Source: Tribonema minus
Taxonomy: Eukaryota; Sar; Xanthophyceae; Tribonematales; Tribonemataceae
Direction of reading: 5' to 3'
Assembly (NCBI GenBank): GCA_017506865.1
Contig: JAFCMP010000035.1
Location: 496,001-560,000 of the forward strand
Length of the DNA stretch: 64,000 nt
Below are positions 1-64,000 of this stretch, piece after piece (the stretch's first letter is position 1; every line of letters starts with the position of its first letter). A program made the translations under genes and the position numbers. The notes under the pieces are model-generated. The model saw only the letters and a program-made list of their open reading frames with translations, did not search any database and had not been told where the DNA came from.

Positions 1-716
1 GCACGGTATCGCTGAGCACTGCTGCGCGCCACTGATGCGTGACGTGACCGCTGAGCACCGTGCTGTTTGACTGCTGAGCGCTGTGTCTGCGCTCCTGTGC
101 GCCGTGCGCCCGCGGGCGCTGCGTGGTGCACGCTGTCCTGCAGGGAATTCGCACGGTTGCTGCAAGCATGCTGCTTTGCAAGCACGATTCACGTAGCCGA
201 GAGCGCGAGAGCTGATGCACGCATGCTTTGTCGCCAGTGTCTTGAGCCTGCTCAAAGCTTGCGGCGCACCGCAGTATCCTCACGCGTCAAGTCTGTCTGT
301 GCTGGACCTCGCTGAGAATCAGCATGTGTTGCTTCCGGTCTTTTCTTGGGCTCAGCAGTGTACTGCGTGTCCATTGCTTGTGGCACTCGCAGGCACTGCA
401 GAGGGCATGTATTGTGCCTAGAGGGGAAAATCGGAAGACTGAATGAAGCAAGAAATGCGACTGGCACGTCCAAAGTTGCGTTGTCAGATTCATCAGCGCG
501 TCATAGCAGGGCACCCCGCCAGTGCTGCTCCCATGACGGCAGCTTGGCCGTTCTTCACCAACGAACAAGGCTTTGCATTGTCAGGGGGGACTTCATGCGC
601 GTTCTTGCCGCTGCTGCGCTGCCACCGCACAAGCGCTCTCATGCACTCTATTCTGCCATCTACTTCAACAGCAGCGTGTGACTCTCCGCTGCTGGTGACT
701 TCCCCCCCCCCTGCAG
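1..716 (+). other. Intron of CPSF3, cut by window start
   Basis: No exon is visible here. The first recognisable CPSF3 codons start at 717, directly after a C-rich tract and a CTGCAG acceptor. The missing N-terminal metallo-beta-lactamase part of CPSF3 must lie to the left. Short open frames in this stretch look like chance frames of GC-rich DNA. Confidence 0.6.
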
Positions 717-3700
717 GACGACCGTCACCTCATGGCCGCGGAGGTGCCCAGCACGAGCCCCGACGTGCTGATCGTCGAGTCCACGTACGGCGTGCAGGTG
801 AGCGCTTCTGCGTGCGCTGCCGTTCTATCCTCAATTTGAACTTCAAGTATGAGCTCCGACGTGCTGATCGTCGAGTCCACCTACGGCGTGCAGGTGAGCA
901 CGCTGCACATGACTTGACCTTCTGGAACTGAAGTTCAGACTCTGGCACACTGCGGGCCCTGCCTGCATCAGAGGTCAAGTGCGCGGACACGCGGCTCTAG
1001 TACTTTGCGTATGCACGCGTTGCAGAGCCGGGCTTGTCTGTATGGCATGTGTGCGTGTGCTGCACGGACAACGGCAGGCTCCCTCGCAGCATTAGCTGCG
1101 CGTCACAGCCTGTGAGTGCGAATGTGTATGTGCCGCGGCTGTAGCAAGCTCGCTCGCCCGGGTGCAACGTTCGCGTGCGTGCCGCGGCACCAGCAGCGTA
1201 TTGGGCTGACGGAGACAGCGGCGGCGACAGCTGTCCTATCCGTCCCATCATGCGGCGCAGCCCTGTGGCTGAGGGCTACGAAACGGCGAACAGCTTCAGA
1301 GCCCTCGCGCTCAAATGCGTTCCGCTGTCCCAGAGAGTGGCGCGTGGTGACGCGAGCACGAACGCCATCAGCAAGCGCTGGTCGCAGACATCCTTGCATC
1401 CCTAGATCTTCTCGCGCATCGTATATTTTCCGATACTCGGTTTCGGGCGCACTGCCAAGAGTGCCCCGACTGGTTTCAAAAGCGCATTGACAAGCTGAGG
1501 GCTGCCAAGAGGCCCTGCGATCAGCTGGAGCTAGCGCGACCGTCATGCCCTGGTCTAGCCGGCATGGCAGCGCCTAAGAGCGCGCTAGACAAGACATGAG
1601 AAGCAGGGGTTAAGGATTTACCTGTCTTTGGCGCGCTTGGCGCGCAGCTAGTCGCGACGGCGCTCCACCTGATCGCAGGGCCTCTTGGCGGCCCTCAGCT
1701 TGTCAATGCGCTGTTGAAACCAGTCGGGGCACTCTTGGCAGTGCGCCCAAAGCCGACCTTCCCCGGGGAAATGGCGGTGGCAACCGTAGCACTCGTCGCT
1801 GGGAGGTGTCTTGGCCTTGTCGGTCTTGGACTGAAGAGGCGGGCGGCACATGCAATCCTGAGAGCCCAGCCCGTTGCACGTAAAGCGCGCACGCCTGCTG
1901 GGGGGCGGGCAGGCCCAGCACGAGCTGCTTGCCGCCCTACAACGTGGCCTTTTCGGGCATCTGCCCCCTACCCATCCCCCCTGCCCTCCCCCCCTCAATC
2001 ACCAAACACGGCATCGCCGCATGCGCAACGGTATGCGCTGTAAAAGTGTATGCACGGCATCTTCAGCCACTCCCCCCCTCAATCACCCAACACGGCGTCG
2101 CCGGACGCGCCACGGTACGCGCTGCATGTATTTATGCACAGCATCTTCAGCCATGGCGGCGCGCTTTCTCGACTGACCGTCGCCACGCGCGTCAGAGGCT
2201 GCATTCGCAACAGTATGTACTTCTATGCGCAGCATCCCCAGCCATGGCGGCGCATCTCCTTGACTGACCGCCGCCGCGCACGCCAGAGGCTGCATGCGCA
2301 ACGGTGCGTGGTGCATGCATGTATCCACAGCCATGGCGACGCATTCCCTTGACTGACCATCGCTCTGCGCGCGCGCCTCTGCCGCACCGCGCGCGCAGGT
2401 GCACAGCCCGCGCGAGGAGCGCGAGGAACGCTTCACGTCCACGGTCGCGCAGATCGTGCGGCGCGGCGGCCGCTGCCTCATCCCTGTGTTCGCGCTCGGT
2501 GAGTACTCGTCGTCGCGGACTGCTCTGCTCGCGTGCCTGCGACTGCACGCACGGCAATGGCGTGAGACTGGGCACGCTTGAAGTGCGGCGGCAGTGTTGA
2601 AGTAGCGCTTCACGTCCACAGCCGCGCAGATCGTGCGGCGCGGCGGGCGCTCCCTCATCCCCGTGTTCGCGCTCGGTGAATACTTGTCGGTGCGAACTTC
2701 GCGTGCGCGCGCCTGTGGACTACGGGCACGGCGATCTGGAGTGAGGGCAGCTTACGCAAACACTGACAGCCTCAGAGGTCAAATGCATGCGAGCACAACA
2801 TGAAGGGGGAGGGGGGGGGTCGGGCGCGCGCTTGAAGTGTGGCGGCAGTGCTGAGGTTGCACGCCGAGGCCTTTCTGCGCTGCTGCGGCACTGCTCTGAA
2901 AAAGCTGTGCGCGGGCGACAGCGCTGCCGCCGGCGCGCATCGTGCGCGATGGGTGTGCCAACTCTTCTGAGCACGCTGCTTCCTGGAGCATCTGTCAGTG
3001 CCGTCTGCATCCTGTCGCGCTGTGTTGCACACCCTGTGTGTCGGTCAACCCCGAGGCATCCATAGTCTATCGCCTGTCGGCGTGACACGGAGCCCCTAGT
3101 GGGTGACGTCGAGAACTGACGCGAGCCGAACTCACGCGCCGCTGCGTGCAGGGCGCGCGCAGGAGCTGCTGCTGATCCTGGACGAGTACTGGCAGGCGCA
3201 CCCCGACCTGCAGCATATCCCCATCTACTACGCGTCGCGCCTGGCCTCCAAGGTAGGTAGCGCCTGAGAGGTATACCTAGCCCAGTTGTCACATCCAACC
3301 CTAACGTTAACCCAAACCCCGACCTGCAGCACATCTCCATCTACTACGCGTCGCGGCTGGCCTCCAGGGTATGTAGGTAGTGCCTGAGAGGTAGGTAGCC
3401 CAGCTGTCACACCCTTGGTGCCGGCGCATCCCCATGTACGACGTGCAGCAGCTGGCCTCGAATGTAGACAACGCTCCAAAAGGTAGTAGCGCGCCCGTTG
3501 CTGCGGAAACATCATGCAATGTGTCACTGCAATCCGCGCCTCGCGGCTGGCTCCAAGGGAGAGCGCCGCTTTCAAGGTAGGCAGCACGTGCACCGGTCGT
3601 AGCGCACAGCTTGCCTGCAGCGTGCGCAATGGCTGCAGGCGTGACGGCGCTCAACCTGCAGCGATCGTCGATGCTGATGCCAGTGGTGAACGCGCGAGGG

Positions 3701-6700
3701 GGTTTCCATGCCTGCGCTGAGTCGCTTCCAGTTCACTCTCCCACAGCGCGCCTGCCTCGCTGCGGGTTGCTGCGATGTCGTGGCCACGAGGCAGCGGAGA
3801 TGCGCGAGCACGCGCGCTCCGCTGTGATGCCATGCCATTGTTGATTCATGCGCGCCCGCGACTATTTGTTAGGATTGGGGTTAGGACTAGAGTTAGGGTT
3901 AACGCTTTTGCCTGTGCTCACTCCCGTTGACCGGCCACCCTCTGCAGTCTGCCAACATGTCCAAGGCTTCGATGTGGTTTCGCTTGAGTTGATGTGGCAG
4001 GACGGCATGAACTGCCTTGGCGACATCTGTGCCGGGTGCTGTTCGGTGCCTGTACCGTCTGTTCCATCACGTACTGTGAGTCAAAACAGCAGAGTCAAGG
4101 AGCAATTGAGTGGTTCGTGGCAGTGCCGTCTATTTCATCACTCACTGTGAGTCTCAGACAAGCAGCGCAAAGGGACAATCTAGTGATTCACTGCAAGCCT
4201 CGCCCGCTCAATGCTGTGTTGTGTGCTGGCAGCGCCCGAGGCGCGCAAACTCACTTCAACTACTGCGCGCATGTGTCCCTTGCGCTGCAGGCCATCAGGG
4301 TGTACCAGACATACATCAACATGATGAACGCGCACATCCGCCGCCAGATGGACGTATCCAACCCCTTCAAGTTTAAGCACATCACCAACCTCAAGGTGAG
4401 CGGCGGGGCGATTGGTCGCGCCGCGTTGAGTCGCAGTGCTCAGCAACACAGGTCGCATGTGTTCTCACGCAACGAAAGGTCGTTTGGCATCAGATATGGT
4501 GCAACGGGATGGACACGAACTTTGCATGCTCTTTACGACGAATGGTGGACGCGGTGGGCGCTGGTCATCTTAAATGCCCCATTGCTCAGCTGCGTATGAT
4601 ACTGTACCCAAACTACACGTGTGCTGGCTGCGGGAGTGCAATGTGGTGTCGCTGCCTGCTGAGCGCGGAGCTCAACACTGCTGTGCGTCTGGCGCATTCA
4701 GTGCACCCAAACCAAGGCGCAGGCGTGCAGCAGATTGGAGCGGTGTGCCCGTCACCTGCAGCAGCCGCTGTGACAGCCGCAAACGCGGCTGGCCTCGCGC
4801 GCCCCGCGCGTGCACGAGCTGACGGCCCCTCGCGCGCTGCACGCGCCCGCATATATGCATGATGAAATCCGAGCATTATAATATATCACACCTTGACGCA
4901 TCGCATTTGGATGCTTTCAACGAACGCGCGCGCGCGCCCGTACACGCGTTACAATATCATGAACAGTTCTATCACATGAATGCTGTGTGCGGTACACGCG
5001 CGGCGATAGCTCACGGTTCCACTGTATGCCGCGCGCACGGTGCTCAGGGTATCGAGCACTTCCAAGACCTCGGCCCGAGCGTCGTCATGGCCAGCCCCGG
5101 CATGCTCCAGAGCGGCGTCAGCCGACAGCTCTTCGACAGGTACGTGGGCTAGTACGGTGGAACCCGTGATCTCGTCGCCCGCTGGCACGGGCGGCCCTTG
5201 CGCGATGTGCGATGGTGTATAGCTGTGTCATTGCCGATCACATAGGGCGAATGCATTGCATTCCTTCGACAGGTACCTGCGTGGGGGTCACGGGGCGAAA
5301 CCGCAACTCATCCGCCAGCGTCCGTCGTCCTTGCCCGATGCGTGATTATGTGCACTTGTGTCATCACCAATCGCATACAGCGAATGCAGCAGTGCGTCTC
5401 TTTAACAGGTATATGCTGGGGTCACGGAGCAAAACGGCAACTCATTCGCCAGCGCCAACGGTCCTTGCTCGATGCGCGTTGATGCGCAGCTGTGTCATTG
5501 CCGATCGCATGAGGCGAAGCAGCTTTGCGTCTCTTCGACAGGTACGCTGGGGTCACAGAGCAAAACGGCACTTCATCTGCCCTTGGTCGATGCGCGTCGA
5601 TTCACAGCTGTGTCATTGCCGATCGCATGCGGCGAATGCAGCCTGCGCGCTCCAACGTGCGTGGCGTAGTTAAAGTCGCGAGAAGCGGCGAGAGCACGCG
5701 CGCAGCGACTGTATCTACTGTCGCGCATCGAGACCACTGTGTCGTCGTCGTCGGCAGCGGCGTCGCACGTGCGTCCCACGCATGGCGCGGCGACTCTCGG
5801 CACGCGCGCTGAATGGCTTTGCTCTCCGCAGGCTGTATGCCAACGAGCATCCGCCAGCCGCCATGAGCGTCAGCACAACACTTGGCTCACACGCCCTGGC
5901 GTTGGGGTTAGGTTTAAGTCAGGGCTAGGGTCACGGTCAACGTGTGATCAACACCTGACCCGCTGGCCGTATCCGGGGTTTTGCGCAGGCCCTCTCGCAG
6001 GCGCGAGCGAGCCTGCAGGACGCGCGTCCCCTGAAGCGGGCTGCCACCTGAGTCAGTGTCGGGACTAGGGTTAGGGTTAAGATTAGGTGCGCCCCCGCCT
6101 CTTATCCGCGCGTGCGGCTGCTGACCCCGAACGCATCTTGTGACGCGCATGGAGCGTGCAGCTTCGCGATCTCTGCTGTGATCCGCCACTGGCGACTCTG
6201 CCGCTGCGTTTGCAACTTCACTTCATCCATGCTGATTAATTCCCCTGCTTCCCTCCCCCTCCCCCCCCCCCCCCCCCCCCCCTCGTGCATCTCTCGCGTG
6301 GTGCAGGTGGTGCACTGACGACAAAAACGGCGTGCTCATACCCGGGTACAGCGTGGAGGGCACGCTGGCAAAGAAAGTGAGTCACCACCTAGTTTCTTCG
6401 GTTAAAGTGAGAATGAGTTGCAATCGGTCTCAGGTGAACCGCTGCAAGTTGCTTGCGGTTAGAATCAGCATGTATCGTAGAGGTCTAGCCACAGCAAGTG
6501 CTCAGCGCGCTCCGCTCATCGCAAGATGCGCATCGTCATCAGGCGTTGACTCAAGGCCAAGGGCGTCTGCATGCGTCGCGGAGCACGCGGTGCAGTGGTA
6601 TAGGGTTAGGGTTAGGGGCTAACCCTAACCCTAACCCTCGCGAACTAGTCCTCGCTTGCACTTCGCCCTGCCTGCCTGTGGTTTTGCAGCTGACCGGCGT

Positions 6701-9700
6701 CACCTTCTGGTTTCTGCTTGGTGCTGCTGCGATTGTTGAAAGCATGACGGCAACCATCTCTCTGCGCGGCGGCGCCCGTGTCATCGCGCCAGATGCTGTT
6801 TGGGGCATGAACACGGTGCGCGAAGCCCCCCGCCGTCTGACGTGGTCGCACACCAGCGCTGCTCAGCATTGTCCTCCCTTACGCTGTATGATGCGGAATT
6901 CATCAAATAACGCAAGGGCACTGGCGCACTTGCGTCTGCTGAAGTGTGGCTGGGCTAACCAGTGCGATCGGGCAAAGTTGATGCGTGTGTACGCACATGC
7001 CCGTGAGCATGGGGGACCCAGTGGGCAGCCGGTGTCGCTATTTCCGCTTCATTTTGATGCAAGCACCCCCCACTACATACACACCTGAAGCTCTCCGCCT
7101 CATTGCGAAAGACTCACGCGCGATCACACGCTGCGAACGCGCCCTCGCAGATCTTGAGCGGCCCGGACGAGGTGACGCAGCCGGCGTCGCTGTTCTCGCT
7201 TCAACTAGATGCAAGCAACCCCATACCTACATACCTTCATCAAGCTCTCTGTCTGAGTAGAGAAGACTCACGCACGTCGCTGCTGTGCCTGCCCATGCGC
7301 GCGCGCTCTCACGTGTGCGCAGATCCTCAGCAGCCCGGACGAGGTGACATGCCAGCACCCTTACATGCATACCCGAAGCTCTTCGCCTGATCGCGTAAAC
7401 TCACGCGCATTATCCGCCCTGCCCCCGCGTGCGCACGCGCGCTCTCGCAGATCCTCAGCAGCCCGGACGAGGTGACGGGCATGGACGGGCGCATCCGCCC
7501 GCTGCGCTGCGGCGTAGAGTACGTGAGCTTCAGCGCGCACGTCGACTACGTAGAGGTACGTGCGTACGACGTACCATACTTGATCCACCAAGGATAACAC
7601 AACTTTCGGTCAAGAGTGCATACGCCCGCTGCGCTGCGGCGTAGAGTACGTCAGCTTGAGCGCGCACGTCGACCATGTCGAGGTACATGTCGAGGTACAT
7701 GAGTACGATATCATACGTTATGGAAACAGATCAAAAGATCGTAAAGCACAAGGTGACAGGTGTGGTGAGCCGGCAAATTGAATGCCTTCCACCAATCACT
7801 GTGGTCGCCGCTGTTGCAGTCGTTGGCCATGAGTCAAACAGTGCCATCATATCCACCATAGTCAAAAGACTTTCTACTTTATGCTCGAAATTCGTCAGTT
7901 TATAGATGAGATTTTGAGAAAAAGAAAAATTATCACAACCGTGATGCCACTCAAGACAATACAACTATCGATAGAGAGTGCGCGCGCTGTCGCCGCGCTC
8001 TATGAGCACCACCATGCTGCCGCGTACAAAAGGCGATGCGTTCCTCGGTAGCGCAGCGAGAGGGATAAATGCAGGTTTCGGGACCCCAAGAACGGGGGCA
8101 CCGCCGGCTCTGAGAGGGTCTCCCCCCGCAGGAATGAGGTACTAGGTGCGTCATCGTGCTCTCTGCAGCGATGCGCGGGCGCGCGGGGGTCGCGCGCCGA
8201 ACAACAGCGCTCGGCGGCGCTCACTGCTGGCATGCATACTGACAGCAGCGAGGACCGTCGTCTATTATCGTCGTCACTGCGGATGCGCGTCGACTGCATC
8301 AAAGTCCGCTCCCGGTGCACGCGCCATGGGTCGCTGGCGGAGGCGGTGCCAGACGCGAGTGCGGCTCAGGGTTGCGCCCTCAGAAGGAGGCCACATGCAC
8401 AAAGGCCTGATCATACTGTGTACGGCCTCGAGCGCATGTTCAACGAATCGCGTGCTGCGCCGTGGGCGACTGCACCTCGCGCGCTGGCACGGGCAGCAGC
8501 GCGTCATGCGCTGCCTTCGCCTGCGCGCTCTGGAAGCAGTGGCCGTCGGGGTGATGGGCTGTTGCTCGCATCGACTCTGTCCGGACGGTTTGCCACACGG
8601 GAGAAACTGGTCACCGGATTTAGGCTGCTGTTATGAGCGGAAGACCCTCAAGCGTTTGTGATTGTGCGCGAGCCCCACAGCGATGCACCATGTGGGGCCC
8701 GTAGGCCTGCGCCACGAGAGGTGCAGAGAGCGGCCTGGGCGGAATGGGTTTTCTCGATCCACCTTGCGTGCTAAACTTAGGGTTAGGGTTAGGGTAAGGG
8801 TTACGGGCGTTGGCAAACGCCTGGCAGGTGTTGAAACGTCAAGTGCCATGCAGCGCCCAGCATTCTGAGTCGCGACGTCGACCGGTGGCACACTCTGACT
8901 CCCCCCCCCCCCCCCCACACACACGCACATGCACTGCTCTGCAGAACAAGCGGTTCATGGACGCGACGGCGCCCGCCAACATTGTACTCGTGCACGGCGA
9001 AGCCAACGAGATGATGAGGCTCAGGGGCGAGCTGGTGAGTACGTAGGGGTATTTGTTCCCTGTGCTACCTGAATGTATACTTGAAGTATGGTGCATACTC
9101 CTTGAAGATGAGATGATGAGGCTCAGGGGGGAGCTGGTGAGCCTGAGGGGCCACGGGCGTGGCAGCGACGCGCTGCCTCTTTTGCGTACGATGGCTTTGC
9201 GCTGCCTCTTCTTGTAAGACATGCCTCTTCTCTTACCACACCTGATATGACCGTGCGCGGGGCCCTCGTAGGCACTGCGCCCCGCAGTTGTTCCAAAGTG
9301 CGCATGCACCTTGACTGCTAAATTGATGTTACTCCAGAGCGTAAACTGTTGAAGCGCTTTGATGCGGCATCTTCAGCATATACCTGTAACGCAAGTACAC
9401 GTCTTCAGCATGCCAGCAAGCACAGTGCGGGATCGCGCGAGGTCCCGATGGTCGCACGGCTGCTCACGCGGCTGCAGGGCCAGTAAGTGCTGAGACATGC
9501 GCTCAGAATGTATTGGATACCCTCACACGCGGGCGGCTGAGGCGGTGATGCCTGTGCGCGATCGTCCATCGCAGAAGCCTCTCGAGACGTTGCAACGTGA
9601 GCGGTGTTGCAATGCTCAGATGGCCACTGTGACGGGTTGCTCGAACGATGCCAAGCCCTTCTCCGTCTACCGGTCTGATTGAGAGCAATTGTCAGTGCTC

Positions 9701-12700
9701 ATCCAGGCAGCGCGGCGCTGTGCGCTTGACCGCTCTGCCCTGCCAGTATCCCAAAGCGTGCGCTGACTCTTGCCACAATACTCTGCTGCTGCTGCTGCTG
9801 CTGCTGCCGCCGCCGCCGCCGCCGCCGCCGCTGCTGCGCCGCAGGTGCGCAAGTACTCGCGCGTGCCCGCGGCCGAGCGGCCACAGGTGCTGGCGCCGCG
9901 CAACTGCCAGGAGATACGGCTTGAGTTCCACCGCGACAAGGTGCGTGTACGCCGCCGCGCGTTTATCTGCGAGTGCGCTACCGCTACAGCAGTCCGGCGG
10001 CGTGCGCAGATGCGCGGCATGGGCGCGCTGCTGCGAAGCGCGCTGCACGGGCACCACCGTCGCGTAGGCCGCCGTCACCTGCGGCATTCGGTGAAGCGGC
10101 GACACTGTCTGCTGGCAGTACAACGCTTTGACGGAGAGGGTACAGGTGCTGCGGCTGCGGTCGCCGCATCCTCCTGCGCGTTCGCAGCGGCTTGGCGTCC
10201 GCGGCACCGCCCGCCGCGCAGAAGCGCCGTCCGGGCTGCCCCAGCTCGCTGCGAACTGCGACACAGTGTGCGGCACTCACCTGCATGTTGCAACTGCAAG
10301 GCGAGCCGCGACGCTGCGCACCATATGCCCGCCGCGAACGTGCCTTTCAAAAACTTCACACCCAGATTTCTCTCTTCACAACCATGGTCCAGTTTCGCGC
10401 AGCGCAGCTCGCCTGCTGTGCTAGTGCTGCGCCCCCAATCCCCCGCCCCCCCCACCCGCCCCTCTCACGGCACGCGCCGGTTGCGCCCAGTCGACAGCTC
10501 ACGCGCTCCTGTCGGATGCCGTTTTTACCGTTTGTTTTGCCCTACTGCGCTCTTCCCCCCCCCCCCCCCCCCCCCCCGCGTGCGCGTGCAGATGGCCAAG
10601 GCCGTCGGGCGCCTGACGGAGACGCTGCGGCGGCCCGACGCGGCCGCCGTGGGCGCGCTGCTGGTGACCAAGGACTTCAACAACCGCCTCATGGCTCCGG
10701 AGGACCTGGAGACGTACACGCAGCTCAAGGTGCGCGCCCCGCGTGTGCGGGCTCTCTCTGCTGAGCACTGCTGCAATCGTCGACCAAACGCCGTTGAAGG
10801 CAGCGCCAGTGGCCGGTGAAACTGCGTGCACGCGCTGCAGCGGCAAGCGGCGGCGCATGCACTGTTGGCTGCCTGTTGCGTGTGCAGCGCTGCGCGGCGC
10901 GCGTGGTCGGCGTCTCCGCGGTCCGCGGTGAACTGCTGCATGGCGCCGCTCGGGGGGGTCTGCAGGACGGCGCAGCTGCTGCCGGCAGCACGCACAGATG
11001 GCAGTGCGTGGCAGGCTCTCGTCGCGCGTGACACACTGCTTCGGAATGCCGCCGTGCATCAGCATAATTCAGTAGACGGCAGCGCACTCCGCTGGGACAT
11101 GACGTTGCCCACGGTTGGTATCCTGTGCGCCAAGCCTTGACGTGATGTCCACAAACGATGACGTGCCAGCGCGCGCCTGCCCGGCCGCGCCTCGCATGCC
11201 TCGTTGCTAAGTCTGCCCCCGCCCCCCCCCCCCCCCCCCCCGTGCTGCCCCTTGCCACAGGTCGGCGGCGTGCGGCAGTCCCTGCGCGTCCCCTTCTACT
11301 CGTCCTTCGACGCGCTGCGGCTGTACTTTGCGGAGGTGAGGGTTAGGGCTAGGGGTAGTGCTAAGGCGTGGGGCCCACCGTGCTGCCACAGTCAAGCGGC
11401 ACCTTTCGAGCTCCACACCGCACAAGGAACACTTGCATGGGCGTTGTTGAGGCTTGCGCACCAGTGCCATGCTGCCTTGCAGAAACGCAGGCTGCTTGGC
11501 ACCGCAGGGCAGCCGCAAATCCGACAGTTTGAGCTCTGTGCGGGCGCACTGTACAATGTGCTTTTGCAGCATCGGTGCGCCGTGCGCACGGCATCCTCAA
11601 GCGCTTTCGCACGTGTAACATGCCAGCCGCCGGTTTGCGCAACTCACACAAGCTGGGTGCGCCCCGGACAGCACACCAGAGTGGTTTCTGCAAGCACACG
11701 GGGGAATCCATGAACCGTTGTTCAGAGTCAAACTTGAAGTTCATAGTCAATCTTGAAGTTACATCGCTGCACCGGCGTTCGCCTGCGCTCCGCAGGTCTA
11801 CGACGACGTTGTCGTGGAGAAGACGGGCGAGGCAACGGGCCGCATGTCCGTGCACGGCGCCGCCGTCACCGTCGACTACCCGCCCGTGCAGCAGGACGGC
11901 GCCGCCAGGTAATCATCCATGCTCATTAAAAACAAAAATGTCAGTAAACTCGTTGATTGATACACTGTCGACTACCCGCCCGTGCAGCAGAACGGCGCCG
12001 CCAGGTAATCACAAGGTTATTGAAAACAAAATCTTGCCAATTACATACTTTTCAAGTAAGTATTTTTGGTAGATAGAAAACGACAGATAGAAAACAAGAC
12101 GCCGCCAGTTGACCGCAAGCTTGTTAAACAAAATCTGTCACTTAATTGTTACTTCAACAAAATCTGTCAGTTAATTGTTACTTAGCAATGTAGTTCTGGT
12201 AGATGGAAAACAAAGAAAGGTCATGATTCATGATTAGTGCCCGCCCTTCACGCGCGTTCACGTGGTGCGCGTGCTCATCGGTCCTGCCTCCATGCCTCTC
12301 ATCTGGCGACATGGTGGGGGCGAGGGCACCTTCACCGCGTCGCACAGCCAGAACGACGTTGTATTCTTGCCGTACGTTTTGAGATTTCTCCCCAAGGGCC
12401 TCCAAGGACATGTCAGAGGTCACAACCTCATGTAGTGCGAAGATGCAGTCAAAACATAGTTGCAACAACGCGGGGCATTTGCAGCCGACGACCTCGCCCG
12501 TCTACACGCACAGTCCGTCTCGCCTCCAACCCCCCCACCCCCCTAACCCCTGCCCTTCCCCGCCCCCCTCCTCTCCCCGCTTCCCCCCTTGACGTGCAGC
12601 CTCGTCTTCGAGTGGAGCGCGTCGCCCGTCAATGACATGATCGCGGACAGCCTCATAGCGCTGGCCATGCAGGCGCAGACGACGCCGGGCGCGATACGCC

Positions 12701-13553
12701 TCACCAGCGCCGCCGTCGCTGCCGCCGGCAACGGCCAGCGGCACGCGCGGTGCCGCCACGGCGCCACCGCCGCCGCCGCCACTGCGGAGGCTACCGCAGA
12801 GGAGGCGGCGGCGGAGGAAGCGGCGGGCGTCGCACATGGGCTGGCGGCGGCGCTGACGCTGGTGACTGCTGCGCTGCGTGACAGGTCGGTGGTCTCTGGC
12901 CATTAGGGAGTTTCTTTGCATGCTCGCGTGCTTGCGTGTCTGTGTGTGTACGGTCTGCGAGCCCTGATGTGCGCGCGTGTGTTACCGCATGTACTGCTGC
13001 CCCTGGATCATCAGGGCCACATTCAGGCACGGTCTGCGCATAGCTTTGCCACTTTGTGCCATGCGTGTTCTGGAATCTGGTGAGCGGTGGCCGCTGCTGG
13101 CGCACGAGATGCGCAACGTGCACTGCGTGGACCGCACTCCTGTGCTGGTGCCCGCGTCGCTACCCACACCGCGACTGCTTCGCCTACTCATTCATACCAG
13201 CGCCGCAGCTCTCTACCCCCGCCCCCCCCCCCCACCGCTACGCACGGCTCACCACCTCCCCCCCCCCCCCCCTCCTGCGGACGCGCAACGCGCCCCTCCG
13301 TGTCGCGAACAGTTTTGGCGCGCACGGCGTCAAGGTCGACGAGGCGACGCGCACGCTGGCCGTGTCACTGGACGATGCGGCGCCCGCGGACGCCGCCGCT
13401 GCGGAGCCGACGGCGCTGGTGGTCGTGGAGGCGGCGGTCAGCCGCGGCGGCGGCGCGGCGTGGGCGGCGCGCGTGCAGTCGGACGACGCGACCGTGAAGG
13501 AGCAGCTGGAGGAGATGCTCAAGCACCTGCAGCGCGCCGACGCGCCCGCGTAG
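717..13553 (+). CDS. CPSF3: Cleavage and polyadenylation specificity factor subunit 3 (CPSF73), 5' partial
   Basis: Nuclear endonuclease of the pre-mRNA 3'-end processing complex; it cuts pre-mRNA before poly(A) addition. Exons: 717-797, 2399-2498, 3152-3252, 4291-4395, 5048-5139, 6307-6376, 7451-7555, 8945-9034, 9845-9940, 10592-10729, 11261-11335, 11796-11908, 12600-12884, 13313-13553. All joins keep frame and give 563 residues ending at TAG. Visible family marks are DDRHLMAAE, the beta-CASP ESTYG glutamate, [23 protein letters not shown], and the zinc/active-site histidines in FSAHVDY and LVHGE. The N-terminal HxHxDH motif is outside the window. The C-terminal domain follows, with an alanine/glutamate-rich insertion encoded near 12740-12830. 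Donors are all GT. Most introns begin with damaged copies of the preceding exon end. The family call is very secure; the exact ends of exons 13 and 14 are slightly less so. Confidence 0.95.
856..899 (+). repeat. Exon-tail echo of CPSF3 exon 717-797
   Basis: Positions 856-893 repeat the last 38 bases of the exon (760-797) with about one mismatch, followed by the same GTGAGC donor. The copy starts just after a TTCAAG-type motif. It encodes the [12 protein letters not shown] end again and would be a usable decoy donor. Confidence 0.85.
1447..1746. repeat. Near-perfect inverted repeat in CPSF3 intron
   Basis: The arms at about 1447-1530 and 1661-1746 are reverse complements with only a few mismatches over about 85 bases, around a spacer of roughly 130 bases. 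Each arm, read in its own direction, can encode a peptide containing CPDWF and [14 protein letters not shown]. The high identity suggests a recent inverted duplication. Confidence 0.85.
1648..1998 (-). CDS. Possible cysteine-rich zinc-finger-like protein, antisense in CPSF3 intron
   Basis: An uninterrupted 116-codon frame lies opposite to CPSF3 inside its 798-2398 intron. The C-terminal half looks protein-like: [11 protein letters not shown], then [15 protein letters not shown], then [10 protein letters not shown] and a basic tail. The paired cysteines and histidines suggest a small zinc-binding fold, but I recognise no family. A near-identical inverted copy of the last 28 or so codons lies at 1447-1530. 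It could be a captured gene fragment, an exon of a mobile element, or a chance frame. No function is proposed. Confidence 0.3.
   Translation of the reverse strand: MRGGGQGGWVGGRCPKRPRCRAASSSCWACPPPSRRARFTCNGLGSQDCMCRPPLQSKTDKAKTPPSDECYGCHRHFPGEGRLWAHCQECPDWFQQRIDKLRAAKRPCDQVERRRD
2606..2680 (+). repeat. Exon-tail echo of CPSF3 exon 2399-2498
   Basis: The last 70 exon bases (2429-2498) recur at 2606-2675 with a few substitutions, and the donor GTGAAT follows at the same place. The echo still reads [15 protein letters not shown]. It is not the real exon, because the next true exon continues the protein from the first copy. Confidence 0.9.
3317..3372 (+). repeat. Exon-tail echo of CPSF3 exon 3152-3252
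   Basis: The last 52 exon bases (3201-3252) recur at 3317-3368 with a GTATGTAGGTAG donor. Weaker, more decayed copies can be followed near 3420-3475 and 3527-3585. Confidence 0.85.
5131..5650 (+). repeat. Tandem intron repeat carrying exon tail and donor
   Basis: A unit of roughly 133 bases repeats about four times after the exon 5048-5139. Each unit ends with a version of the exon tail plus donor (CTTCGACAGGTAC at 5131; variants near 5263, 5399 and 5532). The units also share a stretch starting GTCATTGCCGAT. The copies differ by point changes. Confidence 0.8.
6261..6282 (+). repeat. C22 homopolymer before acceptor
   Basis: A run of 22 cytosines lies about 25 bases before the acceptor of the 6307-6376 exon and probably serves as the polypyrimidine tract. 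Similar C runs are at 8901-8916, 10555-10577, 11222-11241, 13259-13272, 18999-19020 and 25603-25623. Some coincide with acceptors, others lie deeper in introns. Confidence 0.85.
6601..6638. repeat. Head-to-head telomere-like tract
   Basis: About 18 bases of TTAGGG-type repeat run straight into about 20 bases of CCCTAA-type repeat, making a nearly perfect palindrome inside the CPSF3 intron 6377-7450. This arrangement resembles a telomere fusion junction. Confidence 0.9.
7150..7349 (+). repeat. Two exon-head echoes before CPSF3 exon 7451-7555
   Basis: Around 7150-7175 and 7320-7350 the acceptor and the first codons of the downstream exon (ILSSPDEVT) appear ahead of the real exon, with CGCAG or CAG acceptors kept. 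The following sequence then diverges. This is the mirror image of the exon-tail echoes. Confidence 0.8.
7618..7700 (+). repeat. Exon-tail echo of CPSF3 exon 7451-7555
   Basis: About 60 bases at the end of the exon recur up to 7682, reading [12 protein letters not shown], with a GTACAT donor. The terminal GTCGAGGTACAT is itself duplicated again just after. This exon therefore has echoes on both sides. Confidence 0.85.
8778..8802 (+). repeat. Interstitial telomere-like TTAGGG tract
   Basis: Three to four TTAGGG-type units lie in the CPSF3 intron 7556-8944. Comparable tracts in this gene's introns are near 3871-3902, 5904-5932, 6066-6086 and 11338-11352. Confidence 0.85.
9110..9142 (+). repeat. 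Exon-tail echo of CPSF3 exon 8945-9034
   Basis: The exon end (codons EMMRLRGEL) and its GTGAG donor recur at 9110-9140, about 100 bases downstream. TTGAAGTATG and TTGAAGATG stretches lie immediately before the copy. Confidence 0.85.
9783..9836 (+). repeat. CTG/CCG trinucleotide run before acceptor
   Basis: A CTG run passes into a GCC run just before the acceptor of the 9845-9940 exon. It is intronic: the protein join GEL to VRKYSR skips it. Confidence 0.8.
11963..12010 (+). repeat. Exon-tail echo of CPSF3 exon 11796-11908
   Basis: The last 40 or so exon bases, reading TVDYPPVQQ, recur at 11963-12004 with the same GTAATC donor. A shorter remnant (GACGCCGCCAG) lies near 12099. The surrounding intron, 11909-12240, is notably AT-rich compared with its neighbours. 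Confidence 0.85.
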
Positions 13554-14613
13554 TGGGGGGAGGGGGGGCGGGGGGGAGGCTTACTCTGAGGAAACACAGC
13601 GTGGCGCGCTATGTACGCGCTGTGCCGGTCACTGCGGCCTGCCCCGCCGCTGTTGCGGCGCTGCGGGTGTGGCATCCTGCCTGGCGCCTGCTGCTGCTGC
13701 TGCTTTGCCATTGGCAGGCGCAGCAGCGCCAGTGTGCAAGAACGAGGTCTGCACGGCAGACGCACCTATGAGCAGCATTTGTCAAGCGGCGGCATGCTTA
13801 TCCGCAGCGTCTGCCCGCTGGCTGGAGGTGCGCCGCCTCGCGCACCACTGCTCAGCCACCATATTGCGGCCAGGATCCGCAGCTGCGCCAGCAACACGCC
13901 CCTTTGCCCCCTGGCGCCGCGCATCTGCAGCGGTTGCATACTGATGGGCCACATGGAAGCCCCCGCTCCTGGTCAATTTGGGGGCTACCACTCGGGGGGG
14001 GGGGAAGCCGGATCATACCGCGCTGTTGCGTCGGCCAGCGTAGTCCGTGAGAGCCCGTGAGAGGCCACACATCACTTGTGTGTTTGCAAAGGGCACGCAC
14101 GGAGGCGCACGCATCGCCAGCTCCAGCTCAGCTCAGGCCCTTGCGCTGCAGTTCAGCTAGCAATGAATATCAATGTTGTTTCGCTTACCGTTGTTGTCGC
14201 GGGTTGCAACACCGGCTGAGAAATGTGGACAATCACGAACACCACGCCCAAAACTGTGTCGTCTGTCACTCCTCTCAGTGCCTTGTCCCGGCCCCCTCCC
14301 TTTCCCCTTTTAGCCCCTGGAGGCTGGGGGGTGCAGGGGACAACTCAGTGCCTACTTGAACTGCATGAACCCGTTGAGGCCCCCCGGGGTGTGAGACAGA
14401 TTTGCGATGGTTGAGTAAAGTTTGTTCAATCGCTCGCACTTTGAGCCGGTTGCGATTGCCCGGTCTCCACTGCTGCCGGTGCATAGCCGCTCTTCTGTTA
14501 CACAGACAAACGCTCGAGCTTGGCCAAAAAAAATAGGCGACAAATTGGTTGCAGCGACGGAGGCCACAGTTTGGAGGCCACAGTTTACAGCGGCGGCGAG
14601 CGGCGACCCGGCA
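13554..14613. other. Intergenic, CPSF3 to first metallopeptidase
   Basis: It begins with a G-rich run right after the CPSF3 stop. No exon, RNA gene or clear promoter motif was found. Open frames here are short and lack family resemblance. Confidence 0.6.
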
Positions 14614-17600
14614 ATGTGGAGTAGAATGGCATGTCTTTGGCGCTCAGCAGCGTGCATTGGCGCGCTGTTGGCGCTATATTCATTAGAAGGCGCCACCGGT
14701 CGGCATGCCGCTGGAGTCTCACCAGAAAAAATCACCGGCCAGGTAAGCAGCAACAGGCTTGCAAGCACCATTGCGATTGCGATTGCTGCTGACTTCACTC
14801 CCCTGCGCTTTCTTGTACGGCAATTGCCTCGCTGCTGATGCAATTATGTTAATTATGTTTGCATTGGACATCGGCATTTTCCATCCAGGATTCTGTGAAA
14901 CTGTCACTAACCTTGCAGCTGCTGCCCCTCGCTTGCTTTACCATATATAGCACGGTAGAACTGCACCAATTGCCACTCCATTCTCATGAATTCTGAATTC
15001 TTGAACAGACTGAATAGATCATCAATGGTGTGGTGAAAACGCTTTTTGTGCATTGTCGGCGACACTCAAGCCTCCTATTATTTGCTGTACAAAATACTTG
15101 CCAACGGCACTTGACCAGCAATGACAGCAAGCTGAGCTTCTGCCCTGCGCCGCTGGCAGCTGATCATATGTTTTGCCAGATGTTGCACCTCCTGCAGAAG
15201 CTTCTGGGACGACACAAAACAAAGTGATGCAGTCACGCAACTGGTACCTCTCTGGTGCTGCTGTGCCAGCCTCTATCCACCAGCACACGACATGTAGATT
15301 CCGTACAGCAGCTTCAAGTTAGACCATCATATGGGATTTTTCGCGCCCTGAGTGCGAATTGATAAGAAATTACACCCACTACCTTAGCCACCAACTGCAA
15401 TCAAATGCCGCGGTGACCTGCACGCATCGGGCTCACTCCTCAGCGCGCGCCCCCAAACTCACGCCTCCCTCTCACGGCCCCGCGCAGGCCGCACGGCGGC
15501 GGCTCCCAACAAGCGGCGCCGCCAGCAGCGCCAGCGACGTTGGCTCCGGCAGTGACAGCCTCAGCGCAGCGCCAACGGCCGCGCCGACGGCGAGCCCTAC
15601 CACAGTGCTCAGCAGCTTGCCACCAACTGCCGTGTCCAGCGGAACGAGCAGCGCCGCGGGTGCGTCATCGTCGTCGTCCCCGCCCCAGGGGGGGGGCAAG
15701 TTTGCGATACAGCTGGTCAAGGTCGGCGACAGCGACGCGGCGTACGATGCGTACATGGAGCGCGCAAAGGCGCGCTGGGAGGCGATTATCGTGGGCGACG
15801 TGGTGGACATTGTGGGCATGCCGTCAGGTGCGCGCCCGTAACCCTAGCCTAACCCTAACCCTAACCCTAACCCCAACTGTTGTCAGAACAGCGCCGTCAG
15901 GTGCGCGGAGTGCGCTGAGCAACGCGCCGCCACCAGAACGCCAGTCCTGACCTCGGCTCTAACAGTAGCCAACACTCAGCCCCTGATTCCTTGCCAAAGC
16001 AGCTCACCGTTTCATGCATCGCAATCATGCGAGACGCTGCTCTGTTTGACGCGCGACACGTCACTCTCCCCCCCCGCCGCCCCCATGGCCGCACTCGTGG
16101 GGCATGGGGGGGACGCGGCGCGGCCTGATTGGACACCGCATACGCATGGGTACGCGAAACACACCGCGTGACATGTATGGCATGGGTATGATGTGTATGG
16201 GCGCAGGAGGCGCGGCGGCCGTGTGACGGACACGCCACCAGGCGCGCCGCACGCACAGTCTGCTCGCGAACGCAGCGAAGCCGCTCCCTGGCGCCGCCAC
16301 AAGCGCGCCGCACGGAAGTCGTTGCCCACCAAAGTTATTGTGCGGAAATCCCACGTCGCCACTCGCCGCCATGACCACCTGACGGAATGTCCACGGATCA
16401 CACAGGCACACATCTGCGTGGTCATGGTTGATGCTTGACGCGTCACCGATCGCTCCTTCGTTCCGCCGCTGCCGCCATCGCCGTTCCGCCGCCTCTGCAG
16501 AGTTTGCGTTCCTCGACTTCTTCACGGACGTCCCGCAGACACCGCTGCCGCGCGTGATGAACGTCGACGACATCGTCATCGGCTACCAGTGAGTGTCGCG
16601 CCACCGCCGCGCTCTGCTTGCTGCGATGCGCGTCGCCGCCCGGCAGTTGCGTCCGTTCCCTGTCTGCGCTGTTCAGGGTGCTGCGTTTTTCGCAGTGGCA
16701 AAACGTACACTGAGCACTGATGTGTACATGGGCCACACGAAGCCGTGGCGGCGGGCGGGCGGCGCGCGCGAGCGCGCGTGCGCGTTCCTGACGGCATATG
16801 CGCGCTGGTGCTGTTCATCGGTCGCCGCGCGGCACTCTCGGCGCGCTCGCCTTCAGCGCTCAGCTTATGGCGGACGCCTACACAAAGTAAAGAGGCTGCG
16901 CCGGCCTACACGCACGCAGTCATCACTCACGCTCACACAGGGTTAGCGTTAGACCCTTTGTTTGTGAGCTGGGTTGATGGGCATGCAGGAACTGCAGTAA
17001 GGCCTGTTTCCGCAAGTGGACAAAGAGCGACAGCGCACAGCTGCTGGGCAGCAGCGTCGTTCACTCTGTCGCCCGGTACCACGCTTCCACTGTCTGTCTC
17101 AGACACCGCTGCGCACCTCGCTCCGCAGCGGCGCGCGCTGCTGCGGCTTCTCCAAGCTGCACACTGCAGCAGCATGGCCCCGATCACTGCACACTGCAGC
17201 AGCACGGCGCTGCTCTCATCGCCGACCGCGCTACTGTGAACGCATGATTTACTGTGAAAGCGCGATTAACTGTGAATGCGCGCAATTAACTGTGAATGCG
17301 CGATTGACTGTGCATGCGCGATTGGTTAACTGTGAATGCGCAATGCGCCTCCGCATTTGCCTCGCGCGCGCGCAGGTTTGCGACGATCGACGGCCTCGGT
17401 AACACGGCAACGCAGCTCAACACGCTGGGCGCCACCGCCGTCATACAGACGCGCCCTGCGGACATCGGCAGCTTCCCCATCACAGCGGGCATGCTCTTCG
17501 ACGTCGCGGTGCGTGCGTGCGGCGATCGGGGCCAACTTCAACTAGAATGCGCAGTTATCGTCGGCGACCAAGTCAACTCTCAAGTCAGAGTTGCACGTCA

Positions 17601-19020
17601 GCTCTCAAGTCAGAATCACAAGTCAGCTCGCAAGCCAGAGTTGCAGCGCCGCTTCACATTGCAGTGCGCAGAATGTACCGCCTCCAGCGTCTGAGTCAGA
17701 TTGCAAGTCAGAGTCACAAGTCAGCTCTCAAGTCAGAGTTGCAGCGCCGGGCGATCGAAGCCCGGCGTCACCTTGCAGTGCGCAGAATTGTACCGCCTTC
17801 AGCGCATCAGTCAATTTCAAGTCAGCTCTGGAGTCAGAATGGCAGCGCAGAGGACGCGCGGGGCACTTGCAGCAGGCTGCGCGGCCGCGAGCCGAGCTCT
17901 GCGGTTCATTCATTTCAATTGATGTCTCCAGACTTGTGCCCATCTTGGCGTGGGCACAAGTGCCGGTCGTCCAGCCAGGTTGACTTTGCAGGCTGATTGT
18001 GGCAGCACAAAGCAAGTGAAACGGATGACGGTGACTGGTGACGCAGATACTGCATCATGGCTGGCTTTCAGTATTTGCGTGACCACCAAGCTGCGGCAGA
18101 GTCTCCACCCGCCCAGACGCCCTTGTGGCACTCACTCACAACAGCCAACAGTCAGCTCACTTACCGACCGTGCCCCCCTGCGGCTGCCAATGATGACGAC
18201 AGGACATCGACCTCATGATCCAGGAGGGGCTGTTCGACGTGGTCGTGATGCACGAGATGGGCCACGCGCTGGGCTTCTCATGTGAGTACGCAAAAGAATC
18301 TACATACATACGTACCTGAGTCATGTGAGTGCGTGTGGCGCGCAAACCAGGGAGCTCTGAAGCACTTCTGAAGCCCCCCGTGGTTCAACTTGAGCTTTGG
18401 AGAGAACGCCGACTTGACTATCACATCTAGACTTGAAATATTGTGATCATTCCACGTCTTCTAGTTCAGCGCGTACGAATGCGCGTTGCATGCAACGATA
18501 CAGCGACGCACGCCGCCTGTGCCGGCGCCCTGACTATGAGGCTGCTTACCCACCGCGGTGCCGGCGGCGGGAGAGGGGGCTGACCCTTAATGCGTGGCAT
18601 CGCCTGCTCGAGGTGCTAGAGCGCCGGGGGCATGGGCATAACATCTGAGCAAGCTTGTTGAGCGGCTGATGCCCATGTCGGGGCGGCTGAGCGTCCGTTT
18701 TTAGCTCGGCGATAAGGAGCACCGGCGTCCACAGCTACCGCTTGGCAAAGACGCCTCAAGCCGCTCTGGAAAGCCGTACGCTGCACCGATGGTTGCAAGC
18801 CTGTGGCACCATGCGGCTGCATCAGACCAGCACGCCCACGCGACTGCCTCCTGTTGTGAGGTACTTGCGATATGCAGACTTCGAATCAAGTTCATATAAT
18901 TTGCAGTACTTGAGGTATATACTGTTGGAGTTGTATAGCAACGCGCCGCCGCATCACACCGCTTGACTACACTCGAGCGCGCCCTCACAACCCTCCCTCC
19001 CCCCCCCCCCCCCCCCCCCC

Positions 19021-19051
<31 letters not shown>

Positions 19052-21565
19052 TGCTTGCACAGCCGACATGTGGCCGGCGTACGCGAGCCAGTGCGGCACG
19101 TCGTGCGCAGTGTTCGACGCCGGGGCCCCCAACGGCTGCGTCGCGTCGCAGACGTACAAGGACCTGGGGCTGCCGGGTGAGCTCACGCTGCAGTCCTCGG
19201 GCACCGCCGGCGACGGCAGCTACTGCGCGTGAGTGCCCGCGCCCAGGTGGCTCGCTGCCTACTTGCTGCGCACGCATTGAGGGCTTTTAAAGTACTTTTT
19301 TGCCGGAGTGCACATGTCGGTAGCGACAGAGGGGCAAAGTCGGCGGCGTGTGCCGCTTGTTTGTCGATGAGAAAAGCGCGCCACATGGACGCGCCGCAGC
19401 GCGGTGGCGAGCCACACGGATGGGGTGCATGCCCCCAGCCGCGTGCGCGCTCGAGAAGGATGCGGTTGGCGTGACAGGGGCGCCAGATGCTGGCTGTGGC
19501 ACGGGGTTGTATTGTTACCTGCGATACTCGTGCATCCATGGGCGGCCACATTGTCGTACGACGAGTGCCAGGAGATTTGGGGTGCGGTTTCTGGCCGTGT
19601 ACTCAAGCAGCTGGCGACCCAGGACTAGCACGATACCTGAATGGCCGTTCAGATCTTGCGGCGGGGCGCACAATATATGCTTTCTGGAACCTGCAGACTG
19701 CCTGCGCTGAAACATCAGGCACGATGCGCACTACAGTTCCATGAGCTGTCGCCCGTCGCCACAAATGCACCGGCACACTCTTGCACGCAACGCTCCATGT
19801 GACCCCTCACATGCGCGGCTCAGAATTTGATGCCCCGCGCGTCCTCCTGTCGCCGCACACAACGCCATGTCGCGCTCTACTCATGGCTAGTGATGAGCGA
19901 CTCACAACACGCCTCCTGCGCGCGAACAAGCTCACTGTCAGCGCCTCCGCGTGCGTACCTGCACGCGCGCCCGCCGCCGCCGCCGCCACAGTCACTAGGA
20001 CGATGCAATGCTTGGCGACGAGCTCATGACGAAGAGTGAGGAGTTATTCATCACTCGCCTCACGTGCACGAGCTCATTTTCAGTTTGTGCGTGCGTATGA
20101 CCCCGCCGCGGCTGCTGCTGCTGCAGTCACTGGGACGTGGCAACGATCCACCGAAAAGCCTCAATGCTCAGCAGCCTGATGCGAACAGTCGTTGGCTTCT
20201 CATGAGGCTCGGCCCGCCTTGTTTGACGATGCGCGCAAGTAAACAACACCGACACACACGCTCATGGAGAGCGAGTTCTGACATGTCTCAACTCGCGTAT
20301 GAACCCGCTGCTGCCGCCGCCGCCGCAGGCACTGGGACGAGGCGACGCTCGGCGACGAGCTCATGACGCCCGTCATCGGCACGGGGGCGAACCCCCTGAC
20401 GGCCATAACCATTGCTGCGTTCGAGGATTGCGGTTACGAGGTCAGTGGCGCGCTGCGTGCTTGCAAAGCGGCGGCGTTAGAATGCGCCCGCATCGTCATC
20501 ACGCCTGCTATGATTTCTTGTCAACATTCAACTGATTATTGGAACTACAATTATCAGGTGAGAGATTGCTGTGCCTGATGCACGCTTCAATGGCGGACCT
20601 GCCGCTTGGAACTGCATTTGGGGCGTGCTCGGGCCGGGGTCTTGCGTGACAAAGGGTGACGGCATTGTCTTCTTGACATGTCGCGTGGGGTGGGATGGAT
20701 GGCAGGGTAGACGACTGCGGCAGCATTGGCCACGTTGTAGATCTGGTCGCATTTGCCATTCATGCGCACCGCCGCCTCTCACTCGCAGCGTGACTCTTCT
20801 GCCAGCTATGTGTACTGTCGTCCTGCCCGCTGCCAATGTCATCAGGTCAGAGATTGCTCTGATGCGAGTTGAAGTTTCTCGCACTGTGTGACTGTTGCGA
20901 TGCATGCCTGGCACGTCTGACGTCCCATTGCGTGAAGGCCTCTAACCCTAAACCTAACCCTAACCCTAAGGCGTGGGACCTAGTAGCTACGAGGTCAGTG
21001 GTTAGTGGCGCGCTGCGTGCTCGCGCCGCAGCGGCGGTTGCGTTGTTGGTACTGCAGGTGGCTCATTGACAAGCTCGGTCCGGGGGGGCCTTGCGTGACG
21101 AGCGCGCGGGCTTCGGCTTCTTCTTGACTCTTGTGGGGGGTGAGATGACATGCATGGCAGGGTAGGCCACCGCGGCAGCATGGCATTGCCCCCCGCAGTG
21201 TAGATCTGGCTGCATGTGCCATTGAGACGTATGCGCACCGCCGCCTCTCACTCGCAGCATGACCCCTCTGCCAGCAATGTGTACTGTAGTCCTGCCAGCT
21301 GCCGACGCCAGCGCTGCCCCCCTGTCGCCGCAGATCTCCCTGCCGCCGTCATGAGCTCTGCGCACTGCATCATAGGCTCACACCCGCTCCTCCCGTGCTA
21401 CTCCACGTCGTGTGTGCGCCGCAGGTATCGTACGCGACAGCGGAAGACATCGCTCTCATCAGCCCCGTGGCCGCGGGCGCGAAGCAGTCGCCCGTCAACA
21501 GGGCGCTGCGGCAGCGGCGCCGCGCGCTGACGGCGCCCCCCCGCGTCTTCCGCAACGCCGTCTAG
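14614..21565 (+). CDS. Secreted zinc metallopeptidase, leishmanolysin-like (M8 type), copy 1
   Basis: Predicted 395-residue secreted or surface endopeptidase. Exons: 14614-14742, 15488-15827, 16501-16588, 17376-17508, 18203-18281, 19063-19228, 20329-20440, 21425-21565; all phases agree. Residues 1 to about 28 form a signal peptide. Residues 44-113 are a Ser/Thr/Pro/Ala-rich linker. KFAIQLVKVGDSD (from residue 114) opens the family's N-terminal domain. Zinc site: HEMGHALGFS with H247, E248 and H251; third ligand H313 in HWDEATLGDELM, 62 residues later; Met-turn M324. Cysteines at about 267, 271, 282 and 311 could form disulfides. The C-terminal exon is Arg-rich. The H-E-x-x-H, distant HWxE and ELMT pattern fits M8 rather than matrixins. 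Start chosen because the only good signal peptide joins in phase. Its neighbour is a tandem paralogue. Confidence 0.85.
15839..15875 (+). repeat. Interstitial CCCTAA tract
   Basis: About five CCCTAA-type units lie a dozen bases after the donor at 15828. They are followed at about 15890-15900 by a short echo of the exon end and donor (GCCGTCAGGTGCGCG). Confidence 0.9.
17234..17345 (+). repeat. Minisatellite, unit like ACTGTGAATGCGCGATT
   Basis: About six imperfect copies of an 18-24 base unit lie in the intron before the 17376 exon. They end about 30 bases short of the acceptor. Confidence 0.8.
17573..17850 (+). repeat. Direct repeats rich in CAAGTCAG, intron 4 of copy 1
   Basis: Two to three copies of a unit of roughly 115 bases contain CAAGTCAG, AGTTGCAGCG and a block starting TTGCAGTGCGCAGAAT. 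There is no coding sense and no splice-site echo. Confidence 0.7.
19985..20160 (+). repeat. Exon-head echoes before exon 20329-20440
   Basis: Near 19987-20035 and 20122-20150 the acceptor plus the first bases of the downstream exon (HWDEATLGDELMT region) appear in damaged form. Both copies read GTCACTRGGACG after the AG, which matches the paralogue's exon start (TCACTGGGACG at 29761) better than this gene's own GCACTGGGACG. They may therefore preserve an older version of the exon. Confidence 0.75.
20560..21310 (+). repeat. Diverged direct repeat and exon-tail echo in last intron
   Basis: About 270 bases near 20570-20830 match 21045-21310 with many substitutions; shared blocks include TGGCAGGGTAG and GCGCACCGCCGCCTCTCACTCGCAGC. 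Between them, at 20986-21040, is an echo of the 20329-20440 exon end (TACGAG, donor GTCAGTG) plus about 40 bases of intron. A CCCTAA tract lies at 20943-20969. Confidence 0.8.
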
Positions 21566-23197
21566 ACCGCCGCACACGCCGTCGTCACGTCCGCTCGTTG
21601 CGTCCGTCGAAGCACACCGAGCCCTGTTGTGTGCACATCCGAGTGTCCAACAATGTGTCCCCCCCTACCCACCCCCTCATGCCCCCCCCCACCCCCACTG
21701 GGAGTGCCAAAGCACGCTCCAGCAGCCCAAGGGCTAGAAACCACAGCAGTGCGCGCCACGGGGCGCAGGCACACACGTTCTCTCGCCTGCGCGCCTCGGC
21801 ACGCAGTCGCCTCGCTTGAAGGCGCGAATCACTGAGTGAGTCGGGACCTCATGCCGCCGCTTCAAGGCTTGCGGTCCCACGGAAGCGTCACGACCGTCGG
21901 TGCGGACAGTCGTTGTTGGAGAACGCGTAGAGCGGAAAAGAAAGAGCTATGAAAAGGAGCAGGAGTGCGTGCGCCCGTGCGCGCATGTAGACCGTCCCCC
22001 CCCGCGCCGCCTAGACACGTTTAGCTGGCGTTTACTGCAGAGTGTCCGCGTGTGCGAGCGCGCCTGTGAGAGTGCGTCTGTCTGCACACGACCCACATGC
22101 TGCGATGCTCGGATAGACCCCCCCCTGGCCCCCCCCTTGCGTCGCCCACTGTCTTTGCGATGTGGGCGAGCAGTTGTCTGCGGCGTATACAGCGCGCTGG
22201 ACGGCTCAGGGCCCGTCTTGAAGTTGTTTTGATGTTCTTCCTCGTGGTGAATTGCGACCTGCGCACTGTCAATACCAGTCGTGCGGTACCCCCACACGAC
22301 CTATGTACTGCGCCTCGTTGCCGCTGCCGGTTCCTGTATGAGCGACCTTGCGCACTGCATGCTTGCTGCATAGTGTAAGTGCCGATCATTTTGTGCCTGT
22401 CGGCGAGCGTGCAGCTGGGTGGGTGCTGGTGTGTCCGATAAACATCGATATGGAATGGCCTGCTCGACACATCCTTGCAGTGCCAGACAATTTGCAGCAA
22501 CCTGAAATGTTGGACATTGGTGCAGACTGTGTTTGTCAGTTGACGAGTTGGGGCCACGCCATGTCCTGACATGTCTGTCTGGAGGCCGAAGCTATGTTCA
22601 CCGACACGGTGAGCCATTTGACATCAGCAACAGTGCTCAAAATTTCACAAAGTCAATGGCGTAGCAAACATTGGCGTTATCTGCTGCAGGCAGGCACCAC
22701 TGACACCAATGCAACCCCAATGCAACCCATTGTCTACCATTGTATCCGGTTTGAGCACAAAACCTTTGTTCCTTCAAGCTTGAAAAAAACAAGGTTTCGA
22801 ACCAATTCGGGGCGCACAGCCACAGCAGTGTGACTATGACAGCGAACATCAGCCTTGTCTTCATGCCAGAAAGCCTCTCATGGGGGAGAGCGCAATGCAA
22901 CTACACTGTGTCATGGCTCCCCCTCGGGTTTGAACTGTTCAACCGAAATGGGGAGGCGCCAACCTCGACGACCAGTGGGGTGCCGCGGCGTCGGCAAAAG
23001 CAGTTGTGGCCAGGGTACCGCACGTTGACGACACCGCAATACTTGCAGAACAACCTGCGACTCCAATCTGCTCACTACGCAGCCAGGTCGCCAAGCGCTT
23101 CGAGTTTTGCACAGACACTATTATACCGGCACGGCTCACGTTCGCAACACAGCTTGCACCTGCTAGAGCCCAGCATCACATCACACGCAGCAGTCGC
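21566..23197. other. Intergenic between the metallopeptidase paralogues
   Basis: The first 500 bases are C-rich with runs of C. The part from about 22400 is more AT-balanced. No exon, RNA gene or clear promoter element was recognised. Confidence 0.6.
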
Positions 23198-26100
23198 ATG
23201 GTGCCCACATTACAAAAACGCGTGAGCTGCATAGCCACGGCTTTGGTGCTGGCGTGTAGTGCATCGCATGGAGCAGCACAATCTGGATGCACCGGCTGCG
23301 CTGGCGATCGCGGATGGCCAGAAGCTGGCGCAGAAGGCGCTCAGGTACGCGCCGTGTTCTCTTCTGATGTCAGAAGCAGTGTGACTGCACGTACTTTTGT
23401 CTGGTAGGAAAATTGGGTAAAATCAAATTCGAGGCAGGCCGGAAGATATCTCTAGGTGTACTTCGCGTGAGCCAGCATCTCGACAAGACCGTGCTTCGAA
23501 ACTTGTTGCAATCACATTGCTTGGTATCAAGACGTTCTACTGCGCAGCTGCTCTGAGTGCTATATCTATGTCTGCGGCTTCAAGTAGGCTCCAACAGTCA
23601 TTGATCCTCAAGTACGGAGGTGCGTGACTTCTTTGCCTGTCTGCTACATGGACAATCTGAGCCATGAGCATGTGTTGCGTGCGCTAATAATTCTTGTACT
23701 CCTGATTCATGAATAAAGTAAGCTACAGTAATTACTGGTGCTCCCCATTATGATCGGTTTTCTGTTGAAGACTTTCACACACACACACACACACACAGTT
23801 CTTGCTGCATCCTCTGCAGTTATAAATGATAGATGTCCAGGGCGAAGTGTGCACGGCAGCACGAGAGCACCAATTCGGCACAGAGCCACCATAATTGTAC
23901 ACGTAGTTTTTCGCATGCACTGTCCGTCACTGAACACAGACAGGCGAACTTCAACAACCACGCCACTGAGTTGCAGCCACGGCAGCATGCTGTTCGACAC
24001 CGCATCCTCAACAACGGAGCGTCACGCCCCCGCTGCGCTTCCACTCCCAGGCGCCGCGCGCACCGCAACAGGTGACGCTCAGCGACCGGCGGTTACACTC
24101 TCCGGACGAGCGCCTGCGGCTCGTCAATGCGCAGGGCTTCCACTACTTCGGCGACCTGACGCGGGACGCGCCCTCCGGTGACGGCAGCGCGCCAATTTCA
24201 AGTCCAACTTCAAGCCCCACTGCCGCGCCCGCCGGCGTCGCGGCCGCGGGCGACAGTCCGCCGCCGCCGCCGCCGCACGGCCACAATAAGAAGCCCAAAA
24301 GGACGACAAGAAGAAGAAGAAGCATGGGGGAAGAAGCAGCATGGGGGGAGGGGGGGGGGCAGGCGCGGGCGCGCAGGGGGCGGGCGGGAAGAAGCAGGTG
24401 GAGAGTCACTTCAGCATCCAGCTGGTGAAGTTTGGCGACAGCGACCCCGCGTATGACAAGTTCATGGAGGCGGCGCGTGACCGCTGGCAGAACGTCATCG
24501 TGGGCGACGTCTACGACATCCGCGGCGTGTCCTCAGGTGCGCTGAAGGGGGCTGGGGGGGGGGGGGGGGGGTCGTGCCGCGCGGGCGCGAGATGCCGCGC
24601 GGGCGTGAGTGCACACGAAGAGTAACGTCTACGTCGCTCGCGCACGAAGGTGTGGTCTGGGCCGGTCATTGCGCAGCGGTCGCGCCGCTTGGCGTGCGCG
24701 CGTGTCGTCGCAAGGTCGGCAGCGCCTCCGATGGCTGCTGGAAGCGCGCGGCCTCTGGCCGTGATGCTTCCTGTACGATCCAGTCGTGTCAAACAGCGTG
24801 TCGCGCGTGGTGAGGCCTGCCACTGCGCGGCCGCCGCCTGTGCGTCCGCCCGAATAGTGAACGCATCGCCTCCAGCGCGCGTCGTGCATCAGCTCCGCGT
24901 GTCGCATGACTTGGAAGCGGCGCCGCGACGGGTGTTCGCGTGGCTGCCCCGTGCCCTCGCTGCGGCGGCGCTCCTGCGGCCGCGCCGCGCTGCCGCGTGC
25001 AGGCGCCAGCCACGTAGCGCGCAGCGCATCAGCGCAACGCCCATATCTCTTCCAGCGGCGTGCGCCTCTGCCCCCTTCATCCTTGAGGATAGATCTGTGA
25101 CGGTTTCCTGTTGCTGATCGATGCCTCGTTCCGCTGCGCGCCTGCAGACCAACTGTTTCTGGACGTCTTCAAGGGCATTAAGCCCACGCCGGAAATCCCC
25201 GGCGTCGTCGACATCGACGACATCGTCATTGGATACCAGTGAGTCTTGTGCGACATCTGCGTATGCGCACGCCGGCGCCGCGCGCTGCGTCGCCTCGTTT
25301 CGGGAAGGTTGTGGCCGTTGTGTGATTGTTCAAAAGCTCGCGTGACCGCCCCAGCTTATGCGCACTGTTTCGCTACATAAAATGGAGCATTGCGATATTT
25401 AACAGACCCCCCCCCCTCCCTCCCCCTTGTGTAGTCTTGTGTGACATCTATGTGTGCGTACGCTGGCGCCGCGCGCTGCGTTGCCTCATTTCGGAGGGTT
25501 TGTTGTGACCGTGGTGTCGTTACCAAGCGCGTGTGACCGCTCCAGCTTATATGTGTTCTCAATGTTTTGCTGCATGTGTGGAGCATATTACAGCCGCCTC
25601 AACCCCCCCCCCCCCCCCCCCCCTTCCGCTCCCCGGTTGCGCACCGCTGGAATCCACAACATCTGCCTTACCTCTCCCCTCTAGCTCTCCCGCAAGGCAG
25701 CGGGGGCAGTGACAGCATCAGCCTTTGCCAACCGCAGATTGTGCGGCGTGCCTGAATGCGGTTCTGCAACTCTCGCTGCGCATCAGGTTTGCCAAGATGG
25801 ACGGCAGAGGGGAAGTGCTCGGCGGCACCTTCATCATACAGTCGCGCACGGACGACATCGGCGCGTTCCCTGTGTCCGCGGCCATGACTTTCGACATTGC
25901 GGTGAGCAGCAGCAACTTCAACTTGAAGTATTTCATTGCGGTCCCTCATCGTACAGTCGCGCGCGAACGACGTTGGCGCGTTCCCCGTGTCTGCGGCCAC
26001 ACATTTTTTTGACATTGCGGTGTGCAGCAGCAACTTCAATTTGAAGTCCTTCATTGCAGATGCGCGCCGGGGGGAGGGGGGGGGGGGGGGGGGGGGTATG

Positions 26101-29100
26101 TGGCATCACTTTAGGACACGCTCGCGTTGCTGTGAGTAACTTCAACTCGAAGCATAACTTCATGCAGGTTTGAGGGGGGGGGGGGGGGGGGGCGGGGGAC
26201 ACGCGCGGCAATTTTGGTCAAGTAGCGGGTACAGAAGCGGCAGCATCAGTTATGATTGATTAAGGACGCACGTGATGAGCCATGCTGTTGCCGCAACCGC
26301 GGTGAGTGCCAATGGTGCCATGGCACAGGTGGGACGCGGCATGACGTGCCACGTATGGGGAAGTTGTACTTCACGTAATCGTCCCACAGCCAGGTCCTGC
26401 CAGCGCAGCGCAACGTCGGGTAGTTGCCGCCCTTCCGTCTACGGGCAGGCTGATGTACACAGCATATGCACAGCGGTCCGGCATTTCTGCGGCATCGCGG
26501 CCGATGCGACCGTAGTTGTGGAACAGCGGCTGGTGATTTGCATTGCTCACTTCACTTTCATGACGTGAGACTTGTTGTCACTGATGCGGCTGTAGCTGTG
26601 GAACAGCGGCTGGTGAATGCTTTGCTAGTTTTTCGTGACGCAAGACTTGTTGTCACGCTGACCCTTTACGTCGCGCCCCCCCCGTGCTGTTCCGCTGCTG
26701 CCCCCCCCCATCAGGACGTCAAGGCGATGGCGAAGGACGGCTCATTCGAGACGGTGGTGCTGCACGAGATGGGCCACGCGCTGGGCTTCTCAGGTGAGTC
26801 TTTGCGGAAGCCTCAAGACGAATGCACGGTTCGTTGTGCGCTTCACGGAGGGGGAGGAACACAAACCACATGAGTGCAGCAGGGTCTGGTGTTCTTGCAG
26901 GCGGCACGGGCCCGGTGCGTTGCGCGGTCGTCTCAGCAGCCCACGCACAGCGTTGCTGCTGTACTAGAGTGCGAGGCTCGTTCGTCGTTGCCTCGCGCGC
27001 GTGTGCTGCAGAGCCTACGTGAGCGCAGCGGTGTGCGTCGTGCATGTCGTCAGCGCACACCACGTCACCCGCGGTGGGCGCGTTTGCAGCAGCGCGCGAG
27101 TCGCGGCGCTCACGACTGCGCCACGTGCACACGGCTGCGCGTGTGCGCACGCCAAACGACAGGGCAGACGTCAAACTCGAAAATCAGCGCTCAGCTCGCA
27201 CGCTTCGCCTGCCCGTCAACTGGCTCAGCGAGAGCGTATCTTGGAACAGGGTGTGCTGTTGCGGCCTTTCGGGGCTTGCCCTGGCCCCAAACCCTGACCC
27301 TAACCCTAGAAGCCCTGCTCTACCACTGAAGGCAGGGCACCACGCGCCGGGGGGCGTGTGAAACCGCTGTACACTTGTAGTACACGGCAGCGCTCGTGAC
27401 AACAGGCTTGGACTCCTTTCCATAAGCGCTTTTGAGTCAGCCGCGGACAGCGCGCTTGTCAGGGGTTGCCTCGCCCCAGAAGAGCCCCCCCGCTTCGCGC
27501 CGTGCATGTGCCGAGGGGGAGCGGTTTGAAGCTGCAGTGCACAGCGGCATCCGCGCACGGCGGCAGCGGGCCGCATGAATGTCTGCTGCTGGCAAAGCGC
27601 ATGCACACGAGCCGTGCCGCGGCATCGGGATTAGGGTTGGGGCTAGGGTTAGGGTCTGAGCAAGTTGGCTGCGTGTGACCGGGGCAGTCTTCAGAAATCT
27701 GCCGGAGGCCGCGCTCTCAGGGTCAGGGTCAGGGTTAGGGTTAGGGTTAGCGCACCGCCGCGCACGACGCGACGCGCTCCTCTCCCTGGCCCCCGTGCGC
27801 GTGCCGCATGGAGCACACAGCGGCGTTATCGTCGGTATGCGTTGATGCGGCCTGTTCTCCGCCCTCGTGCGCGCCTCTGTGTCAAACTTCACACTTGAAG
27901 CGCGCGTCGCTGAGCAGCGCTGCCTGCTCGTCGCGCATCTCTCGCGCCGCCGCAGCGGACATGTGGGCGTCCTTCAAGAGCAAGTGCGGCAAGACCATTG
28001 AATTTGAAGCACGTCTTTGTTCTCATCATTGGCATACGTCGGTGCTGCCCGCCCCCTTCGCCCTTGCACGCCTCTGTGTCAAACTTCACACTTGAAGCGC
28101 GCGTCGCTGAGCAGCGCTGCCCGCTCGTCGCGCATCTCTCGCGCCGCCGCAGCAGACATGTGGGCGTCCTTCAAGAGCAAGTGCGGCAAGACCATTGAAT
28201 TTGAAGCACGTCTTTGTTCTCATCATTGGCATACGTCGGTGCTGCCCGCCCCCTTCGCCCTTGCACGCCTCTGTGTCAAACTTCACACTTAAAGCGCGCG
28301 TCGCTGAGCAGCGCTGCCCGCTCGTCGCGCATCTCTCGCGCCGCCACAGCAGACATGTGGGCGTCCTTCAAGAGCAAGTGCGGCAAGACCATTGAATTTG
28401 AAGCACGTCTTTGTTCCCATCATTGGCGTGCATCGGTGCTGCCCGCCCCCTCCGCCTTCGCACGCCTCTGTGTCAAACTTCACACTTGAAGTGCATGCAT
28501 CCCCACGATGCTGAGCAGTGCTGCCTGCTCCTCGCATCTCTCGTTTGCAGCGGACATGTGGGCGTCCTTCGAGAGCAAGTGCGGCAAGACGTGCAAGGTG
28601 TTTGACGCGGGGACTCCGCACGGCTGCAAGGCGTCCGACAAGTACAAGGCGCTCGGCCTGCCGGGACAGCTCGCGCTGGACCACTCCGGCAAGCCCAAGG
28701 ACGGCAGCTACTGCGCGTGAGTGCCGCCGCGGCAACGTGGTCTCGGTCCATGTCCCTGATGCGCGTGCCCTTGCTAGGCGGTGTGCACATAGCCGCAGCG
28801 CTCGCTGAATGTACATGTGCGCAGCATTCGCGGCGCTTGCTGTAAGGTCGGATTGCGTCGCGCGCTCGCCCGCACCTGCGCCGGCGCAGCTCACACTGGA
28901 CCACTCCGGCAAGCCCAAGGACGGCAGCTACTGCGCGTGAGTGCCGCCGCTGCAGCGGCGCGATTCCGGCCTGCATATCTGGTTTGCACACGCACTTACT
29001 GGGCGCAGCGCACACAGCCGCAGCGCTCGCTGAATATATGTGTGCGCAGCATTCGCGGCACTTGCTGTGAGGTCGCATCGCATCGCGTCGCGTCGCGCGT

Positions 29101-30873
29101 GACACAACCTGCGCTGGCTACTGCAAAGTGCTGACGACGCAGCGCCGCCCGCTGCTGTGCGCGCACGCGAGATGTGAGATGGTCACGCGCGGCACGCTGT
29201 GCCGCCGCTGCAGCGGCGCGATTCCGGCCTGCATATCTGGTTTGCACACGCACTTACTGGGCGCAGCGCACACAGCCGCAGCGCTCGCTGAATATACGTG
29301 TGCGCAGCATTCGCGGCACTTGCTGTGAGGTCGCATCGCATCGCGTCGCGTCGCGCGTGACACAACCTGCGCTGGCTACTGCAAAGTGCTGACGCAGCGC
29401 CGCCCGCTGCTGTGCGCGCACGCGAGATGTGAGATGGTCACGCGCGGCGCGCTGTGTTCCCTGGGCATCGTGTGTCTTGGCCGCGGGATGCGCTACTGCG
29501 CCGCAGACATGTAGCATTCGCGCGCAGCCCATGCGCGCCTGCGACACGTCTCTTGGCGTCGTGCCCAGCATGCATGCTTTACAAGTCGTTCTGGAACACG
29601 TAATCACCCCTTGTGAGATTTGCTGTGAGGATTCGGACCAGGATCACAGTGACCCCTCCTCCAGGCAGGCACCGCATCTCCACCGCCGACCCTGCGTGCG
29701 CGCCGCTGACCGCTGGTACTATTTGCACCCTGCCCCCCCTGCTGTTCTTCGCGCACGCAGTCACTGGGACGAGGCGACGCTCGGCGACGAGCTCATGACG
29801 CCCTACATGAACACCGGGGGGGCCAACCCCCTGACGGCCATAACCATTGCTGCGTTTGAAGACATGGGTTACACGGTGAGAGATTGCTCTGATGCGAGTT
29901 GAAGTTTCACGCGCCTCGCCGTGTGACTGTCTTGCGATGCATGCCAGGCACGTCTGACGTCCCACTGCGCGAAGGCCTCTAACCCTAAACCTAACGCCAA
30001 CCTTAAGGCGTGGGACTTGAGCCATCAGGTGCGACCATGGGTGTGCTCTGAGCGCTGATGCTATTTGAGAGGCTTCACATCACCCACTGATGAAGGGTTA
30101 GGTTTAGGGTTAGGGCTATGGCGCGCTGAACCCGCACCCCCGTGCGCAGCACGCCAACGCTGCGCAACAGCGCTGTTGCGCGCTGTCGTCAGGATCGACC
30201 GCTCTCTCATCAGGATCGACCGGTTTTGGTCCCCCAGCTGACTGCCCCCATTGCTCATGTGGATCACCCACCTCCTGCGCGACAGAGGTTGAGGCAGTGA
30301 GTACATGGAATGAGACGGTGTGCCTTTGAGTTTGCAATGCGGGCAGCCAGAAGCTGCCTTCAGCTGGAGGCCTTGTGGCCATGGTACGCAGTACACACAC
30401 AGGGATATGTGTTTGAATTGAACGAGTACATGCTGTGACCAGCCAGTGCAGGATGCCCCCGTGGCGACGCTCCTCAACGCAGCTGCTCTCATGCCCGCCG
30501 CCGTGCATGTGGCATCACCCCCGCTCCCTGTCGGCCCGTAGGCACACGCTGTGCCCCAGCCGCCCGCTGCGCAATACAGACATCCCCTGCTTTTGTCACT
30601 GCAGCAGCTGTGGCCCTGGGAGCAGGTCTAGCCCCAACCCTAACCCTAGTCCGCGGCGCGCGCGCAACGCCCAGCCCAACTCCCGCGTGTCTCGACCCTC
30701 ACACGCGCTGCTGCCTCCGCGTGCTCGCGCAGGTGAACTACGACGCCGCCGACAGCGCTGAGCTCATCAGCCCCGCGCCCGCCAACTGGCGCGAGCACAC
30801 CGTCAGCCGCATGCTGCAGCGCCGCCGCCAGGCGCCGCAACACGCGCCTGGGCGCCTCGGGCCGCAGATCTAG
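23198..30873 (+). CDS. Secreted zinc metallopeptidase, leishmanolysin-like (M8 type), copy 2
   Basis: Tandem paralogue of the gene at 14614. Exons: 23198-23344, 24072-24536, 25148-25238, 25787-25901, 26715-26793, 28551-28716, 29761-29875, 30733-30873. Exon 1 encodes a signal peptide (residues 1 to about 28) and a short Cys-containing segment. Exon 2 has a piece absent from copy 1 (LHSPDERLRLVNAQGF), a proline/lysine/glycine-rich linker, then the shared HFSIQLVKFGDSD domain start. The active site is intact: HEMGHALGFS, then HWDEATLGDELMTP with the Met-turn. Exons 5, 6 and 8 match copy 1 in length and all shared junctions match in phase. Oddity: within exon 2 the frame before and after the poly-G run at 24339-24359 differs by one, so either a base is missing in the sequence, a tiny intron exists, or the copy is damaged. 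Confidence 0.8.
24335..24362 (+). other. Frame conflict at poly-G run in copy 2 exon 2
   Basis: Upstream codons (to about 24335) are in one frame. The QLVKFGDSD part and the phase-1 donor at 24536 are in another. Exon 2 is 465 bases where 1 modulo 3 is required. A G10 run here makes a homopolymer length error the simplest reading. Confidence 0.6.
25832..26053 (+). repeat. Exon-tail echo with palindrome, after exon 25787-25901
   Basis: About 110 bases spanning the exon end, donor and first 40 bases of intron (25832-25945) recur at about 25947-26053. The echo keeps TTCGACATTGCG-like coding but has an expanded T run. Both copies carry ACTTCAACTTGAAGT or the variant ACTTCAATTTGAAGT directly after the donor region. 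Confidence 0.9.
27720..27750 (+). repeat. Interstitial TTAGGG tract
   Basis: GGTCAGGG units grade into three TTAGGG units in the intron 26794-28550. Others in this intron lie near 27286-27308 and 27631-27656. Confidence 0.85.
27872..28550 (+). repeat. 197-base tandem array of exon-head echoes
   Basis: Units start at 27872, 28069 and 28266, and a partial fourth at 28463 leads into the real exon at 28551. Each of the three echoes contains an acceptor and the first 40 or so bases of exon 6 (ADMWASFKSKCGKT), then breaks off at ATTGAATTTGAAG instead of continuing into TGCAAGGTG. Each unit also holds CTTCACACTTGAAG. Units differ at only a few positions, so the array is young. Confidence 0.95.
28887..28940 (+). 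repeat. Exon-tail echo of exon 28551-28716
   Basis: The last 50 exon bases (LALDHSGKPKDGSYCA) recur at 28887-28936 with the same GTGAGTGCCGCCGC donor and almost no change. Confidence 0.95.
28943..29455 (+). repeat. 258-base near-identical tandem duplication
   Basis: Copy one runs 28943-29200 and copy two 29201-29455, with only a handful of differences, some of them 3-base length changes. It follows directly on the exon-tail echo. Confidence 0.95.
29876..30010 (+). repeat. Intron segment shared with the paralogue
   Basis: From the donor on, about 130 bases (GAGAGATTGCTCTGATGCGAG and onward, including a CCCTAA tract near 29980-30006) closely match 20845-20985 in the equivalent intron of copy 1. 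Confidence 0.85.
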
Positions 30874-32197
30874 AGGCCCCCCTGCCCCCCCCCCCCCCCC
30901 CCTGTCCCCCCAGCATGAGTGCGCCGCCGCCGCGCGTGACTCCGTCCCGCGGTACCCAGCTCCCTCGGGAGCTCATGCGCACGGTTGAAGCGCTGTCGCA
31001 ACGATGACCGCCACGAGTGGTGCGCCGTTTCCGCCTTTCGCGTGGCGATGGTTGAGGCGCTGCCGCTCACGAGTACGCCCCCTGCCCTTTTTCTCGCAAC
31101 CTCTCCAGTCTGTGATGCGCGTGTGCCAGAGAGCGCTGTGTGGGTTTGCCACAGTGCAGCAGGCCTCTGTTCCCTGCTGTCGAAGCCCCCCTACCCCTCC
31201 CCTACCCCCCCTCCCCCCCCCCCCGCCCCCCTGCCCCCCCGAGCGTTTGTGCTGTGGGACACACCGCGATGCGTGTGCTCACGGGACACGTTTTATGTGA
31301 TGACTATTCGCCGCCTGGTGTTCAGACCCCTTGTGCTCGAGTGCAATCATCAGGGCGGGGTCGAGAGCCGGACCCTGCGCACTGTCGCACCCGTTTACAG
31401 TTGAAGTCAGTACTTGTCTGTGCCCCAGTGCCACTGCCGCGCCCTTCATCTTTCCGATAAGGCGCGGCCAGAACAGGTTTTTGTATGTGTGAGGTGTGCT
31501 GCGCTGCAGCGACGCACCGTAGACAACTGCTGATTTTGGATGCCCTTTAAAAAGATGAATGAACGGCGGCTTGTGCGCTTTGACAACGGCGGTGACAATG
31601 CATCAAATGATTTCTTTTGCTTGTGTGCTTGCGCGCTCATATGCACCCCCTACTGCTGTTGTCCCCTCCAGGGGCCCGCCTCCCTTTCCCCCCCAATTAT
31701 AACCTTGGGAGGGGTATGTAGAGGAAGAGTCCCAGGGGGCAACTGCTGCTGCTATGTGCTCATGGTAATGAGCGCGACTTGCAGTCTTTTTGTACGCTGC
31801 TGCACGAAGGTGAGCTACGCAAGCCACGTTAACACGCTCAGCGCAGTAGAATGAGATGCGCTGAAGCCCATGCACTAGCGCGCCATGACACGACATGGTT
31901 ACAACAACAGGCCACTGCTGAAGCAGGCAAACTAACAAGCTCTGGCAGGTTGATGCATGGCCCACCGACCGCAGTGACATGCAAAGCACAATCACGCAAC
32001 ACTCAGGCACTCCCCGAGTACCAGACAGCGCACCACAATCGACAACAGCAGAGATGCAGAGCGCGAGTCCAGGTTGGCTCACGGTACACATGTAAGGAAG
32101 TGCATCATTCACTGGATCAGGGGGGGCGATACTGGCGCAGGTGGCAAACGCGCTTTTCGCGTGCCCTCGCTTTCTGCAGCCTTGCTCGCTCGCCGCC
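30874..32197. other. Convergent intergenic, metallopeptidase copy 2 to PSMB1
   Basis: A poly-C run (30885-30902) follows the stop codon. C-rich runs recur near 31190-31240. No gene was recognised. It contains the 3' flanks of two convergent genes. Confidence 0.6.
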
Positions 32198-35100
32198 TCA
32201 GTCCTTCTTGAGGTTGAATATCTGCAGCGGGCAGTTGCAGCAGATGCACACACGCCAGTGCTGCTGAAAGGTGAATGCGCATTCAAGAATGAGGTCTCGG
32301 CGACAGTGCGTTGCTGCGGCAGGTGCATCGGCTGCATGCCCACGGCTGCAGAGATGTCCGTTTCTGCTGTGCAGTGCACGGCACGCGCGTCACCGCTGAT
32401 GGTCCTGAAACCTCGAGCCGAAGGCACGCGGTGCTGACGCGGGCACGGCGCAGCAGAAGCACGCACACACTGGTTCTGTTCATCACGTAGCAGCGATGGC
32501 TCGTGCGCAAACGGCAGTGACGAAGGCGAACGTCTTCCAGCACGACGCAGTCACGACGTACTGGCAGCCAGCGCGCCACCACCTACTTCTAGCTTTCTGC
32601 AACGATGTACGACCAACGCTCAGCGTAAGCTCCGGCGCCAGCACGCTGCAGCACGCGCTTGCCCGCCCGCCGGCAGCGACCTGATCATGACTGAGTCTCG
32701 TTGACTGAGCCCCGTTGAGCCGCGTGCGTCGTCAGTGCCCGCGAGAGATCTATGTACCCTGTCCCAACAGCAAAATGTGCGATTCGGCTGTGCCTCTGCC
32801 GATCAACGCGCGCGACCGCGACAAGTGCACGCGACGGCGGCAGCGGCAGCAGTTTTACGAGCGCTGCTACGAGCGCTGTCACTGCCGTGCGTACGCGTTT
32901 AGCAGGAAACCCTCTTCCAACTGTTCACCTGATGACCACATCTCCATGTGTGTCCTTATTGTAAGCATTACGTAAACCCCCCGCTTTGACTTCTTTTGAC
33001 AGCTACGCAGCCCCCCGCTCCCACCTGAGTTTGCGCGCCGGCGGCGGTGATGACGCAGATCTCTCCACCGCGTCGCCCATGCACATGCCGCGCTGGCCTG
33101 CTGTCAAGCCTTGACCTCTTTCCAACGTTTCCAGACACCTCTACTGCAAGCATTCCACAAGCAGCCCGCTTGCGTTCGTCGACCGCTGCTCCCACCTGAG
33201 TTTGCGTGCCGGTGGCGGTGATGATGCAGATCTCGACGGCGTCGCCCGTGTAGATGTCGCGCTCGCCGGCGGTGATGAACACGTCCTTCACCAGGTCCAC
33301 CGTCTCCTCCGCCGTGCGCACGGGCTTGGGGTCGAGGCGCGTCTTGAACCCCACCAGGTTGTCCATCACCTGCGCGAGCGAGCGAGCACGGATGCGCGTT
33401 GGCAAAGCAGAACCCGTGGCGCGTCGTGCGGTGCGTCGTGCGGTGCGCCGGCGGAAGTCACGGCGCGCAGTGTGCTTGTGCATTAACCCCTAAAATCTAA
33501 CCCGAAGTGCTTGCGCGGCGGCGGGTGCGCGTTGGCAAAACCTGCGGCGCATCGTACGGTGCGCCGGTGGACCGCACGGCGCGCGGTGTGCTCATGCCTA
33601 TCCCCTCACACCTAACCTCTAACCTAAACCCTCACCCCTCACCCCTAACCCTAAGCTTGTGCCGCTCAGGGCAGGACGGGGCGCAGCGGAAGGCGCGCAG
33701 TGCGAGCAAGCAAGTGATACGCATCGTTGATGAGTACCAGTGCGCCGCAAGAGGTGCTGCCTGTTGCTGAATCCAACATGGGCAACAGCTCCAGCGAAAG
33801 CGTGCTCAACGTGCCAGCGCAAACTGCTGCATCATGCCTGGGAGCTGCACGCGAGTGCTGATGCTCTCGCCATCCCAAAAGATGCGCCGACGGCAGCGGG
33901 GAGGACTCCGTCACCCAACCAACGCACGCAGCTCACCTGGCTGCAGAAACCGGACGCGCCCGCGCCTGCGATGTCATTCCGCACAGCACTTACACTTGTC
34001 ACACTTCCCACGCGCCCGGGCCGCGAGGCAGCGCCATTGCCATCGCGGCTATCGCAACCCTAACCCTAACCCTAACCCTAACCCTGCCCGCGGCCACCAC
34101 GCACCGCCATCTACGCACTGAGGCGCCTTATGCGGCAGCGCGCATACGTACTGAACAGGACCATCGATTCAAGAGCGCCACACAAAGCTTGAACCGCCAA
34201 AACGAATCTCTGCTGCGGAACAGCAACTCCAATACTGGTGCCGCCCGCGGTGCGTACGTGAGCGCGCCTGACGCGGTCAGCACTACCTTGCCCGCGACCA
34301 CCAGCGCTGCGCCTGCCACTGCGCCTGCGCGTCTCACGCCTGCCGCTGCGCCTGCGCGTTGAGACGCCAGCGCAGCGGCATACACATACAGTAACGACAG
34401 TAACGATACCGGTGTCGCGTGCGGCGAGCACGCACCGGTATGATGTAGGACTGGCCCGAGCCGGAGGCGCTGTACTCGACGCGCTCGTACGAGCCGATGG
34501 CGTCGTAGGAGAAGACGGCGCCCTTGCCCTCCGCGTCGAGGCCCGCCAGCACGTTGAACGAGTAGTACGGGAAGAACCGCCTGTGCGGGGCAGCGCGGGG
34601 GCGGCGGCGTGCGGCGTGCGATGGTGTCAATACATGGACAGTTTGAAAGACCGAGTGGCGCTGCAGGGCTCGCGAGCGCCGCCGACGCGTCGAGCGGTCT
34701 GTGGCGGTGTGTGCATGAGATTGCTGGCCGGCCGCGCCTGCGCAGCGCGCACTGCGCAGCCTGCCGCGCACTACGGAGAAAAAAGGCAGGCGCGCCGCCG
34801 GCTCCGGTCGAGGCGCCGGCTTTGTGCGTGATCAGTGCACGCCAGCAAAGCGCGACCAGCAAACGCTGCTGCTGCGGTGACTTGACCGGCGTAGCTGCCG
34901 CTGAGCCAGCAGTGCTGTACACCTGGCACAGGACAGCCCCCAGTGCTCAGCTGTTTCACACGTGCACGCGTGATGACGACAGACTCGCGACGCACGCGCG
35001 TGCGCGACGGCGCGCGCACGCAGCCAGGCTCGCCGCAATCGAAGAGCGCAAGCTTGCTCACGAGGTCTCTGGCTGGCCGTACCATGCGTCGTGATCTTGA

Positions 35101-37983
35101 GTGCCACCATCTGCCTTGTTGGCAAGTTATTGCACGCGTAAAGCTGTACATGGTACGTCCACGCCTATTCGCTTCAACGAACCGCAAGTGAAATCGTGTC
35201 GCAATGAGCAGCGCTCGCCTGTAGTAGAGTGTGTTGGCGAGCATCTGCGCGGCGGCGGGCGTGGACATGTCCTTGCCAATGTTGTGCTTGTACATGACCA
35301 TGCGGTGGTCCAGCATCTTCCACAGCGTCGTCACGTCGGACCTGGGCGAGGCGAAGACGGAGGAGCAGCGGCAGCAGTGCTCGGCAACGTCAGCGGCGAC
35401 TTCAGCGCACCGGAACTGCCGGACAAAAGGTGTCTGATGAAGGGAGGGGGCATTTGGGGGGTCAATCAAAGGTGCGCGGTCTCTGGTGTGTGTGTGTGTT
35501 GGGGGGGGGGGGGGGTCAATCAGTGGGGGCGGGGGGAGGAGGGGTTGATCAGGAGGTGCCCAAGACGGCGCTGCCCCGGGAAGCTGTATGCGGTGCGGGA
35601 GGTTGTCGGTCCAGCACAAGTGCAGAAGACCAGCACAAGTGCAGAAGACCGCAGAGGGCATCTGCCGTTCAGGTCAATGGCACTGAAGCTGGGTGATGGG
35701 TAAATGCACGGCACGGTCGTTGTCTGGCACAGGCGAGCCGCACGTGCACGCACCTACTTCAACTTGAAGTGCTCGACTCCTCGCGGAGCATCGCGCATCT
35801 GCACCCGGTGCTAGCTATGACGCGACTGCTCGTGAACTGGCGGAAGCACTCTTGTAGTGGCATGACTCTGCGTTCACTACTTCAACTTGAACTGCCCCGC
35901 ACACTCGCTCGCATCGCGCGCCTGCACCCGGCGCTCGCTATGACGCATTTGCTCGTGAGCTGGTAGAGCTTGGTCTGGTCGCGCGGCATGCATCTGCATT
36001 CACTACTTCAACTTGAAATGATCCGCTCTCCGCGGAGCATCGCGCACCTGACCCAACTCTGGCTATGACGCATTTGCTCGTGAGCTGGCAAAGGCGCTCA
36101 GTCTAGACAACGTGGCAATTCACTACTTCAACTTGAACTGCCTCCCCGCCATTCGCACGCATCGCGCTCCTGTACCTGGCGCTGGCTACGATGCATTTTG
36201 CTCGTGAGCTGGCGGAATAGCTCGGTCTGGTCGCGCGGCATGAATTTTCACTACTTCAACTTGAACTGCCCAGCACTAGCACGTAACGCACCTGCACCCG
36301 GCGCTGGCTATGACGCATTTACGCGTGAGCTGGAGGAGGCGCTCGCGCGACATGAATTCACAACTGCAACTTGAACTGCCCCAACTTCAACTTGAACTGC
36401 CCACCGCCCCGCCACGCACCTGCACCCGGCGCTCGCTATGACGCATTTGCTCGTGAGCTGGTGGAGCTTGGTCTGATCGCGCGACATGATCTGGTAGCCC
36501 GTAGACATGCGCGTGTCGGCGCCAATGACCACGTAGTCCTCGCCCGCGACCGCCAGCGTCGTTCCGCCGTTGAAGTCGTATGGACTCCAGCGCCGCTGGA
36601 TTGAAGCAGCAGCAGTGGCAGAAGCAGCAGCGGCAGTGGCGTGTGCGTCAGCGACTAGTGCTGCCGCCGATGGCAGCGCGCAATGATACTCACTGATGGA
36701 AGTGAAATGTATATGTACTTGAGGTGTTACATTATGCACGTGCTGCTTCGTGAGACGGCCGCGGGCACGCAGCGCACTGCAACTGCAGCGCGCCCTGTGA
36801 TGGCCGACGCACGACGACTCGCGTAGCCGGATGATGGGGGACAGAGGCCCTGATGCGGGCCGCAGCGCGTGCGCCGTCAGCCATCGGCGCGGTGACGCGG
36901 CTGATGTCGCCCGGGGTGCGCCGCTGCGTGCGCAAGCAATGCACCCCGACAACAGCAACCGCATCCTCGCATGCAGCGTCGAAGTACATGAGAGTACAGG
37001 TCAGCGAGCGCTCACTTGCAAAGGGGTATGTGTGCATGGTATGGCATCAGGCGAGGATCGGCCAGCACTGCGCGCGCCCCAAGCGGATCGAAAGACGAGC
37101 TAAGCACCACACCGTGGGAGGCGCACGCGGGCCGGCGCCACGGCGGCAGCGCCGGCGGCGGCGGCAGTATGCGCGGGTCTGCGCACAAGCAGATGTCATC
37201 CGATGCTCGTCAAGTGCAGTACATGGCCAGCCACTGGTCGCCAGTTGTTTGCCGCCGCTGGCGACCCGAGTGCGCAGTTTCTGCCGGCGGCAGCACGTCT
37301 GCAAACGTGCAACAGAAGCGGCCGCCTGTAGCGTTGCGCAAGCAGCAGCACGCAGCGCGCCAGCCGCACGGACCGCCGCACGGCGCTGCGAGTCTGTCCG
37401 CATGCTCTGCGCAGCCGCACAGCTGCAGCCTGCAGGCTACACGAGTCCAGGTGAGGCTGCTCACACGCTTTCGGCACTCCGCTGAGCCACGCTGCTTGCC
37501 AGCCTGCCCCCGCTTAGGTCAGCGTTGGTCGTACTTCGTATGCGGCCAACGTGCCCATGGTCATACGCAACAGGGAGCCCATACGACATGGCGCCTCAGC
37601 GACTGTCCTGACGAGCTGCTGCCGATGGGCTGATCGCCGCCGGCGTCGCTCTGACGCGCAGCGCAGCGCCGCCGCCGCCGCTGGCCAGCGTATCCCAGCA
37701 TCACCGCAGCGCAGGCGCTCAGTACAAGAGCGGGTATGCACGCATCCAGACCGCTGCGCCAGCGCCGCCGCGCAGCCGTGCTCCCCGCGCAGTGGACCCA
37801 GCACAACATTGACGAAGACTTGGCCTCACAGACTCGCACCAAGGCTGCGCAGCCTCAGCAGTGGCATGGGGCGGCGACGCAGCGGCGATCTGACAGCGCT
37901 TGGCTCACCTCAAAGGGGTTCTGCGTCACGCCGTGGTCAATGTCCGAGGGCCGCACGTCAGACTGCCCTTCCGTGCTCCACAT
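32198..37983 (-). CDS. PSMB1: 20S proteasome subunit beta-6 (PSMB1)
   Basis: Non-catalytic outer-ring beta subunit of the 20S proteasome core. Exons, read on the minus strand: 37983-37909, 36595-36420, 35341-35219, 34580-34436, 33369-33196, 32221-32198. They give 238 residues, close to the family's usual 240 or so. Residues 1-25 ([14 protein letters not shown] to HGVTQNPFE) are the propeptide region, then [93 protein letters not shown] and a final IFNLKKD. The beta-6 position is shown by WSPY..NGGT and the C-terminal LKKD. The last exon is only 24 bases. Intron 3 uses a GC donor (CAGGCGAGC at 35219). Start: first in-frame ATG of a plausible first exon that follows a C24 run and acceptor-like GCAG; an untranslated exon may lie upstream. 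Confidence 0.93.
33018..33110 (-). repeat. Exon-tail echo of PSMB1 exon 33196-33369
   Basis: The gene-sense exon end ([13 protein letters not shown]) and GTGGGAG donor recur about 171 bases downstream as [13 protein letters not shown] plus GTGGGAG. The true continuation is the 24-base exon at 32198-32221, so this copy is intronic. Confidence 0.9.
33391..33620 (-). repeat. Direct repeat in PSMB1 intron 4
   Basis: Two diverged copies of a unit of about 110 bases (plus-strand starts near 33391 and 33525) share GCGCGTTGGCAAA, GGTGCGCCGG and a CTAACC-rich end. The second passes into CCCTAA-type sequence at 33607-33654. Confidence 0.75.
34056..34085 (+). repeat. Perfect CCCTAA tract in PSMB1 intron
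   Basis: Five uninterrupted CCCTAA units, written on the plus strand, lie within the intron 33370-34435. In gene sense it is TTAGGG. Confidence 0.95.
35501..35515 (-). repeat. C15 run in PSMB1 sense before acceptor
   Basis: In gene sense this is a C run about 160 bases before the acceptor of the 35341-35219 exon. A longer one (38004-38027, C24 in gene sense) lies just upstream of the first coding exon and ends in GCAG. Confidence 0.7.
35757..36490 (-). repeat. Array of five exon-tail echoes in PSMB1 intron 2
   Basis: About 60-75 bases of the exon end (real copy 36420-36490) recur near 36288-36360, 36164-36247, 36044-36105, 35919-35990 and 35797-35850, spaced about 120-125 bases. Every spacer contains ACTTCAACTTGAA or a close variant. 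In gene sense the copies at 36288 and 36044 keep an intact CAG|GTGCG donor; that at 35919 has GC; the other two have lost GT. The order suggests stepwise growth and decay. Confidence 0.95.
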
Positions 37984-39464
37984 GGCCAGCGCCGGCGCGC
38001 TGCGGGGGGGGGGGGGGGGGGGGGGGGCAGTTTTCATAAGATGAGGCGCATTGCGCGGTGTGTTGAGACCTCTGCACTGCTAGGGTATCGTTGCTGGCCG
38101 CAGGGGGTTGAGGCGGTGCAGCGATCGTGCGCGCTGAAGGGTGCCGCATGTGATAGAGCACCAATCAGCGATTTCATCTCGCGCATTGATGGTGGGACGT
38201 TTGACAGCAAGTAGGTTTACTGAGTGTATGCGACGGCCCGACGCTGCGGCCTGTAACATGTCACACAGCAAGTAGGTTTACTGAGTGTATGCGACAGCCC
38301 GACGCTGCGGCCTGTAACATGTCACACAGATTGATGGTGGCACTCAGGCTGACAGGAAACGGTGCGCCAGATGGACTTGCCAAGGCACGTTGAAGTGGCA
38401 ACAGTACATACAGCAGCAGAGTCGCACTGGGCCCTTATTGGTGTGCAATATGTTTGTGGCGCTATCAGTTTTACAGTGTAAAACCACCACATGGGGTAGC
38501 CCGGCCAGCACCAGATGGTTCGACGTCAGTCATATCAGTGAGTGATGGAGCAGGTTCATTCAGCCACATGAGAGATTGATGAAACAGTCACGGTTCGTCT
38601 GTGCAGGTTGCCTCCTGAGGTGGGCTCCTAACATTAGTAGGCTGCAATCCTTGCCCCAGCATGCTAGTTGCAGTGGCACGTGCCAAGTCTATGTTGCGAG
38701 CTCTCAGGCGCACCTGATGGCACATCAAACATCGTCGTAAACAGCCTTCTGATGACGCCACGAGGATACAAGACTTCCGAAGTCTGAAATGGGCAAGACT
38801 TCTTCAATTGCCAACTGCTGTGTGCGACAACACCCAGTTGCATCAACTTGCCCACTGCCATGGTGAAGTGGATCCTTGGGCGCTCACAATAAGAAGGTGT
38901 GGTGAATGGTGGTGGCTTACCTGGGCGCTTGCTGCTGCATTCCTGCGAACGCCATTGTAGCCTCGCGAAGGACTCCGGCGCTTTCAGCTTTGCCTGCTGG
39001 CTTCGCAGGTTTTGCCTTCTCACTGCTGCAGCTCGATCAAGGCCACACTGTGTGTGCAGGTCCGATAAAGCACAATCGCCGACAGGTGTTTCAGTGCAAA
39101 TCTCCCGTCAACGTCTCTGTAAGCACGAAGTAGCGCCTCCTGTGAGATCCTTGCAGCCTAATTCGCAGATCTGAAGAAGTCATGGAAGATAGGCCCTAGC
39201 ACTAAGTAGGGTTAGCATGAAGTTCGCCACCCGTGTGCGGCGCACACTCATGCATATTTAAAGCGCAGGCTCAAGCGCAAAGAAGGCATGCACCATGTAT
39301 CGCAGCCTTCCTGCCATCCCGATGAAGGCTACAAGACGAGCACCCGCCTTTCCAAAGTGCGCAAGTTTTCGTTCGCCTGAGCCGCTGAACATTAGGTTGG
39401 GGGTGGCGCGCAAGACACTCATGAGGCTGCTGCCAAAGCAGTTGCAGCGCGCAACACACATGGG
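37984..39464. other. Intergenic upstream of PSMB1
   Basis: It holds the C24 run (gene sense) at 38004-38027 and a 61-base tandem duplication at 38205-38326, then low-complexity unique sequence. No gene recognised. A 56-codon basic frame at about 39294-39464 (+) has no family resemblance. Confidence 0.6.
38205..38326. repeat. 61-base tandem duplication
   Basis: Two copies starting at 38205 and 38266 differ at about one position. Flanking GATTGATGGTGG-type sequence on both sides hints at a larger original unit. Confidence 0.95.
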
Positions 39465-40595
39465 TTAGTTGGGCGGAACCTCAGTGCGCCAGGCCATCGT
39501 CCACGTGAGTACATGTGTGGTTCTCGCTCCGATGCTCAAACCCGGACGTGTGCACCAGCTAGCTACCAGCGGTGGAAAGAGGCGCTGATCAGCCACTTCG
39601 ACAGTCCGCAACAGCGCGAGCGCTGATAGGGCATGGCACGCGTCGCTGTCTGCGGTCGCGCCGGGCCAGCACCCACTCGAATACGGCAATGTGGTCCTAA
39701 CGGTGGTGCGCCGCCGTTGCGATTCGACGTGGTCATCGGCAGTTGCACTGTCGCAAGGACCAAATTGCCGTATTCGAGCGGGTGCTGGCCCGGTGTGCCG
39801 CAGAAGTGCAGCGCGTGTCATGCCCTCTCGCACTGTTACGGGCTGTCGAAATGGTTGATGAGTGCTTCCTTGCACCGCTAGTAGCTCGTGAACATGTCCA
39901 TGGATGCGACCTCGTGTTCGTCCAGGAAGTGCACCGCCACCGCTGCTGCTGCTGCTGCTGCTGCTGCTACTGCTGTCGCTGCTGCTGCTGCCGCTGCTAT
40001 CTGCCGCCGCCACTGCCGTCGCCGCTGCCGTCGTCGCTGCTGCTGTCGCCGCCGCCACAGCCGCCGCCATCATGCCGCCGCTGCTGTGGTGGCCGCGGCG
40101 CGTGTGGCCGTCTTTGCACTTGCAGCGCCCCCTGGTCCTGCGCCGCATGCCAGGAATGGCTGCTGTCGCTGCCGCATCGCGCAGCGCTGAGCTGCTGCGC
40201 TCGCGGTGCAGGGACTTGCCAGGCGGCTCGACGCGGGCCAAGCCGGCGTTGCCAGCGCCGCCTCTGCTTGTCAGTGACATACTGCTGAAGCCACTGCCGC
40301 TGACGCCATTCTGGCCTGCGCGTGGGGGCCCCTGAGAAGCTCTCTCGCCGGCGCCGCCAGTAGGCGCGCCTTCGCCGACGTCAGTTGCGCCGCTGCCGGC
40401 AGTGCTCGCGCGTCGGCCACCAAGACCAAAGTAGGCAGCGTCGAGCCTATGCTCCAGCAGCTGCTTGAGCACCACGACCTCGTGGCGCCAATCCAGCCAC
40501 TCCTGCGCAGCCCTTTTGCCGTTGGTGCCGCCCTGGTACTCAATGTTGTACTGCCAATCGTGGCAACTGCATGCCCCAGGCCTGTACGCACGCAT
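39465..40595 (-). CDS. Uncharacterised low-complexity protein
   Basis: An open frame of 376 codons on the minus strand. Its first part looks like real protein: DWQYNIEYQGG, then EWLDWRHEVVVLKQLLEHRLDAAYFGLGGR, possibly helical or coiled-coil. It then becomes Gly/Ser/Ala-rich, with a basic Cys/His patch (RGRCKCKDGHTRRGHH) and a serine run from a CAG/CTG-type repeat. The end runs into the inverted repeat at 39540-39895, so the true C terminus is doubtful. An intron may precede position 40560. No family recognised. Confidence 0.35.
   Translation of the reverse strand: MRAYRPGACSCHDWQYNIEYQGGTNGKRAAQEWLDWRHEVVVLKQLLEHRLDAAYFGLGGRRASTAGSGATDVGEGAPTGGAGERASQGPPRAGQNGVSGSGFSSMSLTSRGGAGNAGLARVEPPGKSLHRERSSSALRDAAATAAIPGMRRRTRGRCKCKDGHTRRGHHSSGGMMAAAVAAATAAATTAAATAVAAADSSGSSSSDSSSSSSSSSSSGGGALPGRTRGRIHGHVHELLAVQGSTHQPFRQPVTVREGMTRAALLRHTGPAPARIRQFGPCDSATADDHVESQRRRTTVRTTLPYSSGCWPGATADSDACHALSALALLRTVEVADQRLFPPLVASWCTRPGLSIGARTTHVLTWTMAWRTEVPPN
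39540..39895. repeat. Large imperfect inverted repeat
   Basis: The arms at about 39540-39700 and 39757-39895 are reverse complements over roughly 140-160 bases with scattered mismatches and small gaps; the best stretch is about 36 bases beside the loop (GGCCAGCACCC...). Both arms encode a similar peptide ending in GLSKWL on opposite strands. A miniature inverted-repeat element or a local inverted duplication are the options. Confidence 0.85.
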
Positions 40596-40649
40596 CCTCG
40601 CTGATGATTACAACCCTCTGCATGGCGACAACAGTGGAAATACGGCCTA

Positions 40650-41311
40650 CTTGCGCGACGTAGCTGCTGTAGATGAGGCCCTCGTTGGCGCCCACCCCTC
40701 CGGCACACCTGGCAAGGAGTCCGCGTACTGCGTGTCAAGCCCGTGCACCGCGGTGAGCGGCCGCTGCTTCTCTTCCACTGCAGCTTTCAGGGCCGCAGTA
40801 TGTGTATGATATACCTCCTCTGACCGCGCTTCGAAATATCACGACAGTGGTGCATCTGCCCGTTCGGCTGTGGAGACCTCCGTGTCCGACGCCTCGCTGC
40901 CCATGTTGCCTGCGGACTTGAGAGGGCGGTGTGTGCTGCGCCCTGCGCCGCCGCTACCGCCCCTGTTGCCAGTTCCACTTTGACGCCGGCACGTCGTTCG
41001 GCAACGTGCGCCGCGGCGTCAGTGCCCGCACCGCTGGCACCGCTGCCTGCGCCGCTTGCTCCAGCACCTGTACTGCCAGCGTCAACGCCCGCTCCACCAG
41101 CGCCGCAGCCTGCATAATTGGCGCCACCGCCCGCGCCGCTAGCACCACCGCCTGGGCTGCCAGAGGCCCGCTGCACGGCGCTGCGCACCGCCGGCGCCGT
41201 TTGCCGCGCAGCGCCGCCGCCGGCGCCATCAGTGCCACTACTCGTGCTGCCTGCACCAGAGCCGTGATCATTGCTGTTCATGCCAGCGGGCTGCTGTGCA
41301 GCGCCGCGCAC
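40650..41311 (-). CDS. Possible 5' exons of the uncharacterised minus-strand gene
   Basis: An open frame from 41311 on the minus strand encodes a Gly/Ala/Ser-rich stretch (GASGAGGGA, GAGSGASGAG) and then VKVELATGAVAAAQ. Near 40790-40690 another frame reads AALKAAVEEKQRPLTAVHGLD and ends in CCAGGTGTG, a possible donor. These may be exons of the gene ending at 39465, but I could not find phases that join them cleanly. Confidence 0.25.
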
Positions 41312-43518
41312 TGCCGTGACCTGCTGCCCAGCGCCTTGTGCTGCTAACGCCTGTTGGCCGGCGTCATCTGTCGCGGCAGTACCTCCAGCGCCGCCAGCGC
41401 TAAGTTAAAGGCCCCTAGCCCCTGGGTCAAGGCTGGCGCACCCGCCGTTCTGCGGAATGTCCCGCCTAGACGTTCCCCTCTTGCACGAACTACAAGGCGG
41501 CTTTACAGGCCTGTGATCGATCACCTGGACCCGGTGCACTTGCTGAAACGGTCCCAAACTTTTGCGCCTATTTAGGCACTGAGGCGGGCATGATGGCGTT
41601 GCGCTGCCGCAGCGGCTGCACTCATGCGCGAAACTGCCGTGCAACAAAGTTTGAAGATAGAGATGGCGGCGTCACACTGTGTAGGTCATTTGCTGTACTG
41701 CAGAGTCTGTTCTCTTTTGAAGTTGTATATGTTGAAGTTTGATTAACAAGGGTGCGTTGAGAATGGCACTGTTGCCAAGATAACGTTGGAGTATGTGTTG
41801 TCATTTTTTAGGTCATCGGGTTGAAGCTCTGGGGTATTGAGCGGCCTAGGCTCGAGCTCCATTGCGACTAGGGTCGTCCCTTGATTCATGAGCTTCTCAT
41901 AAACTCGTGCTTTATCGGCCACAACAGTGTCTGACCCAACTGCAGTTCGACTGAGGTGCACGCTCAGCTCTGAAGGAGTGATTGCAGTCCAAAGTGTACG
42001 TATGGACTTGTATTTATAAAGTCTAAAGTGTACAGTACGCGGACTGGACTGGAAAGGGGGGGGGGGAAGATGGCGTAGGGGGAAAAGCCTTGCCCAACCA
42101 GTTGAAGTACGAACTGTTGACGGCAGGTCCTACCATGCAGAGAGATGTCTGATAGATAGACCTATCAATCATGGCAAGCCAGTGTCTCCCGATAAAACCA
42201 CAACATCAAGGACCAAATGCAGCAAGGACAATGGGACAATGTATAGCTAGATAGACCCTCTTCGTTGATTTCTGTGTCAGGGAAAAAACTTTAGCCACAT
42301 CGCTGGTGCAGGCGGAGCCACGCCAAACCCTGATACGGTTAAGGCAATGCTTGCATTGTAATCGCCACTGGACTCCAGCAGCGGCAAGCCTCTGGCAGAC
42401 AAGCAATTGGTGCAGACCGTCATGGGCTCCAGTTGCTAAGGCGCTACATCGTGGACTTCAGCAAGCTAGCAACGCCCATCATAGAGCTCGCCAAGACAAG
42501 ATTTTGCATCTGCAGTGTCGACAGCACGTGTACCAACGGCTGAAGGAAGCTATGAGCGGCGCCACGCTGGATATGCACCCACATCTCTTGCCGCCATTTG
42601 TATTCAATCGAAGTTCCTATATCCCTCAAGAAGGACACAGCCGCACGTGCCCCGTTCTTGTGCTGCTTTGATCTTGAAAGAGAAGCTGTCCCTTTTTCAT
42701 TGAACTGTACATAGTCGATGCCATTGTTTGATATCTGCTCTTTGCTTAGTCGTATGCGGTTGGAGTCTTATGCGCGTCGTCACGGTGCAGTGCCAGCATG
42801 GTGCTGCTTAGAACTAGCCCGGCTAGAACTAGCCCGGCTAGAACTAGCCCGGCTTTCACGTACGGCAGCCTAGGATGTGGAGCGCATCAGAGAGTTTGCC
42901 GCTGTGACAGGGAGCGTTACTGTTCTAGTCAGATGTGTCGAATGACAGCCGATGCCGTAAACATGCCGCTTAGTGCCTGATTGCAACTCATGATCGTCGC
43001 TCTGTCCAGGGCCTGGATGGTTTGTGGGCCTGTTCGTCGCGGCCTAGTGGCGGGCCAGGCTGCTAGAGCCGCGCTTCATCGCGTGTCATATGATGGCCTG
43101 GTGTTACCCCGACGCTACTGTACCCTGTGGGGTGCACGACACTGGTGGGTCAAGCGTGCCTTCAGTTTCTCCGAGCGCTGCGGCCGAAATCGCTAAGTTT
43201 GACGTAACTGGGCGTCGCAACCTGGGCATCGCAGGCGAGAACGACACACACACACACACACACCTGTTGTTTTGAACTGCAGCGGTGACGCTCCTTAGGA
43301 TTGCACTTGCGCGCTAGGGTTAGTCTCCTAACTCACGAGCTCCTGTTCTCCTGGAATCACACGGTGTCTGAACCATTTGCAGTTGGCAGGAGGTGCAGCG
43401 AAGAAAAAAATGACATCATCGACGTCCTGCTTATCTCAAAATGCGTTTTTTGGTGTTCAGTCCAAGTGTACTGAGTGTACGGTACGCGGACTGGACTGGA
43501 GGGAGAAAAAGGCCTGAC
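41312..43518. other. Gene-poor stretch
   Basis: GC content drops compared with the left part. It includes a short tandem CTAGAACTAGCCCGG repeat (about 42810-42854), a CA run at 43243-43262 and a G run near 42057-42066. A block containing ACGCGGACTGGACTGGA occurs at about 42030-42050 and again at about 43480-43500, next to the tRNA gene. No protein gene recognised. Confidence 0.6.
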
Positions 43519-43591
43519 TGCTCAGGGCGAGGATCGAACTCGCGACCTTCCGATTATGAGACGAACGCGCCACCGATTGCGCCACCCGAGC
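43519..43591 (-). tRNA. tRNA-Met (anticodon CAU), elongator type
   Basis: A 73-base gene. The 7-bp acceptor stem pairs fully (GCTCGGG with CCTGAGC, one G-T pair) and the discriminator is A at 43519. D-arm, TTCGATC T-loop and a CTCATAA anticodon loop are visible; the anticodon lies at 43556-43558. The anticodon stem ends in a T-T mismatch. It resembles eukaryotic elongator rather than initiator tRNA-Met. There is no intron and no encoded CCA. Confidence 0.93.
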
Positions 43592-43654
43592 TGCTGATGT
43601 TTGTGGGTTGTTTTTGCTTAATTAGAGTGCATTACAAGCTCCAGAACACCACGC

Positions 43655-43870
43655 GCCATACCAAACCCCGTGATTACTGCCAGCATCCATGTATATATGC
43701 ATACATTATCACGAGGGGAATGATCTTTGACGGCGGGCGTCACACGTAACTGAAACCCTAACCCATGCAGGGCAAGCTGCGGTCAATGCTACAGGTTGTC
43801 ACCGGCAATGCAGCAGGGTGTGAAGGGTACGAGCTAGGTCATAATCTACCTACGGTCAATCACTGGCAGG
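43655..43870. repeat. Dispersed repeat, copy 1 of 2
   Basis: Blocks GGGAATGATCT, GGGCGTCA, CCCTAA, GCAGGGCAAGCT and CTACGGTCAATCA occur in the same order here and at 50945-51062 inside a SEC20 intron. They are moderately diverged. Confidence 0.75.
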
Positions 43871-44329
43871 CAAATGTGATGCAGGTCATGCATCACCAGT
43901 GCCAAATCAGCAGGCAGGTGACACACAGGCCTGCAGTTATGCAGGGACAGTGCAACATTGTGGCGTGTATGAAATGATATGGGCAATGCAGCAAATACTA
44001 CTAGCAAGATACATGGCAATCCAGTTTACCATGTGAGAGCGTATGGCATAGCAGTGAGCAGGCCATGGCGGCACAACGCAAAGCATCACGAGGAACACAT
44101 TCATGTACGCAAAATGGTTGGGCAGATACTGAGCCATGAATCTGTTGACAATGTGTGGACCTACAGATGAAAACTGCAGGACGAACGAAAGGGGGGCTGT
44201 TGTGCATAGCTTGCTGGTGCTCGTCATAGGTCTCCTGCGGCCAAGCTTCATGACCCAAATGGCAAGACTTGACTTCGTAGGAACACAAACAGTCATAAAC
44301 TCCTTTGCCAACCCTACAGCACGATGAGG

Positions 44330-44880
44330 CCTCTCGAGCAACTCTGCATGTGGTGGCAGCCCAACATATGTATGATCCGGTGATCCTAATGTAGCTGGTT
44401 GCCCGTGTGGCAACTGCAGATGTGCAATGTGAGGCTCCGCACATGATTCAACACCAGGGGACTGAATGCGTCCACGGGTGAGGCATTGATGAATTCATGT
44501 CATTTATGTTGCACTGCGACGACTTGCATGGCTGCAGCTCTGCGCTTGGAGCGCCTCTCGCATTCAGCCGCCACCCTCTGTGCGCGTTGTTCCAGAGAAG
44601 CATACGAGCAGCCGCCCTAGCACGATCTGCAGCAAGTGGCCGAACACATTTCTGTGGTGTCTCTTGCGCACGAGCATGAGACTGCCTAGCACGATTCACA
44701 GCGAGTCGTTGCTCACGTTGCTCTCTGGTGTCTCGCGAACAGACTCTAGCATGTTTACAGCAGGCCGTTGCCTACGTTACTCTGGAGTCCACACACAGAC
44801 CGCCTAGCACGGGCAAAAGCAAGCCGATGCTCACGCTGCTTCCATAGCCGTGTCCACGACCAGCCACCTTTTTGCACCTC
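44330..44880 (-). mobile_element. Decayed coding remnant with 23-residue charged repeats, copy A
   Basis: On the minus strand, frames broken by indels encode imperfect repeats of the type ARETPEQREQRLAADRARQ (about 69 bases per unit), followed by LLW.NAHRGWRL-like DNA and a region homologous to 51650-51890. Such Arg/Glu repeats are known from Helitron-encoded helicase proteins and some other eukaryotic repeat proteins, so a transposon relic is my inference. No helicase or Rep motif was seen. Confidence 0.5.
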
Positions 44881-47800
44881 TTCGCTTGCGACCTGCTGCT
44901 GTGATGCGGCGGCCGTTGAGGTGCTACTGCTGCTCGCTGCGGCTGCTGTTACTGCTACTGCCACTGTCGCCGACACTGCGCCTCGCTCGCTCGCTTGCTC
45001 GTCGCTCGCTCGCTCGCGGACCGTTACGCCCGCCGACACCGTTATGTCAGCCCTGGGACCGCAGGAGTTCCATTCGCAATGCAAGTATCCCAACACAAGC
45101 TAGTCCCACTCTGGGTATTCCTGTTGAAAGTGGGTGGGCTCGGGGTCTTCAGTGGTCCACTGGTTAAGCCCCCCCCCCCTCCCAGGGGGCGGGGCCTGGG
45201 TAAGCTGCGCTCAAAGCATTTTCCGCAAACGTGATACTGATACGTGTCTGAAAAGTGCCTAATCCAGCATGACGTAGTATGGTGCATTCCAGGCGACGCT
45301 CTGTTTTGAACGAACTCAGCTTGAATGCAACGTGTACAGGTCGAGACGTCTGTGCCAGCCTGATGTGGAAAGCGCCGTAGACAAGACAACCTGAACGCTT
45401 TTTGCAACAATGCACCAAAAAAACAAAATTCCCAACATGCTGTGGCACGAGACGTGACGTTTATGTGTCATGTGCCAACTTGAAGTGATACGTTACGACA
45501 TGCAACATCACAAACGGAATGTTATCATAGCAGCAGATGCAGCTTCAAGTTGAGGCACTTGCCAATGAGACCATTGACAAAGAAGGCGAAACAAACACAA
45601 TCATAGGCAACACCACCATTTAAGGTGGTACAATGCGTATAGGTCATAGAAATGTGCTCTCTTGAATTTCGGCTTGGGATCGTGCACCTTTGCTGAAGAG
45701 CGCCGCTGAGCATCCACTTAACTCATCAAGTGCCACACTTTCTGGTAGACATGTAATGACTGCAATCCATGTTCGCTGAGATCATCACAATTCGTGACAG
45801 CAGCTCCTGCACCTGCGCACTGTGCTCCAGATGACCATGCAGCATAGAAAGTCAAACATTATGATACTGTCATCACCACCAAGCCAAAGCCCAGATTGTG
45901 CAGAAGACGTCGACCAGCGCTGCTGTGCCACCAGTGTAACCAGTACCGCCACCACTGCTGCAACGCCACCACCTGCGCTGTGATCACTCGGCTCGGCCCG
46001 CCAAGACTGCATCTTGCACTGCATCTGTCAAGTTGCCGCTTCAACCTGGACTGCGTGCACTGCATCTGTCAAATCGCCAGTTCGACCGTCAAACCAAGGC
46101 CATGATGTAGACTATGTACACATGTGCCTCGTACCATATACTAGATCCCAATCGGCGGTTGGCCCGTCTGTCACCGCCTGAGTTGACCAAAATAACGTGC
46201 AGATAATATCACCTGCAGTTTCTTGCACTGTAGGTGTATGATGCAAGCCACGTGACACCCAGATTGGTCTGCTTCATGGAAACGAATCCTTGTGTAGAGC
46301 TCTAGGTGACAACTCGAAGGAGTGGTTAGCTGCAAGTGTAGGCTTGAGCAGCAAACGCTCAGAAAAAACACATGAAAAAGCACCACACTTTACGCTCGAG
46401 TTGCAGCGCACGTGTCAGCTACAACTTCTGGTGTGCCTTGCTATCACATGTGTCATCACCGCCGTCATGTGCAATACCTGCGATATGCTGTTGACGGATA
46501 TCATCGTTGCACGATAACACCAGTGTGCCCCGTCCTAGTCTGGTCCTGACAGCTGCTGAGGTACTGTTGCTTCTGGGTAAACTTTTATCCAACTCTGCTG
46601 CACATTCTGCCCCCTGCAAGCAAGTCGGCACCTCCGCAGTTCTGCGCTGTGGCCTTGCTCCCACCCCTGGCTCTGGCTTCACGTGGGCACGCCTGGTGCA
46701 ATATAGTCAGGTGCCTTGTTGCTGCTGCTTTTCAACCCAGCAGCACGCGCTGAGCCACTCTGGTGGCTATGCGTGACGTTTCCAGCGTCGCCACTTGAGG
46801 TTTCGTCACTTCATTTGTGCCATTTTCTTGTGCTGCCTGCATTCTGCACGGCCGTCATCAGCACCACAAGTCCCGCGACTGAATCGCTCCCTGACTCACC
46901 AGCCGGCGCGCCCCAATGTGCAGTGGTTCTCGCTATCAATTCCGAACGCGGCCAAATACTTCAAGTGGTCTTCAATATTCAACAAAGAGTTCACACGGAA
47001 AGTTCAACAATGTGCATCCCTTGAATGCCCAGAACAGTCCCAGAACCCACGTACGCGCGGGATGTCTAAGAAAGACTCCCGGCCTGAAGACCCCTCGCCA
47101 ACAATGAATATCTCAAAACACTGTCCGCTTGACATGCATTTGTCAAGTTATAGAGCGCCAGCCCTTTACGATGGCTTTCAAGAAAATTCATCGATGCAAC
47201 AATTGTCTGGTATGATGGGATCCCGGAAAGGCAGACACATTATGGTGCCAAGTAGGTTGCTGTTGACGACAGCCTCATGCTGACCCCTTCAACACCGAGC
47301 AAGGGAAGAAAAAGTGACGTTGTCTTCTTATATGCACTTTGGCATATGTCTTTGAATCAGCGGTCGTGCTTCCAAGTTGTTGACACATCTCAGTTGCTGA
47401 AACAGCTGTTTCAGGTGAAAGAAACATTGTTCAGTTGAAACGCCTGTTTGTTCAGTTGAAACATTTGTTGTTCTGTTCAACAACATTGCAGGAACAATGA
47501 TTCTGTCACGGTGTGAACTGTCAATTGCAGATTAGCAGCACGGTTTCTTTTCAAAACGCATCACTGGCAGAGATGACAAAAGTGGTGCATGTAATTCAAC
47601 ACGCATCACTGGCAGAGATGACAAAAGTGGTGCATGTAATGCACTAAATGGAATGTGCTGTAGTGCATTCGAGTTGCTGTCCAGCAATGATTATCTGCGT
47701 GTGCCAATGTTCAGCAGGGTTGTAAGACATGCACAACATGACACCTTGCTTTCCAGGTTGTGTATAATGCATGAAACGCACGCTCATTACATGATGTGCT

Positions 47801-47992
47801 GGCGGAGGCATCGCAATACTTCTATCAGCTATTATGTCAAGCAGACCCATCAAAAGAGAAAGCTCTCGAGGGTAAGTGGGGCACATGTTGCAGTCAAACC
47901 ATGCCACAATTTCCATGTACCGCCCTCAACAGAGCGACGAAGCAGAGAGAAGAGCAGACAAAGGGTCAAGGAGCTGCAAGTCATCCCTAGGA
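44881..47992. other. Gene-poor, moderately AT-rich stretch
   Basis: It contains a CGCTCGCTCGC-type run at about 44985-45018 (echoed at about 52030-52060) and a 45-base tandem duplication at 47556-47640. Frames such as one ending at 47283 are open but lack a convincing start or family. A possible exon-like segment (EASQYFYQLLCQADPSKEK) near 47808-47875 precedes a GTAAGT but could not be linked to anything. Confidence 0.5.
47556..47640. repeat. 45-base tandem duplication
   Basis: The unit ACGCATCACTGGCAGAGATG... starts at 47556 and 47601; the copies are almost identical. Confidence 0.95.
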
Positions 47993-48586
47993 CTATAGGC
48001 TGCAGACGAATTTCAGGCGAATAATTTGTAGTATGATGAGCAGTGATGTGTGTGACAAGCCGTTAAAGCTGCCGTGCATTACGACCTGTGTTTTGCACGT
48101 CAGCGGCAAGCAACAGCGACCCGAGCAGACAAGGGCAATGCTGACTGCCACGCCAGCAACCGGGGCATGTGGCGCTGCAGCTGCAGCTGCGGCCGTTGCC
48201 ACCCTGCCTTTACCCGGCAGTGGCGGCCTAAATTGCGGTGCAGCTTGCGTGGCAGCCAGCAGCAGCACCTGAGCTGGGCCGGCATGGGGTGTGGCCAAGC
48301 GCGCATGACCGCGTGACATGGTGCACTGCTGCGAAAAGCATGGCTTGCAAATACTGGTGTCGCATCCACCATTGGTCGAGCATTGGCATGCACCGCCGGT
48401 GATGGCACTGGAAGAAACTGCCCTCGCTGTAGGGACCTGAAGCTGGCTGGCTGGGCAGTAGGTGAACGCCAATGCCGGCACGGGCGCCCAGAAAATGCAG
48501 AGCGTCGCTGCAAGGGCACGCCTACGGAGACCGCCGTTGTGACGGAATCCAGTGTTGCAAGAGTCTAAGCCCTTGGCCATATGTGG
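47993..48586 (-). CDS. Possible secreted or plastid-targeted small protein
   Basis: An intronless frame of 198 codons starts at ATG 48586 on the minus strand. Residues 18 to about 37 (LRRRALAATLCIFWAPVPALA) look like a signal peptide, directly followed by phenylalanine (FTYCPAS), the residue expected at the start of a transit peptide in algae with red-derived complex plastids. Then comes a Cys-rich segment (CQCSTNGGCDTSICKPC) and an alanine run. It lies about 230 bases behind the SEC20 stop on the same strand. An overlapping frame is also open, so a chance frame is possible. No family recognised. Confidence 0.35.
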   Translation of the reverse strand, partial: PHMAKGLDSCNTGFRHNGGLRRRALAATLCIFWAPVPALAFTYCPASQLQVPTARAVSSSAITGGACQCSTNGGCDTSICKPCFSQQCTMSRGHARLATPHAGPAQVLLLAATQAAPQFRPPLPGKGRVATAAAAAAAPHAPVAGVAVSIALVCSGRCCLPLTCKTQVVMHGSFNGLSHTSLLIILQIIRLKFVCSL

Positions 48587-48813
48587 CGCTGGCTGCCAAC
48601 TCTTGAGAAGGCTGCATGTCAATCGGCAAAAAGCAGTCAAAAGGCGCTGACACCGGGCATGTGCGCCCAGATGCCAAGTGCTGCCGTCATGCTGAACATG
48701 GCGACTGATGATGCCATCCACCATCGCTGCTTGCGTATCGCGGCATGTAACAGTGTCGGCGCGTCGGCGCTGTGCGGAAATGCCCGCGGGAAGCCGAGAG
48801 CGTCTGAATCCGA

Positions 48814-51800
48814 TCAGAAGAGGCCAAACCCAGGCACGCGTGCCCAAATGACGTACAGCACCGCTGCGAAGAACATCGCCGTCGATGCAGCCATCGCCAC
48901 AGCGTCCATGATTGCCTGAGCGTTGAGGCGCGTGAGCAGCATGCTGGCGCGGCCCACTGTGCCGCCCACGCCCTTGTGCTCCTCCGCAGTGTCCCTGTGC
49001 AAAAATTGCATCGCAAGATGCCAACATCAGACAAGGCTGGTGTCTGCGTTGAAGGTAGGGACTACGGCTGGCAGCCCTCTGAATGCTGTGCAGCACGTCA
49101 GGGCCAATGTCAAATTTTTGTAATGTGCCTTTAACATTGTCACTAGTCCATTCCTCAACGGGAGCGAGTCTGCAGTTCGAGTGAGCGCCATTCAGGCTGG
49201 CGCGCGATCTGAAGATCATGCCCGAAATGGGCCTCCTGAGCGTTGGAGCATGTAGGCAGCATTTCGCCGGCACTCACCATTTCTTATTCAACAACAATGC
49301 GCTACTCGGCCAATGTACCTCTGCATTCAGGCAATCAGTGACCAAAGCGCATCAGAGGTGGGGCTTGCATTTTCTGTCAAGGGCTGAATTCAGTAGTTTT
49401 CAGTGTGGTTGCGTATCAATAAAGGGCTGCATGAGCATTACAAGTCTGTGGACTTGTCTCATGACTGATCATGACTTCATATGCATCTGGAAGGATGCAG
49501 AGAGAGTAAACCAAACCTTGTCCCCAACGGTTTGTAAGCAATCAAAACTTATGTGGTGTACTACTGCGAGTTTTCAAAGCACAGCATGAATGTTCTTCTA
49601 TGCCCTGGATCAGAAGCAGACATTCACCCATACTTCTGCATTGATGCTGTGGGCGCTCGGCACATGAGAGTAGTGCTAGCTGTTTGCCAAAGCCCTGAAA
49701 GCGCATCCCCTGCCTCCACGAGTGCCTCACTTCTTACCTGATGAACTATTAGTAGTAACAGAGTCAGCGCGACTCAGTTCATGACCCCAAGATGCTCAGA
49801 GAGTCATGGAACAGAAGCGCACCTGAGCAGCTGATCTTGTTCGCCCACAAGCTGAGCAACAGATGACATGCGCGCCACCTGCTCTGCCATTACGCGTCGG
49901 CTGCGCGCCAGCGAAGATGCCACCGCTGCCGACTGCGCAAGGCAACAATCAGTTGTGCAAGGCATGCACAGGGATTGGCGTGAGCGTTGGTTGCGCATCT
50001 CTCAGACTTTTTCTATGTAGGTATAGAGGGACTAATCTGAAGTATGGCTTTTGCCAGATGTAGCTGATGCACCGGCAATGTGCAACAGCAACGGCGCCGC
50101 CTCTTCCCACTGCACACAGCAACGTTGCGCCAGCCATGACGGTGTCAACAAGGTGCCATGGCAAAGGTTGTGTAGCTTGTTACCGACGATTTTGAAATCT
50201 TGAACCGGTAACATCAATGGAAGCGGCAAATGAGGGTTAGAGGGGGATGAGGGTAGGGGGGTCTGTTGCTAGTACGCGCTCGCACAAGGCACGCTGCAAG
50301 AAGATAATATGAAGTTAATAGCCTGCAACTTCCAAATAGCATAGGAACCAAAAGTTGGCTTGATTTCGTATCCACAAAAATGTAGGACTGATAGTTTTAA
50401 AGCCTGGTCAAACTCAGACACTTGGACCATTTGCAACGGTGAGTAGAAAAAAAAAGAACAACCGTTGGTATAGAATTGGATCCCCACCTCAGCAGGGTCA
50501 TGAACATTGTTCAAATTTACGATAGTCTAAAACGTGGTAAGACCTCCCGTTGAACTAAAACTTGCAAACACTTCCTGGTGGCAAGATCAATCATAATTTG
50601 GGAAATGTGATTCACACGACTAGTTTGGTTTGCTGGCGTACTCACAATATTCAAAACTGATAATTTCAAAGCCTGGCAAAACTCAAACACATGGACTACT
50701 TATTTTTCAAAAGATGACCAAAAACAAAACTTTTTTTTTGAAAAAAAAAAAAAGCGTGTTCAAATTTGATCAGTCAATAACATGGTACACCTCCCGTTAA
50801 AAAATTGGCAAGATGAATCATACTTTTAAGCTCGAGCAGCCCCTCAATAAAAGTTCACAGTTCCTCTATTTCACAGTAAGAGCTGCAATATCAGTTCTAA
50901 ATAACATTGTGCAGTATTCAAAATTATTATTGGCTATTTACAAGGGAATGATCTACGACGTCGGGCGTCATACCATGAGACCCTAATCCAAGCAGGGCAA
51001 GCTATGGTGATTGCGGCGAGTGGGGGTGTAGATGAGTGGTCATAACCTACGGTCAATCAAGCAGGGATTGCCAGTGAGCCAGTGCATCATCGTGGGTTGT
51101 GGGCATAGCACCGAGCGGGGTACGGCGACTCTGAATACAACAAGACCGTATTTCGCAAATATCAACCATTCAGCAAGATGCCGTTTGTCAAGCTCGGATT
51201 TAATGGAAACGTGCTTTCAGTGTGTGACCTATCACACTCAGAGTGCCACTGTAGCCACTGACACACAGGTACGTTCAACGAGTTTCTGGATGATTGTGTT
51301 GAACGCCACGAATCTAATGACTGGAGTACCACTTTTTAAGGTTACGCCACATACTTCGATCACATTATGCGGAAAACAGTACTCATGCAGTGAAGCAGGT
51401 GATGGGCCTGCATCAAGTCCACCGCTGAAGCCAACCTGCAACGACAGCATAGGTTGACCGCAGACAGAGATCGTCACGCAGCTGCTCGTGCCAGAGAAAC
51501 TCCAGAGCTGCTCGTGCCAGAGAATTTTCAGAGCAGCGTGAGCAACGGCTCGCTGCGGATCGTGCTTGGCAGTCTGATGCTCGTGCACGGGAGACGCCAC
51601 AGCAACGTGAGCAGCGACTTGCTGCAATCGTGCCAGGGCGGCTGCTCGTAGATCTAACAATGCTTCTCTGGACCAAAGCGCACAGAGGTTGGCGGCTGAA
51701 CGTGAGAGGCAATCCAATCAAATAGCTGCAATCATTGCATGTCATCGCAACGTAATTGACACGGATGCGTCAGTGAATGCAAGCATTCATGCTTCACCCG

Positions 51801-54800
51801 CGGACGCTCTCAGTGCTGCTGACTTATCACGTGCGGAGCCTCAAATTGCACCAGGTCCTGTGCAGTTGCCACATGGGCAACCAGCAACAGGACGATCACC
51901 GGTGTCGGCTCGCTCGCTTCTCCTCGCTCTCCCCCTTGAGTGGTTTCGGTTTCGAAGTTCAACTTTTGCTGACACACAAACATGAACTTGGTTAACCATC
52001 CCGTAGGCCTCGCACGAAGTAGAAGGCGTGCGCACGGCACGCGCTCGCTTGCGCTCGCTCGCAACCGTTGACGCCCGCCGACAAAACAGTGATAAAAATA
52101 CAAATAATAACTTTTTTAAAATGCCGACCCCCATTTTTTTCAGGCATGCAACATTATCCAGGAAGATGGGATGTAAGGAAACACTGGGGTATTTGTTATT
52201 GCTATAAAACGTGATATGTAATAGATGGAACACATGTACATTCCCGCAAGTTGACTATGGCGGTTGCCGTTAAAAAACTAAAAAAGGAGGCATGCAAAAG
52301 TAGGCTACTGTAGGCTTTCATACTTTAATCATCAAGCTGTCAGGATAATGCCATCAGCGAGCTTGACTGTAAGAAAAGTGACATGTTCATCCTGCACTAC
52401 ATCATGCGCTGCAAAGTTTTACATTTAGTGCGGAGTTGCTCATCTTGTGTTGAGGTCTTTATCGCTCCACAAGACTGGCACTGCTGCTGACCGGAAGCGC
52501 AGACGCTGGGGAAGTAGGGAAAACCGCTCGGCGCTTTTGCAGGCGTATCTGCTCCACCTTAAGGCACTAAATTCAGGGGGGTCACGATATAAGAGCGCAC
52601 GTATCGCACTGGTCACTGTATAAAAATGGTATGCGGCTGGACACGGATTTGGTGGATATAAGAGCAGTTTGGTGCTGCTTGGGGCTGATCGCTCTTATAT
52701 TGTGTCCACCTACCGCTCGCCGCTCCACAATAAATGCACGAGCGGCGGCTTTTGTGTACTATCCATGAACGCTCAAGCGCATCACAGCGATATAGAGTCG
52801 CAGCCGCAGTCTGTGCAATTGCTTTCTGCAGCTTGATTCGACACCATCGTATGATTTATTAGACAAGCACCACTCCCCTACTTGAGTCCTTCAAACCGTA
52901 CTAGTACTGGTAGGGTTGAGGTCAGCCTGCGTTTTTTAACTTAGCCCTACTCAAAGCCCTAGGACAACATAGGAGCAGACACAGCATGAGATGTAGAAGC
53001 GGTCACAGCCTAAGAGCGATGAGGCCGGCAGCCCAGCTTCACATTAAAAACCGTGACCTCCCTGTACGGCAACAGCATGTGTGCACGGGGTGAAATTCAC
53101 GAGTGTGCTCTGGTGCTCTTAAAGTGAATGTTGAAACCGTGTATTTGACCTGCATGGGCAACCAGCGTACAGGTCTTGTGACGTTCGCACAAACAAACTT
53201 AGCAAGCGCACCTGATCGCCACTGCCGTCGTCCTCCGCGGCGCCGGCCAGCAGAAAATCGCGGCGCGCGTCGCGGCGCTGCGCGACGTGCCTGCTAGCCT
53301 GCAGCAGCGCTCCTCGAAGCGCGGTGCGCAGGCTGTCGAGCTCGTTTTGCCTGCCGCAGCAGCAATAGAAACGGATGGCATGTGATGAGGAAACTTGACA
53401 CTGTTGCTGCAGACACTTTGACTCTGTCTCTCTGCTCTGAGGAGGAGTGCACGGAGGATATTGGAGGTGCAGCGTCGTCTGGGCGAGACTGATGCAACGC
53501 AGCAATGTGTCATCTGTCGGCTTGCTTATTACCGTATGCGATGCTTAGCCTGTCTTGATCCTCCTCCACGCAAGACTTTGAAGCATTGATACGCAGTCAG
53601 CGCATTCATGAGCAGCACAGCCATGCTTGACACTTCCCGAGTACAGAGGATGCATAATGAATCAGACCACCAATGTGCCAGACACCCTGTAGTATGGTCT
53701 GAGGAGCCTAAATGTTGTAGGCGGATGAGCTGGTTACGAAGCAAAGCGCTGCACTTTGTGATATGCTCTAAAGAAAGACAAATTTGTACAGAAGTGGTGC
53801 CATCATCAACGTGAACATTGGCACCTAGATACGCTGTGCTCTCCAACGACAGCATGCTGCCTGCAACACGGCTCCGGCTGCGCAGCCTCAACATATGACA
53901 CAGCTCACTTATCGATCACGGGCCCATCATCACATCTGTGCTTCACTGCATGGTGGTACACGTGAAGCCATACATAGGGTTGAAAAGTATTGAAGGGTAG
54001 GACTGAAGTTCACCTGCGCGTCACATGACCCAAGCGTACATCACGCTCTGACGCTGTGCTGCAGGCCTGCGCCTCCAGCGAGGCTGCCTCAAGGGCCTCG
54101 CGGCACTGCCCCACGACTCTGATCGCGGCCTTGTTGAATGCCTGCAGCAAGAGAACAATGTGCATGAATCAAGTGTTGTGATCAGGTGCAGCAGTGATTG
54201 TACTTCCTGAGGCTATGTCAACGCATTGAGGCGCCCACCTGCAGCCGCTGGAGTCAGTCAGTCACTCTGGTCCATGCATGCAACTTGCGCGCTTTTACGT
54301 ACTTCAAGTACGTGTTGATTTTGAGATTAGGCACGGCAGCAAACCTCCAAGAAAATGTGTACCTCGCCCCTGACCCCACGCCGCCTCCAACACTCGTCGC
54401 CGCCGTTTTTCCACTTCACCTCACCCTACCCGCCCCCACCCCGCCCCCTCTGAGCACTCGTCAGATTTTGGCGAGCTGTGAGCACAATACATGGCGTTTT
54501 TGTTAAGTGCTGGAGGCGAGGGTACTCGAAATCCACTGCAACGCTCGCGTATGCAGTGCAGGGTACTCCGGCATACTTCTATGATGGATGGATCCCATAG
54601 AGATTAGCATCCCGTACCAGCACAATGCGTAACAACAGTCCTACGTGAACCATCCACGTGAGCCTTTCCATCAATGGCTTCAAGTTCAGTGCTCGGCTGC
54701 GGCAGGATGACAACATGCACCAAGGCAGCATGTATCGCCTGCGAGGGAATGGCCAGAACCAGTAAACGCAGGATCATCCGTGTGGTCGTGCGCATACACT

Positions 54801-55260
54801 GTCCCGCAATGACTCTGAGAATATCTGCACATCGGAAGTCTCACACACACACCAGCGTCGCTGTGCGCCCCATGTACATCCCAGGGGAGCTGTGGCTCTC
54901 GGAAGCTCTACAGTAGGTAGTCTGAAAGTAAGGGTGTGTGCACACATTCGTATCACCAGAAGCATCGGCTAAGAATGCTGGTTTCTGTAAAGTTGTTGCA
55001 AATCTACGAGAATGTCATGTATATTCTATAGAACCGTCAGCAAACATGTCGCAAGGATGAAGGATGATCACGAAAATGCAGGCGAAAGTCATCAAAACTG
55101 CTGATGCATCCTGCCTTGTAGTCACCTGCAGATCCTGGGGCGGCTGCCAGCTGCTTTCCGATAGCGTTGCCACAGTGCCATCACCTGCAGGAGCCTCCAG
55201 CCGCTTCACTCGCCGTGACAAGTCCTCCAACAGCCTGTCTGCCTCTGCGATGCGCTGCAT
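48814..55260 (-). CDS. SEC20: SEC20/BNIP1-type SNARE
   Basis: Membrane-anchored SNARE acting in Golgi-to-ER retrograde fusion with Ufe1/syntaxin-18 and Use1. Exons on the minus strand: 55260-55126, 54141-54014, 53350-53212, 49932-49823, 48994-48814; every phase joins and the product is 230 residues, the usual length. Residues 1-130 are charged and helical (RLLEDLSRRVKRLEA; LDSLRTALRGALLQ). The SNARE stretch follows (SSLARSRRVMAEQVARMSS, QLVGEQDQLLR, HKGVGGTVGRASMLLTRL). A membrane segment sits at about residues 202-222, and the lumenal tail is only 8 residues with no HDEL-type signal. The LLTRL-then-membrane pattern and the SLxRSRxxM motif mark the family. Start: the ATG at 55260 gives a helix directly; an AG just after it means an upstream exon cannot be fully excluded. 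Intron 3 (3.3 kb) holds repeat remnants. Confidence 0.88.
50945..51062. repeat. Dispersed repeat, copy 2 of 2
   Basis: Matches the block at 43655-43870 in order and orientation, with deletions. It lies in the large SEC20 intron. Confidence 0.75.
51440..51950 (+). mobile_element. Decayed coding remnant with 23-residue charged repeats, copy B
   Basis: On the plus strand, indel-broken frames encode ARARETPE, then QREQRLAADRAWQ, ARARETPQQREQRLAA and QRLAAERERQSNQ, followed by DASVNASIHASPADALS and LPHGQPATG. The last parts match copy A (read from its minus strand) at roughly two thirds of bases. It sits inside SEC20 intron 3, antisense to the gene. A Helitron-like relic is inferred from the repeat style only. 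Confidence 0.5.
52655..52702. repeat. Short inverted repeat (ATATAAGAGC / GCTCTTATAT)
   Basis: Arms of about 10-12 bases surround a loop of about 26 bases. TGGACAC and GTGTCCA flank the structure at unequal distances, as in a small MITE, and another ATATAAGAGC lies near 52588. It lies in a SEC20 intron. Confidence 0.6.
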
Positions 55261-55475
55261 CGCAAAGTTATGTCACCGACTCAGAAGTCGAAGTATCCGA
55301 ATGGCTGCTCTTCGTTTGTGCTGCGGCTCTGGACCCCACTGAAGTCTGGCAGAGGAGTATAAAAGTGGAGCACTCACGAGAGGCACCCTCGTCGGCCACC
55401 GTTTGAGGACAGGAGTTGAAGTTCGTACTCTGACGCGGAAAAAACATCACCCGAGGGGCACACACACACAGCATT
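55261..55475. promoter_or_regulatory. Shared promoter region of SEC20 and the PsbQ-like gene
   Basis: Only 215 bases separate the two divergent start codons. TATAAAAG at 55358-55365 lies in plus orientation about 110 bases before the PsbQ-like ATG and is a good TATA-box candidate. No matching box was seen for the SEC20 direction. A CA run precedes the ATG (about 55460-55470). Confidence 0.55.
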
Positions 55476-58400
55476 ATGGTGAACCCTACACGCGGTGCAG
55501 TGGCAGCAGCAGTCGCTGCTTGCGTGCTGGTCCCCACTCATGGCTTCGCAGGCACTGGCCCAGCTACTGCGCGATTGCAGCACTCATGTCGCATGTGCGC
55601 TGAGCCAGCTCCACTACAGCGCAGAGAGGTCTTCAGACAATTGATGGGGGTGGCAGGCACTGCGATAATCGCTGCGGGCGCAACTGCTTGGCCTGCAGCG
55701 GCGGAGCTTGGCGGGTTTTATGAAAAGGTACGCTCACAGAATATAGAAAACAACACACTTGGATGTGGATTTTCAGACGTATGCTTGATCCGATAGTCTC
55801 ATCTGCTTGCTTTAGTCAGGTCATGCGACGAGTTCAAGTGTCAAGCAGAGCGCGTACTGGCGCAGCGCACTCAGTGCTACGTTACCTGAGCTCAAGTGAT
55901 AGACAGGCTTGATCGGAGGGAATCTTTGATTACACTGCGTGGTGCTGCTCGGTGCTGAGTGCACAACCAAATACTTCAAACGCACACCGCGCTTGGTAAG
56001 CCAAAAATATACAGAAGGGGATGGCGCTGATGCATGTAGACGAATCAAACAGTGGTGTATCATCAACGGCATGCACCGAACACAATTATGATTGCAGGTC
56101 AAGTGTAGTGATTGTCATCATACTTGTGTGTGTGTAGAATTTCCAAAGTCATTTACTAAAGAGTTTGCAATGGTCAGCAGCACGTCTGAGCTCATTGGTC
56201 ATTCATTCTGAGAGTTCATGTCCTACCCTTGAACTCGACTCGCCAAATAAAGTGCATGTTTCCTAAGTGTAGTGCCAAGCATTTATGAAATCGCAAATTT
56301 ACAAGGTACCAGAAATAACAGTTAATTTTAAAGCCAAGCATTTCTGAATGCGTAAATTTACAAGGTACCAGAACTAATCAGTTACTTGTGACACTTTTTT
56401 TCATTCACAAAACTTCTAAAAATGACATGAAAAGCTTTATGTTCACCCCTTGTTGCCGTTGCTGCTACCGCTTGTAGTGCAGCTATCATCATCAATGCCA
56501 GTATCACTGCACGTGTTCTGACAGCCACCATAACTGATGAGTGACTGCTCAGTAACACAGGCAGCAGCAGCAGCAGCGTCACCACCACCACTCAGCTAGT
56601 GAATGACTTTCAAAATCGTACGGCATGACGATATGGCAGTTCTGGCGGCTTCATATTGCCGCCAGAACGCTGGGGACCTATTGGGACTGGTGTGCTGAAG
56701 GACACCGACTGTCACAATTGTCAACACAATGGTAACCGCTGCTAAGAGGGCATGGCTTCATTTAGGCTTTTTAATAATGTCATTCTGGTGCTGAGCACTG
56801 CTGCTTCTGCTTTTGCTGTTGCTTCTGTGCTGTCACTGCTGCTGGCGTGCTTGGGGGACTACAGGGCGATGAGCTGAAAGGCGCTGTCTTCGCTTCAGAC
56901 AGGTGCGATGCTGCGTTTGATGTAGTACATGTCATTTTTCGTCTACATAGCCGAGCTTGCCGGTCCTACGCAATGCTGTTTGCTGCCGCACACTGGGCTG
57001 GCTGGCATACTCCACATGCAACAAAATCCATGATTATCATATGGAAGTACTTCAATAGTACTGTCACATACGGAATACACTCATCATGCTGCCCACTTTC
57101 ACAAGGTGAGCGCTGAGATGGGCTACACTATTCTGATTGTGGCGCTTGACGCCATGTGTCTTCTACCTGATAGGCACATGGGTAGCACGCTCGTGCGCAT
57201 ATGAGATTTCGCCTTTATTTTGCAGGCAACGCTGGCTGCAGGATAACAGTTGCGAGATGGCCCTGGCTCCATTGGGTGTTTGGGTGTTCAAGTTTTCATA
57301 GATCATTGACACCACGGTCACAGTACTCAAGCACCCCGACTGCGAGCACTGCTGTGGTATAACAAATACTTCTACACAGTGCATGGGCGCATGTGCAAGC
57401 TGCAGGCCACTTCTTAGCTGTCTTACATCGCAGCAGGCCGATTGCTTGCTTCCAGACGAGTCTCTCTGGCTATAGACTGCAGAGAATGGTGCGTTTGTCA
57501 GGGATCATCAATCTCGTGTGCTTGTAATGTAATCGGTGACCCTCACCGTCTCATCAGTATGAACGGCGCACACAAGCGTTGCACCATATTACTAAAACGG
57601 CTACAGAGAGTCAGGTAGATACATATCCCAACCTTGCATGAAGTTGGCCAGGTGCCCCTTGCCACCCAGCGGTTTGTGACCTCACTCCACTGTACCTGCG
57701 AACCTCGCCAGGCTGGCAAAGATCCAGGAGAACTACACGGGCGTCAAGGAAGCGGTGAACGCCATCAAGGCGCTGGACCTGCTTATCAGCGACAAGGACT
57801 ACACCAACATCAGGTTTGACTACTTGAACTTTACTTCACTTTTATCAGAATGGTGCTCAGCACATGGGGTATGACCGCTTCAACATCAGATGCTTGGCGC
57901 TGAGCACCCCTGCCTCTGGTGCCAGTACAGCTGTGTCAGGAAGCAACTCGCGACTCTGCAGAGCGTCTCTCAGCTGTTGGCCGCAGCTCACGGTCGACGC
58001 GCGGGCAGGACTTGCCAAGTGCTCACAGGGCGCAAGTTCAAACTTCAACTCAGGTCTTGTGTAAGCAAACTTCAACACAGGTCTTGTGTCGCGCAAAACA
58101 CGCCGCGCAGTCTGCCAGCCCTTGACTGCCGCGCAGTCGGCTGAGTCAAGCCCTGCGCGCTCGTGTGTGGTGGGTTACCATGACATACATATGTCAGTAC
58201 GTACACCGTGTTGTGCGGGCATCAAGCATGTGTGGCGCATTGCGTCCTCGCGAGGCGCAGCACACACGTACGGGTGCAAGTTGAGCTATGTATTCGTCCT
58301 GTCGTCTCGCTGCATTTGGAGGCAGCGGTCGCGAGGAGAACGGGGGCTGATCACTCTCTCTGGCCCCGTCAATCAGAAGGTGCTTCTGCTGCTATGCAGC

Positions 58401-60903
58401 ATTCAGCACAAGCGCAGTGTCAGAGCATCGCACAAGCGTTAACGCCTCCATCGCCTCCATCACCACGCCTTTCTCGAACGGCAAGGATGCCGGGGGGTGT
58501 TTAATACCTCGGATTCGCGCAATTACGAGGTCCAGGCCTGCGCGCAAGCCGGCCGCGCATCGCCCCGACGCGCCTATCATGGGCGGCAAAGCTAGGCGCC
58601 GCGCTGGTCCCCATCTCGACGGCAGTTTTGCATCGTTCGACGCGTAATGGTGGCTGCAACCCCAACGCCGCGGGCAGCGAGGCCGTGGCGGCTGGCAAGG
58701 ACATCAGCTACGCAGTGGCTCAGCGTAAACCCTATGCCGTGGGCGGCGTTGCTGCGGCCTCCCGCCGTCGCATCGCTGACGTCCTCGCCCACCCACGGCA
58801 TAAGGGGGGTTACGCTGGGCATCCGCGTAGCTGATGTCTTCACCAGCCGGCACGGCCTTGCTGCCCATGCTATTGGGGTTGCGACCGCTAGCCGTCGCGT
58901 TGTTGGACGGTGCAAAACTGCCGTCGAGCTGAGAGCCATTGCTGCGCTTGGCTTTGCCGCCCGTGGCCGGCTTGCGCGCAGGCTTGCATCTCTTCTTGCC
59001 CCATTTTGAGGTACTGCCCGCGGCATCATACTTGAGGTGGCGACGCAGAGACAGAACAGGAGGTAGTTGCCTACCACTCGTGTTGTGTGTGTGCTAACCT
59101 TTCTGCTTCTTTGGGTCCTTCACAGTCCATCATCTCGAGCCTGCATCCCAACCACTTCACTGCCCTTCCACGTCACACGTACCTCTGAAACGGAGCAAGC
59201 GAAACCAGCAAGCCTCATAGACTTTGGCACCCTATACACGTGCCGTGTACCACTGGTGACCCTGTGCATACCTGCGCTGCTGCCGCCGCTGCGCGTCGCA
59301 GGGGAGCGCTGAGACGGCCCCCCGCAGCGCTGCTCCGCACGTCCTCGCGCAACATCATACCGTACCTCGAGGGCGACGACGCCAAGGCCAAGGCGGAAAA
59401 GGCGTACTCGCAGATGATCTCGTCGGTAGAGAAGCTCGACCGGCTCGCGTCGCAGGGGATCAAGGTCAGTGCTCAACACCCCGCCTGGGCTGTCTTAGGG
59501 TTAGGTTTAGGCCAGGGCCGAGAAGCGTACTCCGCGATGATTTCGGATGATCGCGTCGGTAGAGAAGCTCGACCGGCTCGCGTCGCAGGGGATCAAGGTC
59601 AGTGCTCAACACCCCGCCTGGGCTGTCTTAGGGTTAGGTTTAGGCCAGGGCCGAGAAGGCGTACTCCGCGATGATTTCGTGCGTCGAGAAGCTCGACCGG
59701 CTCGCGTGGCAGGGGATCAAGGTCAGTGCTCAACCCTCCACCTGGGCTGTCTTAGGGTAACAGTTGGGCCGGGGCAAGGAGGGCGTTCTCTCAGATGATA
59801 GCGTCCGTTGAGAAGCTCGACAGGCGCGCGTCGCAGGGGGTCAGGGTCGGTGATGTGATCAGTCAGTCGCGTAGAAGATGCAGCAGCGCACTGCAGCGCG
59901 GCAGCTCTCAGCAGTGCTTGTTCAGCTCCACCCGCGCTCTCTTTTGTCGATACGACAATATAGCGTCGCGGAGGGAGCGAGTGCGCGTGTCATTGTGTGC
60001 TCAGCTCGCAACGGGGCTGCCAAAACATGGTGACGTGCACTGAAGAATGCGTCAAGCGGGTACGGCAGCGCTCCACTCGCAACAGGTTTTGCGGAAACGT
60101 CGTGTGCACTGCACGTCTCGTCAAGCGGGTGCAGTACGCTGGCAAGCAACTGGAACATTTCAGCTCTTAGGGGCCTCTCATCACGCCTATCTAGCAATGT
60201 TTACGTGTACTACAGTAAGCAGAGCATTGGGATTGAGAGCGGGTGTGTGTAGTCTTACCTGACCCTAACCCTACCAGTGCACAGATGGCGCGCCCCTGCC
60301 TGCCGTCTTATGGGGCTCTGAGCCCAATACCTACAGTGCTCTCGTGCAGTTGAGATGCGTGCAGCTACTTGAACTACTTGTACTTGCTACTACAACTTCA
60401 CATCAGCATGTGGTGTATAGCTTAGGCTGCATCTGCGGCAACAATACCGCCCCCCCACACGCCCCTCCACATGTGTGCATCATGGCCATGATCAGTTCCA
60501 GTCCTTGTGATTTTACATACCCAGGTGCCACTTGCATTGCAAACACACAACAGCATGTTGTGAGGATGGCATCCTCTGGGGTTGAGCACTGTCACACGCG
60601 CTGCCTGAGCGCAGCCCTCAGTTGCTGCACGCAAAAAACCGTCAAATGCACTCCTGCAAACAGAGTAGTGCAAACACCTTGCTGTGCACGGGGGGTCGTG
60701 TCCTGAGCCACAGCTGCGTGCTCCAGCATCGTGTGCGTCTAACTGCTGTGTCCTGAGCCACAGCTGCTTGCTTCAACAACATGTAATTTATAACTGTTGT
60801 CCGCGTGCAGGGCTCAAAGACGGTCGATGGCGACCTGTTCAAGGAGCAGGAGCGCTGCTACAAGCTCGGCGCGGACTTCCTGGCGCTGCTGCCGCAGCCC
60901 TAA
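55476..60903 (+). CDS. PsbQ-like thylakoid-lumen protein of photosystem II
   Basis: Nuclear-encoded plastid protein of 215 residues. Exons: 55476-55727, 56865-56902, 57712-57813, 59302-59464, 60811-60903; all phases agree, including the 38-base exon 2. Targeting is three-part: ER signal peptide (residues 1-22) ending before FAG, a transit stretch, then a twin-arginine signal (RREVF at 49-53, hydrophobic core, AAA at 74-76). The mature part of about 139 residues is all-helical: ELGGFYEK, LAKIQENYTGVKEAVNAIK, DLLISDKDYTNIRGALRRPP, LRTSSRNIIPYLEG, KAYSQMISSVEKLDRLA, and a final CYKLGADFLALLPQP. Length, helix pattern and the lumen address fit the PsbQ/Psb31-like four-helix bundle of extrinsic photosystem II proteins. 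The exact subfamily is not certain. The gene has a TATA box and shares its promoter region with SEC20. Confidence 0.75.
56274..56390. repeat. Tandem repeat of about 60 bases in PsbQ-like intron 1
   Basis: GCCAAGCATTTNTGAA and AAATTTACAAGGTACCAGAA recur in order at 56274 and 56333 with moderate divergence. No coding sense. Confidence 0.8.
59521..59845 (+). repeat. Three exon-tail echoes after PsbQ-like exon 59302-59464
   Basis: Echoes lie at 59521-59597, 59653-59721 and 59777-59845, each repeating the exon end (VEKLDRLASQGIK). The first two keep the GTCAGTGCTCAAC donor region; the last has drifted to GTCGG. Each unit also carries the first 55 or so bases of intron, including a TTAGGGTTAGGTTTAGG motif. 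The period is about 125 bases. Confidence 0.95.
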
Positions 60904-62569
60904 TTAGGGTTAGGGCCAGGCGTGACAGCGCTCAGCATTGGACATCTTCTGTAGAGGCTCGCTACCGACGATTAGTGAAGCGCATCATACGCCAGCGTCG
61001 TGACAGTTGCACCCGTTGCAGCCGTGTGTTTCTGCTTGTAGACAATTCGCTGTGTTATCCTTTAAAAAATCACACGAACTTAGTACAGCTGGAGGACTTG
61101 TGGTTTCATTGTGCAAGTTGATCACTTTGTCGCATTGTCTGCAACAACTACGCTGCTTGTATACGGCTTTTGTGGCACGCACTCTGCGCAGCCATGTGTG
61201 ATCTCTACATCCGGTTGTGCCTGTCATGCATGCTGCGATTATTGAATGTCCGTAGTCCTTCATCTTCAACTCCTAAACAAGGTGTGATTTATCGGCTGGA
61301 GAAAGGGTGGCCAAGCTGGGACCCGCTTTAATGTGCGTGCGGGTGTTGTTGCGACGCATCTGATGACAGCGGTACCTGTATACGACAGTGGCACAAAGAG
61401 AATCGAACTGCGCTGCCTGGCCCCGACCATACTCTCAACCCTTGGTGTCTGCCTACTCACATCAGCTGCTCATGAGTGGCTCACGACTCGTGAAGTGTAC
61501 ATACTGTGGGCGGCAAACTTGCGCATCCTGCCAAGTCTGCTCTGTTGTCGTGTAGCGCCCGCACCTTCCTGTTCCACTGAACGAGATTTGACGGCGCAGG
61601 TGGTCTTCCAGCATACAGGTCATTCAGTGCAGCAAGTTGTACAATGTCCATGCAGCATATGTCCATCACACAGCACGCACGAAGGGAAACCGCACACACC
61701 TGTGTAACTTACAGGAATGTGCATTTCATGGTTGTGTGATGAATTTCGACAGCCTCTATCAAGCGCCAAAGAATATGTAGCATGCACTGCTGCCGCTGCG
61801 CATGGCCCCCCCCCCGTTCCCCATGTCTTCCCCCCCCCCCCCAAACCTATTTTCCACTACCCTGTGGCACCACCACTGCGGCCAGTCCGCCGTAATTTTC
61901 CCTCGCTATGCTCTCTGAGCACAGAATTGGTACACAGCAGCTGCAGCAGCAGGGCATGTACGCTGCTGCTGATGTGATGAGAGCCGCTGCAGCCCCTGAA
62001 AAAAAGCTGCTATTGCAGGCTGCAGCACTGCCACGTGCAAAGTCCCCCGACCGCCCCGTTCAATACCATGGCACAGCTGTAAACCAGGAATGAAAGCTGC
62101 AAGACAAAGAGTAGGGTATGGGGCGCGACGGCACGCGCCAGAAAAGCGCTGCGTGCGTCGCGCTCTGTGGGTGCGTCAACATCTTCAACTGTGCTAATGA
62201 AGTTCAACTTTGCTGATGAAAGCCAGCAGGCCTGACACAGCGGTGCGCGCACTCTGCACCCCGGCCGCACCAGCACTGGCTTCAACCACACGCTCATGAA
62301 TGAGAAAACGCTACGGCGATGGGCCGTGCGCGTCTAGACTACGGGGGGGGCGGCGTACAAAAGCGAGCGCGTGACGCCGCGGCCGTGCAAGAGAACACTG
62401 CGTGTCGCTTTCGCGCAGAGACAGAGTGAGAGAGAGAGAGCGTGAACTCCGGGTTGGAGCGTCAAGTGGGCCCGCGCAGCAGCGCGAGAGGCCGCACCCA
62501 ATCGGCCGCGCCGCACGCCCAGAGGCCAGAGCGTCTGCGTGCCGTGCGTCGCGGCCGCCGCGCAAGCCG
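60904..62569. other. Convergent intergenic, PsbQ-like gene to kinase gene
   Basis: A TTAGGG unit follows the PsbQ-like stop (60905-60918). C runs lie at 61807-61815 and 61832-61842. No gene recognised. Confidence 0.6.
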
Positions 62570-63928
62570 TTACAAGGACGGCCGCTGCTGCTGCTGCTGC
62601 CGCGAGTTGCGCCCCAGCAGCCTGCCGAGCAGCGACGCGCGGCGCTGCGGCGGCGGCGGCGGCGCCGTGTCGATGCTCGACGTCTCCGCCTCCACGGAGC
62701 TCAGCGGCAGCGACGGCGTGCTCACCGTCGAGCACCTGCTGGTGACAGTTTCGCCGGACGCGTTGTCGAGGCAGCGCTCCGAGAAGTGGCTGTTGCGCGC
62801 GGGCGCCGCCGCTTTTAGCGCGGCGGCGGCGGCGGCGGAGGAGTTGATGTTCGGCATGGTTCCGCTGCGCTGGACGGCGGCAGCGCTCTGCGCGGGGGCC
62901 GCGGCGCCGCCCGCGGCGGCGCTCTCCTTCTCCTGCCGCACACGTGATCGGAGCGGTGCGATGCGGTCAGAATAAAAAAACTACGTAGCTGTTTGACCTT
63001 CGCGAGGTCAACAGGTTCTGCACTGCGATAATGACGCTGAGGTCGACGGGGGCTCGTTCTGCCACAGGCAATAATGGTGACGAAATTGGGCGTCAGCATG
63101 GCAGCAACGCTCAACGTGGATGCTGACGCTCCGCGCGTGCAGCAATCCTCACTGTGGCTCGCCTGCTGCTGGATTGAGGGTCATGCGTAACGGCAGGTGT
63201 AACGGTCAACAGCTGGTGTCACAATTCGACTTTGTTTCTCGGTAGCAGTGCCTCTCAGCAACTGCGACGGGGCGCTGACGACAGGCACCAGACCGGATCT
63301 GCGGCCCGGCAGCTCCTCACGATGTGGGGGGTGCACCACACTTGCCTGTACGAGGTGGACAGCGCACCCTCACCGGGCTGATGCCTTTCCAAAACCTGCG
63401 TGGCCTACTCAAAGTGCTACTCATCCGGACGAGACAGCGCACCGCGACGGCGCTGATTGCAGGCGGGGATGAGACTCGGAATTGCCCTCTGTGTGAGCTC
63501 AGTTCACGCCGCGACTTCCACTGCCCTTTGGCCCAAACCTCAACCCAGACTTCACGTTGTCCGCTTTTTGAACACTTGAAGTTGTCTTCTGCGCTGCAGC
63601 CTCCAGCCTCAACCTCAACTGTAACATCAAGTTGCCTCCCCCCCCCCCCTCAAACTTTCAGAACGCTGATGGGAAAAGCAGACCTGAAACATCTAGTTGC
63701 CCCCCCCCCCCCCCCCCCCCGGACCTCCAGAGCGCCGATGGCACAAGCTCACCTGCGCCAGGATGACACGCAGCGCGGCGGCGACGGCCTCGATGTCGGG
63801 GCGCGCATCCGGGTTCGGCGCCCAGCAGCTCTTCATGAGGCGCGCGAGGGCGGGGGACCAGTGCGCCTCCATCTCCGGCCGCAGGCCATCCGTGATGACG
63901 CTCTTGTAGAACTGGCGCAGCGGTATGC
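62570..63928 (-). CDS. TKL-type protein kinase, 3' end
   Basis: The C-terminal part of a protein kinase on the minus strand. Exons: 63928-63753 and 62932-62570 (phase 0 join ILAQ|EKESA); earlier exons lie beyond the right edge. The first exon encodes the last kinase helices: IPLRQFYKSVITDGLRPEM, HWSPALARLMKSCWAPNP and DARPDIEAVAAALR. The CW..xP..RP(D/S) arrangement is typical of tyrosine-kinase-like and related kinases. The second exon is a 120-residue low-complexity tail: Ala/Ser-rich, with a proline run, then RRASLLGRLLGR and a glutamine run. The tail is probably disordered and regulatory. Kinase call firm; subfamily not determinable from this fragment. Confidence 0.85.
63700..63720 (-). 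repeat. Poly-G run in kinase sense just after a donor
   Basis: In gene sense a run of about 21 G begins some 33 bases after the donor at 63753. Similar G runs follow donors in metallopeptidase copy 2 (24554-24571, and 26076-26096 and 26174-26192), in contrast with the C runs seen before acceptors. Confidence 0.75.
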
Positions 63929-64000
63929 CTGCGGGCGGGTGCGAAGTCGATGTGGCGCAGCGCGTTGAGACGTGCTGAGCGCTGCGTGATGTGGCAGCGC

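What the first reader, a model, noticed from the sequence alone, without database searches (positions are those of the whole stretch)
717..12010. Introns filled with copies of the neighbouring exon edge ('exon echoes')
At least seven CPSF3 exons are followed or preceded by damaged copies of their own edge including the splice site (856, 2606, 3317, 5131-5650, 7150-7350, 7618, 9110, 11963). The same happens in both metallopeptidases, PSMB1 and the PsbQ-like gene. Exons themselves are not duplicated whole; the copies always straddle the exon-intron boundary. I know of intron birth by tandem duplication of AGGT segments, but not of a genome where so many introns carry boundary copies. It looks like a general intron-growth process and would create ladders of decoy splice sites.
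Basis: partly seen in the sequence, partly recalled or inferred. Interest (0 to 1): 0.9.

Follow-up and report, generated by a model that had tools for sequence, protein, structure and literature searches.

The report
Exon-edge copies left inside algal introns
In the yellow-green alga Tribonema minus about one in five sampled exon edges has a decaying copy, splice site included, in the neighbouring intron, most likely the scar of short local DNA duplications that survive only where they do not break the coding sequence.

Summary
The copies are real. All eight cited CPSF3 places hold either a 32-141 bp repeat of a neighbouring exon edge (82-97% identical) or a ladder of its splice site. The organism is Tribonema minus. 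In the window plus 20 regularly spaced 10-kb stretches, 34 of 141 donor edges and 27 of 146 acceptor edges have a copy in their own flank, against 0 of 81 exon centres and 0 of 705/730 other-gene pairings; 16 of 114 intron-interior probes also have one. Without the window, edges are copied 2.8 times as often as positions inside the same introns (gene bootstrap 2.1-4.3); simulated slower decay gives only about 1.1-1.2-fold. Mismatches by codon position fit non-coding copies decaying one-sidedly. No donor-acceptor homology marked intron birth in 91 introns. Best reading: recurrent local duplications, median offset 144 bp, probably from break repair; those inside exons are removed by selection, boundary ones persist because one copy is protected. 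A boundary hotspot is not excluded. Copies often keep GT (34 of 43) or AG (34 of 42); use in RNA is untested.

The parts
717..797 (+). CPSF3 exon 1 of the chain traced here (the gene starts before the window)
   Evidence: translation matches P0001 at 100%
851..899 (+). copy of the donor edge of exon 717-797, offset 96, ends at intron +6
   Evidence: 755-803 vs 851-899, 96%
2399..2498 (+). CPSF3 exon 2
2606..2745 (+). copy of the donor edge of exon 2, offset 177 (70 exon + 68 intron bases)
   Evidence: 82%
3152..3252 (+). CPSF3 exon 3
3316..3414 (+). copy of the donor edge of exon 3, offset 116; a weaker further copy at 3428-3467
   Evidence: 85% and 78%
5048..5139 (+). CPSF3 exon 5
5192..5642 (+). 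array of about 133-bp units carrying copies of the exon-5 donor edge at about 5263, 5397 and 5530
7025..7348 (+). two copies of the acceptor edge of exon 7 upstream of the real acceptor
7451..7555 (+). CPSF3 exon 7
7618..7689 (+). copy of the donor edge of exon 7, offset 127
   Evidence: 90% over 72 nt
8945..9034 (+). CPSF3 exon 8
9110..9141 (+). copy of the donor edge of exon 8, offset 102, ends at intron +5
   Evidence: 97% over 32 nt
11796..11908 (+). CPSF3 exon 12
11963..12031 (+). copy of the donor edge of exon 12, offset 96
   Evidence: 89% over 71 nt
19973..20148 (+). two copies (19973-20031, 20093-20148) of the acceptor edge of the first metallopeptidase exon 20329-20456
   Evidence: 86% and 80%
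25943..26057 (+). copy of the donor edge of second-metallopeptidase exon 25787-25901, offset 115, nearly contiguous
   Evidence: 84% over 116 nt
27857..28590 (+). array of about 197-bp units: acceptor-edge copies and, last, the real edge of the second-metallopeptidase exon ending at 28716
28880..29456 (+). copy including the donor edge of that exon, offset 220
   Evidence: 82% over 580 nt
   Evidence: 84% over 88 nt
59546..59852 (+). ladder of donor-edge copies after the PsbQ-like exon 59328-59464 (name not tested), offsets 133, 257, 381

Best explanation
The echoes are decaying products of frequent short local duplications (copy offset 10th-90th percentile 71-326 bp, median 144) that hit genes and noncoding DNA alike. 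A duplication inside an exon is removed by selection. One inside an intron goes unnoticed. One across an exon-intron boundary leaves a working exon on one side and puts a dead copy of its edge, with splice site, on the intron side. The exon copy stays conserved while the intron copy drifts, so these pairs remain recognisable longer than intron-only pairs. Repeated rounds give ladders and lengthen introns. Shown: the repeats, their distribution over edges, centres and interiors, the one-sided decay by codon position. Inferred: that the duplications come from end joining after fill-in of staggered breaks, as described for rice insertions; that the whole boundary excess is longer survival; and that the copies are not used in splicing.
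For: Edges, centres and other genes: 34/141, 27/146, 0/81, 0/705, 0/730. Intron interiors are duplicated as well, 16/114. Direction as duplication predicts: donor copies downstream 32, upstream 2; acceptor copies upstream 23, downstream 4. Decay by site class, all copies: donor exon positions 1/2/3 mismatch 8.0/8.7/15.2%, intron 19.9%; acceptor 8.2/7.3/12.7%, intron 14.3%; a simulated non-coding copy beside a constrained exon gives position 3 about 1.7 times positions 1-2. The clearest young cases are head-to-tail: L023 391 bp at 99.7% with no spacer, window 38204-38329 (61 bp offset, 98%), window 27857-28590. The two tandem metallopeptidase genes of the window carry edge copies at different exons (20329 in the first; 25787 and 28519 in the second), so these copies probably postdate that gene duplication. 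Donor and acceptor pairs are 68-97% identical, unlike an assembly duplication.
Against: Boundary excess without the window is 2.76-fold (20 observed against 7.2; gene bootstrap 2.06-4.34; p 0.008 even against 1.5-fold), more than simulated decay gives (1.10-fold with whole-exon units excluded; detection 0.74 against 0.63 at the oldest ages simulated there); it needs a further survival advantage or a hotspot. Many high-identity pairs have a spacer: only 2 of 13 pairs at 93% or more align over at least 0.8 of their offset, so simple contiguous duplication is not seen in most of them. Intron divergence is 2.4 times (all donor copies) to 3.6 times (nearest donor copies) that of codon positions 1-2, above the simulated 1.4-1.8; intron misalignment may inflate this. 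Junction microhomology was not measured.
Confidence: 0.72

Rival explanations
1. A boundary-directed process: duplications or templated copying start preferentially at exon-intron junctions (for example at nucleosome edges, R-loops or U1-bound transcripts), so introns grow from their ends.
For: 2.8-fold excess over the same introns' interior without the window, against 1.1-1.2-fold simulated decay advantage; three CPSF3 copies end at intron +5 to +7, the edge of the donor consensus; copy offsets cluster at 100-200 bp (58 of 104).
Against: Interior intron probes are copied too (16 of 114); protection of one copy from larger rearrangements, not simulated, could add to the decay advantage; ends at +6 are also where constraint on the real donor ends, and 34 of 50 donor rows run more than 10 nt into the intron. 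Fisher test of donor edges against any-direction intron probes without the window is not significant (22/107 against 10/81, p 0.17).
Confidence: 0.19
2. The copies are functional: alternative exon ends or regulatory decoy splice sites kept by selection.
For: GT kept in 34 of 43 and AG in 34 of 42 copies; in nearest donor copies the exon-derived part is better preserved than the simulated neutral ratio.
Against: Mismatches fall at codon positions 1 and 2 at about half the position-3 rate, the one-sided neutral value; reading from the exon into the copy meets a stop in 21 of 27 cases; the annotated CPSF3 protein matches the exon chain without the copies. Nearest copies under 90 nt are rare (2 of 52 against 17 of 57 noncoding pairs, p 0.0003), as if close decoys are harmful rather than useful.
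Confidence: 0.06
3. Assembly or annotation artefact.
For: The reads behind the assembly could not be examined.
Against: Copies are 68-97% identical to the edge, with indels, and recur in loci of several contigs; 13 of the 28 exons with donor copies lie in two conserved genes, CPSF3 (5) and a myosin (8).
Confidence: 0.02
4. Introner or transposon-like elements that carry exon edges.
For: A transposon-like family with inverted arms lies in CPSF3 intron 1; the motif ACTTCAANTTGAAGT is over-represented (1048 against 118 for its reversal).
Against: Edge probes match none of five random other-gene flanks each (0 of 705 and 0 of 730). The genome search with 717-2000 lists no match to 717-1436 except itself, but it did not list the local copy either, so it is weak for 49-bp pieces. 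TTGAAG lies near echo ends in 17 of 95 against 10.9% by chance.
Confidence: 0.01

Closest known systems
Tandem or partially tandem insertions of 10-1000 bp from break repair in rice (Vaughn and Bennetzen 2014, seen only as described in passages of PMC7407515)
   Same: Local, mostly 70-330 bp offset, tandem or with spacers, source within a few hundred bases.
   Different: There recognised as insertions in rice; here mostly old, decayed, and recognised through the conserved exon edge. Repair mechanism not tested here.
Internal gene duplication crossing exon-intron boundaries (Gao and Lynch 2009, known only through citations in PMC3443670 and PMC4974935; the potato RdRp case, passages of PMC4974935)
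   Same: Duplicated segment crosses an intron-exon boundary and carries the splice site with it.
   Different: The potato case created a new intron; here existing introns lengthen and the extra edge stays inside. I could not compare the density (about one edge in five) with another genome.
Intron gain by tandem duplication of AGGT segments (Rogers model; Hellsten 2011; passages of PMC3443670 and PMC4974935)
   Same: Duplication of a stretch holding a splice-like site.
   Different: Predicts donor flank homologous to acceptor flank in register; 0 of 91 introns show it.
Small tandem duplications by CST-Pol alpha fill-in at breaks (PMC8355091, abstract and section list only)
   Same: Candidate route for short tandem duplications.
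   Different: Shown for Cas9-induced breaks in human and mouse cells; no test in this alga.

Membership tests
Local tandem duplication by break repair (rice type) | duplicated segment of 10-1000 bp copied next to or near its source | tested here: met
   104 non-redundant pairs, sought at offsets 25-700; 10th-90th percentile 71-326, median 144
Local tandem duplication by break repair (rice type) | copies contiguous head-to-tail when young | tested here: inconclusive
   several clear contiguous cases, but only 2 of 13 pairs at 93% or more align over 0.8 of the offset; choosing by high identity favours short conserved blocks
Local tandem duplication by break repair (rice type) | microhomology or fill-in signature at junctions | not tested
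   too few young junctions in the letters available
Intron gain by AGGT tandem duplication | donor flank and acceptor flank homologous in register | tested here: not met
   0 of 91 introns reach score 8; shuffled-pair control 1.5%, i.e. about 1.4 expected; births too old to leave homology would be missed
Introner or transposon-borne introns | the same element in many unrelated introns | tested here: not met
   edge probes against five random other-gene flanks each: 0/705 and 0/730; one search adds only weak support
Mutually exclusive or tandem duplicated exons | whole exon with both splice sites, coding constraint on the copy | tested here: not met
   whole-exon pairs at 4 of 150 exons; codon-position pattern of a non-coding copy
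Functional alternative splice sites | use in transcripts | not testable with these tools
   no RNA data

The most novel reading that the evidence does not exclude
Exon-intron junctions are true duplication hotspots in this alga: a repair or transcription-linked process repeatedly copies about 100-200 bp across the junction into the intron, so introns lengthen from their ends and carry graded ladders of spare splice sites.
Probability: 0.2. Interest if true: 0.78.

Novelty: new variant of a known kind. Interest (0 to 1): 0.5.

Why it matters
How existing introns get longer is, to my knowledge, less documented than how they are gained or lost. Here a constrained exon serves as a fixed reference against which each intronic copy can be dated by codon position, so the tempo of local duplication and its cost near splice sites become measurable in one genome. 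The deficit of copies closer than about 90 nt suggests a testable spacing limit for competing splice sites. If the boundary excess holds in near-identical events, it would point to a junction-specific mutational process.

Tried and rejected
Motif-driven copying: TTGAAG/CTTCAA was noted beside several CPSF3 copies; across 104 pairs it lies within 25 nt of the four kinds of copy end 3, 9, 10 and 6 times against 7.0 expected, and near echo ends in 17 of 95 against 10.9% in the control; dropped. Intron birth: 0 of 91. Light-harvesting paralogues L012/L013 as an insertion test: none of 8 gaps of 12 nt or more was a clear duplication of its flank (best 0.75 identity, for a 12-nt C-rich gap); uninformative. 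The donor bias seen in CPSF3 is not general (28/143 donors to the right, 22/146 acceptors to the left). The ribosomal-RNA search for the organism did not complete; the organism came from CPSF3.

Rows dropped before counts: exons with coding score under 8 (244 kept on both strands, 150 after removing overlaps in favour of the higher score); this rule lost CPSF3 exon 1 to an antisense prediction (window 729-807), and the score cut lost CPSF3 exons 4, 5 and 6, so two exons with known copies are not in the counts, and some of the 150 are surely wrong. Repeat pairs under 38 bits or with dinucleotide entropy under 2.6 were dropped, and offsets under 30. Four rows (exon part present, identity 0.00) are misalignments inside overlapping arrays; one search realigned the rows, but its gap counts still reflect such cases, so only substitutions are quoted. 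Some predicted ends are wrong (7559 for 7555; 28519 where the sequence and the paralogue suggest about 28551).
Full report
WHAT WAS CLAIMED AND WHAT IS THERE. The window is C35:496001-560000 of a 158-Mb assembly in 554 contigs. The 563 residues coded by 14 CPSF3 exons traced here match the annotated CPSF3 of Tribonema minus (P0001) at 100%; the contig length given there, 1,537,782, is that of C35. A self-alignment of the window finds the claimed copies at the cited places (ladders). Six are donor-edge copies found as BLAST pairs, at offsets of 96-177 bp; exon 5 is followed by an array carrying three further copies of its donor edge, and exon 7 is preceded by two copies of its acceptor edge.

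IS IT MORE THAN CHANCE, AND IS IT GENERAL. I took 20 stretches of 10 kb at regular spacing from four long contigs, chosen without regard to the stretches' content, and trained a codon-based exon finder starting from CPSF3. It recovered 10 of the 14 CPSF3 exons exactly (not an independent test, since they seeded it); the other four had a wrong end. High-confidence exons: 150. Probes of 60 nt were aligned to 1.2 kb of non-exonic flank on either side: donor edge 34 of 141 with a copy, acceptor edge 27 of 146, exon centre 0 of 81, intron interior 16 of 114; against flanks of other genes (five random ones per probe) 0 of 705, 0 of 730, 0 of 405 and 0 of 570. Without the window: 23 of 107, 22 of 111, 0 of 70, 10 of 81. 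Exon centres were probed only in exons of at least 140 nt. The phenomenon is unevenly spread: 8 of 10 donors in L022, 0 of 12 in L020. L022 encodes a myosin by Pfam (two exons tested), so its exons rest on a conserved family. L020 has several introns of only about 45-51 nt, which leave no room for such copies.

BOUNDARY PREFERENCE. In introns of at least 400 nt between high-confidence exons, donors are copied in 18 of 62 and acceptors in 12 of 62, against 4.9 and 5.7 expected from positions inside the same introns. Without the window, which was picked for this very feature, 10 and 10 of 40 against 3.4 and 3.8: 2.76-fold, gene-level bootstrap 2.06-4.34. Without the window and L022 the ratio is 3.2, on only 9 events. 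A part is expected. When one copy is held by selection the pair stays recognisable longer: in simulation the donor advantage is 1.10 overall, with whole-exon units excluded, and detection is 0.74 against 0.63 for ages up to 0.3 substitutions per site. The simulation has small indels only; large deletions and further duplications hit both copies of an intron pair but only one copy of an edge pair, which could bring the expected factor towards two. That step is inference. A hotspot is not excluded. The any-direction Fisher comparison without the window is not significant (22/107 against 10/81, p 0.17); against one direction, taken as half, 5/81, p is 0.006.

WHAT THE COPIES ARE. Exon-derived parts of all donor copies differ from the exon by 8.0, 8.7 and 15.2% at codon positions 1, 2, 3, and intron-derived parts differ by 19.9%; for acceptors 8.2, 7.3, 12.7 and 14.3%. 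Simulated non-coding copies beside a constrained exon give a position-3 to position-1,2 ratio of about 1.7 and an intron ratio of 1.4-1.8. The codon pattern agrees. The intron ratio is higher than simulated for donors (2.4 for all copies, 3.6 for nearest copies) and near it for all acceptor copies (1.8; nearest 2.5); intron misalignment, faster intron change, or extra preservation of the exon part could explain this, and I cannot separate them. GT is kept in 34 of 43 donor copies (5 changed, 4 gapped) and AG in 34 of 42 acceptor copies (7 changed, 1 gapped), roughly what drift at the exon-part rate gives, so decoys are numerous and not specially purged. Reading from the exon into the copy meets a stop in 21 of 27 cases.

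HOW THEY AROSE. Copy offsets have median 144 bp; 58 of 104 lie between 100 and 200. The clearest young cases are contiguous head-to-tail repeats, such as L023 6296-7077 (391 bp, 99.7%) and window 38204-38329; the 197-bp array around 27868-28491 is another. Other high-identity pairs have spacers (only 2 of 13 pairs at 93% or more align over 0.8 of their offset). A review passage on rice reports tandem, partially tandem and near-tandem duplications of 10-1000 bp from break repair (PMC7407515), which fits both kinds. Copies nearer than 90 nt are under-represented at edges: 2 of 52 nearest copies against 17 of 57 noncoding pairs, consistent with selection against close decoy sites, although minisatellites among the noncoding pairs could contribute. 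In 91 introns no donor-acceptor homology in register was found, so these introns show no trace of birth by AGGT duplication. Local repeats cover 18.9% of 72,187 intron bases.

VERDICT. A real, common and well-marked pattern. It is best read as ordinary local duplication made visible at exon edges by selection, with a boundary excess worth testing. Four searches of the paper library that named Tribonema, or combined tandem duplication, boundary and intron length, listed no paper whose title or abstract start describes this (listings only, the papers were not opened); subscription journals are mostly outside that library, and the genome paper of this alga was not found in it. No other eukaryotic genome could be put through the same test here, so I do not claim that the density is exceptional.

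Noticed in passing
genome-wide; e.g. window 25915-25929 and 35756-35770: The odd palindrome ACTTCAANTTGAAGT occurs 1048 times in the genome against 118 for its reversal; TTGAAGT is 0.68 per kb in noncoding DNA and 0.19 in exons of the sample. Not clearly tied to duplication junctions; origin unknown.
   Followed up: partly
window 6601-6640, 8777-8803, 15839-15877, 27719-27750, 34056-34085: Short interstitial telomere-type repeats (TTAGGG) are frequent in introns and spacers: GGGTTA 0.57 per kb noncoding, 0.03 per kb exon. They may mark repaired breaks.
   Followed up: partly
window 1437-1832: A transposon-like repeat with two inverted arms (74%) lies in a CPSF3 intron: three other loci at 91-95% and many at 72-75%.
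   Followed up: no
window 20441-20979 and 29875-30016: Between the two tandem metallopeptidase genes, the sequence that begins an intron in the second gene (29875) lies about 404 nt inside the corresponding intron of the first (20845), directly after ...CAG: an intron apparently extended or replaced at its donor end.
   Followed up: partly
L031:1042-5051 and L032:4275-8284: Two stretches about 300 kb apart on contig C334 share 4,010 bp at 99.98% identity, a recent repeat.
   Followed up: no
L020 (minus strand, 997-6435 in reverse coordinates): A predicted gene with several introns of about 45-51 nt, in a genome where the median sampled intron is 774 nt.
   Followed up: no
P0121, P0122 and P0007: Metagenome proteins 58-62% identical to this myosin and CPSF3 suggest related algae in public metagenomes; their contigs could polarise intron copies.
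   Followed up: no
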